From an uncultured Oscillospiraceae bacterium (GTDB lineage Bacteria > Bacillota > Clostridia > Oscillospirales > Oscillospiraceae), in assembly GCA_947623745.1 (NCBI GenBank), contig CANQHN010000001.1:120995-184994 (forward strand): a stretch of 64,000 bases of DNA, read 5' to 3'. The position numbers and the translations under genes are program-made. Positions 1 through 64,000 of this stretch are shown piece by piece. The notes under the pieces were generated by a model. That model did no database searches, had not been told where the DNA came from, and saw nothing but the letters and a program-made list of their open reading frames with translations. Each line of letters starts with the position of its first letter. The stretch's first letter is position 1.

Positions 1-13
1 TCAGTTTTAGAGT

Positions 14-44
14 GTGCGGGCGGGCCTTTCGGCCCGCGCCGCAC
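14..44 (-). terminator. Hairpin downstream of the GH3 gene
   Basis: A 13-bp imperfect GC-rich stem with a 4-nt loop lies 21 bases past the stop codon of the GH3 gene. No clear U-tract follows on the minus strand, so it may be a weak or factor-assisted terminator, or only a 3'-end stabiliser. Confidence 0.4.
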
Positions 45-65
45 GAAAAGAGGATGGGGAAACGC

Positions 66-3000
66 TTACTGGTTGGTCTTCTTTTTGCGGTAACGGACCA
101 GCATGACCGCCTCGATGGCGATGAGGGCCACGGCCACCGCAGCGTCGATGCCGATAAACATCATGGTCATGTTGTCCAGGCCGCCCTCGTCCGTGTCCAC
201 GGTGTAGTTGCCGCTGCGGACCACGGTGAACATGATGTTCTTGGCGGCCTGCCGCAGAGCCTTCACCATGGTGGGGGAGTCCAGGTTCTCGATCTGGGTC
301 CGGGCGTTGGAGCCGAAGCCCAGCATGGCGTCGTTGCCGCCCAGGACGCTGTCCATGGTCAGCTGGTAGCCGTAGGAGCCGTACCAGTCGGTGAGCACCA
401 TGCCCTGGAAGCCCCACTCGTCCCGGAGCACGCCGTTGAGGAGGTCGGGGTTGGCACCGTTGTACCGGGGACCGATGAGGGTGAAGGAGGACATGACGGC
501 CAGGGGGTTGTTGTCAAAGTCGTAGTTCTTCACGCAGATCTCGAAGGGCTTCATGTAGATCTCACGGAGGGTCTGCTCGTTGACCCGGATCTGCTGGGCG
601 GTGCAGCGGTTGATCTCCTGGTCGTTGACCACGAAGTGCTTGATGTAGGCGTACACGCCCTTCTCGCCGGCGGCGTTGATCTCGGCGGAGGCGATATAGC
701 CGGCCAGCACGCCGTCCTCGGAGTAGTACTCAAAGTTCCGGCCGTTGAAGGCGGTGCGGTGCATGTTCATGGCGGGGCCGTACCAGCCGTAGATGTGGCA
801 GTCGGCGTACTCCTGGGCGATGGCGGCGCCCACCTCGGCGGCCAGGTCCTTGTTCCAGGTCTGGGCGATGAGGGTCTCAGTGGGATAGGGGGTGCCGTAG
901 ACGCCGATGTACCAGTCGTTCAGACCGCCGGTGCCGTCGGAGTCCATGGTGGCCTTCTTGCCCACGGAGTCAACGGCCACGGTGGCGAAGCCGCCCACCT
1001 GGGACAGCTGGGACATCTCCTCGGGGGTCATCTGATCCAGCAGCTGCTCCCAGCGGGGATCGTCGTAGCTGGCGCCCACCAGGTCGGCCAGCTTCAGGCC
1101 GTTCTTGGCGCCGGTGGTTGGCATCACATCCCCCGCCACGTCGTGGTCGGCGGGGACGTAGTGGGCCACGGAGTGGGCGTCCAGGAAGGCCCGGTCCTCA
1201 GCAGACATGGAGAAGTCGGTGGGGGCAGCGGTGGCGGTGTCGTAGTTGGCGAAGCCGTCCTTTCGGGACAGGAAGGTGATGCCGGCGGTGGAGTAGTCCT
1301 CAAAGCGGTTGACGGCAGCAGTGTTGTCGCTGGCACGGCCGGTCTGGCTGTAGTCGATGTCAGAGGCGACGGTGAAGGTCTCCTCGTCCAGGACGGTGTG
1401 GGCGTCGGCGCGGACGGAGAGGCTGTACTCGCCGGCCTCCAGGACGTAGCCGCCGGTGGCAGTCTTGATGCAGGAGGAGTCATAGGAGGCCATGTCCTCC
1501 TTGGGGATGGAGAAGGAGATCTCCTGGGAGGCGCCGGGGGCCAGCTCGCCGGTCTTGGCGAAGTCGATGAGGTTGACCGCGGCCTTCTCGATGCCGCCGT
1601 TGTTGTAGGGCGGGGTGAAGTACAGCTCCACCACGTCCTTGCCGGCGGTGCTGCCGGTGTTGGTGACGGTGACGGTCAGCTCCACGTTGTCGCCGGCGTC
1701 GGAGAAGCTGGTGATCTCCTGGGTGAAGGTGGTGTAGCTCAGGCCGCGGCCGAAGGGGTACTGGACCACGGCGTCATAGTCGAAGTCCATGTTGCCGGCC
1801 TGGGCCTCGGCGTAGGCCGTCTCATAGAAGCGGTAGCCCACATAGATGCCCTCCACGTAGTTGACGAAGGACAGCACGCCCTGGAAGCCGGGGTCGGCCT
1901 CGGTGTACTGGGCCTGGAGGTCGGCCACGTTGTCAAACACGAAGTTGCCGTAGTTGTTGTAGGCGGGGGTGGCCTTCTGGTCGTACACATAGGTTTCAAT
2001 GGACCGGCCGGAGGGGTTGACGGTGCCCTTGAGGATGCGGCCCAGGCCCCGCATGGCGGTGCGGCCGGTGCCGGGGGCCAGCAGGACCGCGCCGATGGAG
2101 TCGTAGTCGTCGACAAAGCCCAGTTCCATGGGGTTGTTGGCGTTGACCACCAGGATCACCTTATCAAAGTTGGTGGCCACCAGGTCGATCATGTCCTGCT
2201 CCGTCCTGGACAGCTCCAGATAGCTCTGGCCCGCCTCAAAGTCGTCGTAGGCGTCGCTGTTGTTGGTGTAGGAGCAGGCGAAGTAGTTGTAGCCGGCGTT
2301 GCCGTTGGCCTGGGTCTGCTGGGGGTCGTTGTAGGTGCCTTTAATGACCGCACCCATGTCGGAGGGCAGGTCCTGTCCCTCGCCGCCGGAGCGGGCCAGG
2401 ACAATGACGGCGGTGTCGGAGAACGCCTTGGCGTTGTCCATCAGGGTATCGGTATAGTGGTCCAGAGGAGGCTCGGGGAGGGACCAGTCGGTGAAGGAGA
2501 CGCTGACCACGTTGCCGCCCAGGTTGCGGCTGGGGCTGTACGCGGTGTACATGTCGATGATCTCCTGGTTCACCTCAAAGCCGGCGTCCTTGAGGGAGGT
2601 GAGGATATCCACGTTGCCCTCGTTGCTGGAGGAGCCGGAGCCGGTGCCGCCGTAGATGGGGTTGGTAGCGGCCCAGCCGAACACGTTGATCTTGTCGGTG
2701 TTGGACAGGGGGAGGACACCGTTGTTCTCCATGAGGGTAATGCCCTCGTCGCCCACCTTCTCGATGACCGCCTCGGAGGCGGCGGCGGACTCGGCGGACA
2801 CCTCGCCCTGGCTGTTCAGGATAGGGGCCAGGTTGTTGTACATGGGGCCGAAGCAGATCACATTGGCCAGGACGGTGACGATGAGCACCCAGGCCAGGGC
2901 GGCATTGACGGCCACGATGTGCCGCATACCCTTTTTGACCACGAACTGGGCAGCCACGATGACCACCACGGCCAGCACCAGGGTGCCCAGGATGGCGTAG

Positions 3001-3101
3001 ATGTAGCCGCTCAGGTTCTGGACGTACTGCTGCACGTCCACGGCGGAGACGCCCATCCCCTCGAAGATGGGGGTCAGCAGGTTGATAAGCAGTTGCAACA
3101 T
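66..3101 (-). CDS. Membrane-anchored, domain-permuted GH3 glycosidase (beta-glucosidase-like)
   Basis: Glycoside hydrolase family 3 protein of about 1011 residues with the domains in swapped order. After two N-terminal membrane segments (about residues 30-80) come the GH3 C-terminal alpha/beta domain (about 100-400) and a fibronectin-III-like domain (about 450-560). The TIM-barrel catalytic domain (about 650-960) is last, followed by a C-terminal membrane helix and a Lys-rich tail. The barrel carries the family's KHF motif and a V-L-T-D-W motif whose Asp is the expected nucleophile. The permuted order is known in some clostridial and ruminal GH3 enzymes. Being tethered by both ends implies an enzyme held at the outer face of the membrane. 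I chose the inner ATG because an AGAGGA Shine-Dalgarno lies 7 nt before it; the frame remains open to an ATG at 3122 without one. The substrate cannot be read from sequence. Confidence 0.88.
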   Translation of the reverse strand: MLQLLINLLTPIFEGMGVSAVDVQQYVQNLSGYIYAILGTLVLAVVVIVAAQFVVKKGMRHIVAVNAALAWVLIVTVLANVICFGPMYNNLAPILNSQGEVSAESAAASEAVIEKVGDEGITLMENNGVLPLSNTDKINVFGWAATNPIYGGTGSGSSSNEGNVDILTSLKDAGFEVNQEIIDMYTAYSPSRNLGGNVVSVSFTDWSLPEPPLDHYTDTLMDNAKAFSDTAVIVLARSGGEGQDLPSDMGAVIKGTYNDPQQTQANGNAGYNYFACSYTNNSDAYDDFEAGQSYLELSRTEQDMIDLVATNFDKVILVVNANNPMELGFVDDYDSIGAVLLAPGTGRTAMRGLGRILKGTVNPSGRSIETYVYDQKATPAYNNYGNFVFDNVADLQAQYTEADPGFQGVLSFVNYVEGIYVGYRFYETAYAEAQAGNMDFDYDAVVQYPFGRGLSYTTFTQEITSFSDAGDNVELTVTVTNTGSTAGKDVVELYFTPPYNNGGIEKAAVNLIDFAKTGELAPGASQEISFSIPKEDMASYDSSCIKTATGGYVLEAGEYSLSVRADAHTVLDEETFTVASDIDYSQTGRASDNTAAVNRFEDYSTAGITFLSRKDGFANYDTATAAPTDFSMSAEDRAFLDAHSVAHYVPADHDVAGDVMPTTGAKNGLKLADLVGASYDDPRWEQLLDQMTPEEMSQLSQVGGFATVAVDSVGKKATMDSDGTGGLNDWYIGVYGTPYPTETLIAQTWNKDLAAEVGAAIAQEYADCHIYGWYGPAMNMHRTAFNGRNFEYYSEDGVLAGYIASAEINAAGEKGVYAYIKHFVVNDQEINRCTAQQIRVNEQTLREIYMKPFEICVKNYDFDNNPLAVMSSFTLIGPRYNGANPDLLNGVLRDEWGFQGMVLTDWYGSYGYQLTMDSVLGGNDAMLGFGSNARTQIENLDSPTMVKALRQAAKNIMFTVVRSGNYTVDTDEGGLDNMTMMFIGIDAAVAVALIAIEAVMLVRYRKKKTNQ

Positions 3102-3193
3102 TTCCCGTTCCTCTTTTCTCATTATTTTTCGAGTTCCGGGGGTCTGCAGCCCCCCTTGCTGGAAACAGTTTACTGCCCATTCCTCAAAACATC

Positions 3194-3233
3194 AAATACT
3201 TGTTTCGTATGCAGCTTCATGCCTTTCGGGCAT
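3194..3233 (-). repeat. 40-bp repeated upstream motif, copy 1
   Basis: This 40-bp stretch matches 3647-3686 at 32 of 40 positions, and most differences are transitions. It contains the small palindrome ATGCC-n5-GGCAT. Each copy lies about 90 bp upstream of a minus-strand start codon (the GH3 gene here, the 69-residue gene there). A shared promoter or operator element is the simplest reading. Confidence 0.5.
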
Positions 3234-3272
3234 AAAAAAGACGGACCCGGGCCGTTTATAGCCCGGGTCCGT
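3234..3272 (-). terminator. Rho-independent terminator of the 69-residue gene
   Basis: A perfect 12-bp stem (ACGGACCCGGGC with its complement) and 8-nt loop are followed on the minus strand by a six-U tract. It lies about 80 bases after the stop at 3351 and so separates that gene from the GH3 gene. Confidence 0.85.
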
Positions 3273-3350
3273 CCGGTCTCTTTTCCAAACTTGCGGCATT
3301 TTCCCATTTACTTTGGGCCGCCGTTTGCGGGACCTCTCCCCCGCTGTCCG

Positions 3351-3560
3351 CTACCTCCGCTCCTCCCCGCGGGTCCTGCTCCAGAGGATATAATCCACGT
3401 TGTCCAGCGTCTGCTGCTGGGTGTGAATCTCCGTCAGCAGCCGGTCCCGGCAGGCCCGCAGCCGCCGGAGCTTGTCCTCGTCCCTCCTGCCCTGCAGGAT
3501 GGCCTGGATGTCCTCCCGGCTCAAGCCGGTGCCCTCCAGGACAGATGCGTTGATCTCCAT
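3351..3560 (-). CDS. Small hypothetical protein, 69 aa
   Basis: Unrecognised, highly charged protein of 69 residues. The second half (from about residue 28) is predicted to be one long amphipathic helix rich in Arg, Leu, Glu and Gln. It looks like a coiled-coil dimerisation tail, such as those ending MerR-type regulators, but no DNA-binding domain is present. GAGGGGG lies 5 nt before the ATG. The gene has its own terminator and a repeated upstream motif shared with the GH3 gene, so it is probably expressed. No function is assigned. Confidence 0.6.
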   Translation of the reverse strand: MEINASVLEGTGLSREDIQAILQGRRDEDKLRRLRACRDRLLTEIHTQQQTLDNVDYILWSRTRGEERR

Positions 3561-3646
3561 ACGATCCCCCTCTTTCGTCGCTTCTCCGCCGCTCTCCCCG
3601 GCGGATCACGGATAGGAGCATTATGGCACAGCGGGGCAGAGATGTA

Positions 3647-3686
3647 AAATGCTTATTTTGTATGCGGCCACATGCCGTTCAGGCAT
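3647..3686 (-). repeat. 40-bp repeated upstream motif, copy 2
   Basis: Second copy of the motif at 3194-3233 (32/40 identical), placed about 90 bp upstream of the 69-residue gene. It keeps the ATGCC-n5-GGCAT palindrome and the adjoining GTATGC block. The rest of 3561-3880 holds no gene, only this motif and the hairpins listed next. Confidence 0.5.
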
Positions 3687-3728
3687 GTAATAGGTCAAAA
3701 ACGTCCATGATCTACTCAAAAGAGGGGC

Positions 3729-3756
3729 AAAAAATAAGGCCGCCCGCAGGGCGGCC
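3729..3756 (-). terminator. Second terminator downstream of tRNA-Arg
   Basis: An 8-bp stem (GGCCGCCC with complement, 3-nt loop) is followed on the minus strand by UUAUUUUUU. It ends the structured stretch that begins after the tRNA, so the region between may be transcribed as a distinct RNA. Confidence 0.75.
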
Positions 3757-3846
3757 ACCCAAACGCGAGCACAGCGCATGCGGGTCGCGTTTGGATGCGA
3801 GGAGCAGCAGAATGAGCGCGCGATGAGCTTTATATGAAATATAAAA
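3757..3846 (-). repeat. Two-hairpin module related to the repeat at 26.6-26.9 kb
   Basis: Read on the minus strand, a GAGCT/AGCTC hairpin is followed by CATTCTGCTGCTCCTC, then a perfect 10-bp stem (CCAAACGCGA with complement) closing the 16-nt loop CCCGCATGCGCTGTGC. The same arrangement occurs at 26678-26759, with the loop nearly identical and the stem of different sequence but still perfectly paired. This suggests a conserved nucleic-acid structure. Confidence 0.55.
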
Positions 3847-3880
3847 GCTCGTCGCAAGCGATATGACGCTTGCGACGAGC
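3841..3880 (-). terminator. tRNA-Arg terminator
   Basis: A perfect 14-bp stem with a 6-nt loop starts directly after the CCA end of the tRNA and is followed by UUUUAUAUUU on the minus strand. Confidence 0.85.
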
Positions 3881-3957
3881 TGGTACGGCTGAAGGGATTC
3901 GAACCCCCGACCTACTGGTTCGTAGCCAGTCACTCTATCCAACTGAGCTACAGCCGC
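3881..3957 (-). tRNA. tRNA-Arg (anticodon ACG)
   Basis: All four arms can be drawn. The acceptor GCGGCTG pairs with CAGCCGT. The D-arm contains AGCTCAGTTGG, the anticodon stem ACTGG/CCAGT encloses CTACGAA, and the T-loop is GTTCGAATC. The anticodon ACG reads CGN arginine codons after A34-to-inosine editing. The 3' CCA is encoded. A sigma-70 promoter lies just upstream and a strong terminator just downstream, so it is a monocistronic tRNA gene. Confidence 0.97.
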
Positions 3958-3984
3958 ATACTGCCTTTCCCTGACAGCTCAATT

Positions 3985-4013
3985 ATCATAGCACACCGCT
4001 CCCTGTTTGGCAA
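3985..4013 (-). promoter_or_regulatory. Sigma-70 promoter of tRNA-Arg
   Basis: TTGCCA, a 17-bp spacer and TATGAT, placed about 28 bp upstream of the mature tRNA 5' end. Confidence 0.7.
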
Positions 4014-4060
4014 GTGTTATTTTCACTTTTTCTTGAAATTTTTCGCCGGGACTTTGGGCG

Positions 4061-4101
4061 GAAAAACGAAAACACGGCGCGCCGCCGGCGCGCCGTGTTT
4101 T
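4061..4101 (-). terminator. Terminator of the gcd operon
   Basis: A 15-bp perfect stem (AAAACACGGCGCGCC with complement, 3-nt loop) follows the gcdB stop codon and is succeeded by UUUUCGUUUUU on the minus strand. Confidence 0.9.
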
Positions 4102-4119
4102 AGATCTGAGGGGCGGAGA

Positions 4120-5280
4120 TCAGCCGCCGAACACCTTGATCATGAAGCCCGCGGCCACAGCGGAGCCGATGACGCCGGCAACGTTGGGACCCATGGCGTG
4201 CATGAGCAGGAAGTTGGAGGGGTTCTCCTTCTGGCCCACGGTCTGGGACACGCGGGCGGCCATAGGCACCGCGGAAACGCCGGCAGAGCCGATCAGCGGG
4301 TTGATCTTGCCGCCGGTGACGATGTACAGCACGTCGCCCAGCAGCAGGCCGCCGGCGGTGGACAGCATGAAGGCGGCCAGGCCCAGGAACACGATGGACA
4401 GGGTCTGGAAGGTCAGGAAGGAGCTGGCGGTGGCCTTGAAGCCCACGGACAGGCCCAGAGGAATGGTCACGATGTTGATCAGCGCGTTCTGGGCGGTGTC
4501 GGACAGGCGGTCGGTGACGCCGCACTCACGGAACAGGTTGCCCAGCATGAGCATACCGATCAGGGGGGCGGTGTCGGGTATGAGCAGCACCACGAACAGG
4601 GTGACGGCGATGGGGAAGATGATCTTCTCAGTCTTGGACACCACGCGCAGCTGGCTCATACGGACCTTGCGGGCCTCCTTGGTGGTCAGCAGCTTCATGA
4701 TGGGGGGCTGGATCAGGGGGATCAGAGCCATGTACGAGTATGCCGCGATCGCGATGGCCGGCAACAGATCCACGGCCAGCTTTGAGGCCGTCAGGATGGC
4801 CGTCGGGCCGTCCGCGCCGCCGATGACGCCGATGGCAGCGGCCTGGGAGGGGGTAAAGCCCAGGAACAGCACGGCCAGCAGGAAGGCGGTGAAGATGCCC
4901 AGCTGCGCGGCAGCGCCCAGCAGCAGGGAGATGGGGTTGGCCAGCAGAGGACCGAAGTCGGTCATGGCGCCGATGCCCATAAAGATGATGGACGGGTAAA
5001 TTGCGTACTGGACGCCCTGATACAGGGCCCACATGAAGCCCACGGAGCCGGTGTGGGTGGCCTCGTCAATGACAGGCGCGGCAAACAGGCCGGTCTCAGG
5101 CAGGTTGGCCAGCAGCATACCGAAGGCGATGGGGACCAGCAGCAGGGGCTCGAACTTCTTGCCGATGCCCAGGTAGAGCAGGAGGCAGGCGATAAACAGC
5201 ATGATCACCGTCTTGATGTCCAGGTGAGCAAAACCGGAACCTGCGGCGATTCTTCCTAAAACTTCAATCAGAAAACTCAT
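4120..5280 (-). CDS. gcdB: Glutaconyl-CoA decarboxylase beta subunit, Na+-pumping carboxybiotin decarboxylase
   Basis: Integral membrane subunit that releases CO2 from carboxybiotin and exports Na+. The 386-residue polytopic protein belongs to the OadB/GcdB/MmdB family. It has the conserved GGADGPTAI segment with the ion-coordinating Asp, the [10 protein letters not shown] stretch, and the GSAGVSAVP motif near the C-terminus. Family membership alone would not separate it from oxaloacetate or methylmalonyl-CoA decarboxylases. The glutaconyl-CoA assignment rests on gctAB, gcdA and hgdABC upstream. GGAGGGAG lies 8 nt before the ATG. It is last in the operon and followed by a strong terminator. 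Confidence 0.93.
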
Positions 5281-5298
5281 GTCTTACTCTCCCTCCTC

Positions 5299-5979
5299 TC
5301 AGCCGATGGTGACCAGCAGGTCATCGGTGTTGACGGCGGTACCCTGAACGGCGGCGATGGCCTTCACAGTGCCATCCACGGGGGCGGAGACCTCGATCTC
5401 CATCTTCATGGCCTCCAGGATGACCAGCACATCGCCGGCCTTGACCGCCTGGCCCACCTTGCACTCCACCTTGAACACGTTGCCGGGCATGGGGCTGTTG
5501 ACCGCGGTCTCGCCGACAGCGGGGGCGGCCGCAGGAGCGGGAGCCGGCGCAGGGGCGGGGGCGGGGGCAGGTGCCGGAGCGGGTTTGGGGGCGGGAGCCG
5601 CCGCAGGGGCCGGAGCCGCGGGGGCGGCGGCCACAGGGGCGACATTGGTGATCTGGAAGGAGTTCAGAGGCATCCCGGAGTCCTCGGCGATGGCGGCCAT
5701 CATGACGGCCACCAGCTCACCCTCGTCCACCTGGGGGGCGGCGGGAGCGGGTGCCGGCTTGGGTGCGGGGGCGCTGGCCGCCTTCTTCGGGGCGGCGGGG
5801 GCGGCCTTGTGGGCGGCGCCCTCGATGGCGCCCACCACCTTGGAGATGACAATGATGACCAGGGCCAGGATGCCCAGCATCATGAACACCACCAGGATAC
5901 CGCAGACGGCCACCATCAGAGCCTGGCCAACGCTTAACGGATCATTGGGATTGATAATGGCAATTTCAGGATTTGGCAT
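5299..5979 (-). CDS. GcdD/OadG-type membrane anchor fused to a biotin carrier domain
   Basis: A 226-residue protein with two recognisable parts. The N-terminus has one membrane helix (about residues 17-47) and a short conserved segment of the OadG/GcdD/MmdD small-subunit type. It is followed by a long Ala/Pro/Lys linker. The last 70 residues are a biotinyl domain with the biotinylation motif EAMKMEI. Small subunits of these pumps normally lack a biotin domain, so this is a fusion. The biotin domain is nearly identical to that of the gene just upstream, which points to a recent duplication or ongoing gene conversion. It starts 14 nt after gcdC ends, and AAGGGGG lies 9 nt before the ATG. It probably tethers the carboxyltransferase to the membrane pump and may itself carry carboxybiotin. 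Confidence 0.85.
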   Translation of the reverse strand: MPNPEIAIINPNDPLSVGQALMVAVCGILVVFMMLGILALVIIVISKVVGAIEGAAHKAAPAAPKKAASAPAPKPAPAPAAPQVDEGELVAVMMAAIAEDSGMPLNSFQITNVAPVAAAPAAPAPAAAPAPKPAPAPAPAPAPAPAPAPAAAPAVGETAVNSPMPGNVFKVECKVGQAVKAGDVLVILEAMKMEIEVSAPVDGTVKAIAAVQGTAVNTDDLLVTIG

Positions 5980-5993
5980 GGATCATGACCCCC

Positions 5994-6428
5994 TTAGCCC
6001 AGGGTGACCAGCAGATCGTCGGTGTTGACAGCGGTGCCCTGAACGGCGGCAATGGCCTTCACGGTGCCGGCCACGGGGGCGGAGACCTCGATCTCCATCT
6101 TCATGGCCTCCAGGATGACCAGCACGTCGCCGGGCTGGACGGCCTGACCCACCTTGCACTCCACCTTGAACACGTTGCCGGGCATGGGGCTGTTGACAGC
6201 GGTCTCACCGGCGGCGACGGCGGCGGGAGCGGCGGCAGGGGCAGGAGCGGGGGCGGGAGCCGGAGCGGCCGCGGGGGCAGGAGCGGGAGCCGGGGCGGGG
6301 GCGGCCACGGGGGCCACAGGCGCGGCGGCGACGGGGGCGGCCATCACGGGAGCGGCAGGGGCGCCGGCGCCGGTCCTCTCGACGGTGACGCTGTAAACCT
6401 TGCCATTGACGGTGACATTGTAATTCAT
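5994..6428 (-). CDS. gcdC: Glutaconyl-CoA decarboxylase biotin carrier (gamma) subunit
   Basis: Biotin carrier of 144 residues that shuttles carboxybiotin from the alpha subunit (GcdA) to the membrane beta subunit. A short N-terminal beta-strand segment leads into an Ala/Pro linker of about 50 residues, then a biotinyl domain with NSPMPGN and EAMKMEI, whose second Lys is the biotinylation site. The flexible linker is typical of the family and is variable in length. It is first in a three-gene operon with its own promoter at 6537-6565. Two biotin carriers for one decarboxylase, this and the fusion downstream, have to my knowledge also been described in Clostridium symbiosum. Confidence 0.93.
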
Positions 6429-6536
6429 AACAGTCTTTCCCCTTTACAAGATTTGTGCGGGCCCGGCAGGGCCGGTCCCAGATCGCGGTCTCCCCCGCCC
6501 CGCATCCGGGGCGGGGAGAACCACGAAATTGGCGGT

Positions 6537-6565
6537 ATTATATCATTTTTTCCGGAAAAAGGCAA
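6537..6565 (-). promoter_or_regulatory. Promoter of the gcdC-gcdD-gcdB operon
   Basis: TTGCCT, 17-bp spacer, TATAAT, in the gap after hgdB. A GC-rich hairpin at about 6490-6520 lies in the resulting 5' leader. The pump subunits can therefore be transcribed apart from the gct-hgd operon. Confidence 0.75.
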
Positions 6566-6632
6566 GGGCGCATTTCCCGATAGCCAGGTCCCTTAACGGA
6601 ACTTTTCCGGGCACTGTGCCCAAACCGGGGCC

Positions 6633-7769
6633 TTACAGCACGTCGGCGAAGGCCTGGATGGCGGTGCTGGCCTGGCCGAAGTCCCGCATCTGCTGGTCCA
6701 CGCCCAGCTTCACGTGGGGGATACCGGCGGCGTCCAGCGCCTTCTTCAGGTAGGGGTACTCCATCTCCTCGGGGTCGCAGAACTGCTGCATGAACAGGAT
6801 CAGACCCTGGGCGCCGGACTCCTTGACCTGCTTCACCACGTAGTCGGCACGGCGGTTCTCGCTGGACTTCTCGTCGAAGAGCAGCACGTCGTAGTCCTGG
6901 TCGGCATACATCTGGGCCAGAGCCATCATGGGGTCGCCGGTCTCGGCGGCGTCCACGCGGATCAGGCGGCTCTCCTGGGCCACGTCGTCGGCGGCGATGG
7001 CGATGCCGTTGTCGTCGAAGATCTGGAGCAGCTTGGGATTGTCACAGATGATGCCGGAGGTGAGGACCTTCTTGCCCTTCCAGTTGGAGGCGGGCAGAGC
7101 GGCCAGCTCGGCGTTGAGCTGCTGCAGCTTGGCGGTGTGCTCGGCCTTCTCCATGAACCAGGCGGAGCGCAGCACGGCGGAGCGCAGCACGGCGGAGACG
7201 GCCTCAGGGTGCTGGCCGGCCAGCTTGACGAACTCCCGGCGGGCGGCGCGGCTGGCGTTCATGGTCTTGATGGCCCCCCGCAGGGCCTCGTCCGTGATCT
7301 CGGCGCCGGCGATCTTCTCCAGCTCCTTCTTCACGTTGGTGTACTGGTCCACAGTGAACTGCATCCCGAAGGCGGGACGGCGGTACTGGGGGTGGGCCAG
7401 GAAGATGCAGGGCAGCTTGTCGCCCATGGCCACGCGGATATTCTGGCTCATGGGGCGCAGGGTGTCGCAGATGGTGGGGGTGATGATGCCGTCCAGCTGA
7501 TCCATGGTGCCGTCCAGCAGCATCTCCAGCGCCAGCTGGGCGATGGTACAGTAGAAGGTGGCGCAGTACTCCTTGGCCAAGGCGATGGTCTTTTTGTTGC
7601 TGCCCCAGATGCCCATGGGCACCATGCCGGCGGCGATGACCAGCTCCTCGGGGGCGTAGTAGGGCAGAACGCCGATGACCTTCTTCCCCTCGGCCTTGTA
7701 CTGGGAGAGGACCTTATAGGGGTGCTCGGAAACCTCCTGGAACTCCTTCAGCAATACGTCGATGCTCAT
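6633..7769 (-). CDS. hgdB: (R)-2-hydroxyglutaryl-CoA dehydratase beta subunit
   Basis: Beta subunit of component D, the [4Fe-4S] enzyme that removes water from 2-hydroxyglutaryl-CoA through a ketyl radical to give glutaconyl-CoA. At 378 residues it is close to the usual length. It shows the family's ICDTLRP and FMQQFCDPEEMEYPYLKKAL segments with conserved cysteines. Its ATG overlaps the hgdA TGA by four bases, indicating translational coupling. AGGAGG lies 10 nt upstream inside hgdA. A 15-bp exact tandem duplication at 7162-7191 adds a second AVLRS in a helical stretch, with the frame kept. Confidence 0.95.
   Translation of the reverse strand: MSIDVLLKEFQEVSEHPYKVLSQYKAEGKKVIGVLPYYAPEELVIAAGMVPMGIWGSNKKTIALAKEYCATFYCTIAQLALEMLLDGTMDQLDGIITPTICDTLRPMSQNIRVAMGDKLPCIFLAHPQYRRPAFGMQFTVDQYTNVKKELEKIAGAEITDEALRGAIKTMNASRAARREFVKLAGQHPEAVSAVLRSAVLRSAWFMEKAEHTAKLQQLNAELAALPASNWKGKKVLTSGIICDNPKLLQIFDDNGIAIAADDVAQESRLIRVDAAETGDPMMALAQMYADQDYDVLLFDEKSSENRRADYVVKQVKESGAQGLILFMQQFCDPEEMEYPYLKKALDAAGIPHVKLGVDQQMRDFGQASTAIQAFADVL
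7162..7191. repeat. 15-bp tandem duplication inside hgdB
   Basis: GCGGAGCGCAGCACG is repeated twice head to tail with no mismatch. It encodes AVLRS-AVLRS on the minus strand. Exact identity at third positions suggests a recent slippage event. Confidence 0.9.
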
Positions 7770-9229
7770 TTCGCAGCGGCCTCCTTTGCGGCTTTGTTGG
7801 CTTCCATGGCCTCGACCAGGCCCTGGACGCGGGTCTCATACTGGGCCTCGTTGAAGTTGCGGGGGTCGGCCTGGTCGCCGTCGAACCCGGCGCAGGGCAC
7901 GCCCAGGTCGGCGGTGAAGCGGCGCTGCATCTCGGCCATATAGCCGGACCAGGGCTTGCAGGAGCGGTTGTAGTGGACCAGCACGCCGTCCACCTTGTTG
8001 GCTCTGCAGATGCCCTCGCGCCAATCCACGCCCTGCTCGATACACACAGAGTTGGGGGCCTTGTAGTAGGCGCGGCACATACCGTCCAGGTCGTCATACA
8101 CGAAGCCGAAGGCGGGGGCGTACACCACGGCAGTGACGTTGACGCCGTTGGCCTTCAGGGGCTTGAACAGGTTGGGCAGCTTGGGCCAGCAGGGGATGCC
8201 CTCGAACATGACGCGGTACTGCTCGGGGAAAGGGGTGGTGGTGGCGCCGGTCTTGACCTGCTCGGCCAGGTCCTTCTCCAGCAGCTCGAAGGCCTCGGCG
8301 GCGGCCACTTTGCCGCGGGCGGTGACCACGTCGGCCATGTGGTTGAACAGGTCGAAGCCGCTGTACGGGGCGGGCTTGTACTGCAGGTAGTCGCACACCC
8401 GCAGCCACGCCTGGGCGGTGCGGTTGGCGTTGGCACAGGCCTGCTCGAACTTCTTCTCGTCGAACTTCTTGCCGGTGATCTCCTCCAGCTGCTTGATGGC
8501 GGCGTCGAACTGGGCGCGGACGTAGGCCACGTTGGTGTCGTGGACCTCCACGGTGTTGTTGTAGGGGATATCGATCATGATCAGGGGGATGTTGCGCATC
8601 CGGGCGATGTTCTCATACCACTTGGTCATGCAGTTGCAGATGTTGTTGCAGCACAGCACGAAGTCGGGCTGGGGCATCCGCATCTGGCGGTAGGGCTTGA
8701 TGGCCTCCCGGCGGAAATTCTTGTAGGCCCGCTCCTTCTCGGTGGTCTCGGGCAGGGCCTCGATCTCGTAGATGTCGTCCAGGACGGTGTAGGGCTGCAT
8801 GGTCTTGGGGTCCTTCTTGGGCTTGCCGGTCTCGGGGTCGATGACCACCTTGCCGTCGGCGTCCTTCAAAGGCTTGCCGCTCTTGGGGTCGATGATGTAC
8901 TCCAACGTCTCCGGGTCGAACTTGCGGGACGCGCGCTTGCCGGCGGCGTAGGCCAGGCTGATGCGGGCGTAGCCGCAGATGTCGTTGTCGTAGCCCAGGT
9001 CCTCGGCGGCCTGGCACATGATCTCGCCGTCGCGGTTGGCGGCGATGCCGGCGGCCTGGTTCTCCGGGTACATGACGTTCAGATCGAACGCTTCGGCCAG
9101 CTCACAGGGGAACTTGGAGCTGGACCAGCCCACCAGCTTGCCCTCGGCCTTGGCCTTCCGGGCGTCGGCATAGACGTCGTCTACTACCTTGCGCAGGGCC
9201 TGCACGCCGGGACTGACTGCTTTCGCCAT
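7766..9229 (-). CDS. hgdA: (R)-2-hydroxyglutaryl-CoA dehydratase alpha subunit
   Basis: Alpha subunit of the dehydratase component D, 487 residues. It has the Cys-rich CCNNICNCM segment near the middle and the charged insertion (about residues 93-150) known in HgdA proteins. Cysteines of this family ligate the [4Fe-4S] cluster that accepts the activating electron. The frame runs open far upstream, into hgdC in another register. I set the start at the ATG giving MAKAV because GGGAGG lies 9 nt before it and because this matches the family length. It lies between hgdC and hgdB, and its stop codon overlaps the hgdB start. Confidence 0.95.
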   Translation of the reverse strand: MAKAVSPGVQALRKVVDDVYADARKAKAEGKLVGWSSSKFPCELAEAFDLNVMYPENQAAGIAANRDGEIMCQAAEDLGYDNDICGYARISLAYAAGKRASRKFDPETLEYIIDPKSGKPLKDADGKVVIDPETGKPKKDPKTMQPYTVLDDIYEIEALPETTEKERAYKNFRREAIKPYRQMRMPQPDFVLCCNNICNCMTKWYENIARMRNIPLIMIDIPYNNTVEVHDTNVAYVRAQFDAAIKQLEEITGKKFDEKKFEQACANANRTAQAWLRVCDYLQYKPAPYSGFDLFNHMADVVTARGKVAAAEAFELLEKDLAEQVKTGATTTPFPEQYRVMFEGIPCWPKLPNLFKPLKANGVNVTAVVYAPAFGFVYDDLDGMCRAYYKAPNSVCIEQGVDWREGICRANKVDGVLVHYNRSCKPWSGYMAEMQRRFTADLGVPCAGFDGDQADPRNFNEAQYETRVQGLVEAMEANKAAKEAAAK

Positions 9230-9267
9230 AATAGTTTTCCTCCCTACTGATTTGGTTTGGCCTTTTT

Positions 9268-10062
9268 TCAGGCCTGGTGTTCTTTCAGATAGCGCTGATA
9301 GCCGAACAGGGCGGCGCCCAGCGCGCCGTTGTACTGGGTCAGGGGCGAGGTGTGGATGGTGTGCCCCAGGGCCTCCTCCAGCGCTTTGACCACGCCGGTG
9401 TTCTGGGCCACGCCGCCGGTCATCACCACCTGGTCCCGGATGCCCACCCGGTGGGCGAGGCCCGCCACGCGGCTGGCGACGGACTTGTGGATGCCGTTGA
9501 TGATGTCCCGCTTGTCGGTGTCCATAGCCAGCTGGCTGATGACCTCGCTCTCGGCGAACACGGTGCAGGTGGAGCTGATGCCCACGTACTTGGTGGACTG
9601 GGCGCCCAGGGTGCCCAGGTCCTCCACCTTCACCTCCAGCACCCGGGCCATCACATCCAGGAACCGGCCGGTGCCGGCGGCGCACTTGTCGTTCATCACG
9701 AAGTTGGTCATGACGCCGTTCTCCACCTGGAGGACCTTCACATCCTGCCCGCCGATGTCGATGACGGTGTGCACCTCCGGGAACAGGAACGCGGCCCCCT
9801 TCCCGTGGCAGCTCAGCTCGCTCATCTGGTGGTCCGCCACCCCCTCCAGGGAGTTGCGGCCGTAGCCGGTGGCCAGGACATAGTCCATGTCCTCCCGCTT
9901 CATCCCCGCGCTCTCCAGCACCTGGGCTATGGCCCGCTGGGGGCCGCTGGTGCCGGCGCCTACGGCGATGAGGGACTTGCTGACGATGTCCCTGCCGTCC
10001 TTGAGCATGACGCACTTGGAGGCGGTGGAGCCGATGTCGATGCCCAGCGTATAGATACTCAT
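9268..10062 (-). CDS. hgdC: 2-hydroxyglutaryl-CoA dehydratase activator (component A)
   Basis: ATP-driven reductive activator, the archerase, that injects one low-potential electron into HgdAB. The 264-residue ASKHA-fold protein begins with the phosphate-binding loop [10 protein letters not shown]. It carries the two cysteines that hold the homodimer's bridging [4Fe-4S] cluster (NDKCAAGTG and [12 protein letters not shown]) and ends with TGGVAQN and a GALGAALFG motif. The length and all motifs match Acidaminococcus HgdC. It lies just upstream of hgdA in the same operon. The enzyme is expected to be extremely oxygen-sensitive, in keeping with a strict anaerobe. Confidence 0.96.
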
Positions 10063-10145
10063 GTCCGGTTATCTCCTAAAATTCAGACTACCGGGCGGCG
10101 GCGTACCGCCACCCGGCTGATATAATTCGCTTCTCCCCTGCCCTG

Positions 10146-11924
10146 TTACTTCTTGTAGGTGTTGAAGTCCTCGATGGTGCGGGGCAGCAGCATCTGATGG
10201 AAGGGGCAGATGGACTTGGGATTCTGGTAGCAGGCGTCGGCGAAGGCCACGATGTAGTTGCGCATCATGGGCATATCCACGATCTCGTCCACCAGGCCGG
10301 CCTGAGCGCAGAACAGGGGCTTGGACTTGACGTCGTAGTCGTCGATCAGGGCGTTCATCTTGTCGATGGTGGGCTGCAGGTCCTTGCCCGCCTTCTGGTC
10401 CTTGGCCAGACGGCCGGTATACATGGCGTTGGCGGCGGTCTTGCCGTTCATGACGTTGATCTCGGTGGCAGCGGTGCCCAGGGAGAAGGCGTTGTTGTCG
10501 TTGCCCTGGGGGCCGCCCAGCACGTAGTGGGCGGCGGCGGTGCCGCGGCGCAGGGTGATCTCCATCATGGGCAGGTCGCTGCTCTGGATGGAGTAGATCA
10601 GGGACTGGCCCAGGCCCAGCAGCTCGGCGACCTCGGCGTCATCGCCCACGTCGATGCCGGTGGTATCCTGGATCCACACCATGGGCAGGCGGTCACGGGC
10701 GCACAGGGTGACGAACTCGTTCATCTTGATCAGGCCCTGGCGGTACAGCTTGCCGGCGGCGCCCATGGACTGGCCGTACTTGGCCACCTTGTACTCGGGG
10801 TAGTTGGGGAACACGCCGTGGCCGTCGGTGCCCTGCTGGTTGGCCACCACGCCCACCAGCAGGCCGTCCACCTTGGCCAAGCCGGTGATCATCTCGGGGC
10901 CGTAGCCCTTCTTGTATTCCATGAACTGGCTGCCGTCGAAGAGCCGGCCGATGACATTGTACATATCGTAGGGGCGGTTCTTGTTGTTCAGCACCAGGTC
11001 GTACAGCTCCACGTCGGACAGGGCGGGAGACTGGGGGGTGTCCACGCGGAAGAACTCCAGGTCATAGCTGGGCAGCATATCCACGTACTTCTTGATGGCG
11101 GCGATGACGCCCTCCTGCTCGGTATAGACCTCGCGGAAGAAGCCGGTCTGGCCGTAGTGGATGGCCACAGATCCCGGGGGATCGGCGCGCAGGCCCTTGG
11201 TGGCCTCGATCTGGGCCAGGGCGGCCTCCATGTCCACATGGGGCTTGGGGTTCATGCCGCCCACGATGCCGGCGCCGCCCACAGCCATGTTGGCCTTCTG
11301 GTGGGCCAGCAGGATGGTGGGAGAGATGGAGTGGTAGCCGCCGCCGGCGGGGTTGGTGCCGTGGATGCCCACGATGACGGGGATGCCCATCTGGTTGAGC
11401 TCGGAGTTGCGGTAGAAGGGGGTGCCGCCGCCCCGGCGGTTGGGGTACACCTTCTCCTGCTTGTCCAGCTCCACGCCGGCGCACTCCAGCAGGTAGATCA
11501 GGGGGATGCGCAGGCGCTTGGCGGTGTCGCTGCCGCGCAGCAGGTTGTCAGCCTGGCCGGGCACCCAGGTACCAGCGTGCTTCTTGTTGTCGGAGGCGAT
11601 GATGCAACACCACTTGCCGTTGACGCGGCCCAGGCCCTTGACGATGGAGGTGGTGCCGGTCTTGTTCTTCTCGGGGTTGTACAGGCTGTTCAGGGGGCAC
11701 CAGGTGCCGGGATCCACCAGCAGGGCCACACGCTGCATGGCGGTGAGCTGGCCCTTGGCGTTCATGTCCTCGTCGGCCCGGCCGTTCTGCAGGCCCTCCA
11801 CGATGTGGGCGTGGATATCCTCCTCAATGGCCTTCAGCTCCGCCACGTTCTCGGCGTTGGCGCGCACGGCCTTGCCGACCACGGGCATATTCTGGAAATA
11901 GCGGGGCATGGAATAGTTACCCAA
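10146..11924 (-). CDS. gcdA: Glutaconyl-CoA decarboxylase alpha subunit (carboxyltransferase)
   Basis: Moves the carboxyl group of glutaconyl-CoA to biotin, giving crotonyl-CoA. The 592-residue protein has the tandem crotonase-like carboxyltransferase halves of the acyl-CoA carboxyltransferase family, close to the 587 residues of the Acidaminococcus enzyme. The start is a TTG: AGGAGG lies 8 nt upstream of it, whereas the next ATG, five codons later, would be 23 nt away. It lies between gctB and hgdC in the fermentation operon, separate from the other pump subunits. Confidence 0.95.
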   Translation of the reverse strand: MGNYSMPRYFQNMPVVGKAVRANAENVAELKAIEEDIHAHIVEGLQNGRADEDMNAKGQLTAMQRVALLVDPGTWCPLNSLYNPEKNKTGTTSIVKGLGRVNGKWCCIIASDNKKHAGTWVPGQADNLLRGSDTAKRLRIPLIYLLECAGVELDKQEKVYPNRRGGGTPFYRNSELNQMGIPVIVGIHGTNPAGGGYHSISPTILLAHQKANMAVGGAGIVGGMNPKPHVDMEAALAQIEATKGLRADPPGSVAIHYGQTGFFREVYTEQEGVIAAIKKYVDMLPSYDLEFFRVDTPQSPALSDVELYDLVLNNKNRPYDMYNVIGRLFDGSQFMEYKKGYGPEMITGLAKVDGLLVGVVANQQGTDGHGVFPNYPEYKVAKYGQSMGAAGKLYRQGLIKMNEFVTLCARDRLPMVWIQDTTGIDVGDDAEVAELLGLGQSLIYSIQSSDLPMMEITLRRGTAAAHYVLGGPQGNDNNAFSLGTAATEINVMNGKTAANAMYTGRLAKDQKAGKDLQPTIDKMNALIDDYDVKSKPLFCAQAGLVDEIVDMPMMRNYIVAFADACYQNPKSICPFHQMLLPRTIEDFNTYKK

Positions 11925-12028
11925 TGTAGATTCCTCCTAGTATGTTTTTCCCGTCTGCGCCGCCCTGGGGGCGGCGCAGACGATCGGTTCCAATCTCCGG
12001 GGCCGGCGGGCGGCCCCACGGGGCCCCA

Positions 12029-12832
12029 TTACTCCTTGGGGACCTTGATGAAGGCCTGGCCGGGGTCGATCTCCTCGCGGATGAGCTTGATGATCTCGGG
12101 GCTGGGGCCCTCCATCAGCTGGGCGCGGGACACGTCCACCTCGAAGCCGGTGTTCTCCTGGACCATCTCGGGGCTGGAGAACGGATAGTAGTAGGCCAGG
12201 TACATGCGCTTGGTGTCGTCGTCGAACTTCATGATGCCCAGGTCGGTGACCACCATCTGGGGGCCGCGGTTGCCGGGCAGGCCGGCGCGCTCACGGCCGC
12301 CGGGGCCGTCCATCCAGCCGCAGGAGGTGATATAGTCGATCTTCTCCATGAAGCGGCGCTTCTGGTGCTGCATCATGATGATGGTGTTGCAGTAGGTGGC
12401 GATGCCGTTGGCGCCGCCGGAGCCGGTGAAGCGGGTCTGGGGCTTGACATAGTCGCCCTTGCCGTAGATGCAGGTGGAGTTGACGTTGCCGTAGGGGTCA
12501 ATCTGGGCGCCGCCGATGAAGGCGATCAGGCGGTCCTCGTCGTGCAGCCACTCGTTGGCCTCGAAGCCGATGAAGCGGACGTTGGGCCACTGCACGGCGC
12601 AGTGGGCCATAAAGCGGTTGTCGCCCACGGAGCGGGGGACCTCAACCGGGGAGCAGTCCATCAGGCCGCTCTCCACGATGGGGTGGCAGGAGGGGCACAC
12701 GGCCCGCTTGGCCAGGGAGGCGCCGATCAGGGGGAGACCGGTGCCCACGATGACGATCTGGTTCTCTTTGATGTTCTTGGCGATGGCGTAAGCCTGCATC
12801 TCCTGCTTGGTGTACTTGGTGTAGTCAGCCAT
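12029..12832 (-). CDS. gctB: Glutaconate CoA-transferase subunit B
   Basis: Catalytic subunit of the enzyme that swaps CoA between acetyl-CoA or glutaconyl-CoA and (R)-2-hydroxyglutarate. It has 267 residues, as in Acidaminococcus. The active-site glutamate is expected at position 54, and here residue 54 is the Glu of PIVESGLMD. A GSGGANG loop lies at mid-protein. It follows gctA with a 21-bp gap. Confidence 0.95.
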   Translation of the reverse strand: MADYTKYTKQEMQAYAIAKNIKENQIVIVGTGLPLIGASLAKRAVCPSCHPIVESGLMDCSPVEVPRSVGDNRFMAHCAVQWPNVRFIGFEANEWLHDEDRLIAFIGGAQIDPYGNVNSTCIYGKGDYVKPQTRFTGSGGANGIATYCNTIIMMQHQKRRFMEKIDYITSCGWMDGPGGRERAGLPGNRGPQMVVTDLGIMKFDDDTKRMYLAYYYPFSSPEMVQENTGFEVDVSRAQLMEGPSPEIIKLIREEIDPGQAFIKVPKE

Positions 12833-12853
12833 TTCAATAAACCTCCCTGCTTT

Positions 12854-13951
12854 TTAGTGTCTGGTGGAATAACCCAGATGGGGCTCGTTCTTCAGCCGCA
12901 TCAGGCGGGAGCCGCCCACCTTATCCAGCAGCTCGTCGTGATCCTTCGCGCTGTAGACCCACTTGTCCAGGTAGTCCTTGAAGGTCTCGGGCACCTTGGA
13001 GCCGTCGGCGGCGGCGTCCGCGGCGGCCTTGGCCTTGGCGGCGGCCTCGGCCAGCTTCTCGTCGCCGGGCTTCTTGTCGGCGGCGGCCTGGGCCTTGACG
13101 GCGGCCTTGGCCAGCTGGGCCACGGCGTCCGCGGCGTCCTGATACTTGGAGGCCTTGTCGTACTCCTTCAGGGCCTCGGAGTCGTTGTCGTAGTAGTTGT
13201 AGCACTGGGAGGGCCAGGCGCCGTAGGGGGCGTGGACCACGGCGGACACACACTGACCGAAGATCCGGGTCAGGGTGGGGTCGCGGCGGATGTACTCATC
13301 ACTGACCAGGTCCTCGCAGGTGACGATGACCTTGCGGGCGGCCACGGCGATATCCACATCGTGGAACTCGTCGCCCTCGATGATGCAGGTGCCGTCGGGA
13401 GAGGCCTTCTGCACGTGGATGATGGCGGTGTCCAGCTTGGGCACGGGGACGGCCACCACCTTCTCGCCGGGGTTGAAGGGGTTGTCGATCTCCACGCACT
13501 TCAGGTCGTCCACCTTGTCCAGGGTCTTGCGCTGCTCCTCGCTGATGCCCCAGTACTTGACCAGACCGGAGCCGCTCATCAGGCGCACGGGCAGGAAGGG
13601 CAGGCCCAGGGAGGCGGCGTGCAGCTGGAGCATCAGCACATCCTGGGAGTAGTCCTCGTAAGTCAGCTGGCCCTTCTCGATGGCGGCGCGGAAGCGGCGG
13701 GAGACGTTGGTGTAGCCGGAGTTGGCGGTGTAGCAGTTGATGTAAGCCTTCACGCGGCCCTCACCGATCAGCATGTCCCAGTCGCCGCCGGCGGGGCCGG
13801 CCCAGACGGTGAAGTTGCCCTGGCCCTGGCGCAGGATCTCGCTCACGGCCGCGTAGGGCTTGCGGTTGGTCGTAAAGCCGCCGAAGGAGATGCAATCTCC
13901 ATCCTCGACGAATTTTGCGACCGCGTCGTGCAAGGTGTAGACTTTGTTCAT
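12854..13951 (-). CDS. gctA: Glutaconate CoA-transferase subunit A with Ala/Lys-rich insertion
   Basis: Partner subunit of GctB and first gene of the glutamate fermentation operon. The N-terminus (FGGFTTNRKPYAAVSEILRQG) and the central half match the CoA-transferase family I alpha fold. The 365 residues exceed the roughly 320 usual for GctA. The excess is an Ala/Lys-rich, probably helical insertion at about residues 265-315, between the KEYDKASK and PETFKDYL segments. The ATG giving MNKVYT is chosen because GGGGGTT lies about 8 nt upstream; an in-frame ATG five codons earlier has no ribosome site. It is divergent from an AraC-type gene. Confidence 0.93.
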   Translation of the reverse strand: MNKVYTLHDAVAKFVEDGDCISFGGFTTNRKPYAAVSEILRQGQGNFTVWAGPAGGDWDMLIGEGRVKAYINCYTANSGYTNVSRRFRAAIEKGQLTYEDYSQDVLMLQLHAASLGLPFLPVRLMSGSGLVKYWGISEEQRKTLDKVDDLKCVEIDNPFNPGEKVVAVPVPKLDTAIIHVQKASPDGTCIIEGDEFHDVDIAVAARKVIVTCEDLVSDEYIRRDPTLTRIFGQCVSAVVHAPYGAWPSQCYNYYDNDSEALKEYDKASKYQDAADAVAQLAKAAVKAQAAADKKPGDEKLAEAAAKAKAAADAAADGSKVPETFKDYLDKWVYSAKDHDELLDKVGGSRLMRLKNEPHLGYSTRH

Positions 13952-14100
13952 GGATAAAACCCCCATTACAAAAGATTTTGGATCGCCTGTTTTCCGTGTG
14001 TCTCGCTCCGGGTATGGGAAAGCGCTGCTCTGCTGGGATATGATCGTTCAAAGTTTAACATAGCCCCGGCGAAATTTCTTTTCCTGATTTGCCGAAAAGT

Positions 14101-14129
14101 TTGCATATCTTTCCCTCGCATGTTATAAT
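14101..14129 (+). promoter_or_regulatory. Promoter of the AraC-type regulator
   Basis: TTGCAT, 17-bp spacer, TATAAT, 88 bp before the GTG start. The gctA promoter must lie in the same 265-bp gap on the other strand but has no equally clear boxes, which fits activator-dependent transcription. Confidence 0.75.
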
Positions 14130-14216
14130 ACCACAAGAAGGTCTCCGGGGCAAGCCCATGCCCCATCATTTTCCACAGATTTTCTTAAATTCAGCACTTT
14201 TACGGGAGGTGTCACC

Positions 14217-15056
14217 GTGAAGCACGCAGAATTTCATCTCGCCCTCAATCAGAACGACACCTGGCACATGAGCCGGCTGCATTTCCACGACTACTACGAG
14301 TTCCTCCTCCCCCTCACCAGCCCCGGCAACATCTTCGTCAACGACCAGGTCTACCCCCTGGAGCGGGGCACCCTGTACCTGATTGGGGAAAACACCCTCC
14401 ACCGCACCATGGCCGACGGCGCCCACGCCCGGTACATCCTGCACATCAGCCGCCGGTCCCTGAGCGAGCTGTCTACCTCTCAGACTGACTTCATGCAGCT
14501 CACCCGGGACCCCTTCCGCCGCTCCCGGCTGGACGCCGGGCAGTTCGACCGGCTCGTTGAGCTGTTCCAGGCCCTGGAGCGCAACAAAAACGACGGCAGC
14601 TTCGGCAGCGACATCCGCCAGACCATGGCCCTGGTGGAGCTGCTGCTGTGGGTGGCCCCCCTGCTCAACGCCTCCTCCGCCGGCGAGTCCATCCAGAGCA
14701 AGGACTTCAGCCGGGTGGCCCCCATCCTGGACTACATCCGGGACAACCTGTCCGAGCCGCTGACCCTGGACCAGATCGCCGGGAAGTTTTTCATCAGCAA
14801 GCACTACCTGTGCCGCATCTTCAAGGCGGCCACCGGGTTCTCCGTCATGGAGTACATCATCTACAGCCGGGTGCTCCGGGCCCGGCAGCTGCTCCAGGAG
14901 GGCATGAGCGTGCAGCAGGCCGGGGAGCTGTCCGGCTTCTCCGACAACTCCCACTTCATCCGCACCTTCGGCCACCTCACCGGCACCTCCCCCGGCCGGT
15001 ACGCGAAAGAGTACCAGTCCAGCGACCAGATCCTGCTGCGGGAGAGCCGTCCATAG
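14217..15056 (+). CDS. AraC-family transcriptional regulator, divergent from gctA
   Basis: DNA-binding regulator of 279 residues with an N-terminal cupin-like sensing domain (HFHDYYEFLLPL, about residues 15-100) and two C-terminal AraC helix-turn-helix units (about 175-270, ending GTSPGRYAKEY). The start is GTG with GGGAGG 8 nt upstream. The head-to-head position with the gct-gcd-hgd operon makes it the natural candidate for controlling glutamate fermentation, but its ligand is unknown. The gene is followed by a hairpin terminator. Confidence 0.88.
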   Translation: MKHAEFHLALNQNDTWHMSRLHFHDYYEFLLPLTSPGNIFVNDQVYPLERGTLYLIGENTLHRTMADGAHARYILHISRRSLSELSTSQTDFMQLTRDPFRRSRLDAGQFDRLVELFQALERNKNDGSFGSDIRQTMALVELLLWVAPLLNASSAGESIQSKDFSRVAPILDYIRDNLSEPLTLDQIAGKFFISKHYLCRIFKAATGFSVMEYIIYSRVLRARQLLQEGMSVQQAGELSGFSDNSHFIRTFGHLTGTSPGRYAKEYQSSDQILLRESRP

Positions 15057-15111
15057 TCCCGAATGAGACAAAACGCCGGAATTTATGTCAACATCTGCAA
15101 AGCGCATAAAT

Positions 15112-15144
15112 CGGAAAACCGCGGGGCAGCCCCGCGGTTTTCCG
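15112..15144 (+). terminator. Terminator of the AraC-type gene
   Basis: A 15-bp stem (CGGAAAACCGCGGGG with complement, 3-nt loop). The U-rich part sits in the descending arm and is followed by UUCUG. Confidence 0.7.
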
Positions 15145-15185
15145 TTCTGCTCCGGCGTTTTCCGCCCCGCCGGGTCCGATCCCAG

Positions 15186-15215
15186 TTGACAGGCGGGGCG
15201 GGTCTGTGGTACTAT
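15186..15215 (+). promoter_or_regulatory. Promoter of the MATE exporter gene
   Basis: TTGACA, 18-bp spacer, TACTAT, 50 bp before the start codon. Confidence 0.7.
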
Positions 15216-15265
15216 GATGTAAAGCACCCCCCCTTTACAAATATGCGTACAGGAGGCACGAAACC

Positions 15266-16633
15266 ATGCGCCTGTCACTCCCCACCGATCTGACGAAGGG
15301 TCCCCCCTTCTCCACCCTTGTCCTATACGCGGTCCCCATGCTCATCAGCATGTTTTTTCAGCAGGCCTACAACCTGGTGGACGGTTGGATCGCCGGCACC
15401 CACATCGGCGCCGTCGCCCTGGGGGCGGTGGGGACCTGCTACCCGGTCACGGTGTTCTACCTCGCCATCGCCTCCGGGCTCAGCCTGGGCACCTCCATCT
15501 TCTGCTCCACGGAGTACGGGGCAAAGCGGAACCGCCGCGTCCAGCAGGCGGTCACCACCTCCCTGGTCAGCTTCCTCCCCCTCTCCCTCCTGCTCAGCGG
15601 GGCGGGGGTCGCCCTGACGCCTGCCATCCTGCGCTGGCTGGCGGTGCCCGCCGAGGCGCTGTCCGCCACGGGGGACTACCTGATCCTCTACACGGCCGGG
15701 CTCCCCTTCCTGTTCCTTTACAACCTCTCCACCGGCGTGCTCACCGGGGTGGGCGACTCGAAAACACCCCTGATCTTTCTCATTGTCTCCTCCCTGTGCA
15801 ACATCGTCCTGGATCTCATCTTCGTCCAGGCGCTCTCGTGGGGCGTCCGGGGCCTCGCCCTGGCCACGCTGCTGTCCCAGGCGGCCGCCTCCCTGCTGGC
15901 CCTGGCCTCGGTGCGGCGGGTATACCGGTATCTGAGGCCGGCCCGCCCGGAGGAGCGCACAGGCGGCGTTTTCTCCGGCGCCGTGCTGGGGGACATCCTC
16001 CGCCTGGGCATCCCCAGTATGCTCCAGCACATGTTCATGTCCACCGGCCAGCTCTTCTTACAGAACATCATCAACGGCTACGGCATGGCCGTGATGGCCG
16101 GGTACTCCGTGGCCTTTCGGATGAACGGTCTGGTCATCAACTCCCTGATGGCCCTGAGCAACGCCCTGTCCGGCTTCATCGCCCAGAACATGGGCGCGTC
16201 GGAGCACGGGCGCGCGGACCGGGGCGTCCGGATCGCCCTGGGGCTGGCGCTGCTGTTCTCCCTGGCCGTGGTGTGCGTGTTCCTCCTGGGCGGGCGGGGC
16301 ATTCTGGAGTTTTTCGTGAAGGACGGCGGGGACAAGGCCGCCGTGGTAGAGGCGGGCCTGGGGTTCCTCCGGGTGGTCTCCCCGTTCTACCTGCTGGTCT
16401 GCGTCAAGATCACCTCGGACGGCGCCCTGCGCGGCATCGGGGCCATGACCCCCTTCATGGCGGCCACCATGTCCGACGTGGTGGTGCGGATCGCCTGCGG
16501 GTCGTACTTCTCCCGGCGCTGGGGAATCACCGGCGTGTGGGCCGTCTGGCCCCTGGCGTGGCTGGTGGGAACAACTATGTCCGTGGGGTTTTACCTGTTT
16601 TTCAGGCGGAAAAAGCTGGCCCGGGCCCGCTGA
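15266..16633 (+). CDS. MATE-family efflux transporter
   Basis: Multidrug and toxin extrusion transporter of 455 residues with twelve predicted membrane helices in two homologous halves. It shows the family's early LVDGWIAG segment (usually D..F.G) and a Gly/Thr-rich loop VLTGVGDSKTP. It probably exports cationic compounds or a metabolite in exchange for Na+ or H+. AGGAGG lies 9 nt before the ATG. It stands alone behind its own promoter and is followed by the intergenic repeat. The substrate cannot be inferred. Confidence 0.9.
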   Translation: MRLSLPTDLTKGPPFSTLVLYAVPMLISMFFQQAYNLVDGWIAGTHIGAVALGAVGTCYPVTVFYLAIASGLSLGTSIFCSTEYGAKRNRRVQQAVTTSLVSFLPLSLLLSGAGVALTPAILRWLAVPAEALSATGDYLILYTAGLPFLFLYNLSTGVLTGVGDSKTPLIFLIVSSLCNIVLDLIFVQALSWGVRGLALATLLSQAAASLLALASVRRVYRYLRPARPEERTGGVFSGAVLGDILRLGIPSMLQHMFMSTGQLFLQNIINGYGMAVMAGYSVAFRMNGLVINSLMALSNALSGFIAQNMGASEHGRADRGVRIALGLALLFSLAVVCVFLLGGRGILEFFVKDGGDKAAVVEAGLGFLRVVSPFYLLVCVKITSDGALRGIGAMTPFMAATMSDVVVRIACGSYFSRRWGITGVWAVWPLAWLVGTTMSVGFYLFFRRKKLARAR

Positions 16634-16683
16634 CGGGGCAACCCCCTTCCCATCCCGTACCCGGGACGACTATTTGACAGAAA

Positions 16684-16943
16684 AAACGTCCCCCGGCGGC
16701 TCGGGGGACGCTTGAGACTGTCAAAAAAGGCCTTCGGCCTTTTTTGACAAAGAGCTGCGGCCCGCGGCAGCGCACTCGCTGTCCGTCAAAGGCGGACAAC
16801 TCGCACGTTTGCGGGCCGAGATGTATTTTTTCCGACGTACACGCCGCCGGAAAAAATAGATTAAATCAGATTCGCGCCTGCGGGCGCGAACTCTGCGAGG
16901 CTTTTTCGACAAGCTGAAACGTCCCCCGGCGGTCCGGGGGACG
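16684..16943. repeat. Intergenic repeat element, copy 1, with terminator-hairpin direct repeats
   Basis: A 206-bp body (16711-16916) is flanked by 27-bp direct repeats (16684-16710 and 16917-16943; 25 of 27 identical). Each direct repeat is itself a complete terminator stem-loop of the form CGTCCCCCGGCGG. The body starts with a TGTCAAAAAAGG hairpin and ends with CTTTTTCGACAAGC, which form imperfect terminal inverted repeats. The left flanking hairpin keeps an A-run on its outer side and the right one a T-run, as if one bidirectional terminator had been split and duplicated. It lies between the convergent MATE and TIR genes. The short frame inside it is not considered a gene. Confidence 0.8.
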
Positions 16944-16987
16944 TTTTTTATCCTTTTCCTCTTTTCGACAGCGGGGCGTCCGCCCGG

Positions 16988-18778
16988 TCAGCCGCTGGAC
17001 AGGGTGCGCAGATAGACCGGCGGCATCCCGGTGTCCAGCTCCAGCTCCTCCAGCTCCAGCGCCCCGGAGGCCCCGGCGCGCAGCACCGAGGCGGTATAGC
17101 TCCCCTCCGGCAGGGCCCCCTTGAGGGCGGTGTACTCCTCGTAGGTGCGGCACACCTGTCCGTTGAGGGCCACGATCACGTCCCCGATCTGGTACACCTC
17201 GTTGGGGGTGTCCGGGGAGGCCCAGCCCACTACCATCACGCCGTAGTTGATCCCCGTCTGACCGGCGCTGTCCAGGAACAGGCGCAGGGCGGGCAAATAG
17301 TCCCCGACGTAGGGGTCTGTCCCCTCCACGGCCGCCTCGATGGCGTCAACACACTGCGCAGCCCCGTCGTAGTACCCCAGATGGACCAGCCCGGCCAGCT
17401 TGGCCCACAGCACCTCCTCCGTGTCCCCCGTCTCGGGGAGCAGCTGCCGGTATGCCTCGGTGAACCGCAGCTGGGCGTCCACATATTGCTCCGCCGCATC
17501 CCGGGACACTCCCAGCGTCATGTAAGCCCGCACCATGTACTCCCGCAGCGCGGCGTTTTCCGCGTTGGTGCTGCCCACCAGGGCGGACAGATCCCGCAGC
17601 GCCTCCTGCTGGCGGTTATCGCTGGCGGTGATGGCCGCCTCCAGCGCCGCGGCGTCGGTGCTCCATGTCGCCGCGCTCAGGGGCACCCGGCCCAGGATGG
17701 GCAGATACTTGTACTGGAACTCCTCCAGGGTGCCGCTGTCCGTAATGGGCAGCAGCAGCTCGTTGGCGCAGGCGGCGTTCTGCTTGAGCTCCTCCTCCAG
17801 CAGCGTCTCGTAGCTGTCCAGGATGCTCATCCGGTCGCTGGCCGTCAGGAAGGTCTCCGGGTCCGCCGTCCACTGGAGGTAGGCCAGGTTCCCGGCCCAG
17901 GACTCCCGGAAGGAGACCAGCGCGTCGTGCATCCCCAGCAGGTCCTCCGAGGCGAAGGGGGCATCGGACAGGGCGCCCACCCGCCCCAGGAATCCGTCAT
18001 CCGGGGCCAGGCCGTCCACATCGCAGTCCTCCAGGGTCTGGAAGGCCAGTTCAAAGGCGTCCTCGAGGGCGGAGTACTCCGCCGCGCCGGTGGACAGGCA
18101 GCGCCGGGCCGCTGAAATGGCGTCGCCCACCCCGTCCCCCATCAGGTCCAGGCCGGTCAGATGGCTCTCCGTGTAGTAGATCACCTCCGAGGTGACGCTC
18201 TTCTCCTGGGCGGTGTGGGGGAACCCCCGCTCCCAGGCCCCCAGGGCAAAGGAGGCCGCCAGGCCCACCGCGCCCACCACCAGCAGGGCCAGCAGCACAG
18301 GCAGCGTCCGCTTGAACAGGGGGTTCTGCGTCACCTGCCGGAGGGCAGGCGGCTTGGCGCGCAGGAATTTTTGCAGCCGGCCGATGAAGGCGTCGAAGAA
18401 CTGGGTGTTGGCCTCCAGGCCGTTCTTGATCCGCACGGGCTCCAGGGACGGGGGCAGCTTCTCCGGGAAGGAGAACCCCCGCAGGAGGATGGGGATGATA
18501 TTCTTGTCCCGCAGCAGCGCCCGCTCCACCTCGCAGCGGACCCAGTCGTTCCCGTTGACGCAGCGGTCCAGGGCGCCGGGGGACAGGATCAGCAGGAAGT
18601 CCTTGCACCCGTCGATGACGGAGTACAGCTCGGTATTGAAGTCCCCGGAGCGCAGGGACTCCACGTCGAAGAACACCCGGTAGCCCAGCTCCTCCAGCCG
18701 GTCCCGGAGGATCTTTGCCGTGTACTCCCCGCCGTCCCGGCGGTAGGAGATAAAAATATCATAGGTCTTATTCTCCAT
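16988..18778 (-). CDS. TIR-domain membrane protein with extracytoplasmic C-terminal PDZ-like domain
   Basis: Protein of 596 residues. Residues 1-140 are a TIR domain: it opens with YDIFISYRRDGG and has FFDVESLRSGDF, a LLILSPGAL strand, and W79-V-R-C-E83, where Glu83 is in the place of the catalytic glutamate of NAD-cleaving TIRs. One membrane helix follows (about 158-181) with basic residues before it, so the TIR is cytosolic. The rest is exported: a helical, TPR-like region (about 190-500) and a PDZ-like domain (about 500-585, with IGDVIVALNGQ). This layout suggests a receptor that senses something outside and switches a cytosolic NADase. It shares a divergent promoter region with the next gene. 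No such pairing is known to me. Confidence 0.75.
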   Translation of the reverse strand: MENKTYDIFISYRRDGGEYTAKILRDRLEELGYRVFFDVESLRSGDFNTELYSVIDGCKDFLLILSPGALDRCVNGNDWVRCEVERALLRDKNIIPILLRGFSFPEKLPPSLEPVRIKNGLEANTQFFDAFIGRLQKFLRAKPPALRQVTQNPLFKRTLPVLLALLVVGAVGLAASFALGAWERGFPHTAQEKSVTSEVIYYTESHLTGLDLMGDGVGDAISAARRCLSTGAAEYSALEDAFELAFQTLEDCDVDGLAPDDGFLGRVGALSDAPFASEDLLGMHDALVSFRESWAGNLAYLQWTADPETFLTASDRMSILDSYETLLEEELKQNAACANELLLPITDSGTLEEFQYKYLPILGRVPLSAATWSTDAAALEAAITASDNRQQEALRDLSALVGSTNAENAALREYMVRAYMTLGVSRDAAEQYVDAQLRFTEAYRQLLPETGDTEEVLWAKLAGLVHLGYYDGAAQCVDAIEAAVEGTDPYVGDYLPALRLFLDSAGQTGINYGVMVVGWASPDTPNEVYQIGDVIVALNGQVCRTYEEYTALKGALPEGSYTASVLRAGASGALELEELELDTGMPPVYLRTLSSG

Positions 18779-18849
18779 CGTATCGCCCCCTCCGCGGACC
18801 GGGCCATTCCATTTTTTCCGTGGTCCGCGCCTTTCGCCTGTTCGACAAG

Positions 18850-18878
18850 ATCATACCATATCCGGCCGCCTGAAACAA
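18850..18878 (-). promoter_or_regulatory. Promoter of the TIR gene
   Basis: TTGTTT, 17-bp spacer, TATGAT, 72 bp before the ATG. It is back to back with the promoter at 18900-18928, only 21 bp away, so one regulator could control both. Confidence 0.6.
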
Positions 18879-18899
18879 GGCCGAACCGGCGCTCCGGCC

Positions 18900-18928
18900 T
18901 TGCATTCCGGCGGTTTTTCGATTATAAT
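18900..18928 (+). promoter_or_regulatory. Promoter of the 190-aa gene
   Basis: TTGCAT, 17-bp spacer, consensus TATAAT, 55 bp before the start codon. Confidence 0.75.
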
Positions 18929-18983
18929 GTTGAAAAACACCTCGTCCGGCCCACCGCCGGATGTGTGAAAGGAGGCCGCTCCC

Positions 18984-19556
18984 ATGCCGCTGCTTCACCG
19001 TATCGCCCAGCTCCTCTCCCCCGCCGCCGGGCCGGGATCCTCCCCCGAGCCCCCGGAGCTCCGCCGCCCCTGGACCGGAGACATGGTCCTGCGCACCGCG
19101 GGGACGGGGAAAACGGTCCGCTACCCCCGCAGCTCCTACGGGGCGGTGAAGGTGGAGTGGGTCAGCCGCCGGCTGGACGACCAGGGACGGCCTGTCCAGG
19201 TCCGGGTTCCCAGCGAGATCACCCGGATCTACGCCCTGGAGAGCGGCTTCACCGCCGCCGGGAAACACTACGACCGCTGTGAGCAGCTCTACGCCCAGGC
19301 CGACCGCCGAAAGATCTGGTGCCGGGACATCTACGGCCGGGAGGTGCTGTACCTGGCCGAGCGGTTTCCCTGCTTCGACAGCTCCGATTTTCTCACAGAG
19401 AACCGCTTCTTCCGCTGGTTCTTCCTCCGGGAGGGCCAGAGGCTCACCCGCGTCTTTTACACGGACGAGACGGACAAGATCTATGTCACCGAGGACGTAG
19501 CCAACCTGGAGCACCGGTGCTGGCAGGACATGGAGCGGGAGGGCTACTTCCAATGA
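18984..19556 (+). CDS. Hypothetical protein between the TIR and TrkA/RyR genes
   Basis: Unrecognised soluble protein of 190 residues with no signal peptide or membrane segment. It is rich in Arg, aromatic and acidic residues and looks like one mixed alpha/beta domain from about residue 30. Repeated aromatic-charged patches (RFFRWFFLREGQRL, DETDKIYVTEDV) could form a binding surface. AAAGGAGG lies 8 nt before the ATG. It is divergent from the TIR gene and convergent with the TrkA/RyR gene, sharing a terminator with the latter. Position suggests a role in the same system; no function is assigned. Confidence 0.75.
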   Translation: MPLLHRIAQLLSPAAGPGSSPEPPELRRPWTGDMVLRTAGTGKTVRYPRSSYGAVKVEWVSRRLDDQGRPVQVRVPSEITRIYALESGFTAAGKHYDRCEQLYAQADRRKIWCRDIYGREVLYLAERFPCFDSSDFLTENRFFRWFFLREGQRLTRVFYTDETDKIYVTEDVANLEHRCWQDMEREGYFQ

Positions 19557-19575
19557 TCCCGGCGCAAAAAGCCGA

Positions 19576-19609
19576 GGCGGCGGGCCCAGGAGGGCCCGCC
19601 GCCTTTTTT
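19576..19609. terminator. Bidirectional terminator
   Basis: A 12-bp perfect stem (GGCGGCGGGCCC with complement) with a 4-nt loop has TTTTTT on one side and a shorter A-run on the other. It serves the plus-strand 190-aa gene and overlaps the stop codon of the converging TrkA/RyR gene. Confidence 0.85.
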
Positions 19610-21485
19610 ACTGTGTCAGATAGGTCAGCAGGTCGTACACCGCCACGTCGGGGTGCTCCCTGCACATGATCTCCCAGGTGGTCAGGTACGGGGTCTGCCG
19701 CAGGGCCTCGTTCTTGCGGGCCGCCAGATGCCAGCCGTCGGCCGCCATCACACAGCACCAGCGGCGGTGCTCGGTCATGGCCAGCTCCCGGATCTCCGGC
19801 ACGGCGTTGATGGCGTCGGACATGGCCCTGCCGTCCCGGCCGCAGTGGTAGCCGTCCGCGCCCCGGCGCAGGATGATCCCCTCGGGGCCGAAGCAGCGCT
19901 CCCGCATCTCGGGGGAGAGGGGGTTGATCGCCCGCTTCACCACCTGGTGGCGGCAGAGCAGGAAGTTGGCCCGGCGCTGGTACATTTTCAGCTCCCGCCA
20001 GCCGTCCTCTCCGCTCTCCGACCCATGTCCGCCCTCCGGGACGGGCTGCACCTCCTGGTAGGCCCGGTTGAACTCCCGGGCCTGCCTGGCCCGGTCCTCG
20101 TCGCTGATATAATCGACGCTCAGCAGGCGGCTGCTGACCGGGATGGGGAACACCTCCCGGAAGGTCCCCCGGTCCTGCTCCAGGTACTCCGCCGCCTCCA
20201 GGTCCTGCTCCATGCGCAGCGCCACGGGGAATCCCCCGCCCAGCTTCTGCAGCTCTACGGCACAGTGCATCCCCGCGTCTGCCTGCCCCGGACAGACGGC
20301 GGCGTAGGTCAGGGGCATCTCCCCATGCAGCCGCTCGATCAGCCGGGCAAATCCCCGGCCCATCACATCGGCCCGGTGGAATCGGATGCGCAGCTCGCCG
20401 TCCGCGGTGGGCGGCGCCAGCCTGATCTCGTCCCCGTCCGGCTCCGCGTCCACCGAGGGGTGGAACCGGTTGGTGAACCGCTCCCACCCGCGCTCCATGT
20501 CCTGGTCCACCACGTCGATGCACACCCGGTTGGAACTGCTCAACACCCCCAGGTTCACCGCCTGGAGCAGCACCTGCTGCCCCACCGCGCCGAACCCGGC
20601 GATGAGCAGGTGCACATCCAGGCGGTCGGGCCGACTCTCCTCCCGCTCCAGATTGACGGTGTGCAGGGGCACGCTGGCAAACACGCTGTCGGCCTCCATC
20701 TCGGCCAGGCTGAACAGGGACAGCTCCGCCCTGCCGCTCCCCCGGCTCTGGTCGCAGGCGTCCTCGATGATCCGGCGGGCCGCCTCGTCCTCACAGAGGC
20801 AGTAGCACCGCGCCCCCTCCCCCAGCGGGGACCCCGGCGCGGTCAGCGCCCGGTAGAGGCTGAAATTGCGGGTGGCGGAGGGCTCCATCAGCAGCACCAG
20901 CTTGACCCGGTCCAGCCGGATCCGCCGGAACAGCGCCGTGCGGCGGCCCTCCGGCATGGTCAGCAGGTCCGCCTGGTGGCAGACGGCCCCGTGCCGGGCC
21001 AGCCACAGCAGAATCTTGTCGTCCAGCGGCTCCGCGCAGGCCAGGTGGATGCGGTAGCGCCTGGGGTCCTTCCGCTCCTGGCCCTCCAACATGGCGCGCA
21101 CGTCGGCGTTGTAGCCGCACACCAGCACCGGCGTCCCGCCCCAGTTCCGAAGGCCCGCAAAGGCGCGGCACACCGCCCGCTCCGCCAGGAGGAACAGGGC
21201 CGTGGCCGTACACAGCGGCGCGGTGAACACCGCGACGCCGTAGGCATATCCCGCCGCCAGCTCCGGCTCGGCGGCACCATCCAGGGCGGCGGCCACCTCC
21301 TTGATCTCCAGGTCCGGCGAGAACAGGAAGGCCTTCAGCGCGTTCTGCACCGTCATCAGCACCCGCAGCAGCGGGTGCGCCGCATACTGCCCGTAGTAGA
21401 AGTACCCCTCCGCCAGTGCGGCGGCGAAGGAAAACCCCGCCAGCACCCAGAGCATGGGGGTGTACCGTTTCCATTTCGCGTCCAT
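19608..21485 (-). CDS. TrkA-like two-Rossmann membrane protein with C-terminal RyR domain
   Basis: Protein of 625 residues with two membrane helices near the N-terminus (about 10-30 and 82-103). Two cytosolic Rossmann-like domains follow. The first begins at about residue 118 (PVLVCGYNADVRAM). The second begins at about residue 290 with an intact glycine motif GFGAVGQ, as in TrkA-N/RCK domains. The last 55 residues (EHRRW..., then DGWHLAARKNEALRQTPYL) match the ryanodine-receptor (RyR) repeat domain, which also occurs in bacteria. TrkA-type domains bind NAD or related nucleotides and gate ion transport. With a TIR protein two genes away, a nucleotide-sensing membrane effector is a reasonable guess. 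No pore-forming subunit is visible nearby. Confidence 0.7.
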   Translation of the reverse strand: MDAKWKRYTPMLWVLAGFSFAAALAEGYFYYGQYAAHPLLRVLMTVQNALKAFLFSPDLEIKEVAAALDGAAEPELAAGYAYGVAVFTAPLCTATALFLLAERAVCRAFAGLRNWGGTPVLVCGYNADVRAMLEGQERKDPRRYRIHLACAEPLDDKILLWLARHGAVCHQADLLTMPEGRRTALFRRIRLDRVKLVLLMEPSATRNFSLYRALTAPGSPLGEGARCYCLCEDEAARRIIEDACDQSRGSGRAELSLFSLAEMEADSVFASVPLHTVNLEREESRPDRLDVHLLIAGFGAVGQQVLLQAVNLGVLSSSNRVCIDVVDQDMERGWERFTNRFHPSVDAEPDGDEIRLAPPTADGELRIRFHRADVMGRGFARLIERLHGEMPLTYAAVCPGQADAGMHCAVELQKLGGGFPVALRMEQDLEAAEYLEQDRGTFREVFPIPVSSRLLSVDYISDEDRARQAREFNRAYQEVQPVPEGGHGSESGEDGWRELKMYQRRANFLLCRHQVVKRAINPLSPEMRERCFGPEGIILRRGADGYHCGRDGRAMSDAINAVPEIRELAMTEHRRWCCVMAADGWHLAARKNEALRQTPYLTTWEIMCREHPDVAVYDLLTYLTQ

Positions 21486-21688
21486 CTCCGCTCACATCCT
21501 CCCGTCGCCGCGCCGCCGGCGGGAGCGCCCGGCCTGGCCGTTTTCTCCAGCCCACCGGGTCCGCCCGCCCGTTTTTTTCAGTATACAGAATTTTCCGCAG
21601 TTTCGCAAGGTTCCGGGGCTTTTTTGCGGAAAAATCCGGGGTGTCCGGCCGGTATCCAGGCGCCGCGCCCAGATTTTTTCTCCGCCAC

Positions 21689-21717
21689 TTCAAAAGCGGC
21701 GCGGCTTGTGATATACT
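21689..21717 (+). promoter_or_regulatory. Promoter of the rRNA methyltransferase gene
   Basis: TTCAAA, 17-bp spacer and TATACT, 30 bp before the chosen start codon. Confidence 0.55.
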
Positions 21718-21747
21718 GGCTACAGATTTTGTTTAAGGAGCATGACC

Positions 21748-22947
21748 ATGACCACTGGAACAGTCACGCTGAAAAAGGGCGAGGGCCGCTCGCTCAGCGC
21801 CGGCGGCCCCTGGATCTACGACAACGAGATCGCCTCCATCGCCGGAAATCCCGCCGACGGGGACATCGTGGCGGTGGAGGGGCACAACGGCTACCCCCTG
21901 GGGCAGGGCTTCCTGAACCGGAAGTCCAGGCTCACCGTCCGGATGCTCACCCGGGACCCGGCGGCGGTCATCGACCGGGACTTCCTGCGCGCCCGGGTCC
22001 AGGCCGCCTGGGACTACCGGAAGCGGACGGTGGACACCTCCTCCTGCCGCGTCCTCTTCGGGGAGGCGGACTTCCTGCCGGGGCTGGTGGTGGACAAGTT
22101 CTCCGACGTGCTGGTGGTCCAGTCCCTGGCCCTGGGCATCGACCGGCTCAAGCCGGTGATCCTGGAGCTCCTGCGGGAAGCTTTGGCGGCGGACGGCATC
22201 TCCATCCGGGGAGTATATGAGCGCAGCGACGCCAGGGTCCGGGAGCAGGAGGGCATGGAGCGCTTCAAGGGCTTCCTCGGCCAGCCCTTCGACACCAAGG
22301 TGGAGATCGTGGAGAACGGCGTGCGCTACCTGGTGGACGTGGCCGAGGGGCAGAAAACCGGCTTCTTCCTGGACCAGAAGTACAACCGGCGGGCCATCCG
22401 GCCCCTGTGTCCGGGGGCCCGGGTGCTGGACTGCTTCACCCACACTGGCTCCTTCGCCCTCAACGCCGCCATGGCCGGGGCGGAGCACGTCATCGGGGTG
22501 GACGCCTCCCAGCTGGGGGTGGACCAGGCCCGGGAGAACGCCGCCCTCAACGGCCTGACCAATGTGGAGTTCCTCTGCGCCGACGTGTTCGAGCTGCTGC
22601 CCGAGCTGGAGCGGCGGGGGGAGACCTTCGACGTGGTGATTCTGGACCCGCCGGCCTTCACCAAGTCCCGCAGCTCCGTGAAAAACGCCGCCCGGGGCTA
22701 CCGGGAGATCAACCAGCGGGCCATGCGGCTCATCCGGGAGGGCGGCTTTCTGGCCACCTGCTCCTGCTCCCACTTCATGGACCCGGAGCTGTTCGCCGCC
22801 ACCATCGCCCAGGCGGCCCGGGACGTCCACAAGCGCCTGCGGCAGGTGGAGTTCCGCACCCAGGCGCCCGACCACCCCATCCTGTGGGGGGCGGAGGACT
22901 CTTACTACCTGAAATTCTACATCTTCCAGGTGTGCGGCCTCTCCTGA
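21748..22947 (+). CDS. RlmI/RlmK-type class I rRNA (cytosine) methyltransferase
   Basis: SAM-dependent methyltransferase of 399 residues in the RlmI family, which methylates a cytosine of 23S rRNA. It has an N-terminal PUA domain (about residues 1-80) and a middle domain with the VYERSD segment. The Rossmann methyltransferase domain has VLDCFTHTGSF, GVDAS and the catalytic-loop ILDPPAF, and it ends in YLKFYIFQV. AAGGAG lies 7 nt before this ATG; an ATG two codons earlier would be only 1 nt away. The exact target base is uncertain. The gene is monocistronic, with a promoter and a bidirectional terminator. Confidence 0.9.
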   Translation: MTTGTVTLKKGEGRSLSAGGPWIYDNEIASIAGNPADGDIVAVEGHNGYPLGQGFLNRKSRLTVRMLTRDPAAVIDRDFLRARVQAAWDYRKRTVDTSSCRVLFGEADFLPGLVVDKFSDVLVVQSLALGIDRLKPVILELLREALAADGISIRGVYERSDARVREQEGMERFKGFLGQPFDTKVEIVENGVRYLVDVAEGQKTGFFLDQKYNRRAIRPLCPGARVLDCFTHTGSFALNAAMAGAEHVIGVDASQLGVDQARENAALNGLTNVEFLCADVFELLPELERRGETFDVVILDPPAFTKSRSSVKNAARGYREINQRAMRLIREGGFLATCSCSHFMDPELFAATIAQAARDVHKRLRQVEFRTQAPDHPILWGAEDSYYLKFYIFQVCGLS

Positions 22948-22972
22948 ACATCATTTCTTTCCGGCCCAATCG

Positions 22973-23010
22973 AAAAAGGGCGGCAAAGCCTCGGCTTTGC
23001 CGCCCTTTTT
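22973..23010. terminator. Bidirectional terminator
   Basis: An 18-bp stem with a 2-nt loop, running AAAAAGGGCGGCAAAGCC and its complement, lies between two convergent genes with an A-run on one side and a T-run on the other. Confidence 0.92.
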
Positions 23011-23034
23011 GTCTGCGCGGTGTCTGCAACTGCC

Positions 23035-23970
23035 TCACAGGGCGAAGATCCGCCGCAGAAACTCGATGCGCCGCTCCAGACAGCCCCGGACGATGGGACT
23101 GCCCAGCTCGATATCGAATCCGTGGATCGTGCCCTCCGTGTTGTACAGCTCCACCGGCACGCCGGCCTCCTCCAGCCGCCGGGCGTAGAGGATGCCGCCG
23201 TCCCGCAGGCAGTCGAACTGGGCGGTCTCGACATAAGCCCGGGGCATGGCCGAGAGCGACTCCGCCTCGATGGGGGACGCATAGGGACGCCTCCGGTCGG
23301 CGGGGTCCGGCAGGTAGAACCGGTCATACTTCTCCATGTCGCGGCTGCTGCACATGGGGGTGTCGGTGTACTGCCTCATGGACACGGTGTCCTGCCCGGC
23401 GCCGGTGACGGGGTAGATCAGCATCTGGCCGCAGGGCATGGGCCGGCCCCGGTCCCGCGCCATCAGGCAGAGCACAGCGGCCAGGGCGCCCCCGGCGCTG
23501 TCTCCGGCCACCGCCACCCGGCGGGGATCGACGGACAACTCCTCCGCACGGTCCAGCACCCACGTGTAAGCCGCCCAGCAGTCCTCCGGCGGGACGGGGA
23601 AGGGATGCTTCGGCGCCAGGCGGTAGTCCACGAACAGCGTCTGACAGTGCGCCCTCAGGGCGTACTCCCTGGCCAGGGCGTAGTGGTAGGGCGCGGCGGG
23701 CAGCACAAATCCGCCGCCGTGGCAGTAGACCAGGCAGGGGGAATTGAGCCCGATCCCCGCCGGGACATACCGCAGGGCCCGGATGATCCCTCCGTTTGCC
23801 GGGATCGCCCTGCGCTCCACGGACAGCTCCGCCGTGGAGCGCTCCCGGCCGTACAGCAGGCCCAGCAGCCCCTGCATCACCGGGAGGGCGGCCCGGTTCA
23901 GCGGCGGGTTCATGTGCGCCCACCGCTTGAAATCCGGGTGGATCGGGTATTCCGTGCGCCTCACAGGCAC
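23035..23970 (-). CDS. Alpha/beta-hydrolase, hormone-sensitive-lipase-type esterase
   Basis: Carboxylesterase of 311 residues. It shows the oxyanion-hole motif HGGGF, the nucleophile elbow GDSAGG, a late Asp in QFDCLRD and the catalytic His in IHGFDIE, which is the full HSL-family triad. There is no signal peptide, so it acts in the cytosol on short-chain esters. The start is ambiguous: the GTG given has a purine-rich ribosome site almost touching it, and a second GTG two codons later (23964) has better spacing. It is convergent with the rRNA methyltransferase gene. Confidence 0.88.
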   Translation of the reverse strand: MPVRRTEYPIHPDFKRWAHMNPPLNRAALPVMQGLLGLLYGRERSTAELSVERRAIPANGGIIRALRYVPAGIGLNSPCLVYCHGGGFVLPAAPYHYALAREYALRAHCQTLFVDYRLAPKHPFPVPPEDCWAAYTWVLDRAEELSVDPRRVAVAGDSAGGALAAVLCLMARDRGRPMPCGQMLIYPVTGAGQDTVSMRQYTDTPMCSSRDMEKYDRFYLPDPADRRRPYASPIEAESLSAMPRAYVETAQFDCLRDGGILYARRLEEAGVPVELYNTEGTIHGFDIELGSPIVRGCLERRIEFLRRIFAL

Positions 23971-24027
23971 CCCCCTTTCAGGATTGTCCGCGTCGCCGCC
24001 TTCCGCGATGATTTAGCGCAGCTCTGA

Positions 24028-24675
24028 TCAGCGCTTCTTTCCTCTCTTTTTGAAGTCCTCCTCGATGCGGGCCTTCCAGCCGGCCCCCAGCGGGGCGCTG
24101 GGGCAGGCCCGGGCGGAGGTCACCGCCTCGCCGATGACCTCGTAGTTCAGGGCCGTGCCCACGCGGTCGCTCTGGTAGCGGACCGCCTTGTCGGCGCTGA
24201 TGCCGAACCGGGCGGCCTCCGCCGCCGCGTCGATGTTTGCACCCAGGAACAGGAACTCCCAGCCGTACCTCTCCTTCTGCCGCTGGATCATGGCCCTGAC
24301 CCTGGCGTAGTCGTACACGCGGCTGGCGTTCTCCAGCCCGTCGGTGGTGATGACGAACAGCGTCTTTTCCGGCCGGTCCTCGGGCCGGGCGTACTTGTGG
24401 ACGTTCCCGATGTGGTGGATGGCCCCGCCCACCGCGTCCAGCAGGGCGGTGCAGCCCCGGACGTAGTACTCCCTGTCTGTCAAGGCCGGGACCTTTTCAA
24501 GGGGCGTCCTGTCGTGGACGACCTGGCACTGGTCGTCGAACAGGACGGTGGACACCAGGCACGCGCCGGGCTCCTTCTTCTGCTTTTCGATCATCGCGTT
24601 GAAGCCGCCGATGGTGTCGCTCTCCAGCCCGCTCATGGAGCCGCTGCGGTCCAGGATGAATACCAGCTCTGTCAT
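24028..24675 (-). CDS. VWA-domain protein
   Basis: A 215-residue von Willebrand factor A domain protein. The metal-ion-dependent adhesion site begins DRSGSM, followed by the conserved Thr in RGCTALLDA and the Asp in ITTDGLENAS. The last 50 residues are basic. It lacks a signal peptide, so it works in the cytosol. Related stand-alone VWA proteins often belong to stress, tellurite-resistance-like or phage-derived clusters, but none of those partners is present. AAGGAGG lies about 8 nt before the ATG. Confidence 0.85.
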   Translation of the reverse strand: MTELVFILDRSGSMSGLESDTIGGFNAMIEKQKKEPGACLVSTVLFDDQCQVVHDRTPLEKVPALTDREYYVRGCTALLDAVGGAIHHIGNVHKYARPEDRPEKTLFVITTDGLENASRVYDYARVRAMIQRQKERYGWEFLFLGANIDAAAEAARFGISADKAVRYQSDRVGTALNYEVIGEAVTSARACPSAPLGAGWKARIEEDFKKRGKKR

Positions 24676-24814
24676 TTGAAATGACCTCCTTTTGTTTTTG
24701 TGGCTTTAGGATACCAAAACAAAGAAGGCCGTTGGTCGCCCGGGAGGCGACAAATCAAAAAAACGCGCACGGGGGGGATTTGACAGAACGCTCGGTCGGC
24801 CGCTGCGGCCCCCT

Positions 24815-25645
24815 CTACCTGTCCGGCCGCAGCTGCCAGAAGGCCACCGCGCTGGCCGCGGCCACGTTGAGGGAGTCCACCCCCCGGGCCATGGGGATAC
24901 GCACCGTGTAGTCGCACCCGGCGACGGTCCGGGGCGACAGGCCGTCCCCCTCGGTGCCCAGGAGGACCGCCAGCCGCTCCCGGGCGGCCAGCGCCGGGTC
25001 GTCGATGGGCACCGAGTCGTCGTCCAGGGCCAGGGCGGCGGTGGCAAAGCCCATGGCTTTCAGCCGCTCCAGGCCGGGGTGGGGCCACTGGGTGTGGTCC
25101 TCCCCCAGGTAGGTCCAGGGGATCTGGAACACCGTCCCCATGCTCACCCGGGCCGCCCGGCGGTGCAGCGGGTCGCAGCAGGTGGGGGTGAGCAGCACGG
25201 CGTCCAGCCCCATGGCCGCCGCCGAGCGGAAGATGGCCCCCACATTGGTGGGGTCCACGATCCCCTCCAGCACGGCCACCCGCCTGGTCCCGGCGCACAG
25301 CGCCTCCGCCTGGGGCAAAACGGGCCGGCGCATGGCGCACAGCACTCCCCGGGTCAGCTCATAGCCGGTCAGGCCGGCCAGCATCTCCCGCCCGGCGGTG
25401 TAGACCGGGATCCCGCCGCACCGGGCGATGAGCTCCCGGGCGTCCCCCTCTATGTGCCGGCGCTCCATCAGCATGGACACCGGCCGGCACCCGGCGTCCA
25501 GGGCGTGGGCGATGACCTTGGGGCTCTCGGCAATGAACAGGGCCCTGGACGGGTCCCGGCGGCTGCGCAGCTGGGCCTGGGTCAGCCGGGCGTACACGTC
25601 CAGCTCCGGGATGCCCAGGTCCGTGATCTCAACGATGTGGGCCAT
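24815..25645 (-). CDS. SpoU-family RNA 2'-O-ribose methyltransferase (TrmH/RlmB type)
   Basis: SPOUT-class methyltransferase of 276 residues. An N-terminal substrate-binding domain (RSRRDPSRALFIAESPKVI) is followed by the knotted catalytic domain with the three SpoU motifs: VDPTNVGAIFRSAAAMG, LLGTEGDGLS and IPMARGVDSLNVAAASAVAFW. It should methylate a ribose of 23S rRNA or tRNA. The ATG giving MAHIVE is chosen because GAGAGGAG lies 5-8 nt upstream. A sigma-70 promoter precedes it. Confidence 0.9.
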   Translation of the reverse strand: MAHIVEITDLGIPELDVYARLTQAQLRSRRDPSRALFIAESPKVIAHALDAGCRPVSMLMERRHIEGDARELIARCGGIPVYTAGREMLAGLTGYELTRGVLCAMRRPVLPQAEALCAGTRRVAVLEGIVDPTNVGAIFRSAAAMGLDAVLLTPTCCDPLHRRAARVSMGTVFQIPWTYLGEDHTQWPHPGLERLKAMGFATAALALDDDSVPIDDPALAARERLAVLLGTEGDGLSPRTVAGCDYTVRIPMARGVDSLNVAAASAVAFWQLRPDR

Positions 25646-25727
25646 TTGCGCTCCTCTCCCCCTCCGGCGCCCGGGCAGGCCGGGCCTCGATCTCCGCGGC
25701 TGTGTCCGCCGCCTCCTGTTTTTCTCC

Positions 25728-25756
25728 ATTCTACCGCGCCCGGGCCGCCAAATCAA
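25728..25756 (-). promoter_or_regulatory. Promoter of the SpoU methyltransferase gene
   Basis: TTGATT, 17-bp spacer, TAGAAT, 83 bp before the start codon. Confidence 0.65.
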
Positions 25757-25776
25757 GGGGCGCGCCCCCGATAGCG

Positions 25777-25814
25777 CAGGACGCCTCCGCCGCGGCTGCG
25801 GCGGGGGCGTCCTG
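25777..25814 (-). terminator. Hairpin downstream of manganese catalase
   Basis: A long GC-rich inverted repeat (CAGGACGCC... with one mismatch pair) lies 15 bp after the catalase stop. No U-tract follows, so termination efficiency is uncertain. Confidence 0.5.
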
Positions 25815-25828
25815 TTGAAAACAAGATA

Positions 25829-26500
25829 TTACTGCTGGAACCTGGGCGACTCCACATTGGTCTTGGGGAAGGGGCTGCCGGCGGGGGAGGGCTCCGACAG
25901 GCTGAAATACATCTTCGCCGCCCTGGTGGTGCCGAAATCCTGGTTGGAGCCGGTGGACTGGACCTTATTGAAGGCCTCCCGGAACATGGCATTGTGGGCC
26001 TCCTCCCGGTTGAGCAGGAAGTCGATGGTGGCGCGCACCTTCTTGTCGGCGATCTGCCGGTAGAGGTACTCGTACACCACCTTGGCCCGCTGCTCCGAGG
26101 CGATGTTGCTCAGCAGGTCGGCGCACAGGTCGCCGGTCACCGTCACGTAGTCCCCCGTCCAGGAGTAGCCCGAGGCGTTGATGAGGCCGGGGTTCAGTCC
26201 CAGCAGCACGTGGGTCTGGATCTCCCCGGCGGGGACCTGGGCGGCGTCCACGTCGTGGCCGTTGAGCAAGTTGATGGTCTGGGCCACCATCTCCATGTGG
26301 CCCAGCTCCTCGGCGGCGATGTCCAGGAACAGGTCCTTGATCTCCGGGTCCTTGATGCGGAAGCTCTGGGACAGGTACTGCATGGCGGCTTTCAGCTCGC
26401 CGTTGGCCCCGCCCAGCTGCTCCTGGAGCAGGGCGGCGTACTGGGGGTTGGGGCCCTCCACCTCCACGGGGTGAAAGAGCATTTTCTCGTGTTTGAACAT
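25829..26500 (-). CDS. Manganese catalase
   Basis: Non-haem dimanganese catalase of 223 residues that disproportionates hydrogen peroxide, useful to an anaerobe exposed to oxygen. The ferritin-like four-helix bundle shows the metal ligands in AAEELGHMEMV and in IASEQRAKVVYEYL plus NREEAHNAMF. Clostridial versions are often spore-coat associated (CotJC-like), and the length fits that group. The ATG giving MFKHEK is chosen because AAAGGAGG lies 8 nt before it; an earlier in-frame ATG lacks a ribosome site. Confidence 0.92.
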   Translation of the reverse strand: MFKHEKMLFHPVEVEGPNPQYAALLQEQLGGANGELKAAMQYLSQSFRIKDPEIKDLFLDIAAEELGHMEMVAQTINLLNGHDVDAAQVPAGEIQTHVLLGLNPGLINASGYSWTGDYVTVTGDLCADLLSNIASEQRAKVVYEYLYRQIADKKVRATIDFLLNREEAHNAMFREAFNKVQSTGSNQDFGTTRAAKMYFSLSEPSPAGSPFPKTNVESPRFQQ

Positions 26501-26567
26501 GGCTGCGACCTCCTTTTCTTCCAGCATTCCCCGGCCGCCGGGCTTTTATGCGCCGGGATACGGAAAC

Positions 26568-26957
26568 AGCGCGCCCCGAATCGGGGCGCGCTGAGACTGT
26601 CAAAAAAGGCCGAAAGCCTTTTTTGACAAAGAGCTGCGGCCCACAGCAGCGCGCGTCGTCGCGAGCTCTATATCCTTCGCTTCCGCCTGTGGCGAAAGCT
26701 CACTCATTACGCTGCTCCTCCTTTCCCAGCCGAACCCGCTGCGCTGGGCTTCGGCTGGGAACCCATTTCACTCGCACGTTTGCGGGCCGAGATGTATTTT
26801 TTCCGACGTACAGAAGGTGAATTGCCCCGCAGGGGCAAGAGAGGCCGCCCTGGGGCGCGCCGCCGGAAAAAATAGATTAAATCAAATTCGCGCCTGCGGG
26901 CGCGAACTCTGCGAGGCTTTTTCGACAAGCAGAGCGCGCCCCGAATCGGGGTGCGCT
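26568..26957. repeat. Intergenic repeat element, copy 2, with terminator-hairpin direct repeats
   Basis: A 340-bp body (26593-26932) matches copy 1 at both ends and in the middle but carries two extra blocks: about 105 bp at 26660-26770 and about 57 bp at 26815-26870. It is flanked by 25-bp direct repeats (26568-26592 and 26933-26957; 24 of 25 identical). Each is a full stem-loop, AGCGCGCCCC-GAATC-GGGGCGCGCT, of quite different sequence from the one at copy 1. The first extra block contains the two-hairpin module also found after tRNA-Arg. It lies between the catalase start and the nhaC stop. Confidence 0.8.
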
Positions 26958-26979
26958 GTCTTTATATGGTATGTCCGTC

Positions 26980-28290
26980 CTATCCGGCGGAGGGGGCCCT
27001 GCGCTTCTGCCGCAGGGAAACGGCCAGCCGCCACAGCGGGAGCAGGTACAGGTAGCACGCCAGGAGCAGTGCGCTCACCGGCGCGCCCACGGCGGCCAGG
27101 GGCACGCCGCCCGCGATGGACCAGGGCACCAGGGGCGCGAGGATGACGGCGGTGTCCTCCAGGTCGTTGGCGAAGTCCGCGCCGTCCAGCTCCGACCCGC
27201 CGCATAGCTGGCTGGTGAGCATGATGGTCAGCGTTTGGTTGCAGGCCACCATCCCCGTCAGGGCGGAGGTGCACAGCATGGCCGCAAAGGGGGTGGTCCT
27301 GCGGGCGAGGGCGTCCACCGCCCGCTTCATCCCGTCCAACAGGCCGGTCTTTTGGAATATCCCCGAGTAGGACGAGGACAGGCACACGATCCCCGCCACC
27401 TTCAGCATGGAAAAGACCCCGCCGCCGTCGAGCATCCGCCCCACCTCGGGGTCCGCCGCGTGAAATCCGGTGAAGGACATCTTCAGCAGTGCCAGGGGCT
27501 CGGCGCGCTGCATCATAAGACACAGCGGGAGCGCCGTGAGGATGCTGGCCGCCATGGCCGCCTTCACGTTGACCCGCAGGGCGGACAGCAGCAGGATGAC
27601 CGCGGCGGGCAGCAGCGCCAGCCAGTGCAGGGCAAACTCCCGTTCAAACAGCGCCCGCAGGTCCGGGACCTCCCCCGCCCGCCCGGAGAACAGCCCCAGC
27701 AGGGCGTAGACGGCGCAGGAGAGCAGGAAGGGGACCAGGGCGGAGTGTAGCATCCGCCGGATATTGTGGAAGATGTCCGTCTCCGTCAGCGCGGCCACCA
27801 GCAGCGCGCTGGTGGAGACGGGGGAACAGCGGTCCCCGAAGTAGACCCCGGAGAGCACCGCGCCCCCCACCAGCCGGACGTCCACCCCCAGGGCCGCGCC
27901 GATGGCCGCGCAGATGACCCCCATGGTGGCGGCGGCGCCGAAGGCCGTCCCCGTGAGCACCGACACACCGCAGTTGAGCAGAAAGGTCATCAGCAGAAAG
28001 ACGGACGGGCGGATCAGCGCCGAGGCGTAGCAGACGATCACGGGGACGGTCCCCGCCGCCCGCCACAGGGCGGTGAGCACGCCGATGAGAAAAAAGGTGA
28101 TGAGGATGTTTTTGACCGTTCCGATCCCGCTCAGGGCCGCCCCGATCAGCTCCCGCCAGGAGGACCCCCGCCGCCGGCCGTAGAGCAGGAAGAGGAGCAG
28201 GCCCGCCGCCAGCGCCAGCAGGATCGGCAGGTCGAACACCACACACAGCAGCAGCGCGGCGCAGAACAGGCCCAGCGTCAGCCACTCCAT
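26980..28290 (-). CDS. NhaC-family Na+/H+ antiporter
   Basis: Polytopic membrane protein of 436 residues with about eleven predicted helices, typical of the NhaC/ArsB-like ion-transporter group. The segments GTAFGAAATMGVICAAIG, GAVLSGVYFGDRCSPVSTS and VACNQTLTIMLTSQL match it. It probably exchanges internal Na+ for external H+ or carries an organic acid. In this organism it could return or balance the Na+ gradient made by the glutaconyl-CoA decarboxylase, which is an inference. GAAGGG lies upstream of the ATG. The neighbouring genes do not reveal its substrate. Confidence 0.88.
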   Translation of the reverse strand: MEWLTLGLFCAALLLCVVFDLPILLALAAGLLLFLLYGRRRGSSWRELIGAALSGIGTVKNILITFFLIGVLTALWRAAGTVPVIVCYASALIRPSVFLLMTFLLNCGVSVLTGTAFGAAATMGVICAAIGAALGVDVRLVGGAVLSGVYFGDRCSPVSTSALLVAALTETDIFHNIRRMLHSALVPFLLSCAVYALLGLFSGRAGEVPDLRALFEREFALHWLALLPAAVILLLSALRVNVKAAMAASILTALPLCLMMQRAEPLALLKMSFTGFHAADPEVGRMLDGGGVFSMLKVAGIVCLSSSYSGIFQKTGLLDGMKRAVDALARRTTPFAAMLCTSALTGMVACNQTLTIMLTSQLCGGSELDGADFANDLEDTAVILAPLVPWSIAGGVPLAAVGAPVSALLLACYLYLLPLWRLAVSLRQKRRAPSAG

Positions 28291-28348
28291 TTTGGAGCCC
28301 TTCTTTCCGTTTTAGAATCCGTTCGGGCGGGTCCCCGCCCTGGCTCTC

Positions 28349-29137
28349 TCAAAGCAATTTGTCCAGAAACAGCTCCGACCTGGCGTACAGCACGGCCCGG
28401 CCGGCCAGGACCACCCGGTCCCCCTCCAGCCGGCAATAGAGGGTCCCCCCTCTCGGGGAGGCCTGCCGGGCGACCAGCTCCGTCTTTCCCAGCCGGGCCG
28501 CCCAATAGGGAATAATGTGGCAGTGGCCAGAGCCGCACACCGGGTCCTCGGGCAGACCCATCTTGGGGCTGAAGGTGCGGGAGACGCAGTCGTACTCCCC
28601 GAAGCCGGGCGCGGTGACCTGCATCAGCGCCCCCTTCAAACGGAGCAGCTTCTCCTGGTCCGGCTCCAGCTCCATCACGGTCCCGGGGTCGTCAAAAACG
28701 CACAGCAGGTCCCGGGCCCGCCAGACCTCCCGGGGGCGTACCCCCAGGGCATCGGCAATCTCGTCGCTGACCTCCAGCCGTTTGAGCTGATAGGCGGGAA
28801 AATCCATGGCCAGCCGCTCCCCCTCCCGCCAGACCGTCAGGGGGCCGCTCATGGTCTCGAACCGCAGGCGCTCTGCCCGGGGCGTGATGAACCGCGTCAT
28901 GGCGTAGGCGGCGGCAAGGGCGGCGTGGCCGCACAGGCCGACCTCTCCCCGGGCGGAGAACCAGCGCATCCGCCAGCCGTCCCCCTCCGGCACCACAAAG
29001 GCGGTCTCCGGCAGGGCGTTTTCCCGGGTAATGGCCAGCAGCAGCTCCTCGCCGGGCCATTTATCCAGCATACAGACCGCCGCCGGGTTGCCCTGAAACA
29101 GCCGGTCGGCAAAGGCGTCCACCACATACTGCACCAC
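28349..29137 (-). CDS. PhzF-family isomerase-like protein
   Basis: Protein of 262 residues with the tandem diaminopimelate-epimerase-like fold of the PhzF family. It shows DAFADRLFQGNPAAVC near the start, the catalytic Glu in ALPETAFVV, and the second-half PEDPVCGSGHCHIIPYW signature. Substrates of most family members are unknown; none of the phenazine genes is nearby. The start is taken as the GTG 7 nt after GGAGG, giving the usual family N-terminus; the frame extends further upstream without support. It follows an NADPH oxidoreductase gene by 40 bp, probably in one operon. Confidence 0.85.
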   Translation of the reverse strand: MVQYVVDAFADRLFQGNPAAVCMLDKWPGEELLLAITRENALPETAFVVPEGDGWRMRWFSARGEVGLCGHAALAAAYAMTRFITPRAERLRFETMSGPLTVWREGERLAMDFPAYQLKRLEVSDEIADALGVRPREVWRARDLLCVFDDPGTVMELEPDQEKLLRLKGALMQVTAPGFGEYDCVSRTFSPKMGLPEDPVCGSGHCHIIPYWAARLGKTELVARQASPRGGTLYCRLEGDRVVLAGRAVLYARSELFLDKLL

Positions 29138-29177
29138 AGCGATTCCTCCCATCCTCTGTCTCCAAACGCCGCCGGGC

Positions 29178-29747
29178 TCAGAGCTCCGCGCCGTCGATCT
29201 CCGCCAGGGCCCCGTCCAGGATCGCCTCCACGTCGGCCCCCTGGACATCCAGGTTTTCCGCCCCGAAGCACAGGGTCCTGGGGATGCCGTGGTACGTCCG
29301 GGCGAGGGCCTTCACATACTGATATCCCAAATCGCCCGCGGCCAGGGGCCCTCCGGCGGTGGTGATATAGATCAGCTCCCTGGCCCGGCACAGCCCCATC
29401 GGCATCCCCTCCGGGCTGTAACTGAACGTAACGCCCAGCACCATCACGCTCTCCAGGTACGCCTTCAGGACGGCGGGGAAGGACATATCCCAGCAGGGGG
29501 CGGCCACTACGATGACGTCCGCCGCAGCGTACTGCCGGGCGGGCTGGAACATGGGGTGAGTGAAGTCCCCCGCCCCTATCAGCGCGTCCCGCTCCGCCAG
29601 GGCCCCGGCGGTGAGCGGCTGGGCGGGCCTGCGGGCCAGGTCCACCTCCTCTGCCTCCCCGCCCAATCGCTCCAGCACCCGCCGGGCCAGGGTCAGGGTC
29701 CGGGAGCCGGGGCGGATACAGGCGTTCACAAACAGGATCTTTTCCAT
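29178..29747 (-). CDS. Flavodoxin-fold NAD(P)H oxidoreductase (azoreductase-like)
   Basis: A 189-residue flavodoxin-like FMN protein of the NQO1/AzoR family. The N-terminal phosphate loop is VNACIRPGSRTLTLARRVL, then an AAPCWDMSFPAVLKAYLESV segment and an ITTAGGPL loop follow. Such enzymes reduce quinones, nitro or azo compounds with NAD(P)H. GGAGG lies 10 nt before the ATG. It is first of a probable two-gene unit with the PhzF-like gene. Confidence 0.88.
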   Translation of the reverse strand: MEKILFVNACIRPGSRTLTLARRVLERLGGEAEEVDLARRPAQPLTAGALAERDALIGAGDFTHPMFQPARQYAAADVIVVAAPCWDMSFPAVLKAYLESVMVLGVTFSYSPEGMPMGLCRARELIYITTAGGPLAAGDLGYQYVKALARTYHGIPRTLCFGAENLDVQGADVEAILDGALAEIDGAEL

Positions 29748-29815
29748 TTTACAAGGTCCTCCTTCTTCGGTGACGGCCCCGCGGCGTAGCTGCGGGCCCG
29801 CTGGATGCTGTCCTG

Positions 29816-29824
29816 ATTATAGCA
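29816..29824 (-). promoter_or_regulatory. Extended -10 promoter of the azoreductase-like gene
   Basis: TGC-TATAAT on the minus strand forms an extended -10 element, with no clear -35 box at the right distance. It lies about 70 bp before the start codon. Confidence 0.5.
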
Positions 29825-29907
29825 CAGCCCCGGGCCGCTGTGGAGCCCATCTGTCAAGTTTTGCGGTTTTTGGCACGCGGCATGGGAGACGCCCCGCAGA
29901 CACAGAG

Positions 29908-29941
29908 CAAAAAATCCGGGCCGTTCAGGCCCGGACTTTTT
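29908..29941. terminator. Terminator of the 5'-nucleotidase gene
   Basis: An 8-bp GC stem (TCCGGGCC with complement, 5-nt loop) is flanked by AAAAAA and CTTTTT, so it can work on both strands. It ends the minus-strand nucleotidase message. The rest of 29748-30009 shows no gene. Confidence 0.8.
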
Positions 29942-30009
29942 GTCGTCTGTATGGATCGGCGGCCGGACCGCGCGGAGTTCTCCCCCGCGGCAGTCGGTCA
30001 AACGCCTGT

Positions 30010-32361
30010 TCAGCCCAGCTTGGCGTACTGCGCCAGCACCTGGGTCAGCTCCGCGCGGGTGACCTGCCCCTGGGGCGCCAGCGTACCGTCCTTGCCGGCG
30101 AGCAGGCCCCGGCCCACGGCCCAGTTCACGGCCATCCGGGCGTAGCTGCTGATCTGCCCGGCGTCAGAGTAGGGCCCCAGGTTCTCCTCCAGGGTGACGG
30201 CCTCCATGCCCTGGCTCTTGGCGTAGTTGAATACCATCACCGCCAGCTGCTCCCGGGTCACAGGGGTGCCGGGGCGGAACGTCCCATCGGGGTAGCCGCT
30301 GGTCACGCCGCAGGAGGCGGCCCAGTCCACAGCGGAGTTGTACGCCGCGCCGGTGACCAGGTCGCTGAAATCACAGCCCATGACCTCGGGCTTGCCGGCC
30401 AGCTCCCACAGGGCGCTGACGGCGTCCGCGCGGCTGATGGGCCCGGTCCCGCTGCCCTCCACCAGGAAGGCCAGCCGGTAGTAGCCCTCCCGGGTGGTGG
30501 TCAGGCCGGAGCCGGAGTAGTTGTTCACGTAGACCGCCTGGCCCGCAGCCTCCTGGAGGAAGAACTGGTGGGGGCCCTTGGCAAGACCGGTGACGGTGAG
30601 CTTCCCCTCCCCGTCGGTAGTCATCTCGGCGTAGGCGCCGCCGTCCACCTTCAGATGGACCTTCTCACCGGCCAGCGGGGTGGTCTTGTCCGCGGAGGAC
30701 AGCACGGGGATAGAGACCGCATACTGCTCCGGGGACTTGTCGCCCGCGATCTGGATGCGGCCCTGGGTCATGGGGTAGTCCAGGGCCCCCTTCTCGGTCT
30801 GGGCCAGGATGTACTCCTCCACGATCAGGTCCTCGCCCCCCAGCTCTCCCAGCTGCTCGCTGTCCTTGAAGCCGTCAAAGGTGGCCACATAGTTGTTGGT
30901 GGCCAGGAGGAGCTTGGTGGTGGTGTCGTCCCGGGACAGCTTGGTCCCGTCGGCCAGCGCCGCCTCAACGACCTTCGCCCCGGCCTCGCCGGCGGGGTCG
31001 TAGGTGTAGGTGAACCCGCTGACCTGGAGGAAGCTGCCGCTGACCCGCTCCCGGAGCAGCAGGCCGGTGTCGTCCTGGCCGGACATGGTCAGGCCCAGCT
31101 CCAGCGCGGTGTACAGCTGGGCGGGGGTGACGGACAGCGCCACCACCAGGTTGCCGTGGTTGAACGCATTGAGCACATCGCCCCGGGTGACCGTTCCCAT
31201 GGGCATGGTCTGGCCGATGCCGCCGCCGTTCTCCACGGCGACCACGGGCAGGTCCAGACCGTTGTTCTCCGCAAAGGTCTCCGCGCTGTCCACAAAGGCG
31301 TCGGTGACGAAATCGCCGTAGGCGGTCTCCACGATGCGGGACTCCACATAGTCGTAGTAGATGTACCCGCCCCAGAGGGGAGCCGTGGTCTCGCACAGGC
31401 GCTGCTTCAAAACGGCGTCCTGCCCCTCCTTGATGCCGGCCAGGGTCTTTTCCACCTTGGCGGCGGCGGTCCTGCCCGCGTCGGTGAGCTCGTAGGCCAT
31501 GGCCTCGTCATAGGTCAGGACCGCGCCCTGGGCGGACACGGCGTCCCCGGAGAACACCAGGTCCACGCGGCCCATGGAGGTCCCGTTGACCCCCGCCTGG
31601 ACGATGGGGGTGCCCTCGTACTCGTCGGCATAGGTCTGGTGGCTGTGGCCGTCGATGACGGCGGTGACCGCGTCGCAGGCCTCCGGGTCCATGCCGTCCA
31701 TCAGGGTCATGAGCTGCTTGCTGGTGAGGTCCACGGCGGTCTCATTCTCGCCCATGTGGCAGATCAGCACGATGGCGTCCGTCTTGTCCTCCAGGGCGTG
31801 GATGTGGGCGATGGCGGTCTGGATCTCATCCATGAACTCGATGCCGGCCAGCTGGCTGGGGTTGGTGGAGGTGGCGGTGGCCGCGGTGGTCAGACCGACA
31901 AAGCCGATCTTCTTCCCGCCGGCTTGCTTCACGCAGGAGGTCTCCAGCAGGGGCTTGCCGCTGCGCATCACGTTGGCGGCCAGGATGGGGAAATCCGCCC
32001 CCTTGGCGTTGGCCAGCAGCACGTCGGTGCCGTAGTCGAACTCGTGGTTGCCAGCGGCCATCACATCGTAGCCGGCGGCGTTCATGACCTCGATGACGTC
32101 CCCGCCCTTGGAGATGGTGGCGAAGGACGCACCTTGGGTGGCGTCGCCGGCGTCCGCCAGCAGGGCGTTGGGGGTGGAGGCCTTCATGGCCGCCGCCTGG
32201 GCCAGGCCGATGGCGCTGTCGCTGTGCTCCACGCTCCCGTGGAGGTCGTTAGTGGAGAAGATGGTCACAGTGACCGGTCCCTGCGCAGCCAGCGCCGCCG
32301 TGGGCAGCAGGGTCAGCATCAGGGCGATGCTGACCAGAACACTCAGTGCTTTCCGTTTCAT
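30010..32361 (-). CDS. SLH-anchored 5'-nucleotidase / metallophosphatase (UshA-like)
   Basis: Secreted enzyme of 783 residues. It comprises a signal peptide ending near ALAAQG, a calcineurin-like metallophosphatase domain (about 30-290; TNDLHGSVE, AGNHEFDYG, IDGHSHQ) and a 5'-nucleotidase C-terminal domain (about 330-510; VENGGGIGQ, FNHGNLVV). A linker beta domain and two to three S-layer homology repeats at the C-terminus (GVTSGYPDGTFRPGTPVTREQLA) complete it. It should release phosphate and nucleosides from external nucleotides while attached to cell-wall polymers. The ATG giving MKRKAL is chosen because GGAG lies 8 nt upstream. An 11-bp tandem repeat lies just before the ribosome site. Confidence 0.9.
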   Translation of the reverse strand: MKRKALSVLVSIALMLTLLPTAALAAQGPVTVTIFSTNDLHGSVEHSDSAIGLAQAAAMKASTPNALLADAGDATQGASFATISKGGDVIEVMNAAGYDVMAAGNHEFDYGTDVLLANAKGADFPILAANVMRSGKPLLETSCVKQAGGKKIGFVGLTTAATATSTNPSQLAGIEFMDEIQTAIAHIHALEDKTDAIVLICHMGENETAVDLTSKQLMTLMDGMDPEACDAVTAVIDGHSHQTYADEYEGTPIVQAGVNGTSMGRVDLVFSGDAVSAQGAVLTYDEAMAYELTDAGRTAAAKVEKTLAGIKEGQDAVLKQRLCETTAPLWGGYIYYDYVESRIVETAYGDFVTDAFVDSAETFAENNGLDLPVVAVENGGGIGQTMPMGTVTRGDVLNAFNHGNLVVALSVTPAQLYTALELGLTMSGQDDTGLLLRERVSGSFLQVSGFTYTYDPAGEAGAKVVEAALADGTKLSRDDTTTKLLLATNNYVATFDGFKDSEQLGELGGEDLIVEEYILAQTEKGALDYPMTQGRIQIAGDKSPEQYAVSIPVLSSADKTTPLAGEKVHLKVDGGAYAEMTTDGEGKLTVTGLAKGPHQFFLQEAAGQAVYVNNYSGSGLTTTREGYYRLAFLVEGSGTGPISRADAVSALWELAGKPEVMGCDFSDLVTGAAYNSAVDWAASCGVTSGYPDGTFRPGTPVTREQLAVMVFNYAKSQGMEAVTLEENLGPYSDAGQISSYARMAVNWAVGRGLLAGKDGTLAPQGQVTRAELTQVLAQYAKLG

Positions 32362-32381
32362 TGAATACACTCCTTCTCACT

Positions 32382-32414
32382 TTCTTTGGAAGTTCTTTGG
32401 AAGTTCTTTGGAAA
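32382..32414. repeat. 11-bp tandem repeat, three units, in the nucleotidase leader
   Basis: TTCTTTGGAAG is repeated three times (the last unit has one change), ending about 20 bp before the start codon region on the minus strand. Eleven bases is about one helical turn. Confidence 0.85.
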
Positions 32415-32472
32415 TCCCATATCATGGCGGCGCGGTGGGACCTTCCCTCTCCGGCCCGCCACGCCCCTGCTT

Positions 32473-32500
32473 ATTCTAGCAAATCGGGGCCTGATTGCAA
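32473..32500 (-). promoter_or_regulatory. Promoter of the 5'-nucleotidase gene
   Basis: TTGCAA, 16-bp spacer, TAGAAT, about 110 bp before the start codon, leaving a leader that contains the 11-bp tandem repeats. Confidence 0.6.
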
Positions 32501-32595
32501 GCGGCAAAGGAACATCGTCCCCCAAACGACACGAAATTCCACCTGAATGACACAGAGGGCCGCCGCTCCCGCCCTCCGGGGGGGGGACACGCCGC

Positions 32596-33429
32596 CTACC
32601 CCCTGTCCTCGCTCTGCACCAGGTTCATGTAGTGCTTATACAGCATGGAGAAGCGGTGAAAGGACTTGGCCCTCCACGGCTTCTGTTTCCCGCAGAAGTG
32701 GAGGAACACCGTGTTTTCCATCACCCAGCCGATATCGCACTTCCCCTCGCTCCTCAGCCGGTACGCGGAGTAGTAGCGGGTGTCATAGTTCCAAATATTG
32801 TCGTCCACCTGGAGGGTGCGCGCCCCGTAGAGCAGATTGAACACGTCCTGGTCCGGCAGGACCAGCAGCTCCGCCTGGTCACAGACGCATTGGAAGATAT
32901 CCGTCGGGGACACCACCTCCCGGGCCCGCGCCAGGTCCATGAGCAAAACGCCCGTGTTGAAGTAGTCGTGGTCCTCCTTCAGCCTGACCCGGTTCACGCC
33001 GTTGATGAACTCGAAGATGCCGCTGTGGGACGCGGCGGCGAATACGGCCTCCCCCAGCCGGGTCTCCCACAGCGGGCGGATAGGGTTGATCACCAGGATG
33101 TCCGGGTCCAGGTAGAGGACCCGCTCCAGCTCCTCCGGCAGCAGGATGGGCGCCAGCAGGCGGTAGTACATCTCCTTCGGGTACCGCCTGGACACAGGGG
33201 CGTTCTCAAAAATGGAGGGGTCCACCTGCACCGGCGTCAGGGTCATCCGGTGGGCCGCGCAGTACCCCGCCAGCGCCCGCAGCTCCCCATCGGGGATCGC
33301 GCTGTGCAGCAGCCAGATCCGGAAGGTCTCCCGGGGATTGCTGATCGACAGCGATTTCAGCATCACCCGGAAGGGCTCTATGTAGTTCTTATCAAAGGTC
33401 ACCAGCAGGTCGATCTGTTCTCTGTGCAT
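32596..33429 (-). CDS. Glycosyltransferase family 8 protein
   Basis: GT8 glycosyltransferase of 277 residues. It starts with the nucleotide-sugar-binding strand LLVTFDKNYIEPF, has the metal-binding DPD motif in VLYLDPDILV, the FNTGVLLMDL segment and LPDQDVFNLLY. The terminal FLHFCGKQKPW provides the late His/Gly motif. GT8 members transfer galactose or glucose to cell-surface glycans. No other polysaccharide genes are near, so the acceptor is unknown. GAGGG lies upstream of the ATG. Confidence 0.9.
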   Translation of the reverse strand: MHREQIDLLVTFDKNYIEPFRVMLKSLSISNPRETFRIWLLHSAIPDGELRALAGYCAAHRMTLTPVQVDPSIFENAPVSRRYPKEMYYRLLAPILLPEELERVLYLDPDILVINPIRPLWETRLGEAVFAAASHSGIFEFINGVNRVRLKEDHDYFNTGVLLMDLARAREVVSPTDIFQCVCDQAELLVLPDQDVFNLLYGARTLQVDDNIWNYDTRYYSAYRLRSEGKCDIGWVMENTVFLHFCGKQKPWRAKSFHRFSMLYKHYMNLVQSEDRG

Positions 33430-33471
33430 CTTCTGTCCCTCGTTTGATTCGGTGATTGCCGCCGCCAGGGT

Positions 33472-34233
33472 TCACGTCCCGGGCAGGCGGAGCTGCTTGT
33501 AGAAGTCCAGCGTGGCGAATCCCCGCTCCAGCTGGGTCATCAGGTAGGCCTCGCAGGCGCCGGAGAACCGCTCCAGGGAGGCCGGGTCCAGCTGGAAGGA
33601 GAAAAGCCGCTTCGGGTCGCCCTCCGCCACCCGGCGCATGGCGGCCAGGGCGGCGGCGCTCAGGGGCATGGACACCCCGTCCCCCATCTCCCCCCGGCAG
33701 GCGGCGCAGTGGACCGCCCCCTCCCGCAGGTGGAAGTGGGGCTCCTCCGGCTCCGGGGCGCTGCAGGCGGCGCACCCGTCCAGGGCGGGGGCGTAGCCGG
33801 CCAGGCACATGGCGCGCAGCTCGAAGGCGGCCTTCACCAGCTCCAGGGGCTTTTCCGGCTGGCGGTCCAGCACGTGCAGGCTGTTGAGGACCAGGGAGAG
33901 CAGCTCCGGGGCGGGCTCCTCCTCCAGGGAGAGGGCCTCGGCCACCTCGGCGAAGTAGCAGCCCAGGCTCAGCCGCTCCACATCCTGGATCACCCCCCGG
34001 AACTCCCGCTCCACCGCCGCCTCCTTCACCGACCAGCGGCCCCGGTACTCATAGAGCACCAGGTCCGCGTACACCAGCAGCTGGGTGCCGGCGGCGATGG
34101 GGCTGCCCCGGCGGCGGCTGCCCCGGGCGGAGGCGGTCACCTTGCCGTCCTGGGGGGTGAGCAGGGTCAGGATCTTGTCCGACTCCTTGTAGTCCACACA
34201 GCGCAGGACCAGGGCCTTGGTGTGGGTGTGCAT
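33472..34233 (-). CDS. recO: DNA repair protein RecO
   Basis: Recombination mediator of 253 residues that works with RecF and RecR to load RecA on gapped DNA. An N-terminal OB fold (KALVLRCVDYKESDKILTLLTP) leads to a helical domain with the zinc-binding cysteines (DGCAACSA and HCAAC, spaced about 20 residues). The ATG giving MHTHTKAL is used because AGGTG lies 6 nt upstream; an in-frame GTG three codons earlier overlaps the ribosome site. It follows era and yqzL, as in many Firmicutes. Confidence 0.93.
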   Translation of the reverse strand: MHTHTKALVLRCVDYKESDKILTLLTPQDGKVTASARGSRRRGSPIAAGTQLLVYADLVLYEYRGRWSVKEAAVEREFRGVIQDVERLSLGCYFAEVAEALSLEEEPAPELLSLVLNSLHVLDRQPEKPLELVKAAFELRAMCLAGYAPALDGCAACSAPEPEEPHFHLREGAVHCAACRGEMGDGVSMPLSAAALAAMRRVAEGDPKRLFSFQLDPASLERFSGACEAYLMTQLERGFATLDFYKQLRLPGT

Positions 34234-34252
34234 GGCGTTCACCTACATTATG

Positions 34253-34408
34253 TCAACTTCTTTTGCGCTCGGGCGGCTGGGCGCGGAAGGCGGTGAGGGC
34301 CTGGGGGCACTCCTCCGCCTCCCTCTCGTATGCCCGGCCCCGGATGGCCAGGTAAGCCTCCGGCAGACCGGTGCTCCAAAACAGGTTCCAAAGTCCCGCG
34401 TCGTCCAT
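34253..34408 (-). CDS. yqzL: YqzL-like small protein, 51 aa
   Basis: A 51-residue frame beginning MDDAGLWNLFWSTGLPEAYL, preceded by AAAGGAG at 9 nt, ends 19 bp before recO. Bacillus and relatives have the small yqzL gene in the same place between era and recO, and the WxxFxxTGxxxxYL pattern agrees with that family. Its function is unknown; synteny suggests a link to DNA repair or ribosome assembly. Confidence 0.8.
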   Translation of the reverse strand: MDDAGLWNLFWSTGLPEAYLAIRGRAYEREAEECPQALTAFRAQPPERKRS

Positions 34409-34507
34409 CCCGCTCACCGCTCCTTTCGGCGTTAGCCTTTGAAGCGGGGCGGGAACTATGCGCGGAAAATATTGTTGGGAAGGGATTGGTAGAATATTAT
34501 GTCAACT

Positions 34508-35407
34508 TCACTCGTCCCGGTAGCCGAAGTTGTGGATGAGGTTGATGTTGTCCCGCCAGTTCTCCTTCACCTTCACCCAGGTCTTCAGGAACACCTTCGC
34601 GCCCATGAAGCGCTCCATATCCTGGCGGGCCAGGGTAGATACTTTTTTCAGCATGGCGCCGCCCTTGCCGATGATGATGCCCTTGTGGCTCTCCTTCTCG
34701 CAGTAGATGGTGGCGTCGCACTCGATCACGTCGTCGTCCCGCTGGGCGAACCGGGTGATCTCCACCGCGGTGCCGTGGGGGATTTCCTTGTCCAGACACA
34801 GCAGCAGCTTCTCCCGCAAAATCTCCGCCATCACCTGCCGCTCGGGCTGGTCGGTGACCATATCATCCGGGAAGAGCTGGGGCCCCTGGGGCAGCCAGCC
34901 GTCCAGCAGGTCCAGCAGCTCCTCCACCCCGTCGCCTGTCCTGGCGGAGATGGGCATGACGGCGGTGAAATCGTGCTCCCGGGCGTAGGTCTGGATGATC
35001 TCCAGCAGGGCCTCCTTGTGCTCCAGGGTGTCCACCTTGTTGATGACCAGCACACTGGGGCAGGCGAGGGTCTTGATCCGGGCGATGAGCTCCTTCTCGG
35101 GGGCGCCCACATTGGGGATGGGCTCCACCAGCAGCAGCACCGCGTCCACGTCGGACACGCTCTGCTTCACCACGTCCACCATGTACTCCCCCAGGCGGGT
35201 GCGAGCCCGGTGCAGGCCGGGGGTGTCCACAAAGACGAACTGGCTCTCCCCCCGGTTCAGGATGGCGCAGATGCGGTTGCGGGTGGTCTGGGGCTTGTTG
35301 GTGACGATGGCCACCTTCTCCCCCACCAGGGCGTTGGCCAGGGTGGATTTGCCCACGTTGGGCCGGCCGCAGAGGGTGATAAAGCCGGATTTTTTAATAG
35401 TTGACAT
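34508..35407 (-). CDS. era: GTPase Era
   Basis: Ribosome-assembly GTPase of about 299 residues that binds 16S rRNA near its 3' end. It carries GRPNVGKS (G1), DTPG (G3) and NKVD (G4) in the N-terminal GTPase domain, plus a C-terminal KH domain with IIIGKGGAMLKKV. GAGAGG lies 8 nt before this ATG, and the frame is open six codons upstream without a ribosome site. It lies between ybeY and yqzL-recO. Confidence 0.96.
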   Translation of the reverse strand: MSTIKKSGFITLCGRPNVGKSTLANALVGEKVAIVTNKPQTTRNRICAILNRGESQFVFVDTPGLHRARTRLGEYMVDVVKQSVSDVDAVLLLVEPIPNVGAPEKELIARIKTLACPSVLVINKVDTLEHKEALLEIIQTYAREHDFTAVMPISARTGDGVEELLDLLDGWLPQGPQLFPDDMVTDQPERQVMAEILREKLLLCLDKEIPHGTAVEITRFAQRDDDVIECDATIYCEKESHKGIIIGKGGAMLKKVSTLARQDMERFMGAKVFLKTWVKVKENWRDNINLIHNFGYRDE

Positions 35408-35421
35408 AATACTTTCCTCTC

Positions 35422-36342
35422 TCACTCCGGGCGCGCAAGGCCCAGCGTCTCCATGATGGCCTCCTCCCGTGCGCGCATCCGGGCCTTCATGGGCCCTTCG
35501 TCCAAGTGGTCGTAGCCCAGCAGGTGCAATACGGAGTGGACCGCCAGATAGGCCAGCTCCCGGCGGTTGGAGTGTCCATACTCCTTGGCCTGGGCCCTCA
35601 CCCGCTCCAGGGAGATGGCCATGTCCCCCAGGGGGACGTATCCGGTGCCGGGCTCCCGGTCCTCCTCGGGGTCGGGCAACTCGCCTGGGGACAGCTCGAA
35701 GCAGGGGAAGCTGAGCACATCGGTGGGGGCGTCCACCCCCCGCATGTCCAGGTTGATCTGGTGGATGCCCGCGTCGTCGGTGAGCTTCACGTCCACCTCG
35801 CAGGGGAAATCCACCCCCTCGGCGGCCAGGGCGGCGGCGATGACCTTCCGCAGGAACGCGCAGGTCTCCCCTGGGCCCCCCTCTACGGGGATATAATGGT
35901 CTTTCGGCCGGGGGGTGTCCATGGGCTCGTCCAGCACCCAGGGCAGCCGGATGAACACGTGCAGGATGAAACAGGGGTCCGGAAAGTCCAGGTAGCTCTC
36001 AGAGGGCTGGTAGTGGTCCTCTCTGGGCTCCAGCGCCCAGCTCCCCCAGGGGGCGGAGGCGGCCTCGGGCCCCCTTTCCAGCAGGCGGCCGGAGACGTTC
36101 CAGCACAGCTCGTAAAGACCCTCGCCGTCCAGCTCGCACACATAGGTGGCCTTCTCCGGGGGGATGGACAGCCCGTCCAGCAGGGACAGCAATTCCTCCG
36201 GCAGCCGCCGCGCTTTGGCCAGGGCCACGAAATTGCGGCAACGGCCGCACATGCAGTACCACTCGTCCCCCTCGTGGGCGTACCACATCCGGGTAGCTTC
36301 CTTATCAACTTCCGCCCGGAAACCGGGGATCGTCAGCTCCAT
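35422..36342 (-). CDS. ybeY: YbeY endoribonuclease with an extra N-terminal domain
   Basis: Protein of 306 residues in one uninterrupted frame. The C-terminal 150 residues are the rRNA-processing metalloprotein YbeY: DAPTDVLSFP, LGDMAISLERV and the zinc motif HSVLHLLGYDH. The first 135 residues form a separate domain not normally part of YbeY. It has YCMCGRCRNF, whose three cysteines could bind a metal, then a LYELCWNVSGRLLE strand. This could be a true fusion of two neighbouring genes. Its ATG overlaps the phoH stop codon by one base (TGATG), so translation is coupled. Confidence 0.9.
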   Translation of the reverse strand: MELTIPGFRAEVDKEATRMWYAHEGDEWYCMCGRCRNFVALAKARRLPEELLSLLDGLSIPPEKATYVCELDGEGLYELCWNVSGRLLERGPEAASAPWGSWALEPREDHYQPSESYLDFPDPCFILHVFIRLPWVLDEPMDTPRPKDHYIPVEGGPGETCAFLRKVIAAALAAEGVDFPCEVDVKLTDDAGIHQINLDMRGVDAPTDVLSFPCFELSPGELPDPEEDREPGTGYVPLGDMAISLERVRAQAKEYGHSNRRELAYLAVHSVLHLLGYDHLDEGPMKARMRAREEAIMETLGLARPE

Positions 36343-37319
36343 CACTTCTGCTCCTTTTTACTGCGGCGGTTCTCGTCGTCCTCGTAGGCCTTGATGATCT
36401 TCTGCACCAGGGCGTGGCGCACCACGTCCGACTCGGTCAGGCGCAGGATGGCGATATCGTCCACCCCTTTGAGCACCCGCATGGCCTCCCGCAGGCCGGA
36501 GACCTTGTCGGCGGGCAGGTCGATCTGGGTGATGTCGCCGGTGATGACGATCTTGGACCCGAAGCCCAGGCGGGTGAGGAACATCTTCATCTGCTCCCGG
36601 CTGGTGTTCTGGGCCTCGTCCAGGATGATGAAGGAGTCGTCCAGGGTGCGGCCCCGCATATAGGCCAGGGGGGCCACCTCGATATTGCCCCGCTCCAGAT
36701 ACTTCTGGTAGGTCTCGGGGCCCAGCATCTCAAACAGGGCGTCGTACAGGGGGCGCAGGTAGGGGTCCACCTTGCTCTGGAGGTCGCCGGGGAGGAACCC
36801 CAGCCGCTCCCCCGCCTCCACCGCCGGGCGGGTGAGGATGATGCGGTTGACCTCCTTGGCCCGGAAGGCGGCCACGGCAGCGGCCACCGCCAGATAGGTC
36901 TTACCGGTGCCAGCGGGGCCGATGCCCAGGGTGACCACGTTCTTCTTGATGGCCTCCACGTACTTCTTCTGGCCGATGGTCTTGGCCTTAATGGGCTTGC
37001 CCTTGGCGGTGACGCACAGCACGTCCCCGGCCAGCTGGCCGATCTGCCCCTCGTTGCCCGCCCGGACCAGCTGCAGCACGTAGCGCACGTTCTGCTCGGT
37101 GATGGCCTCCCCCCGGGCGGCCAGGGACATGAGCCCCTCGATGGCCTTCACCGCCACCATGACCTGCTCCGGGTCCTCCCCGCCCACCTTCAGGGCGGAG
37201 TCCCGGCTGACCACCGACACGCCGGTCTCGTGCTCGATGATGCGGATGTTCTCGTCAAAGGAGCCGAAGATGCTGATGGTGTCCTCCAGGCGCTCCAGAC
37301 TGATGCTCTGTTCTGTCAT
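36342..37319 (-). CDS. phoH: PhoH-like ATPase (YbeZ type)
   Basis: Cytosolic P-loop ATPase of 325 residues. An N-terminal KH-like region (about 1-100) precedes the helicase-like core with Walker A GPAGTGKTYLAV and Walker B FIILDEAQN, plus the sensor motif ITGDITQIDLP. PhoH and YbeY act together in rRNA maturation, and here they overlap at stop and start. The ATG giving MTEQSI is used because AAAGGAG lies 8 nt upstream; the longer open frame upstream is high-GC read-through. Confidence 0.94.
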   Translation of the reverse strand: MTEQSISLERLEDTISIFGSFDENIRIIEHETGVSVVSRDSALKVGGEDPEQVMVAVKAIEGLMSLAARGEAITEQNVRYVLQLVRAGNEGQIGQLAGDVLCVTAKGKPIKAKTIGQKKYVEAIKKNVVTLGIGPAGTGKTYLAVAAAVAAFRAKEVNRIILTRPAVEAGERLGFLPGDLQSKVDPYLRPLYDALFEMLGPETYQKYLERGNIEVAPLAYMRGRTLDDSFIILDEAQNTSREQMKMFLTRLGFGSKIVITGDITQIDLPADKVSGLREAMRVLKGVDDIAILRLTESDVVRHALVQKIIKAYEDDENRRSKKEQK

Positions 37320-37393
37320 TTGTGTTCTCCTTTGTACAGGGGTCCCGCGCCTGGGGGCGCGGGGAGTGCGCTGATGATCTCTGGGCCGGGGCC

Positions 37394-38614
37394 CTATGAA
37401 GCCGGATCGGTCTCGGGGTAGTACGCCTGCATCTCCCGGCCGATCTGCTCCGTACACTGGGCGGAGAGGGTGACGGCCAGCCAGCCGTCCTTGACCTGGG
37501 CGGAGAACTGGGCGCTCTCCACGCCGCCGTCCTCCCCGATGAGCCCCTCCAGGCGCTTTTGCAGCTCCCCCTCCAGCAGCGCCTGGGCGGCCTCGGGGTC
37601 CACCTGGGTCTGCCGGGGCTCGTAGGCCCGGTACCGCTCCCGCACCCAGGCCGCGGGCAGGACCGTGTCCCCCAGGCGCAGCGGTACAGTCTCCGTTATT
37701 TTATCATAGCAGGACCAGGAAATGCTACTGTTTCTAAAAAATTCTATGGGATATCCAAAAAATGTCACGCTGTACCGGCTCTCCTCCTCCCCGGTGTAGT
37801 CCTTCACCGAGGCGGTGAGGGGGATCTTCGCCGTCAGCACCCGCCAGGTCCGGGCCAGCACCCTGCCCCGGGCGTGGGTGTTGTAATAGCGCACCGGCTG
37901 GTCACTGTACTTGGGGGGCTCCATGCTGACCCGGCCGGTGATCAGCACGTCCCCGGCCAGCACCACGCTGCCCTCCTCCACCAACGCCTCCCCCCGCATG
38001 GGCTCGACGCGGGTGACGACACCGTCGGCGGCGGCCACCACGTCGTAGCAGCCCCCCTCGTCCAGCACCTCCGGCGGCTCCACCGCCTCCCGCACCACCA
38101 CCTCGGCCCGGGTGCCGTACAGGTTGATCCCCATCCAGGAGATCTGGTCCAGCGCGGTGATGGCCTCCTGGGAGATCTGCCGCAGCTCCAGGGCGGGGCC
38201 GAAGGCGCCGGGGCGCAGCCCCAGCCGGCGCAGCTCCCCCAAAATCTGGGCGGAAGGCACCCGCTGGTTCCCCGTGACCTGGACGGTGAACACCACGCTG
38301 GACAGCACCGCCACCGCCGCCAGGGACAGGGCGAGGCCAATTAAAAACGTGTACCGCTTTCGGAACCGTGCCAGGAAGAAGGGCAGGCCCCGGCGCGCGC
38401 CCACCTCCGCCTGGCACCCCAGGCGCTCCGCCAGCTCCCGGAACCGCTTCAGATCGTCCCGGTGGATGTCCACGGTGAAGGTGTGCCCATCCAGCCACTC
38501 CACCCCCCAGAAGTCTAGCCGCTGCTGGGCGCACAGGTTCATCAGCCGCTCCGGGAAGGGGGCACGGACGGTGAGGGACACGATGCCCCGCAGGAGATTG
38601 ATGATGGTTTTCAA
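37394..38614 (-). CDS. yqfD: Sporulation protein YqfD
   Basis: Membrane protein of 406 residues required for sporulation (SpoIV-type, mother cell expressed in Bacillus). One membrane helix (about 92-112) follows a basic N-terminal domain; the rest resembles the known YqfD extracellular region with TVQVTGNQRVP and a late acidic tail. The start is TTG, with AGGAGG 7 nt upstream. It lies 14 bp downstream of yqfC, in the order yqfC-yqfD-phoH-ybeY-era seen in many endospore formers. Confidence 0.92.
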   Translation of the reverse strand: MKTIINLLRGIVSLTVRAPFPERLMNLCAQQRLDFWGVEWLDGHTFTVDIHRDDLKRFRELAERLGCQAEVGARRGLPFFLARFRKRYTFLIGLALSLAAVAVLSSVVFTVQVTGNQRVPSAQILGELRRLGLRPGAFGPALELRQISQEAITALDQISWMGINLYGTRAEVVVREAVEPPEVLDEGGCYDVVAAADGVVTRVEPMRGEALVEEGSVVLAGDVLITGRVSMEPPKYSDQPVRYYNTHARGRVLARTWRVLTAKIPLTASVKDYTGEEESRYSVTFFGYPIEFFRNSSISWSCYDKITETVPLRLGDTVLPAAWVRERYRAYEPRQTQVDPEAAQALLEGELQKRLEGLIGEDGGVESAQFSAQVKDGWLAVTLSAQCTEQIGREMQAYYPETDPAS

Positions 38615-38628
38615 CCGCTCCCCTCCTC

Positions 38629-38910
38629 TCAGGACAGCTCCACGCCGGTGATATGGCCGGTGACCAGCAGCTCCAGGCCGGTCATGGCCCGCAGCTTCAG
38701 CTCCGAGCCGGTGATCTTCACAATGAACGCCCCGCCGCTGACGTGGATCTCCGTGTCGCCGTAGGCCAGGATGCCCCGGTGGTTCTCCATGCGCAGCTCC
38801 CTGTCCCCTACCAGCTCGATCCTGGGCAGGCCGGCCAGGGCGTCGGCGGGCAGGTCCAGGGCCTGGGCGGTCTTTTCCAAAAGCCCCTCGCGGCGGGCCT
38901 TTCTGTCCAT
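38629..38910 (-). CDS. yqfC: Sporulation protein YqfC
   Basis: Small protein of 93 residues of the YqfC/YabP family. It has the ENHRGILAYGDTEIHV and GLELLVTGHI segments typical of these sporulation beta-sandwich proteins. GAGAGG lies about 8 nt before the ATG. It heads the conserved unit with yqfD. Confidence 0.92.
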   Translation of the reverse strand: MDRKARREGLLEKTAQALDLPADALAGLPRIELVGDRELRMENHRGILAYGDTEIHVSGGAFIVKITGSELKLRAMTGLELLVTGHITGVELS

Positions 38911-38964
38911 AAAATCACCTCTCCCCTATCTGTATGACGGGGAGAGGTGAAACTTGCCCGATCC

Positions 38965-39462
38965 TCATGTGTCCAATCTGATATAGTACAGCCTGCTCTG
39001 GTCCGCGTCGCAGAGGACCAGGGCAAAGTTGAAGGAGGCGCGCTCCCACAAGGGACCGCTGTCATGGGGGTCCGTGCTCTGGTCATGGAAATCGTAGAAC
39101 CAGTACCAGCCACGTTCCATCCGGGGGATTTCCGGCGCCGCATCGTCCCGGAGGGGACCCCAGCTGGCAACGGCGTCCCCCTCCAGATGTGTGACACCGT
39201 AGACGGCGGCCTCCAGCTCCCGGGGCAGGGGCAGGTCCTCCCGCCCCGCGGGGAGCAGCTCACTGTCCTCCGGGACCTGAAGCACCACGCAGGTATAGCC
39301 GTCCCCGTGGAAGCCGCCGTGGCTGTCGTAGTCCTCCAGGACCTCCGCGCCGGACAGATCGGCGCCCAGCAGGCGGCCCACCTCCCGCTGGCGGCTCTCC
39401 CCGCCGCGGGGGAACAGCAGGACCAGGACCAGGGCCAGCACAGGCAGAACAAATCGTTTCAA
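38965..39462 (-). CDS. Hypothetical secreted protein, 165 aa
   Basis: Unrecognised. The first 25 residues form a hydrophobic export signal (LPVLALVLVLLF); the remainder is an acidic, aromatic-rich globular domain with a WYWFYDFHDQ stretch. The start is TTG, with AGGAGG 9 nt upstream. It begins 6 bp after the lipoprotein gene, so the two are co-transcribed and perhaps act together at the surface. Confidence 0.75.
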   Translation of the reverse strand: MKRFVLPVLALVLVLLFPRGGESRQREVGRLLGADLSGAEVLEDYDSHGGFHGDGYTCVVLQVPEDSELLPAGREDLPLPRELEAAVYGVTHLEGDAVASWGPLRDDAAPEIPRMERGWYWFYDFHDQSTDPHDSGPLWERASFNFALVLCDADQSRLYYIRLDT

Positions 39463-39468
39463 GTCTTT

Positions 39469-39855
39469 TTACCTCCTAAACTGCTCCAGCGGCCAGTCCG
39501 TGCCGTACATCAGCCTCCCGGCCTGGAGGTACACGAACCACCGCTCCCCCTCCGGCGGGGCCGCCGGGATGGTGACGGAGCCGATGGCCCCTTCCAGATC
39601 CTGTCCCTGGCAGGGAGTGACCACCATGGGCCAGCCCACGTCCTCCCCGTCGAAGCCATAGCTGCTCCCCCTCTCCATCGGGGTTCCGTCGGCGTTCTGG
39701 GCCGCCCCGCCGCCGGCGGGGCCCTCCACGCCCACGCTGGACACCGGCCGCTCACCGGTCTGGACAAAGACCACGTCGCCGCCGTCGTCACAGCCGCAGG
39801 CGGCCAGGGCCAATACAAACAGCGCCGCGCAGCAGAGCAGGCTGATCTGTTTCAT
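39469..39855 (-). CDS. Putative lipoprotein, 128 aa
   Basis: A 128-residue protein with an export signal ending in a lipobox-like LALAAC, so it is probably acylated on Cys20 and held on the outer membrane face. The mature part is Gly/Asp-rich with no recognised domain. AAAAGGAG lies 9 nt before the ATG. It is followed immediately by the secreted protein gene. Confidence 0.75.
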   Translation of the reverse strand: MKQISLLCCAALFVLALAACGCDDGGDVVFVQTGERPVSSVGVEGPAGGGAAQNADGTPMERGSSYGFDGEDVGWPMVVTPCQGQDLEGAIGSVTIPAAPPEGERWFVYLQAGRLMYGTDWPLEQFRR

Positions 39856-39946
39856 TTTACTTTCACTCCTTTTCTATATTTACGATAATTTTATTATGGT
39901 CAACCATCAAGGGCGCACCTGTGCCCGGAGTTTTCCCGGGGCACGG

Positions 39947-40456
39947 CTAGTCGTCCCACTCATAGACCTTCTCCCCGTGGACGAACCAGTTTACATAACG
40001 ATATCCGTCCTCGTGGAAGATGCCGGAGTACTCCACCACGACCTTCTGCCCCTGGTACTCCCCCACGTGGTCGGTGAACCCGCCGAACAGCATCCGCAGA
40101 AATCCGAACCCGGCGATGCAGACGGACAGCAACAGGGCGGACAGTACCCCGGCGGTCACATAGATCCCCTTCTCTCTGGGCAGCTCCAGCAGATTGCGCA
40201 GGGCGCAGGAGAAACAGCCCAGGAACAGCCCCGCGCCGGACAGCAGGAATACCGTCACCAGGCCTCGCCGCCAGTACAGACCGAATCGCTCCAGGATCGC
40301 GCCGCCCCCCAGCCACACCAGCGCCACAGCCAGCAGGGCGGCGAGCAGGACGACCAGCTTCCTCCGGCCTTCTCCCCACCGCAGGGCGGCCAGGAACACC
40401 ACCGCCGTCACCGCGCAGGAGGCGGCGAACAGGACCAGCAAAATCGTGGGAAACAC
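39947..40456 (-). CDS. Hypothetical membrane protein, 169 aa
   Basis: Unrecognised membrane protein with about four predicted helices and a C-terminal soluble tail (YRYVNWFVHGEKVYEWDD). The start is GTG, with GGAGGG 8 nt upstream inside the previous gene's end. The stop codon of the upstream membrane protein gene lies just 3 bases before it. It is part of a run of small membrane proteins whose purpose is unknown. Confidence 0.7.
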   Translation of the reverse strand: MFPTILLVLFAASCAVTAVVFLAALRWGEGRRKLVVLLAALLAVALVWLGGGAILERFGLYWRRGLVTVFLLSGAGLFLGCFSCALRNLLELPREKGIYVTAGVLSALLLSVCIAGFGFLRMLFGGFTDHVGEYQGQKVVVEYSGIFHEDGYRYVNWFVHGEKVYEWDD

Positions 40457-40459
40457 GGC

Positions 40460-40966
40460 TCAGCCCTCCTCCAGCAGACCGTCCCACCAGTCGTCCAGGA
40501 GGTCCCAATCCACGCCCAGGCCCCGGAACGCGCCGTTCACATAGTGGAAGTAGCGGGTCCCCGCCATAGAGCCGGGGCTGTTGTTCTCCCGGACGCCCGC
40601 CGGCCGGCCGTCCCGGTACAGCACCTGGCTGTGGGCGGGACAGCACACCTGATTCATGACCATAAACAGGGCCAGGGCACAGGCGGGGACCGCGATCACG
40701 CGCCGGCGGCCCCGGAACCTCCAGAAAAACAGCGCGGCCCACAGGACGAGCAGGACCGCCCAGACCCACTCCATGACGCTGCGGTAGGGGACCTGCCACT
40801 CCAGCCCCAGCAGGTAAGGCCCGAACCGCACCGCCAGCAGGACCAGGGGCAGGCACGTCCAGGGCAAAAGCTGCCGCCGCTCCTCCCTTCCCCAATACAG
40901 CAGGGCGCACAGCCCGAGGGCCGTACAGAGCCCGAAGAAAAAGATGATCGCCTCAATGCCGCCCAT
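40460..40966 (-). CDS. Hypothetical membrane protein, 168 aa
   Basis: Unrecognised protein with four predicted helices and a C-terminal soluble part containing HYVNGAFRGLG, vaguely like the tail of the next gene, so the pair may be distant paralogues. GAGGAG lies 6 nt before the ATG. It is translationally close-coupled to the downstream membrane protein and preceded by the XRE regulator gene. Confidence 0.7.
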   Translation of the reverse strand: MGGIEAIIFFFGLCTALGLCALLYWGREERRQLLPWTCLPLVLLAVRFGPYLLGLEWQVPYRSVMEWVWAVLLVLWAALFFWRFRGRRRVIAVPACALALFMVMNQVCCPAHSQVLYRDGRPAGVRENNSPGSMAGTRYFHYVNGAFRGLGVDWDLLDDWWDGLLEEG

Positions 40967-40977
40967 GACAGCTCCTC

Positions 40978-41211
40978 CTACTCCTTCTTTTCGTCCGCAT
41001 CCTCCCCGTCCTCCACGAACTCCAGGATGTCCCCCGGCTGGCAGTCCAGGGCCTTGCAGATGGCCTCCAGGGTGGAGAAGCGCACCGCCCGGGCCTTGTT
41101 GTTTTTCAAAACGGACAGGTTTGCCATTGTTATGTCAACCTTTTGGGCCAGCTCCCCCAGGGACATCTTCCGCTTGGCCATCATCACGTCCAGATTCACC
41201 ACGATCGACAT
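40978..41211 (-). CDS. XRE-family HTH regulator, YozG type
   Basis: A 77-residue Cro/CI-type helix-turn-helix protein. It contains MSLGELAQKVDITMANLSVLKNNKARAV and ends with the usual LEAICKALDCQPGDILEF. This small group is regularly encoded beside DUF2975 membrane proteins, as here, and is thought to form a two-gene regulatory unit. AAGGGGG lies about 7 nt before the ATG. Confidence 0.9.
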   Translation of the reverse strand: MSIVVNLDVMMAKRKMSLGELAQKVDITMANLSVLKNNKARAVRFSTLEAICKALDCQPGDILEFVEDGEDADEKKE

Positions 41212-41223
41212 ACGCCCGCCCCC

Positions 41224-41805
41224 TTAAATGGTCAGATCCTGGTCCTCCTTCAGCTCCGCCGCCTGGCGGAACAGGGCGGACATGACCAGGCACAGCAGGC
41301 CGCCGACCAGGAAAACGGGGACGAACAGGGCGTTGTAGGTCAGCAGGGCGGCCGCTGTCCCAAACGCGGAGGACTCCCAGCAGAACCGCGCCGCCGCCGC
41401 GCCCGAGATGATCCAGCAGCACACCGCCGCCCGCTTCAGGTTCCCGGCGTTGGCCATCTGGAAGGGGTTGCCCTGGAGGACGGTATCCAGCAGCCGCTTT
41501 CCCTGCCAGAGGATGACGGCGGTGCACACCCCGCTGGCCAGCAGGGAGAAGGCTATCACGGCCTGACCGGCTCCAATCTGCTTCTGGACCCAGAAATCGG
41601 GCAGCCAGCACATAAGAAAGTAGCTCGGCACCTCCCAGGGGTTCTCATTCAGGAAGAGCTTGTTCCAGCTCTCCCGCAGACCCCACAGCCCGCCGGCAAC
41701 GGAGAGCCCCGGCACGAAAAACAGGGCCAGCAGGTTCACAGCAAACAAAATGAGCACCATCACCCACAGGACGCGGGCCAGTTTTTGAACAGCGGTCTGT
41801 TCCAT
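41224..41805 (-). CDS. DUF2975 membrane protein
   Basis: Membrane protein of 193 residues with four predicted helices. It carries the family's NPFQMANAGNLKRAA segment and ends LFRQAAELKEDQDLTI, both typical of DUF2975. It is 12 bp upstream of the XRE regulator gene. AAGGAGGG lies 7 nt before the chosen ATG; an earlier in-frame ATG would overlap that site. It probably controls the regulator from the membrane, though this is not shown. Confidence 0.88.
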   Translation of the reverse strand: MEQTAVQKLARVLWVMVLILFAVNLLALFFVPGLSVAGGLWGLRESWNKLFLNENPWEVPSYFLMCWLPDFWVQKQIGAGQAVIAFSLLASGVCTAVILWQGKRLLDTVLQGNPFQMANAGNLKRAAVCCWIISGAAAARFCWESSAFGTAAALLTYNALFVPVFLVGGLLCLVMSALFRQAAELKEDQDLTI

Positions 41806-41819
41806 GGGAAATCCCTCCT

Positions 41820-42182
41820 TCATTCCATTCCAGACGTTTTTTCACCGTCCGCCTCCGAGCCCGGCGCGGGGGCAACGGGCGTTTTTCCCCCGCGGATGCC
41901 CCGGAGATTCAAAATAAGACACACCACCCCGACGATAAGCATGGCGTAAAAGCACAGGGCGACGGGGGTGTAGCTCAGCAGGCCCAGCAGGAGCCAGTCC
42001 ATTTTTCCACTGACCTCCAGAGCGTGCATCCAGACCAGGGTGGGCGGTGCCGCCGCAAGCAGCTCCAGGACAGCAAACAGAATCCCCAGCCTGTACCACG
42101 CCCGGGTGAAGCAGACGAGCGACACGAGGAAAAGGAGCGCCGCGAGGATGCCGAAGAGGAAAATGATTGAAACCCAGTTCAT
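41820..42182 (-). CDS. Hypothetical membrane protein, paralogue A
   Basis: Protein of 120 residues with three to four helices, unrecognised. It is a clear paralogue of the upstream gene: both contain the pattern VSGK-DW-LLGLL-YTP-ALCFYA followed by a short basic-acidic tail. GGAGGGGG lies 5-8 nt before the ATG, which overlaps the stop of the previous gene as ATGA. Confidence 0.7.
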   Translation of the reverse strand: MNWVSIIFLFGILAALLFLVSLVCFTRAWYRLGILFAVLELLAAAPPTLVWMHALEVSGKMDWLLLGLLSYTPVALCFYAMLIVGVVCLILNLRGIRGGKTPVAPAPGSEADGEKTSGME

Positions 42183-42583
42183 GAAACCCCCTCCTCCAAT
42201 CTCTCGGTCAGTTTTTCGCCGCCCGTTTTCCCCTTTGAGCCGGGACCTGCGGGTCTCTTCCCCCTGAGGATGCCCCAAATATTCATACCGGCGCACACCG
42301 CCCCGGCGATGAACAGGGCGTAAAAGCACAGGGCGGCGGGGGTGTAGCCCAACAGGCCCAGCAGATACCAGTCCGTTTTTCCGCTGACCTTCAGCGCGCA
42401 CATCCACCATACGGTGAGCGGCACCGCCGAGATCAGCTCCAGGCAGGCGAACAGCAGGCCCGGCTTATATCTGCTCTCTCTGAAGCAGCGGACCAGCTGG
42501 AGAATGGAGACGGTGAGCCCGATCACGCCGAATATGGCCAGCATGGGGCCCCACAACAGCATGAACGAATCGAGCCAGTACAT
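42179..42583 (-). CDS. Hypothetical membrane protein, paralogue B
   Basis: Protein of 134 residues with four helices. It is first gene of the operon that runs through paralogue A, the DUF2975/XRE pair and the later membrane proteins. Tandem duplication with the next gene is evident from shared sequence. AAGGGAGG lies 7 nt before the ATG, and a sigma-70 promoter precedes it. No function is known. Confidence 0.7.
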   Translation of the reverse strand: MYWLDSFMLLWGPMLAIFGVIGLTVSILQLVRCFRESRYKPGLLFACLELISAVPLTVWWMCALKVSGKTDWYLLGLLGYTPAALCFYALFIAGAVCAGMNIWGILRGKRPAGPGSKGKTGGEKLTERLEEGVS

Positions 42584-42613
42584 AGGGAGCCCTCCCTTCT
42601 TTTCTTGGTCTTT

Positions 42614-42642
42614 ATCCTAGCATGGTACTTTTTGTTTGTCAA
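42614..42642 (-). promoter_or_regulatory. Promoter of the small-membrane-protein operon
   Basis: TTGACA, 17-bp spacer, TAGGAT, 31 bp before the first start codon. Confidence 0.8.
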
Positions 42643-42783
42643 TATGTTTTTATTGTTTTTCGATAAATTTTTGCCGATAAAAGGGCGAGCGCCGGAGCGC
42701 CCGCCCTCTGCCGCACGATCATTCCCCGCCCACTCCCATAGAAAGCGGGCCTTGACTTTTCCCGCGGGCTGTATTTAAATCTT

Positions 42784-42833
42784 ATCTGAACCGTTTAAAA
42801 GTATTGATTTGATTCTTTTTTATAAGTTCAGAT
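42784..42833 (+). promoter_or_regulatory. Inverted repeat, candidate operator of the MocR gene
   Basis: ATCTGAAC (42784-42791) and GTTCAGAT (42826-42833) form a perfect 8-bp inverted repeat separated by 34 AT-rich bases, directly before the ribosome site. Autoregulation by the MocR protein is a guess. Confidence 0.4.
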
Positions 42834-42844
42834 CGGAGGGCACC

Positions 42845-44230
42845 ATGCTGACTTACGACTTGAGCCGCCGGGAGGGTGCGCCGCTGTACGACTACCTGTA
42901 CCGCTGCATCCGGGGGGACATCCTGGCCGGGCGGCTCTCCCCCGGGGAGCGGCTGCCCTCCAAGCGGGCCCTGGCCCGGCACCTGGAGGTGGCGGTGGTG
43001 ACGGTGGAGAACGCCTACGCCCAGCTGTGCGCCGAGGGCTACCTCACCGCCAGGGAGAAAAGTGGTTATTATGTCAACTTAATTGAGACCCGGACATCCC
43101 CGCCCCCGCGCCCAGCGCCCCGGCCCGCCCCGCCGGAGCCCGGCCGGACCTGGCTGCTGGATCTGAAAGCCGCCGGCGGCGCGCCCCTGCCCTTCTCCGT
43201 GTGGGCCAGGCTCACCCGGCAGGCCCTGTCCGAGCAGGGCACCGACCTGCTCCGCCCCGTCCCCCACAACGGGGTGCCCGAGCTGCGCCGGGCCATCTCC
43301 GACTATCTCTATCGGTTCCGGGGCATCTCCGCCGCCCCGGAGCAGATCGTGGTGGGGGCGGGGACGGAGTACCTGTACAACCTGATCGTCCAGCTGCTGG
43401 GCCGGGAGCTGACCTACGCCCTGGAGGACCCGGGCTACCTCACCGCCGGGCGGATCTACGCCCTCAACGGCGCGGGCTGCGCCAGCGTCCCGGTGGGGCC
43501 CCTGGGGCCGGACCTGGAGGCGGTGGAGGGCTCCGGGGCCCAGGTGCTCCACCTGTCCCCCTCCCACCAGTTCCCCACCGGGGCGGTGACCCCCATCGCC
43601 CGGCGTCAGGCGCTGCTGTCCTGGGCGGAGCGGGGGGCAGGGCGGTACATCATCGAGGACGACTACGACAGCGAGTTCCGCTTCACCGGCCGCCCCATCC
43701 CGCCCATGCAGAGCATCGACCACCTGGGGCGGGTGCTGTACGTCAATACCTTCTCCCGCACCCTGTCCCCCTCCATGCGTATCAGCTACCTGGTCCTCCC
43801 CCTCTCCCTGGTGGAGCGCTACCGGGAGCGGCTGGGGTTCTACTCCTGCACCGTCCCGGCCCTGGAGCAGCTCACCCTGGCCCGGTTCTTGTCCGGCGGC
43901 TACTTCGAGCAGCACCTGAACCGCGCCCGCCTGTACTACCGGGAGCGGCGGGACCAGGTCATCGCCGCCCTGGAGGACAGCCCCCTGGCGGCCAGAGCCA
44001 GGATTTCTGGGGAAAACGCGGGGCTGCACTTCCTGCTCACCCTGGACACCGACCGGACGGACGGGGAGCTCAAAGCGCTGGCCGAGGCGCGGGATATCCG
44101 CCTGTCCCTGCTGTCTGACTACTGCGCCCGGCCCCGGCCGGAGTGGGACCGCACCCTGGTGATCCCCTACCCCGCCCTGGACCCCGGACGGATGCCGGCG
44201 GCCCTCGCCGCGCTGGTGGAAATCTTGTAA
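42845..44230 (+). CDS. MocR/PdxR-type GntR regulator with aminotransferase domain
   Basis: Regulator of 461 residues. It has an N-terminal GntR winged helix (about 1-75; LPSKRALARHLEVAVVTVENAYAQL), a short linker, then a fold-type I PLP aminotransferase domain with IIEDDYDSEFRF and the PLP lysine region at TFSRTLSPSMRISY. In that stretch the canonical SKTL/P-x-R-x-G pattern reads SRTLSPSMRI, so the usual PLP-binding lysine appears replaced by Arg. MocR proteins control vitamin B6, GABA or taurine genes; no such target is adjacent except a PNPOx-like gene opposite. GGAGGG lies 5 nt before this ATG. Confidence 0.88.
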   Translation: MLTYDLSRREGAPLYDYLYRCIRGDILAGRLSPGERLPSKRALARHLEVAVVTVENAYAQLCAEGYLTAREKSGYYVNLIETRTSPPPRPAPRPAPPEPGRTWLLDLKAAGGAPLPFSVWARLTRQALSEQGTDLLRPVPHNGVPELRRAISDYLYRFRGISAAPEQIVVGAGTEYLYNLIVQLLGRELTYALEDPGYLTAGRIYALNGAGCASVPVGPLGPDLEAVEGSGAQVLHLSPSHQFPTGAVTPIARRQALLSWAERGAGRYIIEDDYDSEFRFTGRPIPPMQSIDHLGRVLYVNTFSRTLSPSMRISYLVLPLSLVERYRERLGFYSCTVPALEQLTLARFLSGGYFEQHLNRARLYYRERRDQVIAALEDSPLAARARISGENAGLHFLLTLDTDRTDGELKALAEARDIRLSLLSDYCARPRPEWDRTLVIPYPALDPGRMPAALAALVEIL

Positions 44231-44244
44231 AACCCATAAAAAAT

Positions 44245-44274
44245 ACGCGCCGCGGAGCAACCTCCGCGGCGCGT
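44245..44274. terminator. Bidirectional terminator
   Basis: A 13-bp perfect stem (ACGCGCCGCGGAG with complement, 4-nt loop). It is followed by UUUUUUAU on the minus strand and CCUCUUAUU on the plus strand. It lies between convergent genes. Confidence 0.85.
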
Positions 44275-44282
44275 CCTCTTAT

Positions 44283-44747
44283 TCAGGGCTTTCTCGGCTT
44301 CTCCTTGCCGGTGATCTCCTCCATGTGGATGCCCCACACGGCGGTGCGGGCCAGGCTGCGGGCGGCGGCCTCGTCGAACCGGTCCATGTTCGCGGGGGTG
44401 AGCTTTTGGCACAGGGCCCGCAGGGCGGCCAGCTTGGCGCTCTCCTCCGTCACCTCGTAGGCCCGGCCCACCGCCACGGCGCTCTGGAAATAGGTGGTGA
44501 ACTCATGCTCCGCCGCCTGGTTGCTGCCCACAAAGGACACGCACACCCTGGGGTCGGCCCGGAGCAGGTCCAGCTTGTGCCCCTCCATGGCGCAGTGGAA
44601 GTACAGCTCCTCCCCCACCCGCACCATGGACAGGGGGATGCAGTAGGGCGCGCCGCCCTCGCCGGCGAAGGCCGCGGTGCCGTACTCGCACCTGTCAATG
44701 ACCTCCAGGGCGAACTGGCGGTCCCGCTCCCGGTCTTTTCTTCTCAT
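44283..44747 (-). CDS. Pyridoxamine 5'-phosphate oxidase-fold flavoprotein (NimA-like)
   Basis: Split-barrel FMN-binding protein of 154 residues. It begins with basic residues, then YGTAAFAGEGGAPYCIPLSMVRVGEELYFH, the pattern of the PNPOx/NimA group, with a VCVSFVGSN strand. Members reduce nitroimidazoles or bind FMN and haem; true PNPOx activity is unlikely at this length. AGGAGGG lies 7 nt before the ATG. It converges on the MocR gene. Confidence 0.85.
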   Translation of the reverse strand: MRRKDRERDRQFALEVIDRCEYGTAAFAGEGGAPYCIPLSMVRVGEELYFHCAMEGHKLDLLRADPRVCVSFVGSNQAAEHEFTTYFQSAVAVGRAYEVTEESAKLAALRALCQKLTPANMDRFDEAAARSLARTAVWGIHMEEITGKEKPRKP

Positions 44748-44800
44748 AGGTATCCCTCCTAAAAGATTTTGGTTTGCCCCAGCATACCACTCCGCCGGGA

Positions 44801-44837
44801 AAAAAGCAACCGGCCGGCCCAAATTCGGGCCAGCCGG
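44801..44837 (-). terminator. Terminator of leuA
   Basis: An 11-bp stem with one mismatch (CCGGCTGGCCC) is followed by UUGCUUUUUU on the minus strand, 8 bp after the leuA stop. Confidence 0.8.
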
Positions 44838-44844
44838 CACAGGT

Positions 44845-46533
44845 TCAGCGGTCGCGCTTGGCGCGGTTGACAGCGGAGAGGATGGCGCGCAGGGGGGCCA
44901 GGTTGATGTTGTGGGACACGCCCACGCCCCAGTACAGGCGGCCGGTGCGCTGGTCCTGGAGCAGGATGTAGGCCACGCCCTGGGAGTCGGAGCCGTCGGT
45001 GATGGCGTGGGAGCGGTAGTCCAGGAAGGTGAAGCGGGAGATCTTCTCCCCCTTGATGGCGTTGAAGAAGGCGTCGATGGGGCCGTTGCCCTCGCCGGAG
45101 ACGGTGAAGGTGGTGTCGGTGTGCTGGAGGGTGCCCTGGAATGCCACGTGGGAGTGGCCCTCCTCGTCGATGGTCTCCTGGAAGGAGTGTTTGAGCAGCT
45201 TATAGGGCTCGTTGGCCTCGATATACTCCTTGTGGAACAGCTCGTAAATCTGCTGGGCGGGGATCTCCTTGCCCACCCGGTCGGACTCCTTCTGGACGAT
45301 GGCGCCGAACTCAGGGTGCATGGCCTTGGGCAGCTCGTAGCCGAAGTCGTGGTCCATGATGTAGGCCGCGCCGCCCTTGCCGGACTGGGAGTTGATGCGG
45401 ATGATGGGCTCGTACTCCCGGCCCACGTCCGCTGGGTCGATAGGCAGGTAGGGGATCTCCCAGTACTCGGTGCCGGAGGACTTCATGTACTGGGTGCCCT
45501 TGTTGATGGCGTCCTGGTGGGAGCCGGAGAAGGCGGTGAACACCAGCTTGCCCACGTAGGGCTGCCGGTCGCCCACGGGCATCTTGGTGCAGCGCTCGTA
45601 CATGTTCTTGATGCGGTTGATGTCGGAGAAGTCCAGCTTGGGGTCCACGCCCTGGGTGTACATGTTCATGGCCAGGGTGACCATGTCCACGTTGCCGGTG
45701 CGCTCGCCGTTGCCGAACAGGGTGGCCTCCACCCGCTCCGCCCCGGCCAGCAGGCCCATCTCGGTGGTGGCCACGCCGGTGCCCCGGTCGTTGTGGGGGT
45801 GCAGGGAGATGATGGCGCAGTCCCGGCTGGGGAGCTTGCGGATGAAGTACTCCAGCATGTCGGCGAACTGGTTGGGCATACAGTTCTCCACGGTGGTGGG
45901 CAGGTTGAGGATGATCTTCTTCTCCGGGGTGGCGTGGATGGCCTCCACCACCGCCTGGCAGATCTCCACGGCGGCGTCCATCTCGGTGCCCATGAAGGAC
46001 TCGGGGGAGTACTCATAGCGCAGGTCCATGCCGGCGGCGATGGCGTCCTGGGACAGCTCGTAGATGAGCTCGGCGGCGTCCACGGCGATCTTTTTCACGC
46101 CCTCCACGTCGGTGTGGAACACCACCTTGCGCTGGAGGGTGGAGGTGGAGTTGTAGAAGTGGAAGATGACGTGCTTGGCGCCCTGGATGGCCTCAAATGT
46201 CTTTTTGATCAGGTGCTCCCGGGCCTGGACCAGCACCTGGATGGTCACGTCGTCGGGGATGTGGCCGCCCTCGATGAGCTCGCGGCAGATCTCGTACTCC
46301 GTCTCGCTGGCGGAGGGGAAGCCGATCTCGATCTCCTTGACGCCGATGTCGATGAGGGTGTGGAAATACTCCAGCTTCTCCTGGAGGTTCATGGGGTCCA
46401 CCAGGGCCTGGTTACCGTCCCGCAGGTCCACGGAGCACCAGATGGGTGCCTTGGTGATGACTTTGTCGGGCCAGGTGCGGCCCCGGATGGGCTGGGGCTG
46501 GAAGGGGATGTACTTTTGATAGCCGGGTTTCAT
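44845..46533 (-). CDS. leuA: 2-isopropylmalate synthase
   Basis: First enzyme of leucine synthesis, condensing 2-oxoisovalerate with acetyl-CoA. The 562-residue protein is of the longer LeuA type. The HMGL-like TIM barrel has SVDLRDGNQAL near the start, GFPSASETEYE, and the metal-binding SLHPHNDRGTGVA. The C-terminal regulatory domain (from about residue 430) is expected to bind leucine. AAGGAGG lies 7 nt before the ATG. Expression is under a T-box leader that ends 30 bp upstream. Confidence 0.94.
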   Translation of the reverse strand: MKPGYQKYIPFQPQPIRGRTWPDKVITKAPIWCSVDLRDGNQALVDPMNLQEKLEYFHTLIDIGVKEIEIGFPSASETEYEICRELIEGGHIPDDVTIQVLVQAREHLIKKTFEAIQGAKHVIFHFYNSTSTLQRKVVFHTDVEGVKKIAVDAAELIYELSQDAIAAGMDLRYEYSPESFMGTEMDAAVEICQAVVEAIHATPEKKIILNLPTTVENCMPNQFADMLEYFIRKLPSRDCAIISLHPHNDRGTGVATTEMGLLAGAERVEATLFGNGERTGNVDMVTLAMNMYTQGVDPKLDFSDINRIKNMYERCTKMPVGDRQPYVGKLVFTAFSGSHQDAINKGTQYMKSSGTEYWEIPYLPIDPADVGREYEPIIRINSQSGKGGAAYIMDHDFGYELPKAMHPEFGAIVQKESDRVGKEIPAQQIYELFHKEYIEANEPYKLLKHSFQETIDEEGHSHVAFQGTLQHTDTTFTVSGEGNGPIDAFFNAIKGEKISRFTFLDYRSHAITDGSDSQGVAYILLQDQRTGRLYWGVGVSHNINLAPLRAILSAVNRAKRDR

Positions 46534-46563
46534 GAGAAAACTCCTCCTTGCGGTCCAAGGGCA

Positions 46564-46828
46564 GACAAAAACGCCCTCGACCCTAAAATTAAGGTCAGGG
46601 GCGTGAATCACGCGGTACCACCCTGGTTCAGCCGCCGGTTTCCCGAACGGCCCTCAAAGCCTCCAACAAGGCCGCGGCCTGTAACGTGGCCAGTACGTCC
46701 CGCCCTACTCATGGTTCAGGCGGGCAGCTCGGGGACCAGTATCCTACGGCTCTCCGCGCGCCGCCTCGCACCGACCGGCGGTTCTCTGAGCGGGAGGGGG
46801 CCGTCTTTCTTCCCTTCATCGCATTTGC
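46564..46828 (-). promoter_or_regulatory. T-box riboswitch controlling leuA (probably tRNA-Leu)
   Basis: The strictly conserved T-box AGGGTGGTACCGCG lies at 46611-46624 on the minus strand. It is followed by a terminator stem (46570-46603) with a U-tract. Upstream about 190 bases can form stem I, with a GGTCGGTGCGAGG-like distal loop. The best specifier candidate is CUG in GGATACTGGTCC, a leucine codon, consistent with the regulated gene. Uncharged tRNA would pair with the antiterminator and allow leuA transcription. Confidence 0.93.
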
Positions 46829-46834
46829 AGAGCT

Positions 46835-46863
46835 ATTTTAGCGGATAAAACGGGGTTTGTCAA
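46835..46863 (-). promoter_or_regulatory. Promoter of the leuA T-box transcript
   Basis: TTGACA, 17-bp spacer, TAAAAT, placing the transcript start just before the T-box stem I. Confidence 0.85.
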
Positions 46864-46926
46864 GAGGATCTTTGCACCTGGGCGAATGCGGCGGGCGAAT
46901 GCGGGATCAAGTCCCCTCGGCAGACA

Positions 46927-46960
46927 CCCTCCCTTTTGCGGGGCGCGGGAGGGCTTTTTG
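46927..46960 (+). terminator. Orphan plus-strand terminator before the thiE promoter
   Basis: CCCTCCC and GGGAGGG pair around a 13-nt loop and are followed by CUUUUUG on the plus strand. No plus-strand gene lies upstream, so it may shield thiE from transcription of the opposite leuA side. Confidence 0.5.
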
Positions 46961-46970
46961 TCCCCCGGCC

Positions 46971-46999
46971 TTGAAACAGGCCGGGAACCGTGATAGAAT
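46971..46999 (+). promoter_or_regulatory. Promoter of thiE
   Basis: TTGAAA, 17-bp spacer, TAGAAT, 55 bp before the start codon. I see no TPP riboswitch sequence in the leader. Confidence 0.7.
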
Positions 47000-47053
47000 G
47001 GGGTGCCCGGGCGGAAATCCCGGGAGAACCCATGATTTACGGCGGTGAAGGAT

Positions 47054-47713
47054 ATGAGATGGACAAGGGACGAGCTGCGGCGGGCCATGGCCCTGTACGC
47101 CGTCACCGACCGGGGCTGGCTCAATGGCCGGACCCTGGAGCAGGATGTGGAGGCGGCGCTGCGGGGCGGGGCCACCTTCGTGCAGCTGCGGGAGAAGGCG
47201 CTGCCCGAGGCGGCCATCCTGGAGCAGGCGAAGCGCTTGAAGGCCCTGTGCGCCCGGTACGGCGCGCCCTTTGTGGTCAACGACAGCGTGGAGATCGCCC
47301 TGGAGAGCGGCGCGGACGGGGTCCACGTGGGCCAGTCGGACATCCAGGGCCGAGACATCCGGGCCCTGATCGGGCCGGACAGGATCCTGGGCATGACCGC
47401 CAACACCGTGGAGCTGGCCCTGGCCGCCCAGGCGGCGGGGGCGGACTACCTGGGGGTGGGGGCGGTGTTCGGCACCTCCACCAAGAAGGACGCCAGGCCT
47501 CTGCCCCTCCAGCGGCTGCGGGCCATCTGTGACGCCGTGGATATCCCGGTGGTGGCCATCGGGGGGATCAACGCCGGGAACCTGCTGAAACTCACCGGCA
47601 GCGGCGCGGACGGCGTGGCGGTGGTGTCCGCCCTGTTCGGCGCGGAGGACATTACCGCCGCCGCGGCGGAGCTGCTGGCAAAATCGAAAGCGATGGTGGC
47701 GGGGAATGGATAA
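47054..47713 (+). CDS. thiE: Thiamine phosphate synthase
   Basis: Joins the thiazole phosphate and the pyrimidine diphosphate to give thiamine phosphate. The 219-residue TIM barrel shows LYAVTDRGWL, FVQLREK, the VNDSVEIALESGADGVHVGQSD stretch, and phosphate-binding GVGAVFGTSTKKDA and AIGGINAGN. GGTGA lies 5 nt before this ATG, and a GTG three codons earlier is an alternative. The stop codon overlaps the start of the HAD phosphatase gene. Confidence 0.94.
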   Translation: MRWTRDELRRAMALYAVTDRGWLNGRTLEQDVEAALRGGATFVQLREKALPEAAILEQAKRLKALCARYGAPFVVNDSVEIALESGADGVHVGQSDIQGRDIRALIGPDRILGMTANTVELALAAQAAGADYLGVGAVFGTSTKKDARPLPLQRLRAICDAVDIPVVAIGGINAGNLLKLTGSGADGVAVVSALFGAEDITAAAAELLAKSKAMVAGNG

Positions 47714-48353
47714 GAGATACTGCATTTTCGATATGGACGGCACCCTGACCGACTCCATGCCCTACTGGCAGGCTCTGGGGGGCGACTACCTGCGCGCCAA
47801 GGGGATCGAGCCCGGCGGGCGGCTGTCCTGGCTGGACCAGGCCATGACCATGAACGAGGCGGTGGTCCTCATGATCCGGGTCTTTGGCCTGAAGGAGACG
47901 CCGGCCCAGGTCATCCATGAGATGGAGGACATCATGGCCGAGCACTACCGGCTTGACGTGCCCCTGAAGCCGGGGGTGCTGGGCTATCTGAACGGCCTCA
48001 GGGCCCGGGGGTGCCGGCTGTGCGTGGCCACCGCCACCGCCGTGCCCCTGGCCACGGCCTGCCTGGAGCGGCTGGGGGTGATGGGGATGCTGGACTTCCT
48101 GCTCAGCTGCGAGAGCATCGGGGTGAGCAAAAAGCGGCCCGACATCTACCTGCTGGCGGCGGAGCGGTTCGGGGCGCGGCCGGAGGACTGCGCCGTGTTC
48201 GAGGACGCCCTGTTCGCCGCCCGCACCGCCAGGGAGGCGGGGTTCTACACCGTGGGGGTGTTCGAGCCCACCCTGGCCCACGACTGGGAGACCCTGTCCG
48301 CGCTGGCCGACGAGACCGTCGCAGATTGGACGCGGACGCCCCAGACCATCTGA
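47706..48353 (+). CDS. HAD-family phosphatase coupled to thiE
   Basis: HAD superfamily hydrolase of 215 residues. It has the nucleophile motif FDMDGTLTDS, a helical cap, VATATA as motif II, KKRPD as motif III and FEDALFAARTA as motif IV, resembling beta-phosphoglucomutase-like phosphatases. Its start overlaps thiE by 8 bp, so the two are co-translated. The context suggests it may dephosphorylate thiamine phosphate or a pathway intermediate, but this is not visible in the sequence itself. Confidence 0.88.
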   Translation: MDKRYCIFDMDGTLTDSMPYWQALGGDYLRAKGIEPGGRLSWLDQAMTMNEAVVLMIRVFGLKETPAQVIHEMEDIMAEHYRLDVPLKPGVLGYLNGLRARGCRLCVATATAVPLATACLERLGVMGMLDFLLSCESIGVSKKRPDIYLLAAERFGARPEDCAVFEDALFAARTAREAGFYTVGVFEPTLAHDWETLSALADETVADWTRTPQTI

Positions 48354-48364
48354 TAAGACCCGCG

Positions 48365-48393
48365 GCGCCCGGGACAAAAGTCCCGGGCGCTTT
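48365..48393 (+). terminator. Terminator of the thiE operon
   Basis: An 11-bp perfect stem (GCGCCCGGGAC with complement, 4-nt loop) is followed by UUUCUGU. Confidence 0.8.
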
Positions 48394-48439
48394 CTGTCCC
48401 CGAGCCCCTTTTGATCTTGTAAAAAACAGCCATTTTCCC

Positions 48440-48468
48440 TTGCAACCGGACACGGAACGCGGTATAAT
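48440..48468 (+). promoter_or_regulatory. Promoter of purA
   Basis: TTGCAA, 17-bp spacer, consensus TATAAT, 71 bp before the start codon. Confidence 0.8.
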
Positions 48469-48539
48469 ACATCCGTTGCGGTGGACCGGATAAGGCAAAC
48501 CCCAGCGGTTGCGAATCCCGGCCACGGAGGTAACATCAA

Positions 48540-49832
48540 ATGGTAAAAGCGATCGTGGGCGCCAACTGGGGCGACGAGGGCAAGGGCAAGATCACCGACA
48601 TGCTGGCCGAGCAGTCCGACGTGGTCATCCGCTTCCAGGGCGGGGCCAACGCGGGGCACACCATCATCAACGACTACGGCCGGTTCGCCCTGCACATCCT
48701 CCCCTCCGGCGTGTTCTACCCCCACATCACCAACGTCATCGGCAACGGCGTGGCTCTGGACATCCGCAAGCTGGCCGACGAGCTGGACGCGCTCACGGGC
48801 CAGGGCGTCCCCGCCCCCAACCTGATCGTGTCGGAGCGGGCGCAGATTCTGATGCCCTACCACGTGCTCCAGGACGCCTATGAGGAGGAGCGGCTGGGCG
48901 GAAAGGCCTTCGGCTCCACCAAGAGCGGCATCGCCCCCTTCTACTCCGACAAGTACGCCAAGACGGGCATCCAGGTGTGCCACCTGTTCGACGAGCCCAT
49001 GCTGAAAGAGCGGCTGGGCCGGGCGGTGGAGCTGAAAAACGTGCTCTTCGAGCACCTGTACCACAAGCCCGCCCTGGACTTCGACGAGCTGTACGCCCAG
49101 CTTCTGGAGCTGCGCGAGCGCATCCGCCCCTACGTGGGGGACGCGGTGGACTTTGTCCACGGCGCGCTGAGGCAGGGCAAGACCGTGCTGCTGGAGGGCC
49201 AGTTGGGCTCCATGAAGGACCCGGACCTGGGCATCTTCCCCATGACCACCTCCTCCCACACCCTGGCCGGCTTCGGCTGTGTGGGGGCCGCGGTGCCCCC
49301 CACCTCCATCCAGGACGTGATCTGCGTCACCAAGGCCTACTCCTCCTGCGTGGGCTCCAAGACCGAGCCCTTCATCAGCGAGGTCACCGGGCAGGCCGGG
49401 GACGAGCTGCGCCGCCGGGGCGGCGACAAGGGCGAGTTCGGCGCCACCACCGGCCGGCCCCGCCGGGTGGGCTGGTTCGACGCGGTGGCTACCAGGTACG
49501 GCTGCATGGTCCAGGGCGCCACTCAGGTGGCCCTGACCTGCCTGGACGTGCTGGGCTACCTGGACGAGATCCCCGTGTGCACCGGCTATGAGATCGACGG
49601 GAAGGTCACTGACGTGTTCCCCACCACCCCCGCCCTGACCCGGGCCAAGCCCGTATTCGAGACGCTGCCGGGCTGGAAGTGCGACATCCTGGGCTGCACT
49701 GACTACGACGCCCTGCCGGAGAACGCCAAGCAGTACGTGGACTTCCTGGAGGCCCACATCGGCGCGCCCATCCGCCTGGTATCCACCGGCCCCAAGCGCC
49801 ATGAGATCACCAGACGGGAGACCAAGCTGTAA
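48540..49832 (+). CDS. purA: Adenylosuccinate synthetase (divergent variant)
   Basis: Makes adenylosuccinate from IMP, aspartate and GTP, the first committed step to AMP. The 430 residues are the usual length. The P-loop is WGDEGKGK with catalytic Asp12, GGANAGH supplies His40, and GATTGRPRRVGW is the IMP/Asp region. The loop that usually reads EGAQGTxLDxDxGTYPFVTSSN is altered here to EGQLGSMKDPDLGIFPMTTSSH, so this is a divergent member. GGAGG lies about 8 nt before the ATG. Confidence 0.92.
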   Translation: MVKAIVGANWGDEGKGKITDMLAEQSDVVIRFQGGANAGHTIINDYGRFALHILPSGVFYPHITNVIGNGVALDIRKLADELDALTGQGVPAPNLIVSERAQILMPYHVLQDAYEEERLGGKAFGSTKSGIAPFYSDKYAKTGIQVCHLFDEPMLKERLGRAVELKNVLFEHLYHKPALDFDELYAQLLELRERIRPYVGDAVDFVHGALRQGKTVLLEGQLGSMKDPDLGIFPMTTSSHTLAGFGCVGAAVPPTSIQDVICVTKAYSSCVGSKTEPFISEVTGQAGDELRRRGGDKGEFGATTGRPRRVGWFDAVATRYGCMVQGATQVALTCLDVLGYLDEIPVCTGYEIDGKVTDVFPTTPALTRAKPVFETLPGWKCDILGCTDYDALPENAKQYVDFLEAHIGAPIRLVSTGPKRHEITRRETKL

Positions 49833-49840
49833 AATCAACA

Positions 49841-49876
49841 TTCACGCCGGGGCCGCGGTGCGGCCGCCGGCGTGAA
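49841..49876 (+). terminator. Hairpin after purA
   Basis: A long inverted repeat (TTCACGCCGGGGCCGC with a near-perfect complement) fills the gap to the protease gene. It has no U-tract, so it may attenuate rather than end transcription. Confidence 0.45.
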
Positions 49877-49898
49877 TCCACAATGAAAAGGAGCAACT

Positions 49899-51770
49899 AT
49901 GAAACGACTGCTCACCCTGGCTCTGTGTGCCGCCCTGTCCCTGACCCTGGCCGCCCCCGCGTCGGCCCTGGCTCCGGAGGACGCCCTGCGGCTGCTGGAG
50001 CGCTACTACCTGGAGCCCCTGCCGGAGAAGGTCTACTCCATGCAGAGCGTGGAGGAGATCATCGCCGCCCTGGACGACCCCTACACCGCCTATATGCCCG
50101 CCGAGTCCTACCAGCAGATGCTCAACTCCACCAACGGCACCTTCGTCGGCATCGGTGCCACCGTCAGCGGGACCTTTGAGAACGGCGGCTACGAGATCCT
50201 GGAGATCCTGCCCGACTCCCCCGCCCAGGCCGCCGGGCTGAAGGTGGGGGACGTGATCCTGGCTGTGGACGGGAACGCCATGTCGGAGGACGCCGCCCCC
50301 GCCGACTTCATCCGCGGCGAGGAGGGCACATCGGTCACCCTGACCCTGCGCCGGGCGGACGGGCGGACACAGGACCTGACCCTGATCCGCCGGGCGGTGG
50401 AGTCCCCCATCGTCACCTACGAGCAGGTGGAAAACGTGGGCTACATCGACTGCACCAGCTTCGGGGACAGCACCGTCCAGACCATCCGCCAGGCCCTGGA
50501 GGAGATGGAAAACAGCGTGGATACGTGGGTGGTGGACCTGCGCACCAACCCTGGGGGCACCAGCACCTCCGCCGCCGGCAGCGCCGGGCTGTTCATCGGC
50601 GCCAACCAGGTGGTGTCCTTCTTCCTGGACAACTCCGGGATCTATGACACCATCCACACCAGCGCCAGCTGCCCCGACCTGACGGACAAGCCGGTGATCA
50701 TCCTCACCAGCCCCCAGTCCGCCAGCGGCTCGGAGCTGTTTTCCGCCGCCATCCGGGACCACGGGGCCGGCATCGCCGTGGGCCAGTGCACCTACGGCAA
50801 GGGCGTGGGGCAGGACCTGCTGGACGAGCGGACCTACCCGGAGCTGTTTGACGGCGACGGGATGCGCATCACCGCCTTCCGGTTCTTCTCCCCCGACGGC
50901 GCCACCAACCACTTCCTGGGGGTCATGCCCACCCTGCTCATCTCCCCGGAGAATACCGAGGCGGCGGCCCTGCTGCTGTCTTGCCCCTGGTCCCCCTATC
51001 CGGAGAACCACCTCCAGATTGAGCTGGCGGGACAAAAATTCTGCGTCAACGTCAGCAAGGCCCTGGAGCCTGAGTTGCGCCCCGCCCTCACCGAGCTGCT
51101 GGAGGCCCTGCCCCCCTCGGCCCAGGTGCTGTACAGCACCGGACAGAACTGGGAGGAGTGCGATCCCATTTCCCCCGCCGACCTGGCGGAGGAGCTGGGC
51201 CTGCCCTTCCAGTCCCGCTCCTTCACGGACACCCAGGGGAGCAGGTTCCAGACGTCCATCGACGCCCTGGCCTGCTACGGCCTGCTCAGCGGCTACGTGG
51301 ACGGCACCTACCGCCCCGGTCAGGACATCACCCGGGCGGAGTTCTCCGCCATGGTGGCCACGGCCCTGAACCTGCCCATTTCCACGGCGGAAAACGTCTA
51401 CTCCGATATCGCGAAGGACGCCTGGTACGCCGAGCCGGTGTCGGCCATGACCTCCCGGGGCTTCCTCTCCGGCTATGAGGACGGCACCTTCCACCCGGAG
51501 GCGCCCATCACCTGCCAGGAGATGGCCTGCGTTCTCTCCAAGGCCGCCGTGTGGGCCTGCATGGACGCGACGGACTACGCCCTTTTCCCCCCGGACCCCG
51601 GGGACCCGGCCTACGCCGATTACAGCCCATGGGCCAGGGATGCGGCCAGCATCCTGGACCGGCTGGGGGCGCTGCCCGAGGGCCTGGAGCCCGCCGCCGA
51701 GGGCGACCGGCAGACCGCCGCGGCGATGCTGTACGGGATGCTGGAGGGCGCAAATCTCCTGTGGGATTAA
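49899..51770 (+). CDS. SLH-anchored C-terminal processing peptidase (S41)
   Basis: Exported serine protease of 623 residues. It has a signal peptide (about 1-23, ASA cleavage), a PDZ domain (about 80-165; GIGATVSG, LPDSPAQAAGLKVGDVILAVDG) and an S41 catalytic core. The dyad is probably Ser276 in SPQSASGSE and Lys301 in YGKGVGQ. A linker and two S-layer homology repeats (about 480-560; GLLSGYVDGTYRPGQDITRAEFSA, GFLSGYEDGTFHPEAPIT) complete it. CtpA-type proteases trim secreted proteins; here the enzyme is tied to cell-wall polymer. AAAAGGAG lies 6 nt before the ATG. Confidence 0.92.
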   Translation: MKRLLTLALCAALSLTLAAPASALAPEDALRLLERYYLEPLPEKVYSMQSVEEIIAALDDPYTAYMPAESYQQMLNSTNGTFVGIGATVSGTFENGGYEILEILPDSPAQAAGLKVGDVILAVDGNAMSEDAAPADFIRGEEGTSVTLTLRRADGRTQDLTLIRRAVESPIVTYEQVENVGYIDCTSFGDSTVQTIRQALEEMENSVDTWVVDLRTNPGGTSTSAAGSAGLFIGANQVVSFFLDNSGIYDTIHTSASCPDLTDKPVIILTSPQSASGSELFSAAIRDHGAGIAVGQCTYGKGVGQDLLDERTYPELFDGDGMRITAFRFFSPDGATNHFLGVMPTLLISPENTEAAALLLSCPWSPYPENHLQIELAGQKFCVNVSKALEPELRPALTELLEALPPSAQVLYSTGQNWEECDPISPADLAEELGLPFQSRSFTDTQGSRFQTSIDALACYGLLSGYVDGTYRPGQDITRAEFSAMVATALNLPISTAENVYSDIAKDAWYAEPVSAMTSRGFLSGYEDGTFHPEAPITCQEMACVLSKAAVWACMDATDYALFPPDPGDPAYADYSPWARDAASILDRLGALPEGLEPAAEGDRQTAAAMLYGMLEGANLLWD

Positions 51771-51818
51771 GTTCCCTCAATAATTATGTAAACTTTTATG
51801 GAAAGGATATGACCAATT

Positions 51819-52946
51819 ATGACCAAGGTTGACATCATCTCCGGCTTTCTGGGGGCCGGCAAGACCACGCTGATCAAGAAGCTGCTCAGCGAGTCCTTCC
51901 AGAACGAGAAGATCGTGCTCATCGAGAACGAGTTCGGCGAGATTGGCATCGACGGCGGCTTTCTGAAAGACGCCGGGGTGGAGATCACCGAGATGAACTC
52001 CGGGTGCATCTGCTGCTCCCTGGTGGGTGACTTCGGCACCGCCCTCCGGCAGGTGCTGGACACCTACGCCCCCGACCGCATCATCATCGAGCCCTCCGGC
52101 GTTGGCAAGCTGTCCGACGTGGTGGCCGCGGTGGAGCGGGTGAAGGACTCCGGCGCCCCCCTGGAACTCAACAGCTTCGTCACCGTGGTGGACGCAGTGA
52201 AGTGCCGGGTGTATATGAAGAACTTCGGCGAGTTCTTCAACAACCAGGTGGAGCACGCCAGCGCCATTCTCCTCTCCCGCACCCAGAGCGTGGCCGAGAG
52301 CAAGCTGGACGCCGCCGTGAAGCTGCTCCGGGAGCACAACGCCAAGGCCGCTATCCTCACCACCCCCTGGGACCAGCTCACCGGCGCGCAGATCGTCGCC
52401 GCCATGACCGGCGGCCGCTCCCTGGCTGACGAGCTGCTGGAGGAGATCGAGCGGGAGCACCAGGACGACGACGAGGATGAGGACGAACACGAGCATCACC
52501 ACCATCACCACGACGACGATGAGGACGAGCATGAACACCACCATCATCATCACAATGAGGATGATGACGAGCACGAGCATCACCACCATCACCACGACGA
52601 GGACGACGAGTGCGACTGCGGCTGCGGCCACCACCACCATCACCACCACCACGGCCACGACGCTGACGAGGTGTTCACCTCCTGGGGCCGGGAGACGCCC
52701 CGCAAGTACAGCCGGGAGGAGCTGCAGGACATCCTGTCCGAGCTGGCGATGGGCATCGGCCTGGGCTCTATCCTGCGGGCCAAGGGCATGGTGGCCAACG
52801 CCGAGGAGGACAACTGGCTCCACTTCGACCTGACCCCCGGCGAGTTCGAGATCCGGGAGGGCGCGGCGGACTACACCGGCCGCCTGTGCGTGATCGGCTC
52901 CAACCTGGACGAGGCCGGGCTGGAGAAGCTGTTCCTCCTGAACTGA
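51819..52946 (+). CDS. CobW-family GTPase with a very His-rich metal-binding stretch
   Basis: G3E-family metal chaperone GTPase of 375 residues. It has Walker A GFLGAGKTTL and the metal-binding CxCC motif at C63-I-C65-C66, and an Asp/Glu/His-rich loop (about residues 215-285). In that loop the unit EDEHEHHHHHH occurs three times with small changes, and an eight-His run follows CDCGCG. The C-terminal domain follows. Such proteins deliver zinc, nickel or cobalt. GAAAGGA lies about 11 nt before the ATG. It is paired with a second CobW-type gene 10 bp downstream. Confidence 0.92.
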   Translation: MTKVDIISGFLGAGKTTLIKKLLSESFQNEKIVLIENEFGEIGIDGGFLKDAGVEITEMNSGCICCSLVGDFGTALRQVLDTYAPDRIIIEPSGVGKLSDVVAAVERVKDSGAPLELNSFVTVVDAVKCRVYMKNFGEFFNNQVEHASAILLSRTQSVAESKLDAAVKLLREHNAKAAILTTPWDQLTGAQIVAAMTGGRSLADELLEEIEREHQDDDEDEDEHEHHHHHHDDDEDEHEHHHHHHNEDDDEHEHHHHHHDEDDECDCGCGHHHHHHHHGHDADEVFTSWGRETPRKYSREELQDILSELAMGIGLGSILRAKGMVANAEEDNWLHFDLTPGEFEIREGAADYTGRLCVIGSNLDEAGLEKLFLLN

Positions 52947-52956
52947 GGTGGCGGCG

Positions 52957-53904
52957 ATGAACGACCCGAGGATCCCCCTCTACCTCATCACCGGCTTTCT
53001 GGACGGCGGCAAGACCACCCTGCTCACCGACACGCTGAATATGGACTACTTCAACGACGGCCAGCGCACGGTGCTGCTGCTGTGTGAGGACGGCGAGGAG
53101 GAGTATGACCCCCAGTTCCTGTCCCACCGCAACTGCCGCCTGATCCCCATTGAGGACATGGAGCAGCTGAACACCGCCCACCTGCAGGAAATCGACCGGC
53201 GCTACCAGCCTGAGCGTGTGCTGATGGAGTACAACGGCATGTGGCCTATCCAGCACCTCCGGGACCTGAAGCTGCCCCGGAACTGGGGGCTGTATCAGGC
53301 CATCGACGTGATCGACGGCTCCACCTTTGAGATGTACCGGGCCAATATGCAGTCCATGGTCATCGACATGGTGACCGAGGCGGACATGGTGCTGTTCAAC
53401 CGCTGCACGGCGGACATGCCCCTGTCCGGCTGGAAGCGCTCCATCCGGGCGGTGAACCGGATGTGCGAGATCGTCTTTGAGGACGACCGGGGCGAGGAGC
53501 TGCCGGTGGAGGACATCCTCCCCTACTCCCTGGAGGAGCCCAGCATCACCCTGGAGGACCCGGATTACGGCATCTGGTATCTGGACATCCAGGACCACCC
53601 GGAGCGCTACACCGGCAAGCAGATCACCTTCAAGGCCCAGGCCATGACCGGGATCCGGCTGCCCAAGGGCACCTTTGTCCCCGGCCGGAACGCCATGACC
53701 TGCTGCGCCGAGGACATCCGCTTTTTCGGCTTTCTGTGCAAATACGACAAGGCCCGCTCTCTGAAAAAGGGGGAGTGGGTCACCGTCACCGCCGACATCG
53801 CCTGGGAGGACTCCCCGGCCTACGACGGCGAGGGCGTGGTGTTGTACGCCAAAAGCGTGGAGAAGGCGGAGCGGCCCGAGGACCCGCTGGTCTATTTCCG
53901 GTAA
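52957..53904 (+). CDS. Second CobW-like GTPase with YcgQ-like C-terminal domain
   Basis: A 315-residue protein starting with a G3E-type P-loop, LITGFLDGGKTTLL. It lacks the CxCC metal motif and the usual NKxD base-recognition motif (LFNRC stands there). The last 100 residues (FVPGRNAMTCCAEDIRFFGFLCKYD...WVTVTADI) resemble the C-terminal domain of YcgQ/TIGR03943 proteins, with two adjacent cysteines. GAGGTGG lies 5 nt before the ATG. Tight linkage to the His-rich GTPase suggests the two form a hetero-pair in metal delivery, perhaps to YcgR/YcgQ-type machinery. No clear terminator follows. Confidence 0.8.
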   Translation: MNDPRIPLYLITGFLDGGKTTLLTDTLNMDYFNDGQRTVLLLCEDGEEEYDPQFLSHRNCRLIPIEDMEQLNTAHLQEIDRRYQPERVLMEYNGMWPIQHLRDLKLPRNWGLYQAIDVIDGSTFEMYRANMQSMVIDMVTEADMVLFNRCTADMPLSGWKRSIRAVNRMCEIVFEDDRGEELPVEDILPYSLEEPSITLEDPDYGIWYLDIQDHPERYTGKQITFKAQAMTGIRLPKGTFVPGRNAMTCCAEDIRFFGFLCKYDKARSLKKGEWVTVTADIAWEDSPAYDGEGVVLYAKSVEKAERPEDPLVYFR

Positions 53905-54166
53905 AATTTGGAACATATATGGTCCTTTTCAATGGATTAGCGTCTTTTTTCGATATTATTTATTTTTCACATCAATAGATGCAAGAAAAACACTTTATAT
54001 TTATAAGTCGATGTGCTAAATTGTTACAAAGGGCCAAAATACTCCAAAGGAAACCCAAAGCGGTTTGTATTTTATGTCTACCAACGATCGACTTTTCCCC
54101 ATGATACCATGAACAAACTTCAATTGGGCCGCCTGCGCGGCTCTCCCGCAGGAGGGATAACGAACC
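53905..54166. other. AT-rich gap before the tat cluster
   Basis: About 260 bp of clearly lower GC than its surroundings. I find no gene, tRNA or confident promoter pair, although the tat promoter should be here. The compositional dip suggests a regulatory region or an old insertion scar. Confidence 0.5.
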
Positions 54167-54625
54167 ATGAGATTTGGCTTTGGTGAGCTGCTTCTCGTCT
54201 TTATTGTGGCTCTGCTGGTGCTGGGCCCCACCAAGCTGCCCGCCGCCGCCCGCAGCCTGGGCGCGTTCCTGCGTACCTTTAAAAACGCCATGGGCGAGGC
54301 CACGGAGGAGATCCGCGAGAGCGTGATCGAGCCCCTCAACGAGGCCCAGAAGCCCATTCGGGACGCCTTGGCCCCGGTGGAGGAGATGAAGAAGGAGATC
54401 GACAAGGAGGTCGACAGCCTCAACTCCACTCTGCGGGACCTGACCAATGTGAACACCTACACCGCCCCGAGGCCCAAAAAGGCGGAGCAGCCCGCCCCGG
54501 AGGCCGCCGCCCAGGAGGACGCCCCCGCCCCGGCCGATCAGGAGCCCGCCCCCGCCGAGGACACCCAGGACGACCCCGAACAGCCCGCCCCGGAATCGGA
54601 GCAGGCTGCCGACGCCGCGCAGTGA
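54167..54625 (+). CDS. TatA/TatB-family protein (TatB-like)
   Basis: Sec-independent translocase subunit of 152 residues. One N-terminal membrane helix (LLLVFIVALLVLGPTKLP) has the conserved Gly-Pro hinge, followed by an amphipathic helix and a long acidic, Pro/Ala-rich tail. Length and tail are more like TatB; the second subunit just downstream is the short TatA. AGGAGGG lies 9 nt before the ATG. Confidence 0.88.
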   Translation: MRFGFGELLLVFIVALLVLGPTKLPAAARSLGAFLRTFKNAMGEATEEIRESVIEPLNEAQKPIRDALAPVEEMKKEIDKEVDSLNSTLRDLTNVNTYTAPRPKKAEQPAPEAAAQEDAPAPADQEPAPAEDTQDDPEQPAPESEQAADAAQ

Positions 54626-54689
54626 GCGCAGGCGATATCGAAACCCGATCCACAGAAAACTGACGTAACAAAGGAAGGAGCTCACTACC

Positions 54690-54857
54690 ATGAGATTTGG
54701 CATCCAGGAACTGATCATCATTCTGATCATCGTCGTGATCATCTTTGGCCCCAAGCAGATCCCCAAGCTGACCAAGATGTTCGGCCGCGCCACCAAGAGC
54801 TTCAAGGAGGGGCTGGAGGAGGAGAAGCCCAAGTCCGATGACGGAGAAGATGCATAA
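54690..54857 (+). CDS. tatA: TatA, 55 aa
   Basis: A 55-residue frame, MRFGIQELIIILIIVVIIFG followed by PKQIPKLTKMFGRATKSFKEG, is a canonical minimal TatA: membrane helix, FGPKQIP hinge, amphipathic helix and acidic end. AAGGAAGGAG lies 8 nt before the ATG. It overlaps the tatC start by 20 bp. Confidence 0.93.
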   Translation: MRFGIQELIIILIIVVIIFGPKQIPKLTKMFGRATKSFKEGLEEEKPKSDDGEDA

Positions 54858-55698
54858 GTCCGGTCCCGAAGACCCGGTCCCGAAGGAAAAGGCCGCCCCG
54901 AAGAAGAAAGGCAAAAAGAAGGCCGACGGCAGTATGCCCCTCACCGGGCACCTGAAGGAGATGCGCAACCGGCTTTTGGTGTGCGTCGTCGTGTTCGTGC
55001 TGGGCTGCCTGATCTTTCTCAGTCAGGCGGAGCGGCTGGTGACGCTGCTGACCGATATGGGGGAACGGTACGGCTACATCTACGTGTTCATCGCCCCCCA
55101 GGAGTTGCTGATGCAGTACTTCAAGGTCTCCGTGCTGGCCAGCGTGTGCGTCACCCTGCCCCTGATCTTTTACGAGGTCTGGGCCTTTATCCGGCCGGGC
55201 CTGACCAAGCGGGAGATGCTGACCACGGCCTTTGCCATGGTGTTCGGTCTGGCGTGCTTTGTGGTGGGCGTGCTGTTCGCCTACTACATCACCCTGCCGT
55301 TCATGCTCAATTTCCTCATTGGGCTCAACACCACCGAGACCATCCGGGCCAGCATCAGCGTGGAGAGCTACATCGACTTCCTGCTGACCGTGTTCATCAT
55401 CTTCGGCTGCGTGTTCGAGATGCCGCTGCTGAGCATCATCCTCTCCCGGCTGGGCATCCTGACCCCCAAGCTGATGCGCAAGGGGCGCGCCTACGCCATT
55501 GTCATCATCTTTGTGGTGGCTGCGATCATCACGCCGCCGGACGTGTTCTCCCAGGTCATGGTGGCCCTGCCCATGATCGTGCTGTACGAGGTGAGCATCC
55601 TGCTCAGCGCCATAGTACACCGGTTCGTGCGCAAAAAGAAGGCCGCCGAGGGGGAGCTGGACGACGAGGAGGAGGAAGAAGAGGAGCAGGAGGACTGA
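54838..55698 (+). CDS. tatC: Twin-arginine translocase subunit TatC
   Basis: Polytopic core receptor of the Tat export system, 286 residues with six predicted helices. It has the N-terminal PLTGHLKEMRNRLL segment, the conserved FIAPQELLMQYFKVS and the YEVWAFIRPGLTKREM region. The last 20 residues are an acidic run. Lys-rich residues 10-30 precede the first helix. It overlaps tatA, and the predicted substrate gene lies 120 bp downstream. Confidence 0.95.
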   Translation: MTEKMHKSGPEDPVPKEKAAPKKKGKKKADGSMPLTGHLKEMRNRLLVCVVVFVLGCLIFLSQAERLVTLLTDMGERYGYIYVFIAPQELLMQYFKVSVLASVCVTLPLIFYEVWAFIRPGLTKREMLTTAFAMVFGLACFVVGVLFAYYITLPFMLNFLIGLNTTETIRASISVESYIDFLLTVFIIFGCVFEMPLLSIILSRLGILTPKLMRKGRAYAIVIIFVVAAIITPPDVFSQVMVALPMIVLYEVSILLSAIVHRFVRKKKAAEGELDDEEEEEEEQED

Positions 55699-55818
55699 CC
55701 TCCCCTGCCCCGCCCGCGGGACCTGCCCGGTCCGGCGGAGCACTGTCTTTGTTCACATTGGCGCTGGGGCGCTTGTGGATATCACTTAGGGAATAATTTT
55801 ATGAGGAGGAAAACGAAA

Positions 55819-58440
55819 ATGAGCAATGACATCTCCCGCCGTACGTTCGTCAAAGGGCTGGCCATGGGAACTGCCGGCCTGGGGCTGTGCGCCATCCTGC
55901 CCGGCGGCATCATCACCGCCGCTGCAGCTGACACCCCCAAGGAGCGTATCGGCACCAAGGGTGCCGGCATCTACATCGACGGCATCGCGGAGAACATGAA
56001 GGGCAAGAAGTACACCCTCGAGTTCGTTCAGCCCATCAAGCTGGTCGCCTTCAAGGACGGCAAGGCCCAGACCGAGGGCACCTGGCGCTCCAGCAACAAG
56101 CACCTGGTCTCCGTCGATCCCGACGGCACCGTCATCATGCGCGACGGCGTAGGCGGCTATGACGTGGACGTGACCTGGACCCTGGGCTCCACCACCTACA
56201 CCGTCACCTTCCACACCGCGCAGAACTGCGGCGACAGCTGCATCACCGTGGACTCCCCCATGACCCGCGGCGCATTCATGATCCGTCTGGCCAAGTACTT
56301 CGGCTGGCCCCACTACAACGCCGTGATGGACGACGGCACCGACGTGGACAACAACGGCAACAAGATTGCCGAGCGGGTGCGCAACTACTTTGACGTCACC
56401 GGCAACGCCGACTATGTCAAGCCCATCGAGGCCGCTCTGGATATGGGCGTGCTGAAGGCTGAGAAATCCACCGACCTGTTCCGGCCCATGGACATCATGA
56501 CCCGCGAGGACGCCGCTCAGATCATCTACGACGCCTTCCACATGAGCCCCCTGGACACCGACTTCATCGGCGCTTTCTCCGACATCGGCAGCGTCAGCAA
56601 GGACCGCCGCACCGCTCTGAACACTCTGGTGGGCCGCAACTTCATGCGCGGCCGCTCCAACTCCACCCTGAACCCCACCGACGGCATCACCGACACCGAG
56701 GCCCGCATCATCATCGAGTCCATCGACGCCCGCGTTGTCTGCCCCGTGTGGGCCATGCCCGTCAGCAACCGTCAGTTCGTCCGTGTCCGCCCCGAGTGGT
56801 TCACCGCTACTGAGGACGCCGTGGTGCACTGGCGCGTGAAGTGCGACAAGTACTCCCACCCCGAGTATAAGGGCCTGTTCGTGCAGGACCGCGGCGTGGG
56901 CTTCTATGTGGGCACCGGCTGGAGCGATTGGTATGACTACATCCCCGGCTACTCCACTGACCCCATGTTCGGCCTGAACAACAACTCCGACCTGCCCTAC
57001 TACGCCACTTGGCTCAACGTCGAGGTTGAGGCCTACGCCACCAAGGCCGGCCTGGAGACCAGCCCCGTCACCAAGTTCTTCTGGCGCGTCGAGCGTCCCG
57101 CGTGGCACGACTTCGCCCACGACATCCTCCACAACGCCGGCCCCAACTTCCCCATGGTGCACCGCTACTTCGATAACTTCCAGGCTGCCGCCTACTACAT
57201 CGAGGGCACCGAGATGGGCATCCTGTACGACGGCCTGATGCCCACCAACACCAACATCTCCCTCATCGACCGCGTGGAAGAGGTCGCCACCCCCGGTATC
57301 AAGAAGATCTTCGTGCTGGGCCACAACCACCCCGACCACAACGGCTGTATCGGCTACGCCTATGAGAAGGGCTGGGACATCTATCTGTGCGACCGCGCCA
57401 TGCCCAAGGATAGCACGTGGACCATCAACGTGTACAACGAGAAGTACACCAGCGCCAACCAGGTCATCGACGAGACCCGCACCGGCACCCTGTCCGGCGA
57501 CAAGGTCCACTACATCAACGAGGGCGACGAGTTCGACCTGGGCAACTGCAAGTTCACCGCTTACCGTCTGCCCGGCCATGAGGACGCCATGATCATCCTC
57601 TACGACCGCGCCAACGGCCTGATGTTCTCCTCCGATATCTACGCGGTCAACCGCTACTGGGTGGCCGACCAGTTCGGCGCCACCGGCGTGAAGCAGGACC
57701 TGCTCCTGTCCCTGCAGCAGCAGCTGATGGACCTGTACACCAAGGACGGCGCTCAGGTGAAGGAGCTGTACACCGGCCACAACCGCGTGGGCGTGGGCGG
57801 CGACTACCTGACCATGTGGGAGCAGTGCCTCCAGAAGCTGGTCAACTACGGCCCCGACGCTGTCACGGACGACCGCCGCGGCGACGGCGCCATCGTGGCT
57901 GCCGACGGCGACCAGTACGAGACCATGGTGTGGACCGCCTTCTCCGAGACCGGCAAGATGATCCACGCCGAGTACAAGGGCGCCTACGACGGCAAGATCT
58001 ATCACCGCATCGAGGTGGACAACCGCGGCACCGAGAACAAGCTGGTCAGCAGCAACATGTACTATGACTACAAGACCAACGCCCACCTGAGCAACATCTC
58101 CTTCCTGGATGCCACTCTGGTCGGCCACGACTTCAAGTACAAGCTGGGCTTCGACTCCGTGGACGAGAAGCTGGACGACGGCCGCCTGAAGTACGCCATC
58201 CCCAACAAGTTCTTCCCCGACGACATGAACTACGACGTGAAGATCGGCGCCAATCAGAGCTCCGTCACCTTCACTCCTGTCACCATGTCCGACCTGTGCA
58301 AGGGTCTGACTGTCAACGGCAAGCCGGCCTCCAGCCGCTGCCCCGTGAAGGTCAGCACCTCCGCCCCCGCCGTCATCGTGGTCACCGGCCCCGACGGCGC
58401 CACCAAGTGCACCTACACCCTGACTTTCGTGAAGGGCTGA
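55819..58440 (+). CDS. Tat-exported metallo-beta-lactamase-fold surface protein with SLH-like repeats
   Basis: A protein of 873 residues. The N-terminus SRRTFVKG at residues 6-13 plus a hydrophobic stretch is a twin-arginine export signal. Then come an Ig-like domain (about 45-130), three S-layer-homology-like repeats (about 140-310), a beta domain, and a metallo-beta-lactamase fold (about 440-680). The complete binuclear ligand set is present: H502, H504, D506, H507, H587, D606 and H654. A cadherin-like domain ends the protein. AGGAGG lies 8 nt before the ATG. It is likely the dedicated client of the Tat genes just upstream: a folded, metal-loaded hydrolase displayed on the cell wall. The substrate is unknown. 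Confidence 0.88.
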   Translation: MSNDISRRTFVKGLAMGTAGLGLCAILPGGIITAAAADTPKERIGTKGAGIYIDGIAENMKGKKYTLEFVQPIKLVAFKDGKAQTEGTWRSSNKHLVSVDPDGTVIMRDGVGGYDVDVTWTLGSTTYTVTFHTAQNCGDSCITVDSPMTRGAFMIRLAKYFGWPHYNAVMDDGTDVDNNGNKIAERVRNYFDVTGNADYVKPIEAALDMGVLKAEKSTDLFRPMDIMTREDAAQIIYDAFHMSPLDTDFIGAFSDIGSVSKDRRTALNTLVGRNFMRGRSNSTLNPTDGITDTEARIIIESIDARVVCPVWAMPVSNRQFVRVRPEWFTATEDAVVHWRVKCDKYSHPEYKGLFVQDRGVGFYVGTGWSDWYDYIPGYSTDPMFGLNNNSDLPYYATWLNVEVEAYATKAGLETSPVTKFFWRVERPAWHDFAHDILHNAGPNFPMVHRYFDNFQAAAYYIEGTEMGILYDGLMPTNTNISLIDRVEEVATPGIKKIFVLGHNHPDHNGCIGYAYEKGWDIYLCDRAMPKDSTWTINVYNEKYTSANQVIDETRTGTLSGDKVHYINEGDEFDLGNCKFTAYRLPGHEDAMIILYDRANGLMFSSDIYAVNRYWVADQFGATGVKQDLLLSLQQQLMDLYTKDGAQVKELYTGHNRVGVGGDYLTMWEQCLQKLVNYGPDAVTDDRRGDGAIVAADGDQYETMVWTAFSETGKMIHAEYKGAYDGKIYHRIEVDNRGTENKLVSSNMYYDYKTNAHLSNISFLDATLVGHDFKYKLGFDSVDEKLDDGRLKYAIPNKFFPDDMNYDVKIGANQSSVTFTPVTMSDLCKGLTVNGKPASSRCPVKVSTSAPAVIVVTGPDGATKCTYTLTFVKG

Positions 58441-58453
58441 TCCTCTAACCGGT

Positions 58454-58488
58454 AAAAAAATGGCCGCCCGTATGGGCGGCCATTTTTT
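58454..58488. terminator. Bidirectional terminator
   Basis: AAAAAAATGGCCGCCC, a 4-nt loop and its complement ending TTTTTT lie between the Tat substrate gene and the converging LysR gene. Confidence 0.92.
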
Positions 58489-58499
58489 GCTCATTTTGC

Positions 58500-59414
58500 T
58501 CACGGGGACACCGCCGCGTAGACCTGCTTGGTCAGATCCAGGAAGGCCCGGGCAGCGGGGGTCAGGAACCCGTTCTTCTTGTACACCGCCGCCAGGGGAC
58601 AGGACAGGGGCGGGTCCCCCACCGGGCAGACGGTCAGCTGATTCAGACAGCCGCTGCGCTTCAGGCCGCTCTCGGGCAGGAAGGCGAACCCCATCCCCTC
58701 CGCCACCAGGTTCACCGCCGTGGTGTTGTTGGTAGTGCGGATGGTGCGGCCGGGCTTGACGCCGTACACGTCGAACTGATTCTGCACCAGCCGAGCCACC
58801 CGCCAGTCCGGCGGCAGGAGGATGACGGTCTCCCCCTCCAGGGCCCGCAGGTCGAAGGGGCCTCTCCCCTCCCCCGCCCAGGCGGCCATCAGGGGGTGGG
58901 CGCGGCTGCCTACCAGAAAGACCCGCTCCTGCATGATGAGCTCGTAGGTCACCTCGCTGGTGTCAGCGGGGATGTGCATGATGCACAGGTCGGTGATCTG
59001 CTGGGCGATCAGCTCCTCCAGCTGGGGGGCCGGGCTCTCGTGGAGGACCACCTGGACGTCGGGCCACTGGCGGGAAAACTCGGGCAGCACGTCGGGCAGC
59101 AGCACACTGCCCCGCCAGGTGGCCACGCCGATGTGCAGCGTCTGCTGCTTCTTGTCCTGGAGCTGGCGCAGGTCGCTCTCCAGCTGCCGGTCCAGATAGC
59201 TCTGGCTGTCCAGATAGGCCTGGAACAGCTCCCCCGCCTCCGTCAGCTTCAGGGGGCCCCGGCCCCGCTCCAGCAGAGTGACCCCAAGGGCGCGCTCCAG
59301 CTTGGCCAAATACTGGCTCAGGTAGGGCTGGGACAGGTAGAGCTTCTCCGCGGCGCGGGAGATGCTGCCCTCCTTGACGATGGTGAGGAAATAATCCGGG
59401 TTTTTCAGGTACAT
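58500..59414 (-). CDS. LysR-family transcriptional regulator
   Basis: Regulator of 304 residues. The N-terminal winged helix-turn-helix (YFLTIVKEGSISRAAEKLYLSQPYLSQYLAKLERALG) is followed by a periplasmic-binding-fold effector domain (about 90-295). The ATG giving MYLKNPD fits the family N-terminus, with a GGGGG-rich ribosome site. It is convergent with the tat/MBL cluster and lies next to the integration point of the mobile element, so its target genes may have been on the other side. Confidence 0.9.
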   Translation of the reverse strand: MYLKNPDYFLTIVKEGSISRAAEKLYLSQPYLSQYLAKLERALGVTLLERGRGPLKLTEAGELFQAYLDSQSYLDRQLESDLRQLQDKKQQTLHIGVATWRGSVLLPDVLPEFSRQWPDVQVVLHESPAPQLEELIAQQITDLCIMHIPADTSEVTYELIMQERVFLVGSRAHPLMAAWAGEGRGPFDLRALEGETVILLPPDWRVARLVQNQFDVYGVKPGRTIRTTNNTTAVNLVAEGMGFAFLPESGLKRSGCLNQLTVCPVGDPPLSCPLAAVYKKNGFLTPAARAFLDLTKQVYAAVSP

Positions 59415-59460
59415 GCCACCGCCCCCTATAGGTGTTTTGTTATAGTATAGCACAGGGGGC

Positions 59461-59551
59461 GGCCCTTGCATAGCGCAAAAATGTCCCGGCCGCAAAGCCG
59501 GGGCGTCATAAGAAAGTTTTATCAAGTTTTGCAGGGACGGCATGATTTCGG
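59461..59551. other. Candidate chromosome-element junction (att site)
   Basis: Base composition changes here from GC-rich chromosome to the more balanced element, within about 90 bp that hold no gene. The stretch AAGAAAGTTTTATCAAG at about 59512-59528 is a plausible junction. A hairpin (59537-59560) overlaps the recombinase stop codon. Large serine recombinases of the TnpX kind cut at a central dinucleotide, which cannot be fixed without the other end. Confidence 0.45.
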
Positions 59552-61642
<2,091 letters not shown>

Positions 61643-61653
<11 letters not shown>

Positions 61654-63190
61654 CGTGATCTCTCCTTTGATTTTTGTTCAGATTTTGTGACTGCTCCTGC
61701 TGGCGCAGGGTATTGTCCACGTTGCTCTGGATCTTCCATAGCTTTTTCAGGTCTGCGTTGATGGCGGAAATCTCCCTGCCCATAACGGCGTATTCATCAG
61801 CAAGCCGGTCAAGCTCGGACTTCCACGCCTTTGTCGCAAACTTTTTCTCCGGCAGAAGATTATCCAGCTTGCGTCGGACGGCATGGTACTGGCTGATCTC
61901 GCTTTCATGTTCCGCCATATACTTCTCACGTTTCTTCCCGAAACCGCCTTTGGGCGGGATGCCGTCATAGATTGGCTTGAGGCGGGTGTAATCGTCTGCC
62001 AGCCGCAGCAGTTCTTTCAATTTCTTCATCTGATCTGCTTTCTTCCGGCTGGCAACGTTCATGTCGTGGAGCCTACCGCTCAGCTCGGAGACGTAATCGT
62101 GAAGCTGTTCCACGCTATATAAGCCCTTGGATTGCAGGAAACTGTAATCCTCGGAGTAGCGTTTCAGATTACCAATCTTCGCCTTGTTCGAGTATGCTCC
62201 GGCGTTGCGGATGGAGTAATACTGGCCAAGCAGAGCGGCAAGGGTCGGTGACTGCGGCTCCCGCATTTTTGCGATCAGGTCTTTGAGCCTGCCCAACAGT
62301 TCTGCGGCGCGGTCTTTGGCTTTCTTTATCATGCTGTTGGTGGCACGAATCCACCGGTTGAGGTCGCCCTTGTCGGTGCGGATGCCCTTCGCCTCCATCT
62401 GCCGGACAGCCGGGCCCTCATGGACGGTGGGGAGTTGGTCGATGCCCTGACGCTCATAACTGCGGTGGTCAATGCGGACATCCAGCCCCTTTTCTTCAAA
62501 CTTCGCGTTGCAGAGTTTGCACCATGCCTCCCGCCAATGCGCCAAAGTTTCCGGCTCGCCCCAGTCAGTGGTGGGGACTGCGTTGAACACATAGTTGCCC
62601 GCCTCATCGCGGATGCGGTTTCCGTTCTCGTCAAGCTCATAGACACGGTGCTGTTTTGCTCCCCACCGCCCATGCTCATCCATCGGACGGATGGGGCACA
62701 TCACATGGACATGGGGATTGGGGATGCCTTCTTCTCTGTCAGGCTGGTGAACAGCGAGGTCCACGGTCATGCCCCGGCCTACAAACTCGTCCAACAAAAA
62801 TTGCCTTGCAAGGGCGATGTTCTCCTCCATGGAAAACTCGTTCTGCAAGGCAAAATCAAAACTGTATGCGAGCTGCGCTTTGGGATGCTGCTCCACTTTC
62901 TCAACTGCGTTCCATAACGTCTGTCTATCTGCGTACTCTGCTGGAGCATGAGAGGGCAGAAGAATTTCGGAACACACCACGCCGCCCTTGCGGGTATAGT
63001 CGCTATCCTCGCCGTAATACTCGCTGTGCAGCTTTTCCCCGGCGCGGTAAGCTGCGGACGCAATCGCTGACTGTCCCTCACTGCGTTTGATCTGGTCAAC
63101 ATGAAAATGGAAAAGTGCTATTTCACTCGCCTCCTTCCTGCGGTGCGGCGGCACGGATACGCCTTGCGACCTCCGGCATAGTGAGGACAT
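61643..63190 (-). CDS. MobA/MobL-family relaxase
   Basis: DNA-nicking relaxase of the MobQ/MobL type. From the conserved start region (ALFHFHVDQIKRSEGQSAIASAAYRAGEKL, with the catalytic Tyr) it continues to the metal-binding HQPDREEGIPNPHVHVM and a long helical C-terminus with coiled coils. The family N-terminus corresponds to an ATA codon at 63121. A perfect AAGGAGG lies 8 nt before it, yet no ATG, GTG or TTG sits there. The interval given is the longest frame (ATG at 63190); the real start may be the ATA, or a GTG at 63154. Confidence 0.88.
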
Positions 63191-63416
63191 CAGACATAAG
63201 AGAGTAGAAGTCCGTTTCGCTCATGCCCTTTACCTCCGGCACGATACTCTCAACCGCCGCGCCCCGTGTGATCAGCCTGTGCGACCGTGCCCGGCGCTCG
63301 CCCTTTTCATAATACTGTTTGCGGTTTTCCAACCGCTGAATCTTGTGCTGCGTCTGCGCATGCTCTCGCTCCACTTTTTCCTTTTCGGCTTGGAGCCGGT
63401 CTAATGCTTCACTCAA
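63123..63416 (-). CDS. DUF3847 coiled-coil protein of mobile elements
   Basis: A 97-residue protein made of a long N-terminal coiled coil (EALDRLQAEKEKVEREHAQTQHKIQRLENR) and a short C-terminal domain ending MPEVARRIRAAAPQ. This is the DUF3847 type regularly found immediately before MobA/MobL relaxases. It may be a relaxosome accessory factor. Its stop codon lies 1 base before the presumed relaxase start. Confidence 0.85.
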   Translation of the reverse strand: MSEALDRLQAEKEKVEREHAQTQHKIQRLENRKQYYEKGERRARSHRLITRGAAVESIVPEVKGMSETDFYSLMSDVLTMPEVARRIRAAAPQEGGE

Positions 63417-63504
63417 TTTATCATCCTCCTTCTGATGTGGTTATGTTGAGTTTTTGAAAAAACAGGCTAATGGCGTGACAACACGTTTTCAAAAAACGTG
63501 ACAG

Positions 63505-63537
63505 AAAAAGACCGCCTACTTTTTCGGTAAGCGGTCT
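63505..63537 (-). terminator. Terminator upstream of the mobilization genes
   Basis: A 7-bp stem (AGACCGC with complement, 15-nt loop) is followed by UUUUU on the minus strand. A second AT-rich hairpin (CACGTTTT) follows at 63482-63500. It would stop incoming transcripts from the rest of the element. Confidence 0.6.
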
Positions 63538-63635
63538 GACTGACGAAATAGATTTTTCAAAACCTGCCGGGGTGGTACGGACGCGGAAGCGGATGTACCG
63601 TCCCGGCGGTATGCAGGGATAGCCGCGAAGCGGCG

Positions 63636-63755
63636 CAAGGGGCGCAGCCCCTTGTCGGAGTGAAACGACGGAAAACCGCCCGGACATTCAGGTGTCAGGG
63701 CGGTTCAGCCTCGCAGAGCGCACGATACGGGGCTTGCCCCCGTATAGAAGTGCGC
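63636..63755. other. Candidate origin of transfer (oriT): three consecutive hairpins
   Basis: Three perfect inverted repeats lie in 120 bp just upstream of the DUF3847-relaxase pair: CAAGGGGC (63636-63654), AACCGCCC (63674-63705), and a nested GCGCAC plus ATACGGGG structure (63718-63755). No gene is convincing here. Position next to the relaxase and the hairpin density fit an oriT, but the nick site is not identified. Confidence 0.45.
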
Positions 63756-63775
63756 CCTTTGTTCCAAAGGGATTT

Positions 63776-64000
63776 TTAGCACTGCTTAAAGCATTGATCT
63801 ACCAATGCTTCCAGTGTGCCGTTCTTTGCCGCTTCCGCAGCGTCCCCTTGGGCAAAATTCCTTGTTTCGGATTTCAATGTTTCATCAAATCCCAGAATAT
63901 AATTCGTTGCAATCAGGTAGATGATTCTCGTTGGAGCCAGCCCGTAGACCTGCTCCCGGAGAATATGGCGGATGCGCTCTCCGTCGTCCGGGTACGCTTC
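63776..64000 (-). CDS. 3' end of an element-encoded hypothetical protein (truncated by the window)
   Basis: An open frame enters from beyond position 64000 and ends with TAA at 63776, giving the last 74 residues (EAYPDDGERIRHILREQVYGL near the window edge, ending CFKQC). It has Ile/Tyr-rich helical segments and no recognised domain. Codon use matches the other element genes. It is probably a small accessory protein of the element. Confidence 0.65.
   Translation of the reverse strand, partial: EAYPDDGERIRHILREQVYGLAPTRIIYLIATNYILGFDETLKSETRNFAQGDAAEAAKNGTLEALVDQCFKQC

Follow-up and report, generated by a model that had tools for sequence, protein, structure and literature searches.

A TIR receptor gene near the gene of a predicted RCK-type channel with a C-terminal RyR domain: a candidate signalling pair in an Oscillospiraceae genome

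The locus lies in a stretch of 64,000 nucleotides from an uncultured Oscillospiraceae bacterium (assembly GCA_947623745.1, contig CANQHN010000001.1), which was analysed as a whole and is termed the window. Two genes of the locus, located on the same strand and 829 bp apart, encode a TIR receptor and a channel-like protein ending in a RyR domain, the latter referred to as RyR-channel. The features are given below with window positions and strand, and with residue numbers in parentheses.

16988..18778, reverse strand: TIR receptor gene (596 aa), with a TIR domain, a single membrane helix, a helical outer part and a PDZ-like end
17003..18211, reverse strand: helical outer part (190-508) and PDZ-like domain (513-592) predicted for the TIR receptor, from the structure model
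18233..18322, reverse strand: membrane helix of the TIR receptor (153-182), from hydropathy and the structure model
18350..18778, reverse strand: SARM1-like TIR domain (1-143)
18530..18532, reverse strand: codon of Glu83, the predicted catalytic glutamate
18984..19556, forward strand: 190-aa gene between the TIR receptor and RyR-channel genes, without an assigned family
19574..19605, scored on both strands: hairpin terminator between the RyR-channel gene and the 190-aa gene
19608..21485, reverse strand: RyR-channel gene (625 aa), with pore-like helices, RCK1, RCK2 and RyR
19611..19832, reverse strand: RyR domain (about 552-625), from a profile match to solved RyR domains
19758..19772, reverse strand: codons of the EHRRW stretch (572-576)
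20046..20615, reverse strand: second RCK-like Rossmann domain (about 291-480), with a GxGxxG loop (297-302) and Asp324/Asp327
20622..21134, reverse strand: first RCK-like Rossmann domain (about 118-288)
21147..21482, reverse strand: pore-like part with TM1 (2-32), a pore-type helix (38-53) and TM2 (73-113), from the structure model

SARM1 is a human nerve-death enzyme with a TIR part. The TIR receptor matched TIR_2 with 53.4 bits and the ThsB family weakly with 25.6 bits; its TIR domain has the fold of the SARM1 TIR, and the residue aligned with Glu83 is glutamate in all 80 aligned sequences. Both the fold and the catalytic glutamate of a SARM1-type NADase are present, and the initial annotation of a TIR-TM-PDZ protein with a putative catalytic Glu83 was borne out. 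The PDZ-like end gave a weak PDZ_6 match under the cut-off.

RCK proteins take part in the regulation of potassium transport, and RCK-type folds are found in transporter regulators too. In the structure model of RyR-channel (mean pLDDT 89.5), a pair of membrane helices and a pore-type helix are followed by two RCK domains and, at the C-terminus, the RyR domain, in agreement with its earlier description as a two-Rossmann membrane protein with a RyR domain at its end. The closest folds were GsuK, CASTOR/DMI1, TrkA and BK, with GsuK as the top VIA match. By this model, the protein would combine the two-helix pore and the RCK domains of an RCK-gated channel; the pore-like part was modelled with pLDDT of about 76-85, and the VIA alignments to GsuK and MthK begin inside the pore-like helices. 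A TVGYG-type potassium filter is absent from RyR-channel, and column counts showed FxFxP or FxFxA at that place in the family. RyR-channel is therefore not filed as a potassium channel, and its ion conduction stays predicted. TTVGYGD is present in L067, a distant RyR-tailed protein. In the second RCK domain, Gly297 is conserved in 66 of 66 sequences, and Gly299, Gly302, Asp324 and Asp327 in 64 of 66 each.

Taken singly, the RyR-channel sequence of the window scored 12 bits against Pfam PF02026, under the 27.4-bit cut-off. A RyR-domain profile built from 66 sequences matched solved RyR domains with an E value of 5.5e-13, and the C-terminal RyR assignment thus withstood this check. According to a preprint (PMC13232231), phage RyR proteins (RyDEP) act on the TIR products 2'/3'cADPR by binding or cleavage; His75 and Asp117 form the catalytic dyad of RyDEP, and Trp78 and the phosphate-binding His100 are also ligand residues. 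The EHRRW stretch of RyR-channel is invariant (66/66), and His573, Trp576 and Asp618, the counterparts of RyDEP His75, Trp78 and Asp117, are kept in every one of the 66 sequences, with Asp618 assigned by its position after Tyr, past the end of the HMM alignment. The position of His100 is occupied by Thr598 in the window protein and by Asn, Thr and His in 40, 17 and 9 of the 66 sequences, respectively; full RyDEP-like ligand binding is therefore not claimed for RyR-channel.

The conserved dyad would suit an off-switch, in which the RyR domain hydrolyses the TIR product as phage RyDEP does and so either terminates the signal or combines its sensing and destruction in a single step. However, none of eight other phage homologues cleaved the signal whereas six of the eight bound it, as reported in PMC13232231. 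The pore and two RCK domains would moreover be superfluous for an off-switch, which would also be unexpected at the end of a channel of the potassium type such as L067, and we consider this reading unlikely.

In 34 of the 53 loci of RyR-channel relatives, the directly adjacent gene on the same strand encodes a TIR protein, with an expected count of about 0.1 for the 50 relatives whose genomes were searched. The other 19 loci (18 counting L014), several of which are on short contigs, have no such neighbour. By sequence, the partners form seven groups, every one of them TIR, and different TIR architectures occupy the same spot beside RyR-channel; the strains with an abutting pair include named Ruminococcus flavefaciens strains. 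Near-duplicates are present among the 53 loci (the RyR proteins of L007 and L008 are identical, and 23 partners form one R. flavefaciens-type group), so that independent support is to be judged from how many deep clades and partner types are represented instead of from the raw count. TIR_2 matches that fell within the locus range by number only, with no in-frame ORF, were excluded from the counts, as were the TIR matches of L025 and L028, which fall within RyR ORFs (the profile used had been trained on L025 in error), and a weak match of L027.

A PF02026 survey covered 31 genomes carrying a RyR domain of any kind; TIR directly adjoins RyR in 10 of them, and two of the remaining 21 have a TIR at 0.7 and 2.3 kb. 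One genome, G237, was counted in both surveys. Among the abutting cases are RyR-tailed channels whose potassium filter reads TVGYGD and a single open frame that joins TIR and RyR, and TIR is also linked to RyR proteins of about 100 aa; no RCK match was found in these short proteins or in the TIR-RyR open frame.

This pattern bears on a reading in which the channel senses NAD loss, with the TIR domain consuming NAD, the GxGxxG-containing second RCK domain answering the NAD/ADP change and the RyR domain merely tuning the response. The conserved glycines and aspartates of that RCK domain are consistent with it, as is the activation of GsuK by ADP and NAD+ described in PMC3510474. The recurrent link, however, is between TIR and RyR and extends to the proteins without an RCK match, which leaves NAD-loss sensing quite unlikely.

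Another reading takes TIR as a scaffold and the unit as a potassium-homeostasis regulator whose RyR domain has ordinary adenine nucleotides as ligands. The control of potassium transport by RCK proteins would fit such a role. A RyR domain of human RyR3 was found to bind adenine ligands together with dantrolene (PMC13232231). The invariant Glu83 and the SARM1 TIR fold argue against a scaffold, which also poorly explains the different TIR architectures at the same spot and appears highly improbable.

In the window, an opposite-strand gene and a terminator lie between the TIR receptor and RyR-channel genes, making their co-transcription unlikely. The initial annotation had placed three genes side by side; the TIR receptor and RyR-channel genes do not form one operon here. 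The three-gene block stood in part: TIR and RyR-channel co-occur in other genomes, as counted above, whereas the 190-aa gene was not supported as a partner. Family searches with the 190-aa protein gave no match, and 54 database matches, itself included, were obtained; as a gene of no family on the opposite strand, it was rejected as a third partner and is probably a bystander outside the TIR/RyR unit. One 190-aa homologue (P0161) and one TIR homologue (P0029) are on contigs of equal length (4866), a possible hint of conserved synteny. This coincidence was dropped as synteny evidence because equal sizes also arise by chance, as in P0012 and P0056, both 3118 yet too short for both genes.

The separation of the two genes would agree with their being chance or historical neighbours that work apart in the window, the other family members being true pairs; the TIR protein of the window also groups with none of the other partners. 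At least 427 TIR-PDZ matches were obtained in the protein database vs at least 25 RyR-channel matches, so many TIR-PDZ proteins probably exist without RyR-channel. Among 394 genomes of the order and 391 of the class, one genome in each set had a full-length match to the window's TIR receptor, in both cases that of the window itself, and the TIR-TM-helical-PDZ type was not seen beside RyR-channel in the other genomes examined. Close relatives of the two proteins, at 53-61%, are carried on contigs outside the genomes examined. Against chance, TIR_2 is matched twice in the whole window genome and the RyR-channel family once; one of the two TIR genes is 829 bp from that sole RyR-channel match, and gene order and strand agree with those of the abutting pair in G237, a genome of the same family. 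Chance or merely historical neighbourhood was accordingly judged improbable. RyR-channel had no match among 72,556 plasmid records or 50,697 phage records, and these records thus give no hint that it resides on plasmids or phages.

What the analysis shows is the domain make-up of the two proteins, the conservation of their key residues and the recurrence of TIR genes beside RyR-channel genes. A SARM1-like TIR near the channel gene, together with the adjacency in dozens of genomes, indicates that the TIR protein likely makes an NAD-derived signal that would gate the channel. We favour, with a probability of roughly 60%, a signalling pair in which a cADPR-type signal derived from NAD by the TIR receptor would gate the predicted channel. 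The TIR domain would reside in the cytosol, and the single membrane helix would connect it with an outer sensor predicted to consist of the helical part and the PDZ-like end; a trigger outside the membrane may switch the enzyme on to convert NAD to a cyclic-ADP-ribose-type signal. Binding of this signal to the RyR domain would then open or close the predicted RCK-type channel. By the model, the RyR domain would cap a gating ring with two RCK domains per subunit that would act on the two-helix pore, and four subunits are expected from GsuK, CASTOR and BK. The resulting ion flow may depolarise or arrest the cell in a stress or anti-phage response. The link from a TIR product to the RyR/TrkA protein, offered initially as an interpretation, gains support from the TIR/RyR-channel pairing and from the binding or cleavage of cADPR isomers by phage RyR domains (PMC13232231).

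In animals, ryanodine receptors are regarded as targets of cyclic ADP-ribose, and whether it acts on them directly has long been debated. TIR-RyR links may be mentioned in older comparative genomics by Burroughs, Aravind and colleagues, in NAR in 2015 and J Bacteriol in 2020. No cellular TIR-RyR pair was found in searches of the open-licence PubMed Central literature or in term searches of PMC9503650, PMC7016017, PMC7159879 and PMC8195603, and the available part of the RyDEP preprint (PMC13232231) names no bacterial receptor that answers cADPR isomers via a RyR domain. If the pairing is functional, the RyR-tailed channel would be a bacterial receptor of this kind for TIR-made cADPR isomers; the pair would widen the outputs of TIR signalling to ion channels gated through RyR and could account for the RyR decoys in phages. 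More tentatively, and at somewhat less than even odds, there may be a bacterial NAD-cyclic ADP-ribose-ryanodine-receptor pathway, in which a cyclic ADP-ribose signal made by TIR enzymes, in the window by a membrane receptor of SARM1 class, opens RCK channels via a RyR receptor domain, as an ancient modular signalling or immune system and a possible origin of the cADPR-RyR axis in animals as well as of the RyR decoys in phages.

Among known systems, Thoeris (ThsB TIR and ThsA effector) likewise pairs a TIR protein with a nearby protein whose domain is suited to sensing a TIR-made nucleotide, and the TIR receptor is a ThsB-like TIR with the catalytic Glu. The sensor here, however, is a RyR domain instead of SLOG or macro, and the output is a predicted ion channel. 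The 625-aa protein had no ThsA match in PADLOC 2023, which together with NCBIfam covers newer Thoeris types as far as these are included, and no SLOG or macro match in Pfam. The one-operon arrangement of Thoeris is not found in the window, and in relatives TIR is adjacent and co-directional in the 34 of 53 loci. A Thoeris assignment was rejected because the ThsA-type effector is absent.

Phage RyDEP (PF02026) shares the RyR domain and the same His/Trp/Asp positions with RyR-channel, and its ligand is a TIR product; it differs in that RyDEP cleaves or soaks up the signal (PMC13232231), whereas in the window the RyR domain forms the end of a membrane protein of the cell and has Thr in place of His100. 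A SARM1-type TIR domain close to a channel-like protein with a RyR domain resembles the animal ryanodine receptors and the cADPR idea, yet this domain is all that the bacterial protein has in common with the animal receptors; its pore and gating ring were modelled as RCK-class. The dual-RCK channels GsuK, CASTOR/DMI1 and BK (Slo1) resemble the model, in which each chain has two membrane helices, a pore-type helix and a pair of RCK domains; the window subfamily is distinguished from them by having no TVGYG filter and by carrying a C-terminal RyR domain.

Two genes encoding conserved proteins lie on the reverse strand of the window, separated by a gene for a 190-aa protein on the forward strand.

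16988-18778, reverse strand: TIR gene, encoding a 596-aa TIR-TM-helical-PDZ protein with a predicted catalytic Glu83
19608-21485, reverse strand: RyR gene, encoding a 625-aa protein (RyR-channel) of pore, RCK1, RCK2 and RyR parts

At E ≤ 0.001, query counted, at least 427 database matches were found for the TIR protein and at least 25 for the RyR protein. A hairpin terminator, scoring on both strands, lies 3' of the 190-aa gene, and the TIR and RyR genes do not form one operon. The flanking genes are ordinary: one side has genes for a MATE transporter and an AraC regulator, the other for an alpha/beta hydrolase and a SAM-dependent methyltransferase carrying a PUA-like domain. Pfam assigned no defence family to any of nine proteins from the flanks. 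A short stretch beyond the 3' end of the TIR gene lies between two similar strong hairpins (16684-16713 and 16916-16947), and a related stretch seems to be repeated near 26.9 kb, as judged by eye from ORF translations. Farther away, 7766-13966 resembles a glutamate fermentation cluster (2-hydroxyglutaryl-CoA dehydratase, carboxyltransferase-like protein, CoA-transferase subunits), in which CoA_trans was matched for 12029-12832 and the other genes were named by eye.

The initial annotation described the RyR protein as a two-Rossmann membrane protein with a C-terminal RyR domain, and the predicted structure agrees. In the model (mean pLDDT 89.5, with about 76-85 in the pore part; pTM 0.84), long helices at 2-32 and 73-113 stand on either side of a short pore-type helix (38-53), followed by the two Rossmann domains and a terminal RyR domain. 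In Pfam the protein scored weakly, at 12 bits, against the RyR family; the 66-sequence family alignment, used as a profile, reached E 5.5e-13 against solved RyR domains and E 5e-6 to 8e-6 against the entries 4n05 and 3nrt, named 'Putative ryanodine receptor'. The best Foldseek/VIA matches were the gating rings of TrkA, CASTOR and DMI1, together with GsuK, BK and MthK; the alignments to GsuK and MthK begin at residues 4 and 7, inside the first helix. The family carries FxFxP or FxFxA where the potassium filter would stand, and GxGxxG is retained in the second RCK domain.

A GTDB genome scan yielded 53 loci with RyR-channel relatives, by record title mostly from Ruminococcus, Lachnospiraceae and Oscillospiraceae. 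TIR_2 matches of 50 genomes (L055-L057 omitted) were mapped onto the loci, an in-frame ORF on the locus being demanded, and a local TIR profile was then applied to all 53. The TIR and RyR genes, which on the initial annotation's reading should co-occur elsewhere, were found adjoining: in 34 of the 53 loci the immediate same-strand neighbour is a TIR open frame at most about 260 bp away, against 0.09 loci expected by chance (111 TIR_2 matches in 50 genomes, assuming 0.9 genes per kb). Twenty of these 34 lie in genomes with just one TIR_2 match. In a 35th locus (L014), a second frame lies between the TIR frame and the RyR gene. TIR genes were also located at 215 bp (L035, convergent), 489 bp (L056), 1.4 kb (L037) and 5.2 kb (L005, same strand), and none near the RyR gene in the other 14 loci, several of which are on short contigs. 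Pfam searches with ten neighbouring proteins, drawn from ten of the 18 loci outside these 35, gave housekeeping, other or no families, and no TIR. In L040 and L041, a TIR gene stands on each side of the RyR-channel gene, the downstream one of L040 carrying a DUF4268 domain.

By full-length similarity, the TIR partners, those of the window and L063 included, sort into seven groups.

TIR plus beta-propeller-type, about 1140 aa: 23 loci (PQQ_2 in L010)
414-689 aa: L006, L040, L041
536-577 aa: L009, L016, L022
Short protein: L007, L008
About 600 aa: L031, L039, L063
C-terminal TIR: L051, L054
TIR-TM-PDZ: the window

On a quick tree, with the 414-689-aa and 536-577-aa groups merged and the window on a long branch of unsure placement, partner type switches at least five times, the minimum possible for six types. 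Partners therefore vary among clades while the neighbour remains a TIR protein. By eye, Glu stands at or near the catalytic place in the partners compared, which did not include L051 and L054. At six loci (L006-L009, L040, L041) the pair is accompanied by a 650-722-aa protein (L009: 11991-13946, forward strand). These proteins look HD-domain-like with an RyR-like C-terminal end by eye; neither of two checked reached any Pfam cut-off.

Among 394 genomes from the order of the window, the Pfam RyR model found matches in 31, of which 26 are above cut-off; it missed the window's own protein, which is too divergent. With TIR_2 searched in the same 31 genomes (20 read as regions, 11 by coordinates only), TIR abuts RyR or shares its open frame in ten (G237, G134, G399, G433, G449, G132, G460, G056, G115 and, through a second RyR gene, G166; 0.09 expected). 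TIR lay at about 0.7 kb in G351 and 2.3 kb in G211, and not beside RyR in the other 19. G237, from the window's family, has an RyR-channel gene of the window's type (566 bits), and a GTG-start TIR gene follows 3 bp after its end; the gene order is that of the window. Three other arrangements among these ten genomes were as follows.

L067 (G433), 3131-9279, forward strand: RyR/RCK-like protein, TTVGYGD channel with C-terminal RyR, TIR protein
L066 (G399), 2822-8889, forward strand: the same three-gene set
L074 (G115), 4799-6820, reverse strand: 674-aa single ORF with TIR_2 (46 bits), RyR (65.8 bits) and N-terminal hydrophobic stretches

The G433 channel, next to the TIR gene, has 519 aa, with Ion_trans_2 at 45.7 bits and RyR at 30.5 bits; G399 shares its filter and gene arrangement. 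The L074 ORF is, from its predicted domains, a natural fusion. Standalone RyR proteins of about 100 aa adjoin or lie near TIR genes in L071, L072, L073 and L083. Relatives of a small bacterial RyR protein are encoded in 243 of 50,697 phage records, two of them, from human fecal samples, at 63-64% identity.

Neither gene turned up in 36 other genomes of the window's genus, nor the RyR-channel in any of the 59 relatives surveyed, genus included; the TIR query found one further match among these 59 (G056, TIR part only). Surveys of the order (394 genomes) and the class (391 genomes, overlapping sets) gave no other full-length TIR protein of the window's type; its pairing with an RyR-channel is therefore a single observation.

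In PMC13232231, His75, Trp78, His100 and Asp117 of the phage RyR-domain protein RyDEP hold or cleave cADPR isomers and are stated to be conserved in animal RyRs. Mapped by spacing, alignment to solved RyR domains and the residue numbers given in the paper, His75, Trp78 and Asp117 correspond to His573, Trp576 and Asp618 of the RyR-channel, present in 66/66 family sequences. His100 corresponds to Thr598, in a column of Asn (40/66), Thr (17/66) and His (9/66).

The most economical reading, as the initial annotation had proposed, is that a TIR product acts through an RyR receptor on an ion channel. The TIR protein would make the signal, given its SARM1 homology and Glu83; the RyR domain would bind it, given the RyDEP work and the conserved residues; and the signal-bound RyR domain would gate the channel, given the predicted fold. 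That the two genes belong together follows from neighbourhood statistics, which are strong for the family and indirect for the window, where they are not one operon. The predicted outer sensor of the TIR protein suggests an envelope signal, and stress signalling is therefore as possible as defence. The scheme of TIR, nucleotide and effector is already known from Thoeris, and no bacterial ion channel bearing an RyR receptor was found in the open-licence PubMed Central literature searched; receptor and output are therefore counted as novel. We thus call the TIR/RyR-channel unit a follower of the TIR-nucleotide-effector scheme with a novel receptor and a novel output.
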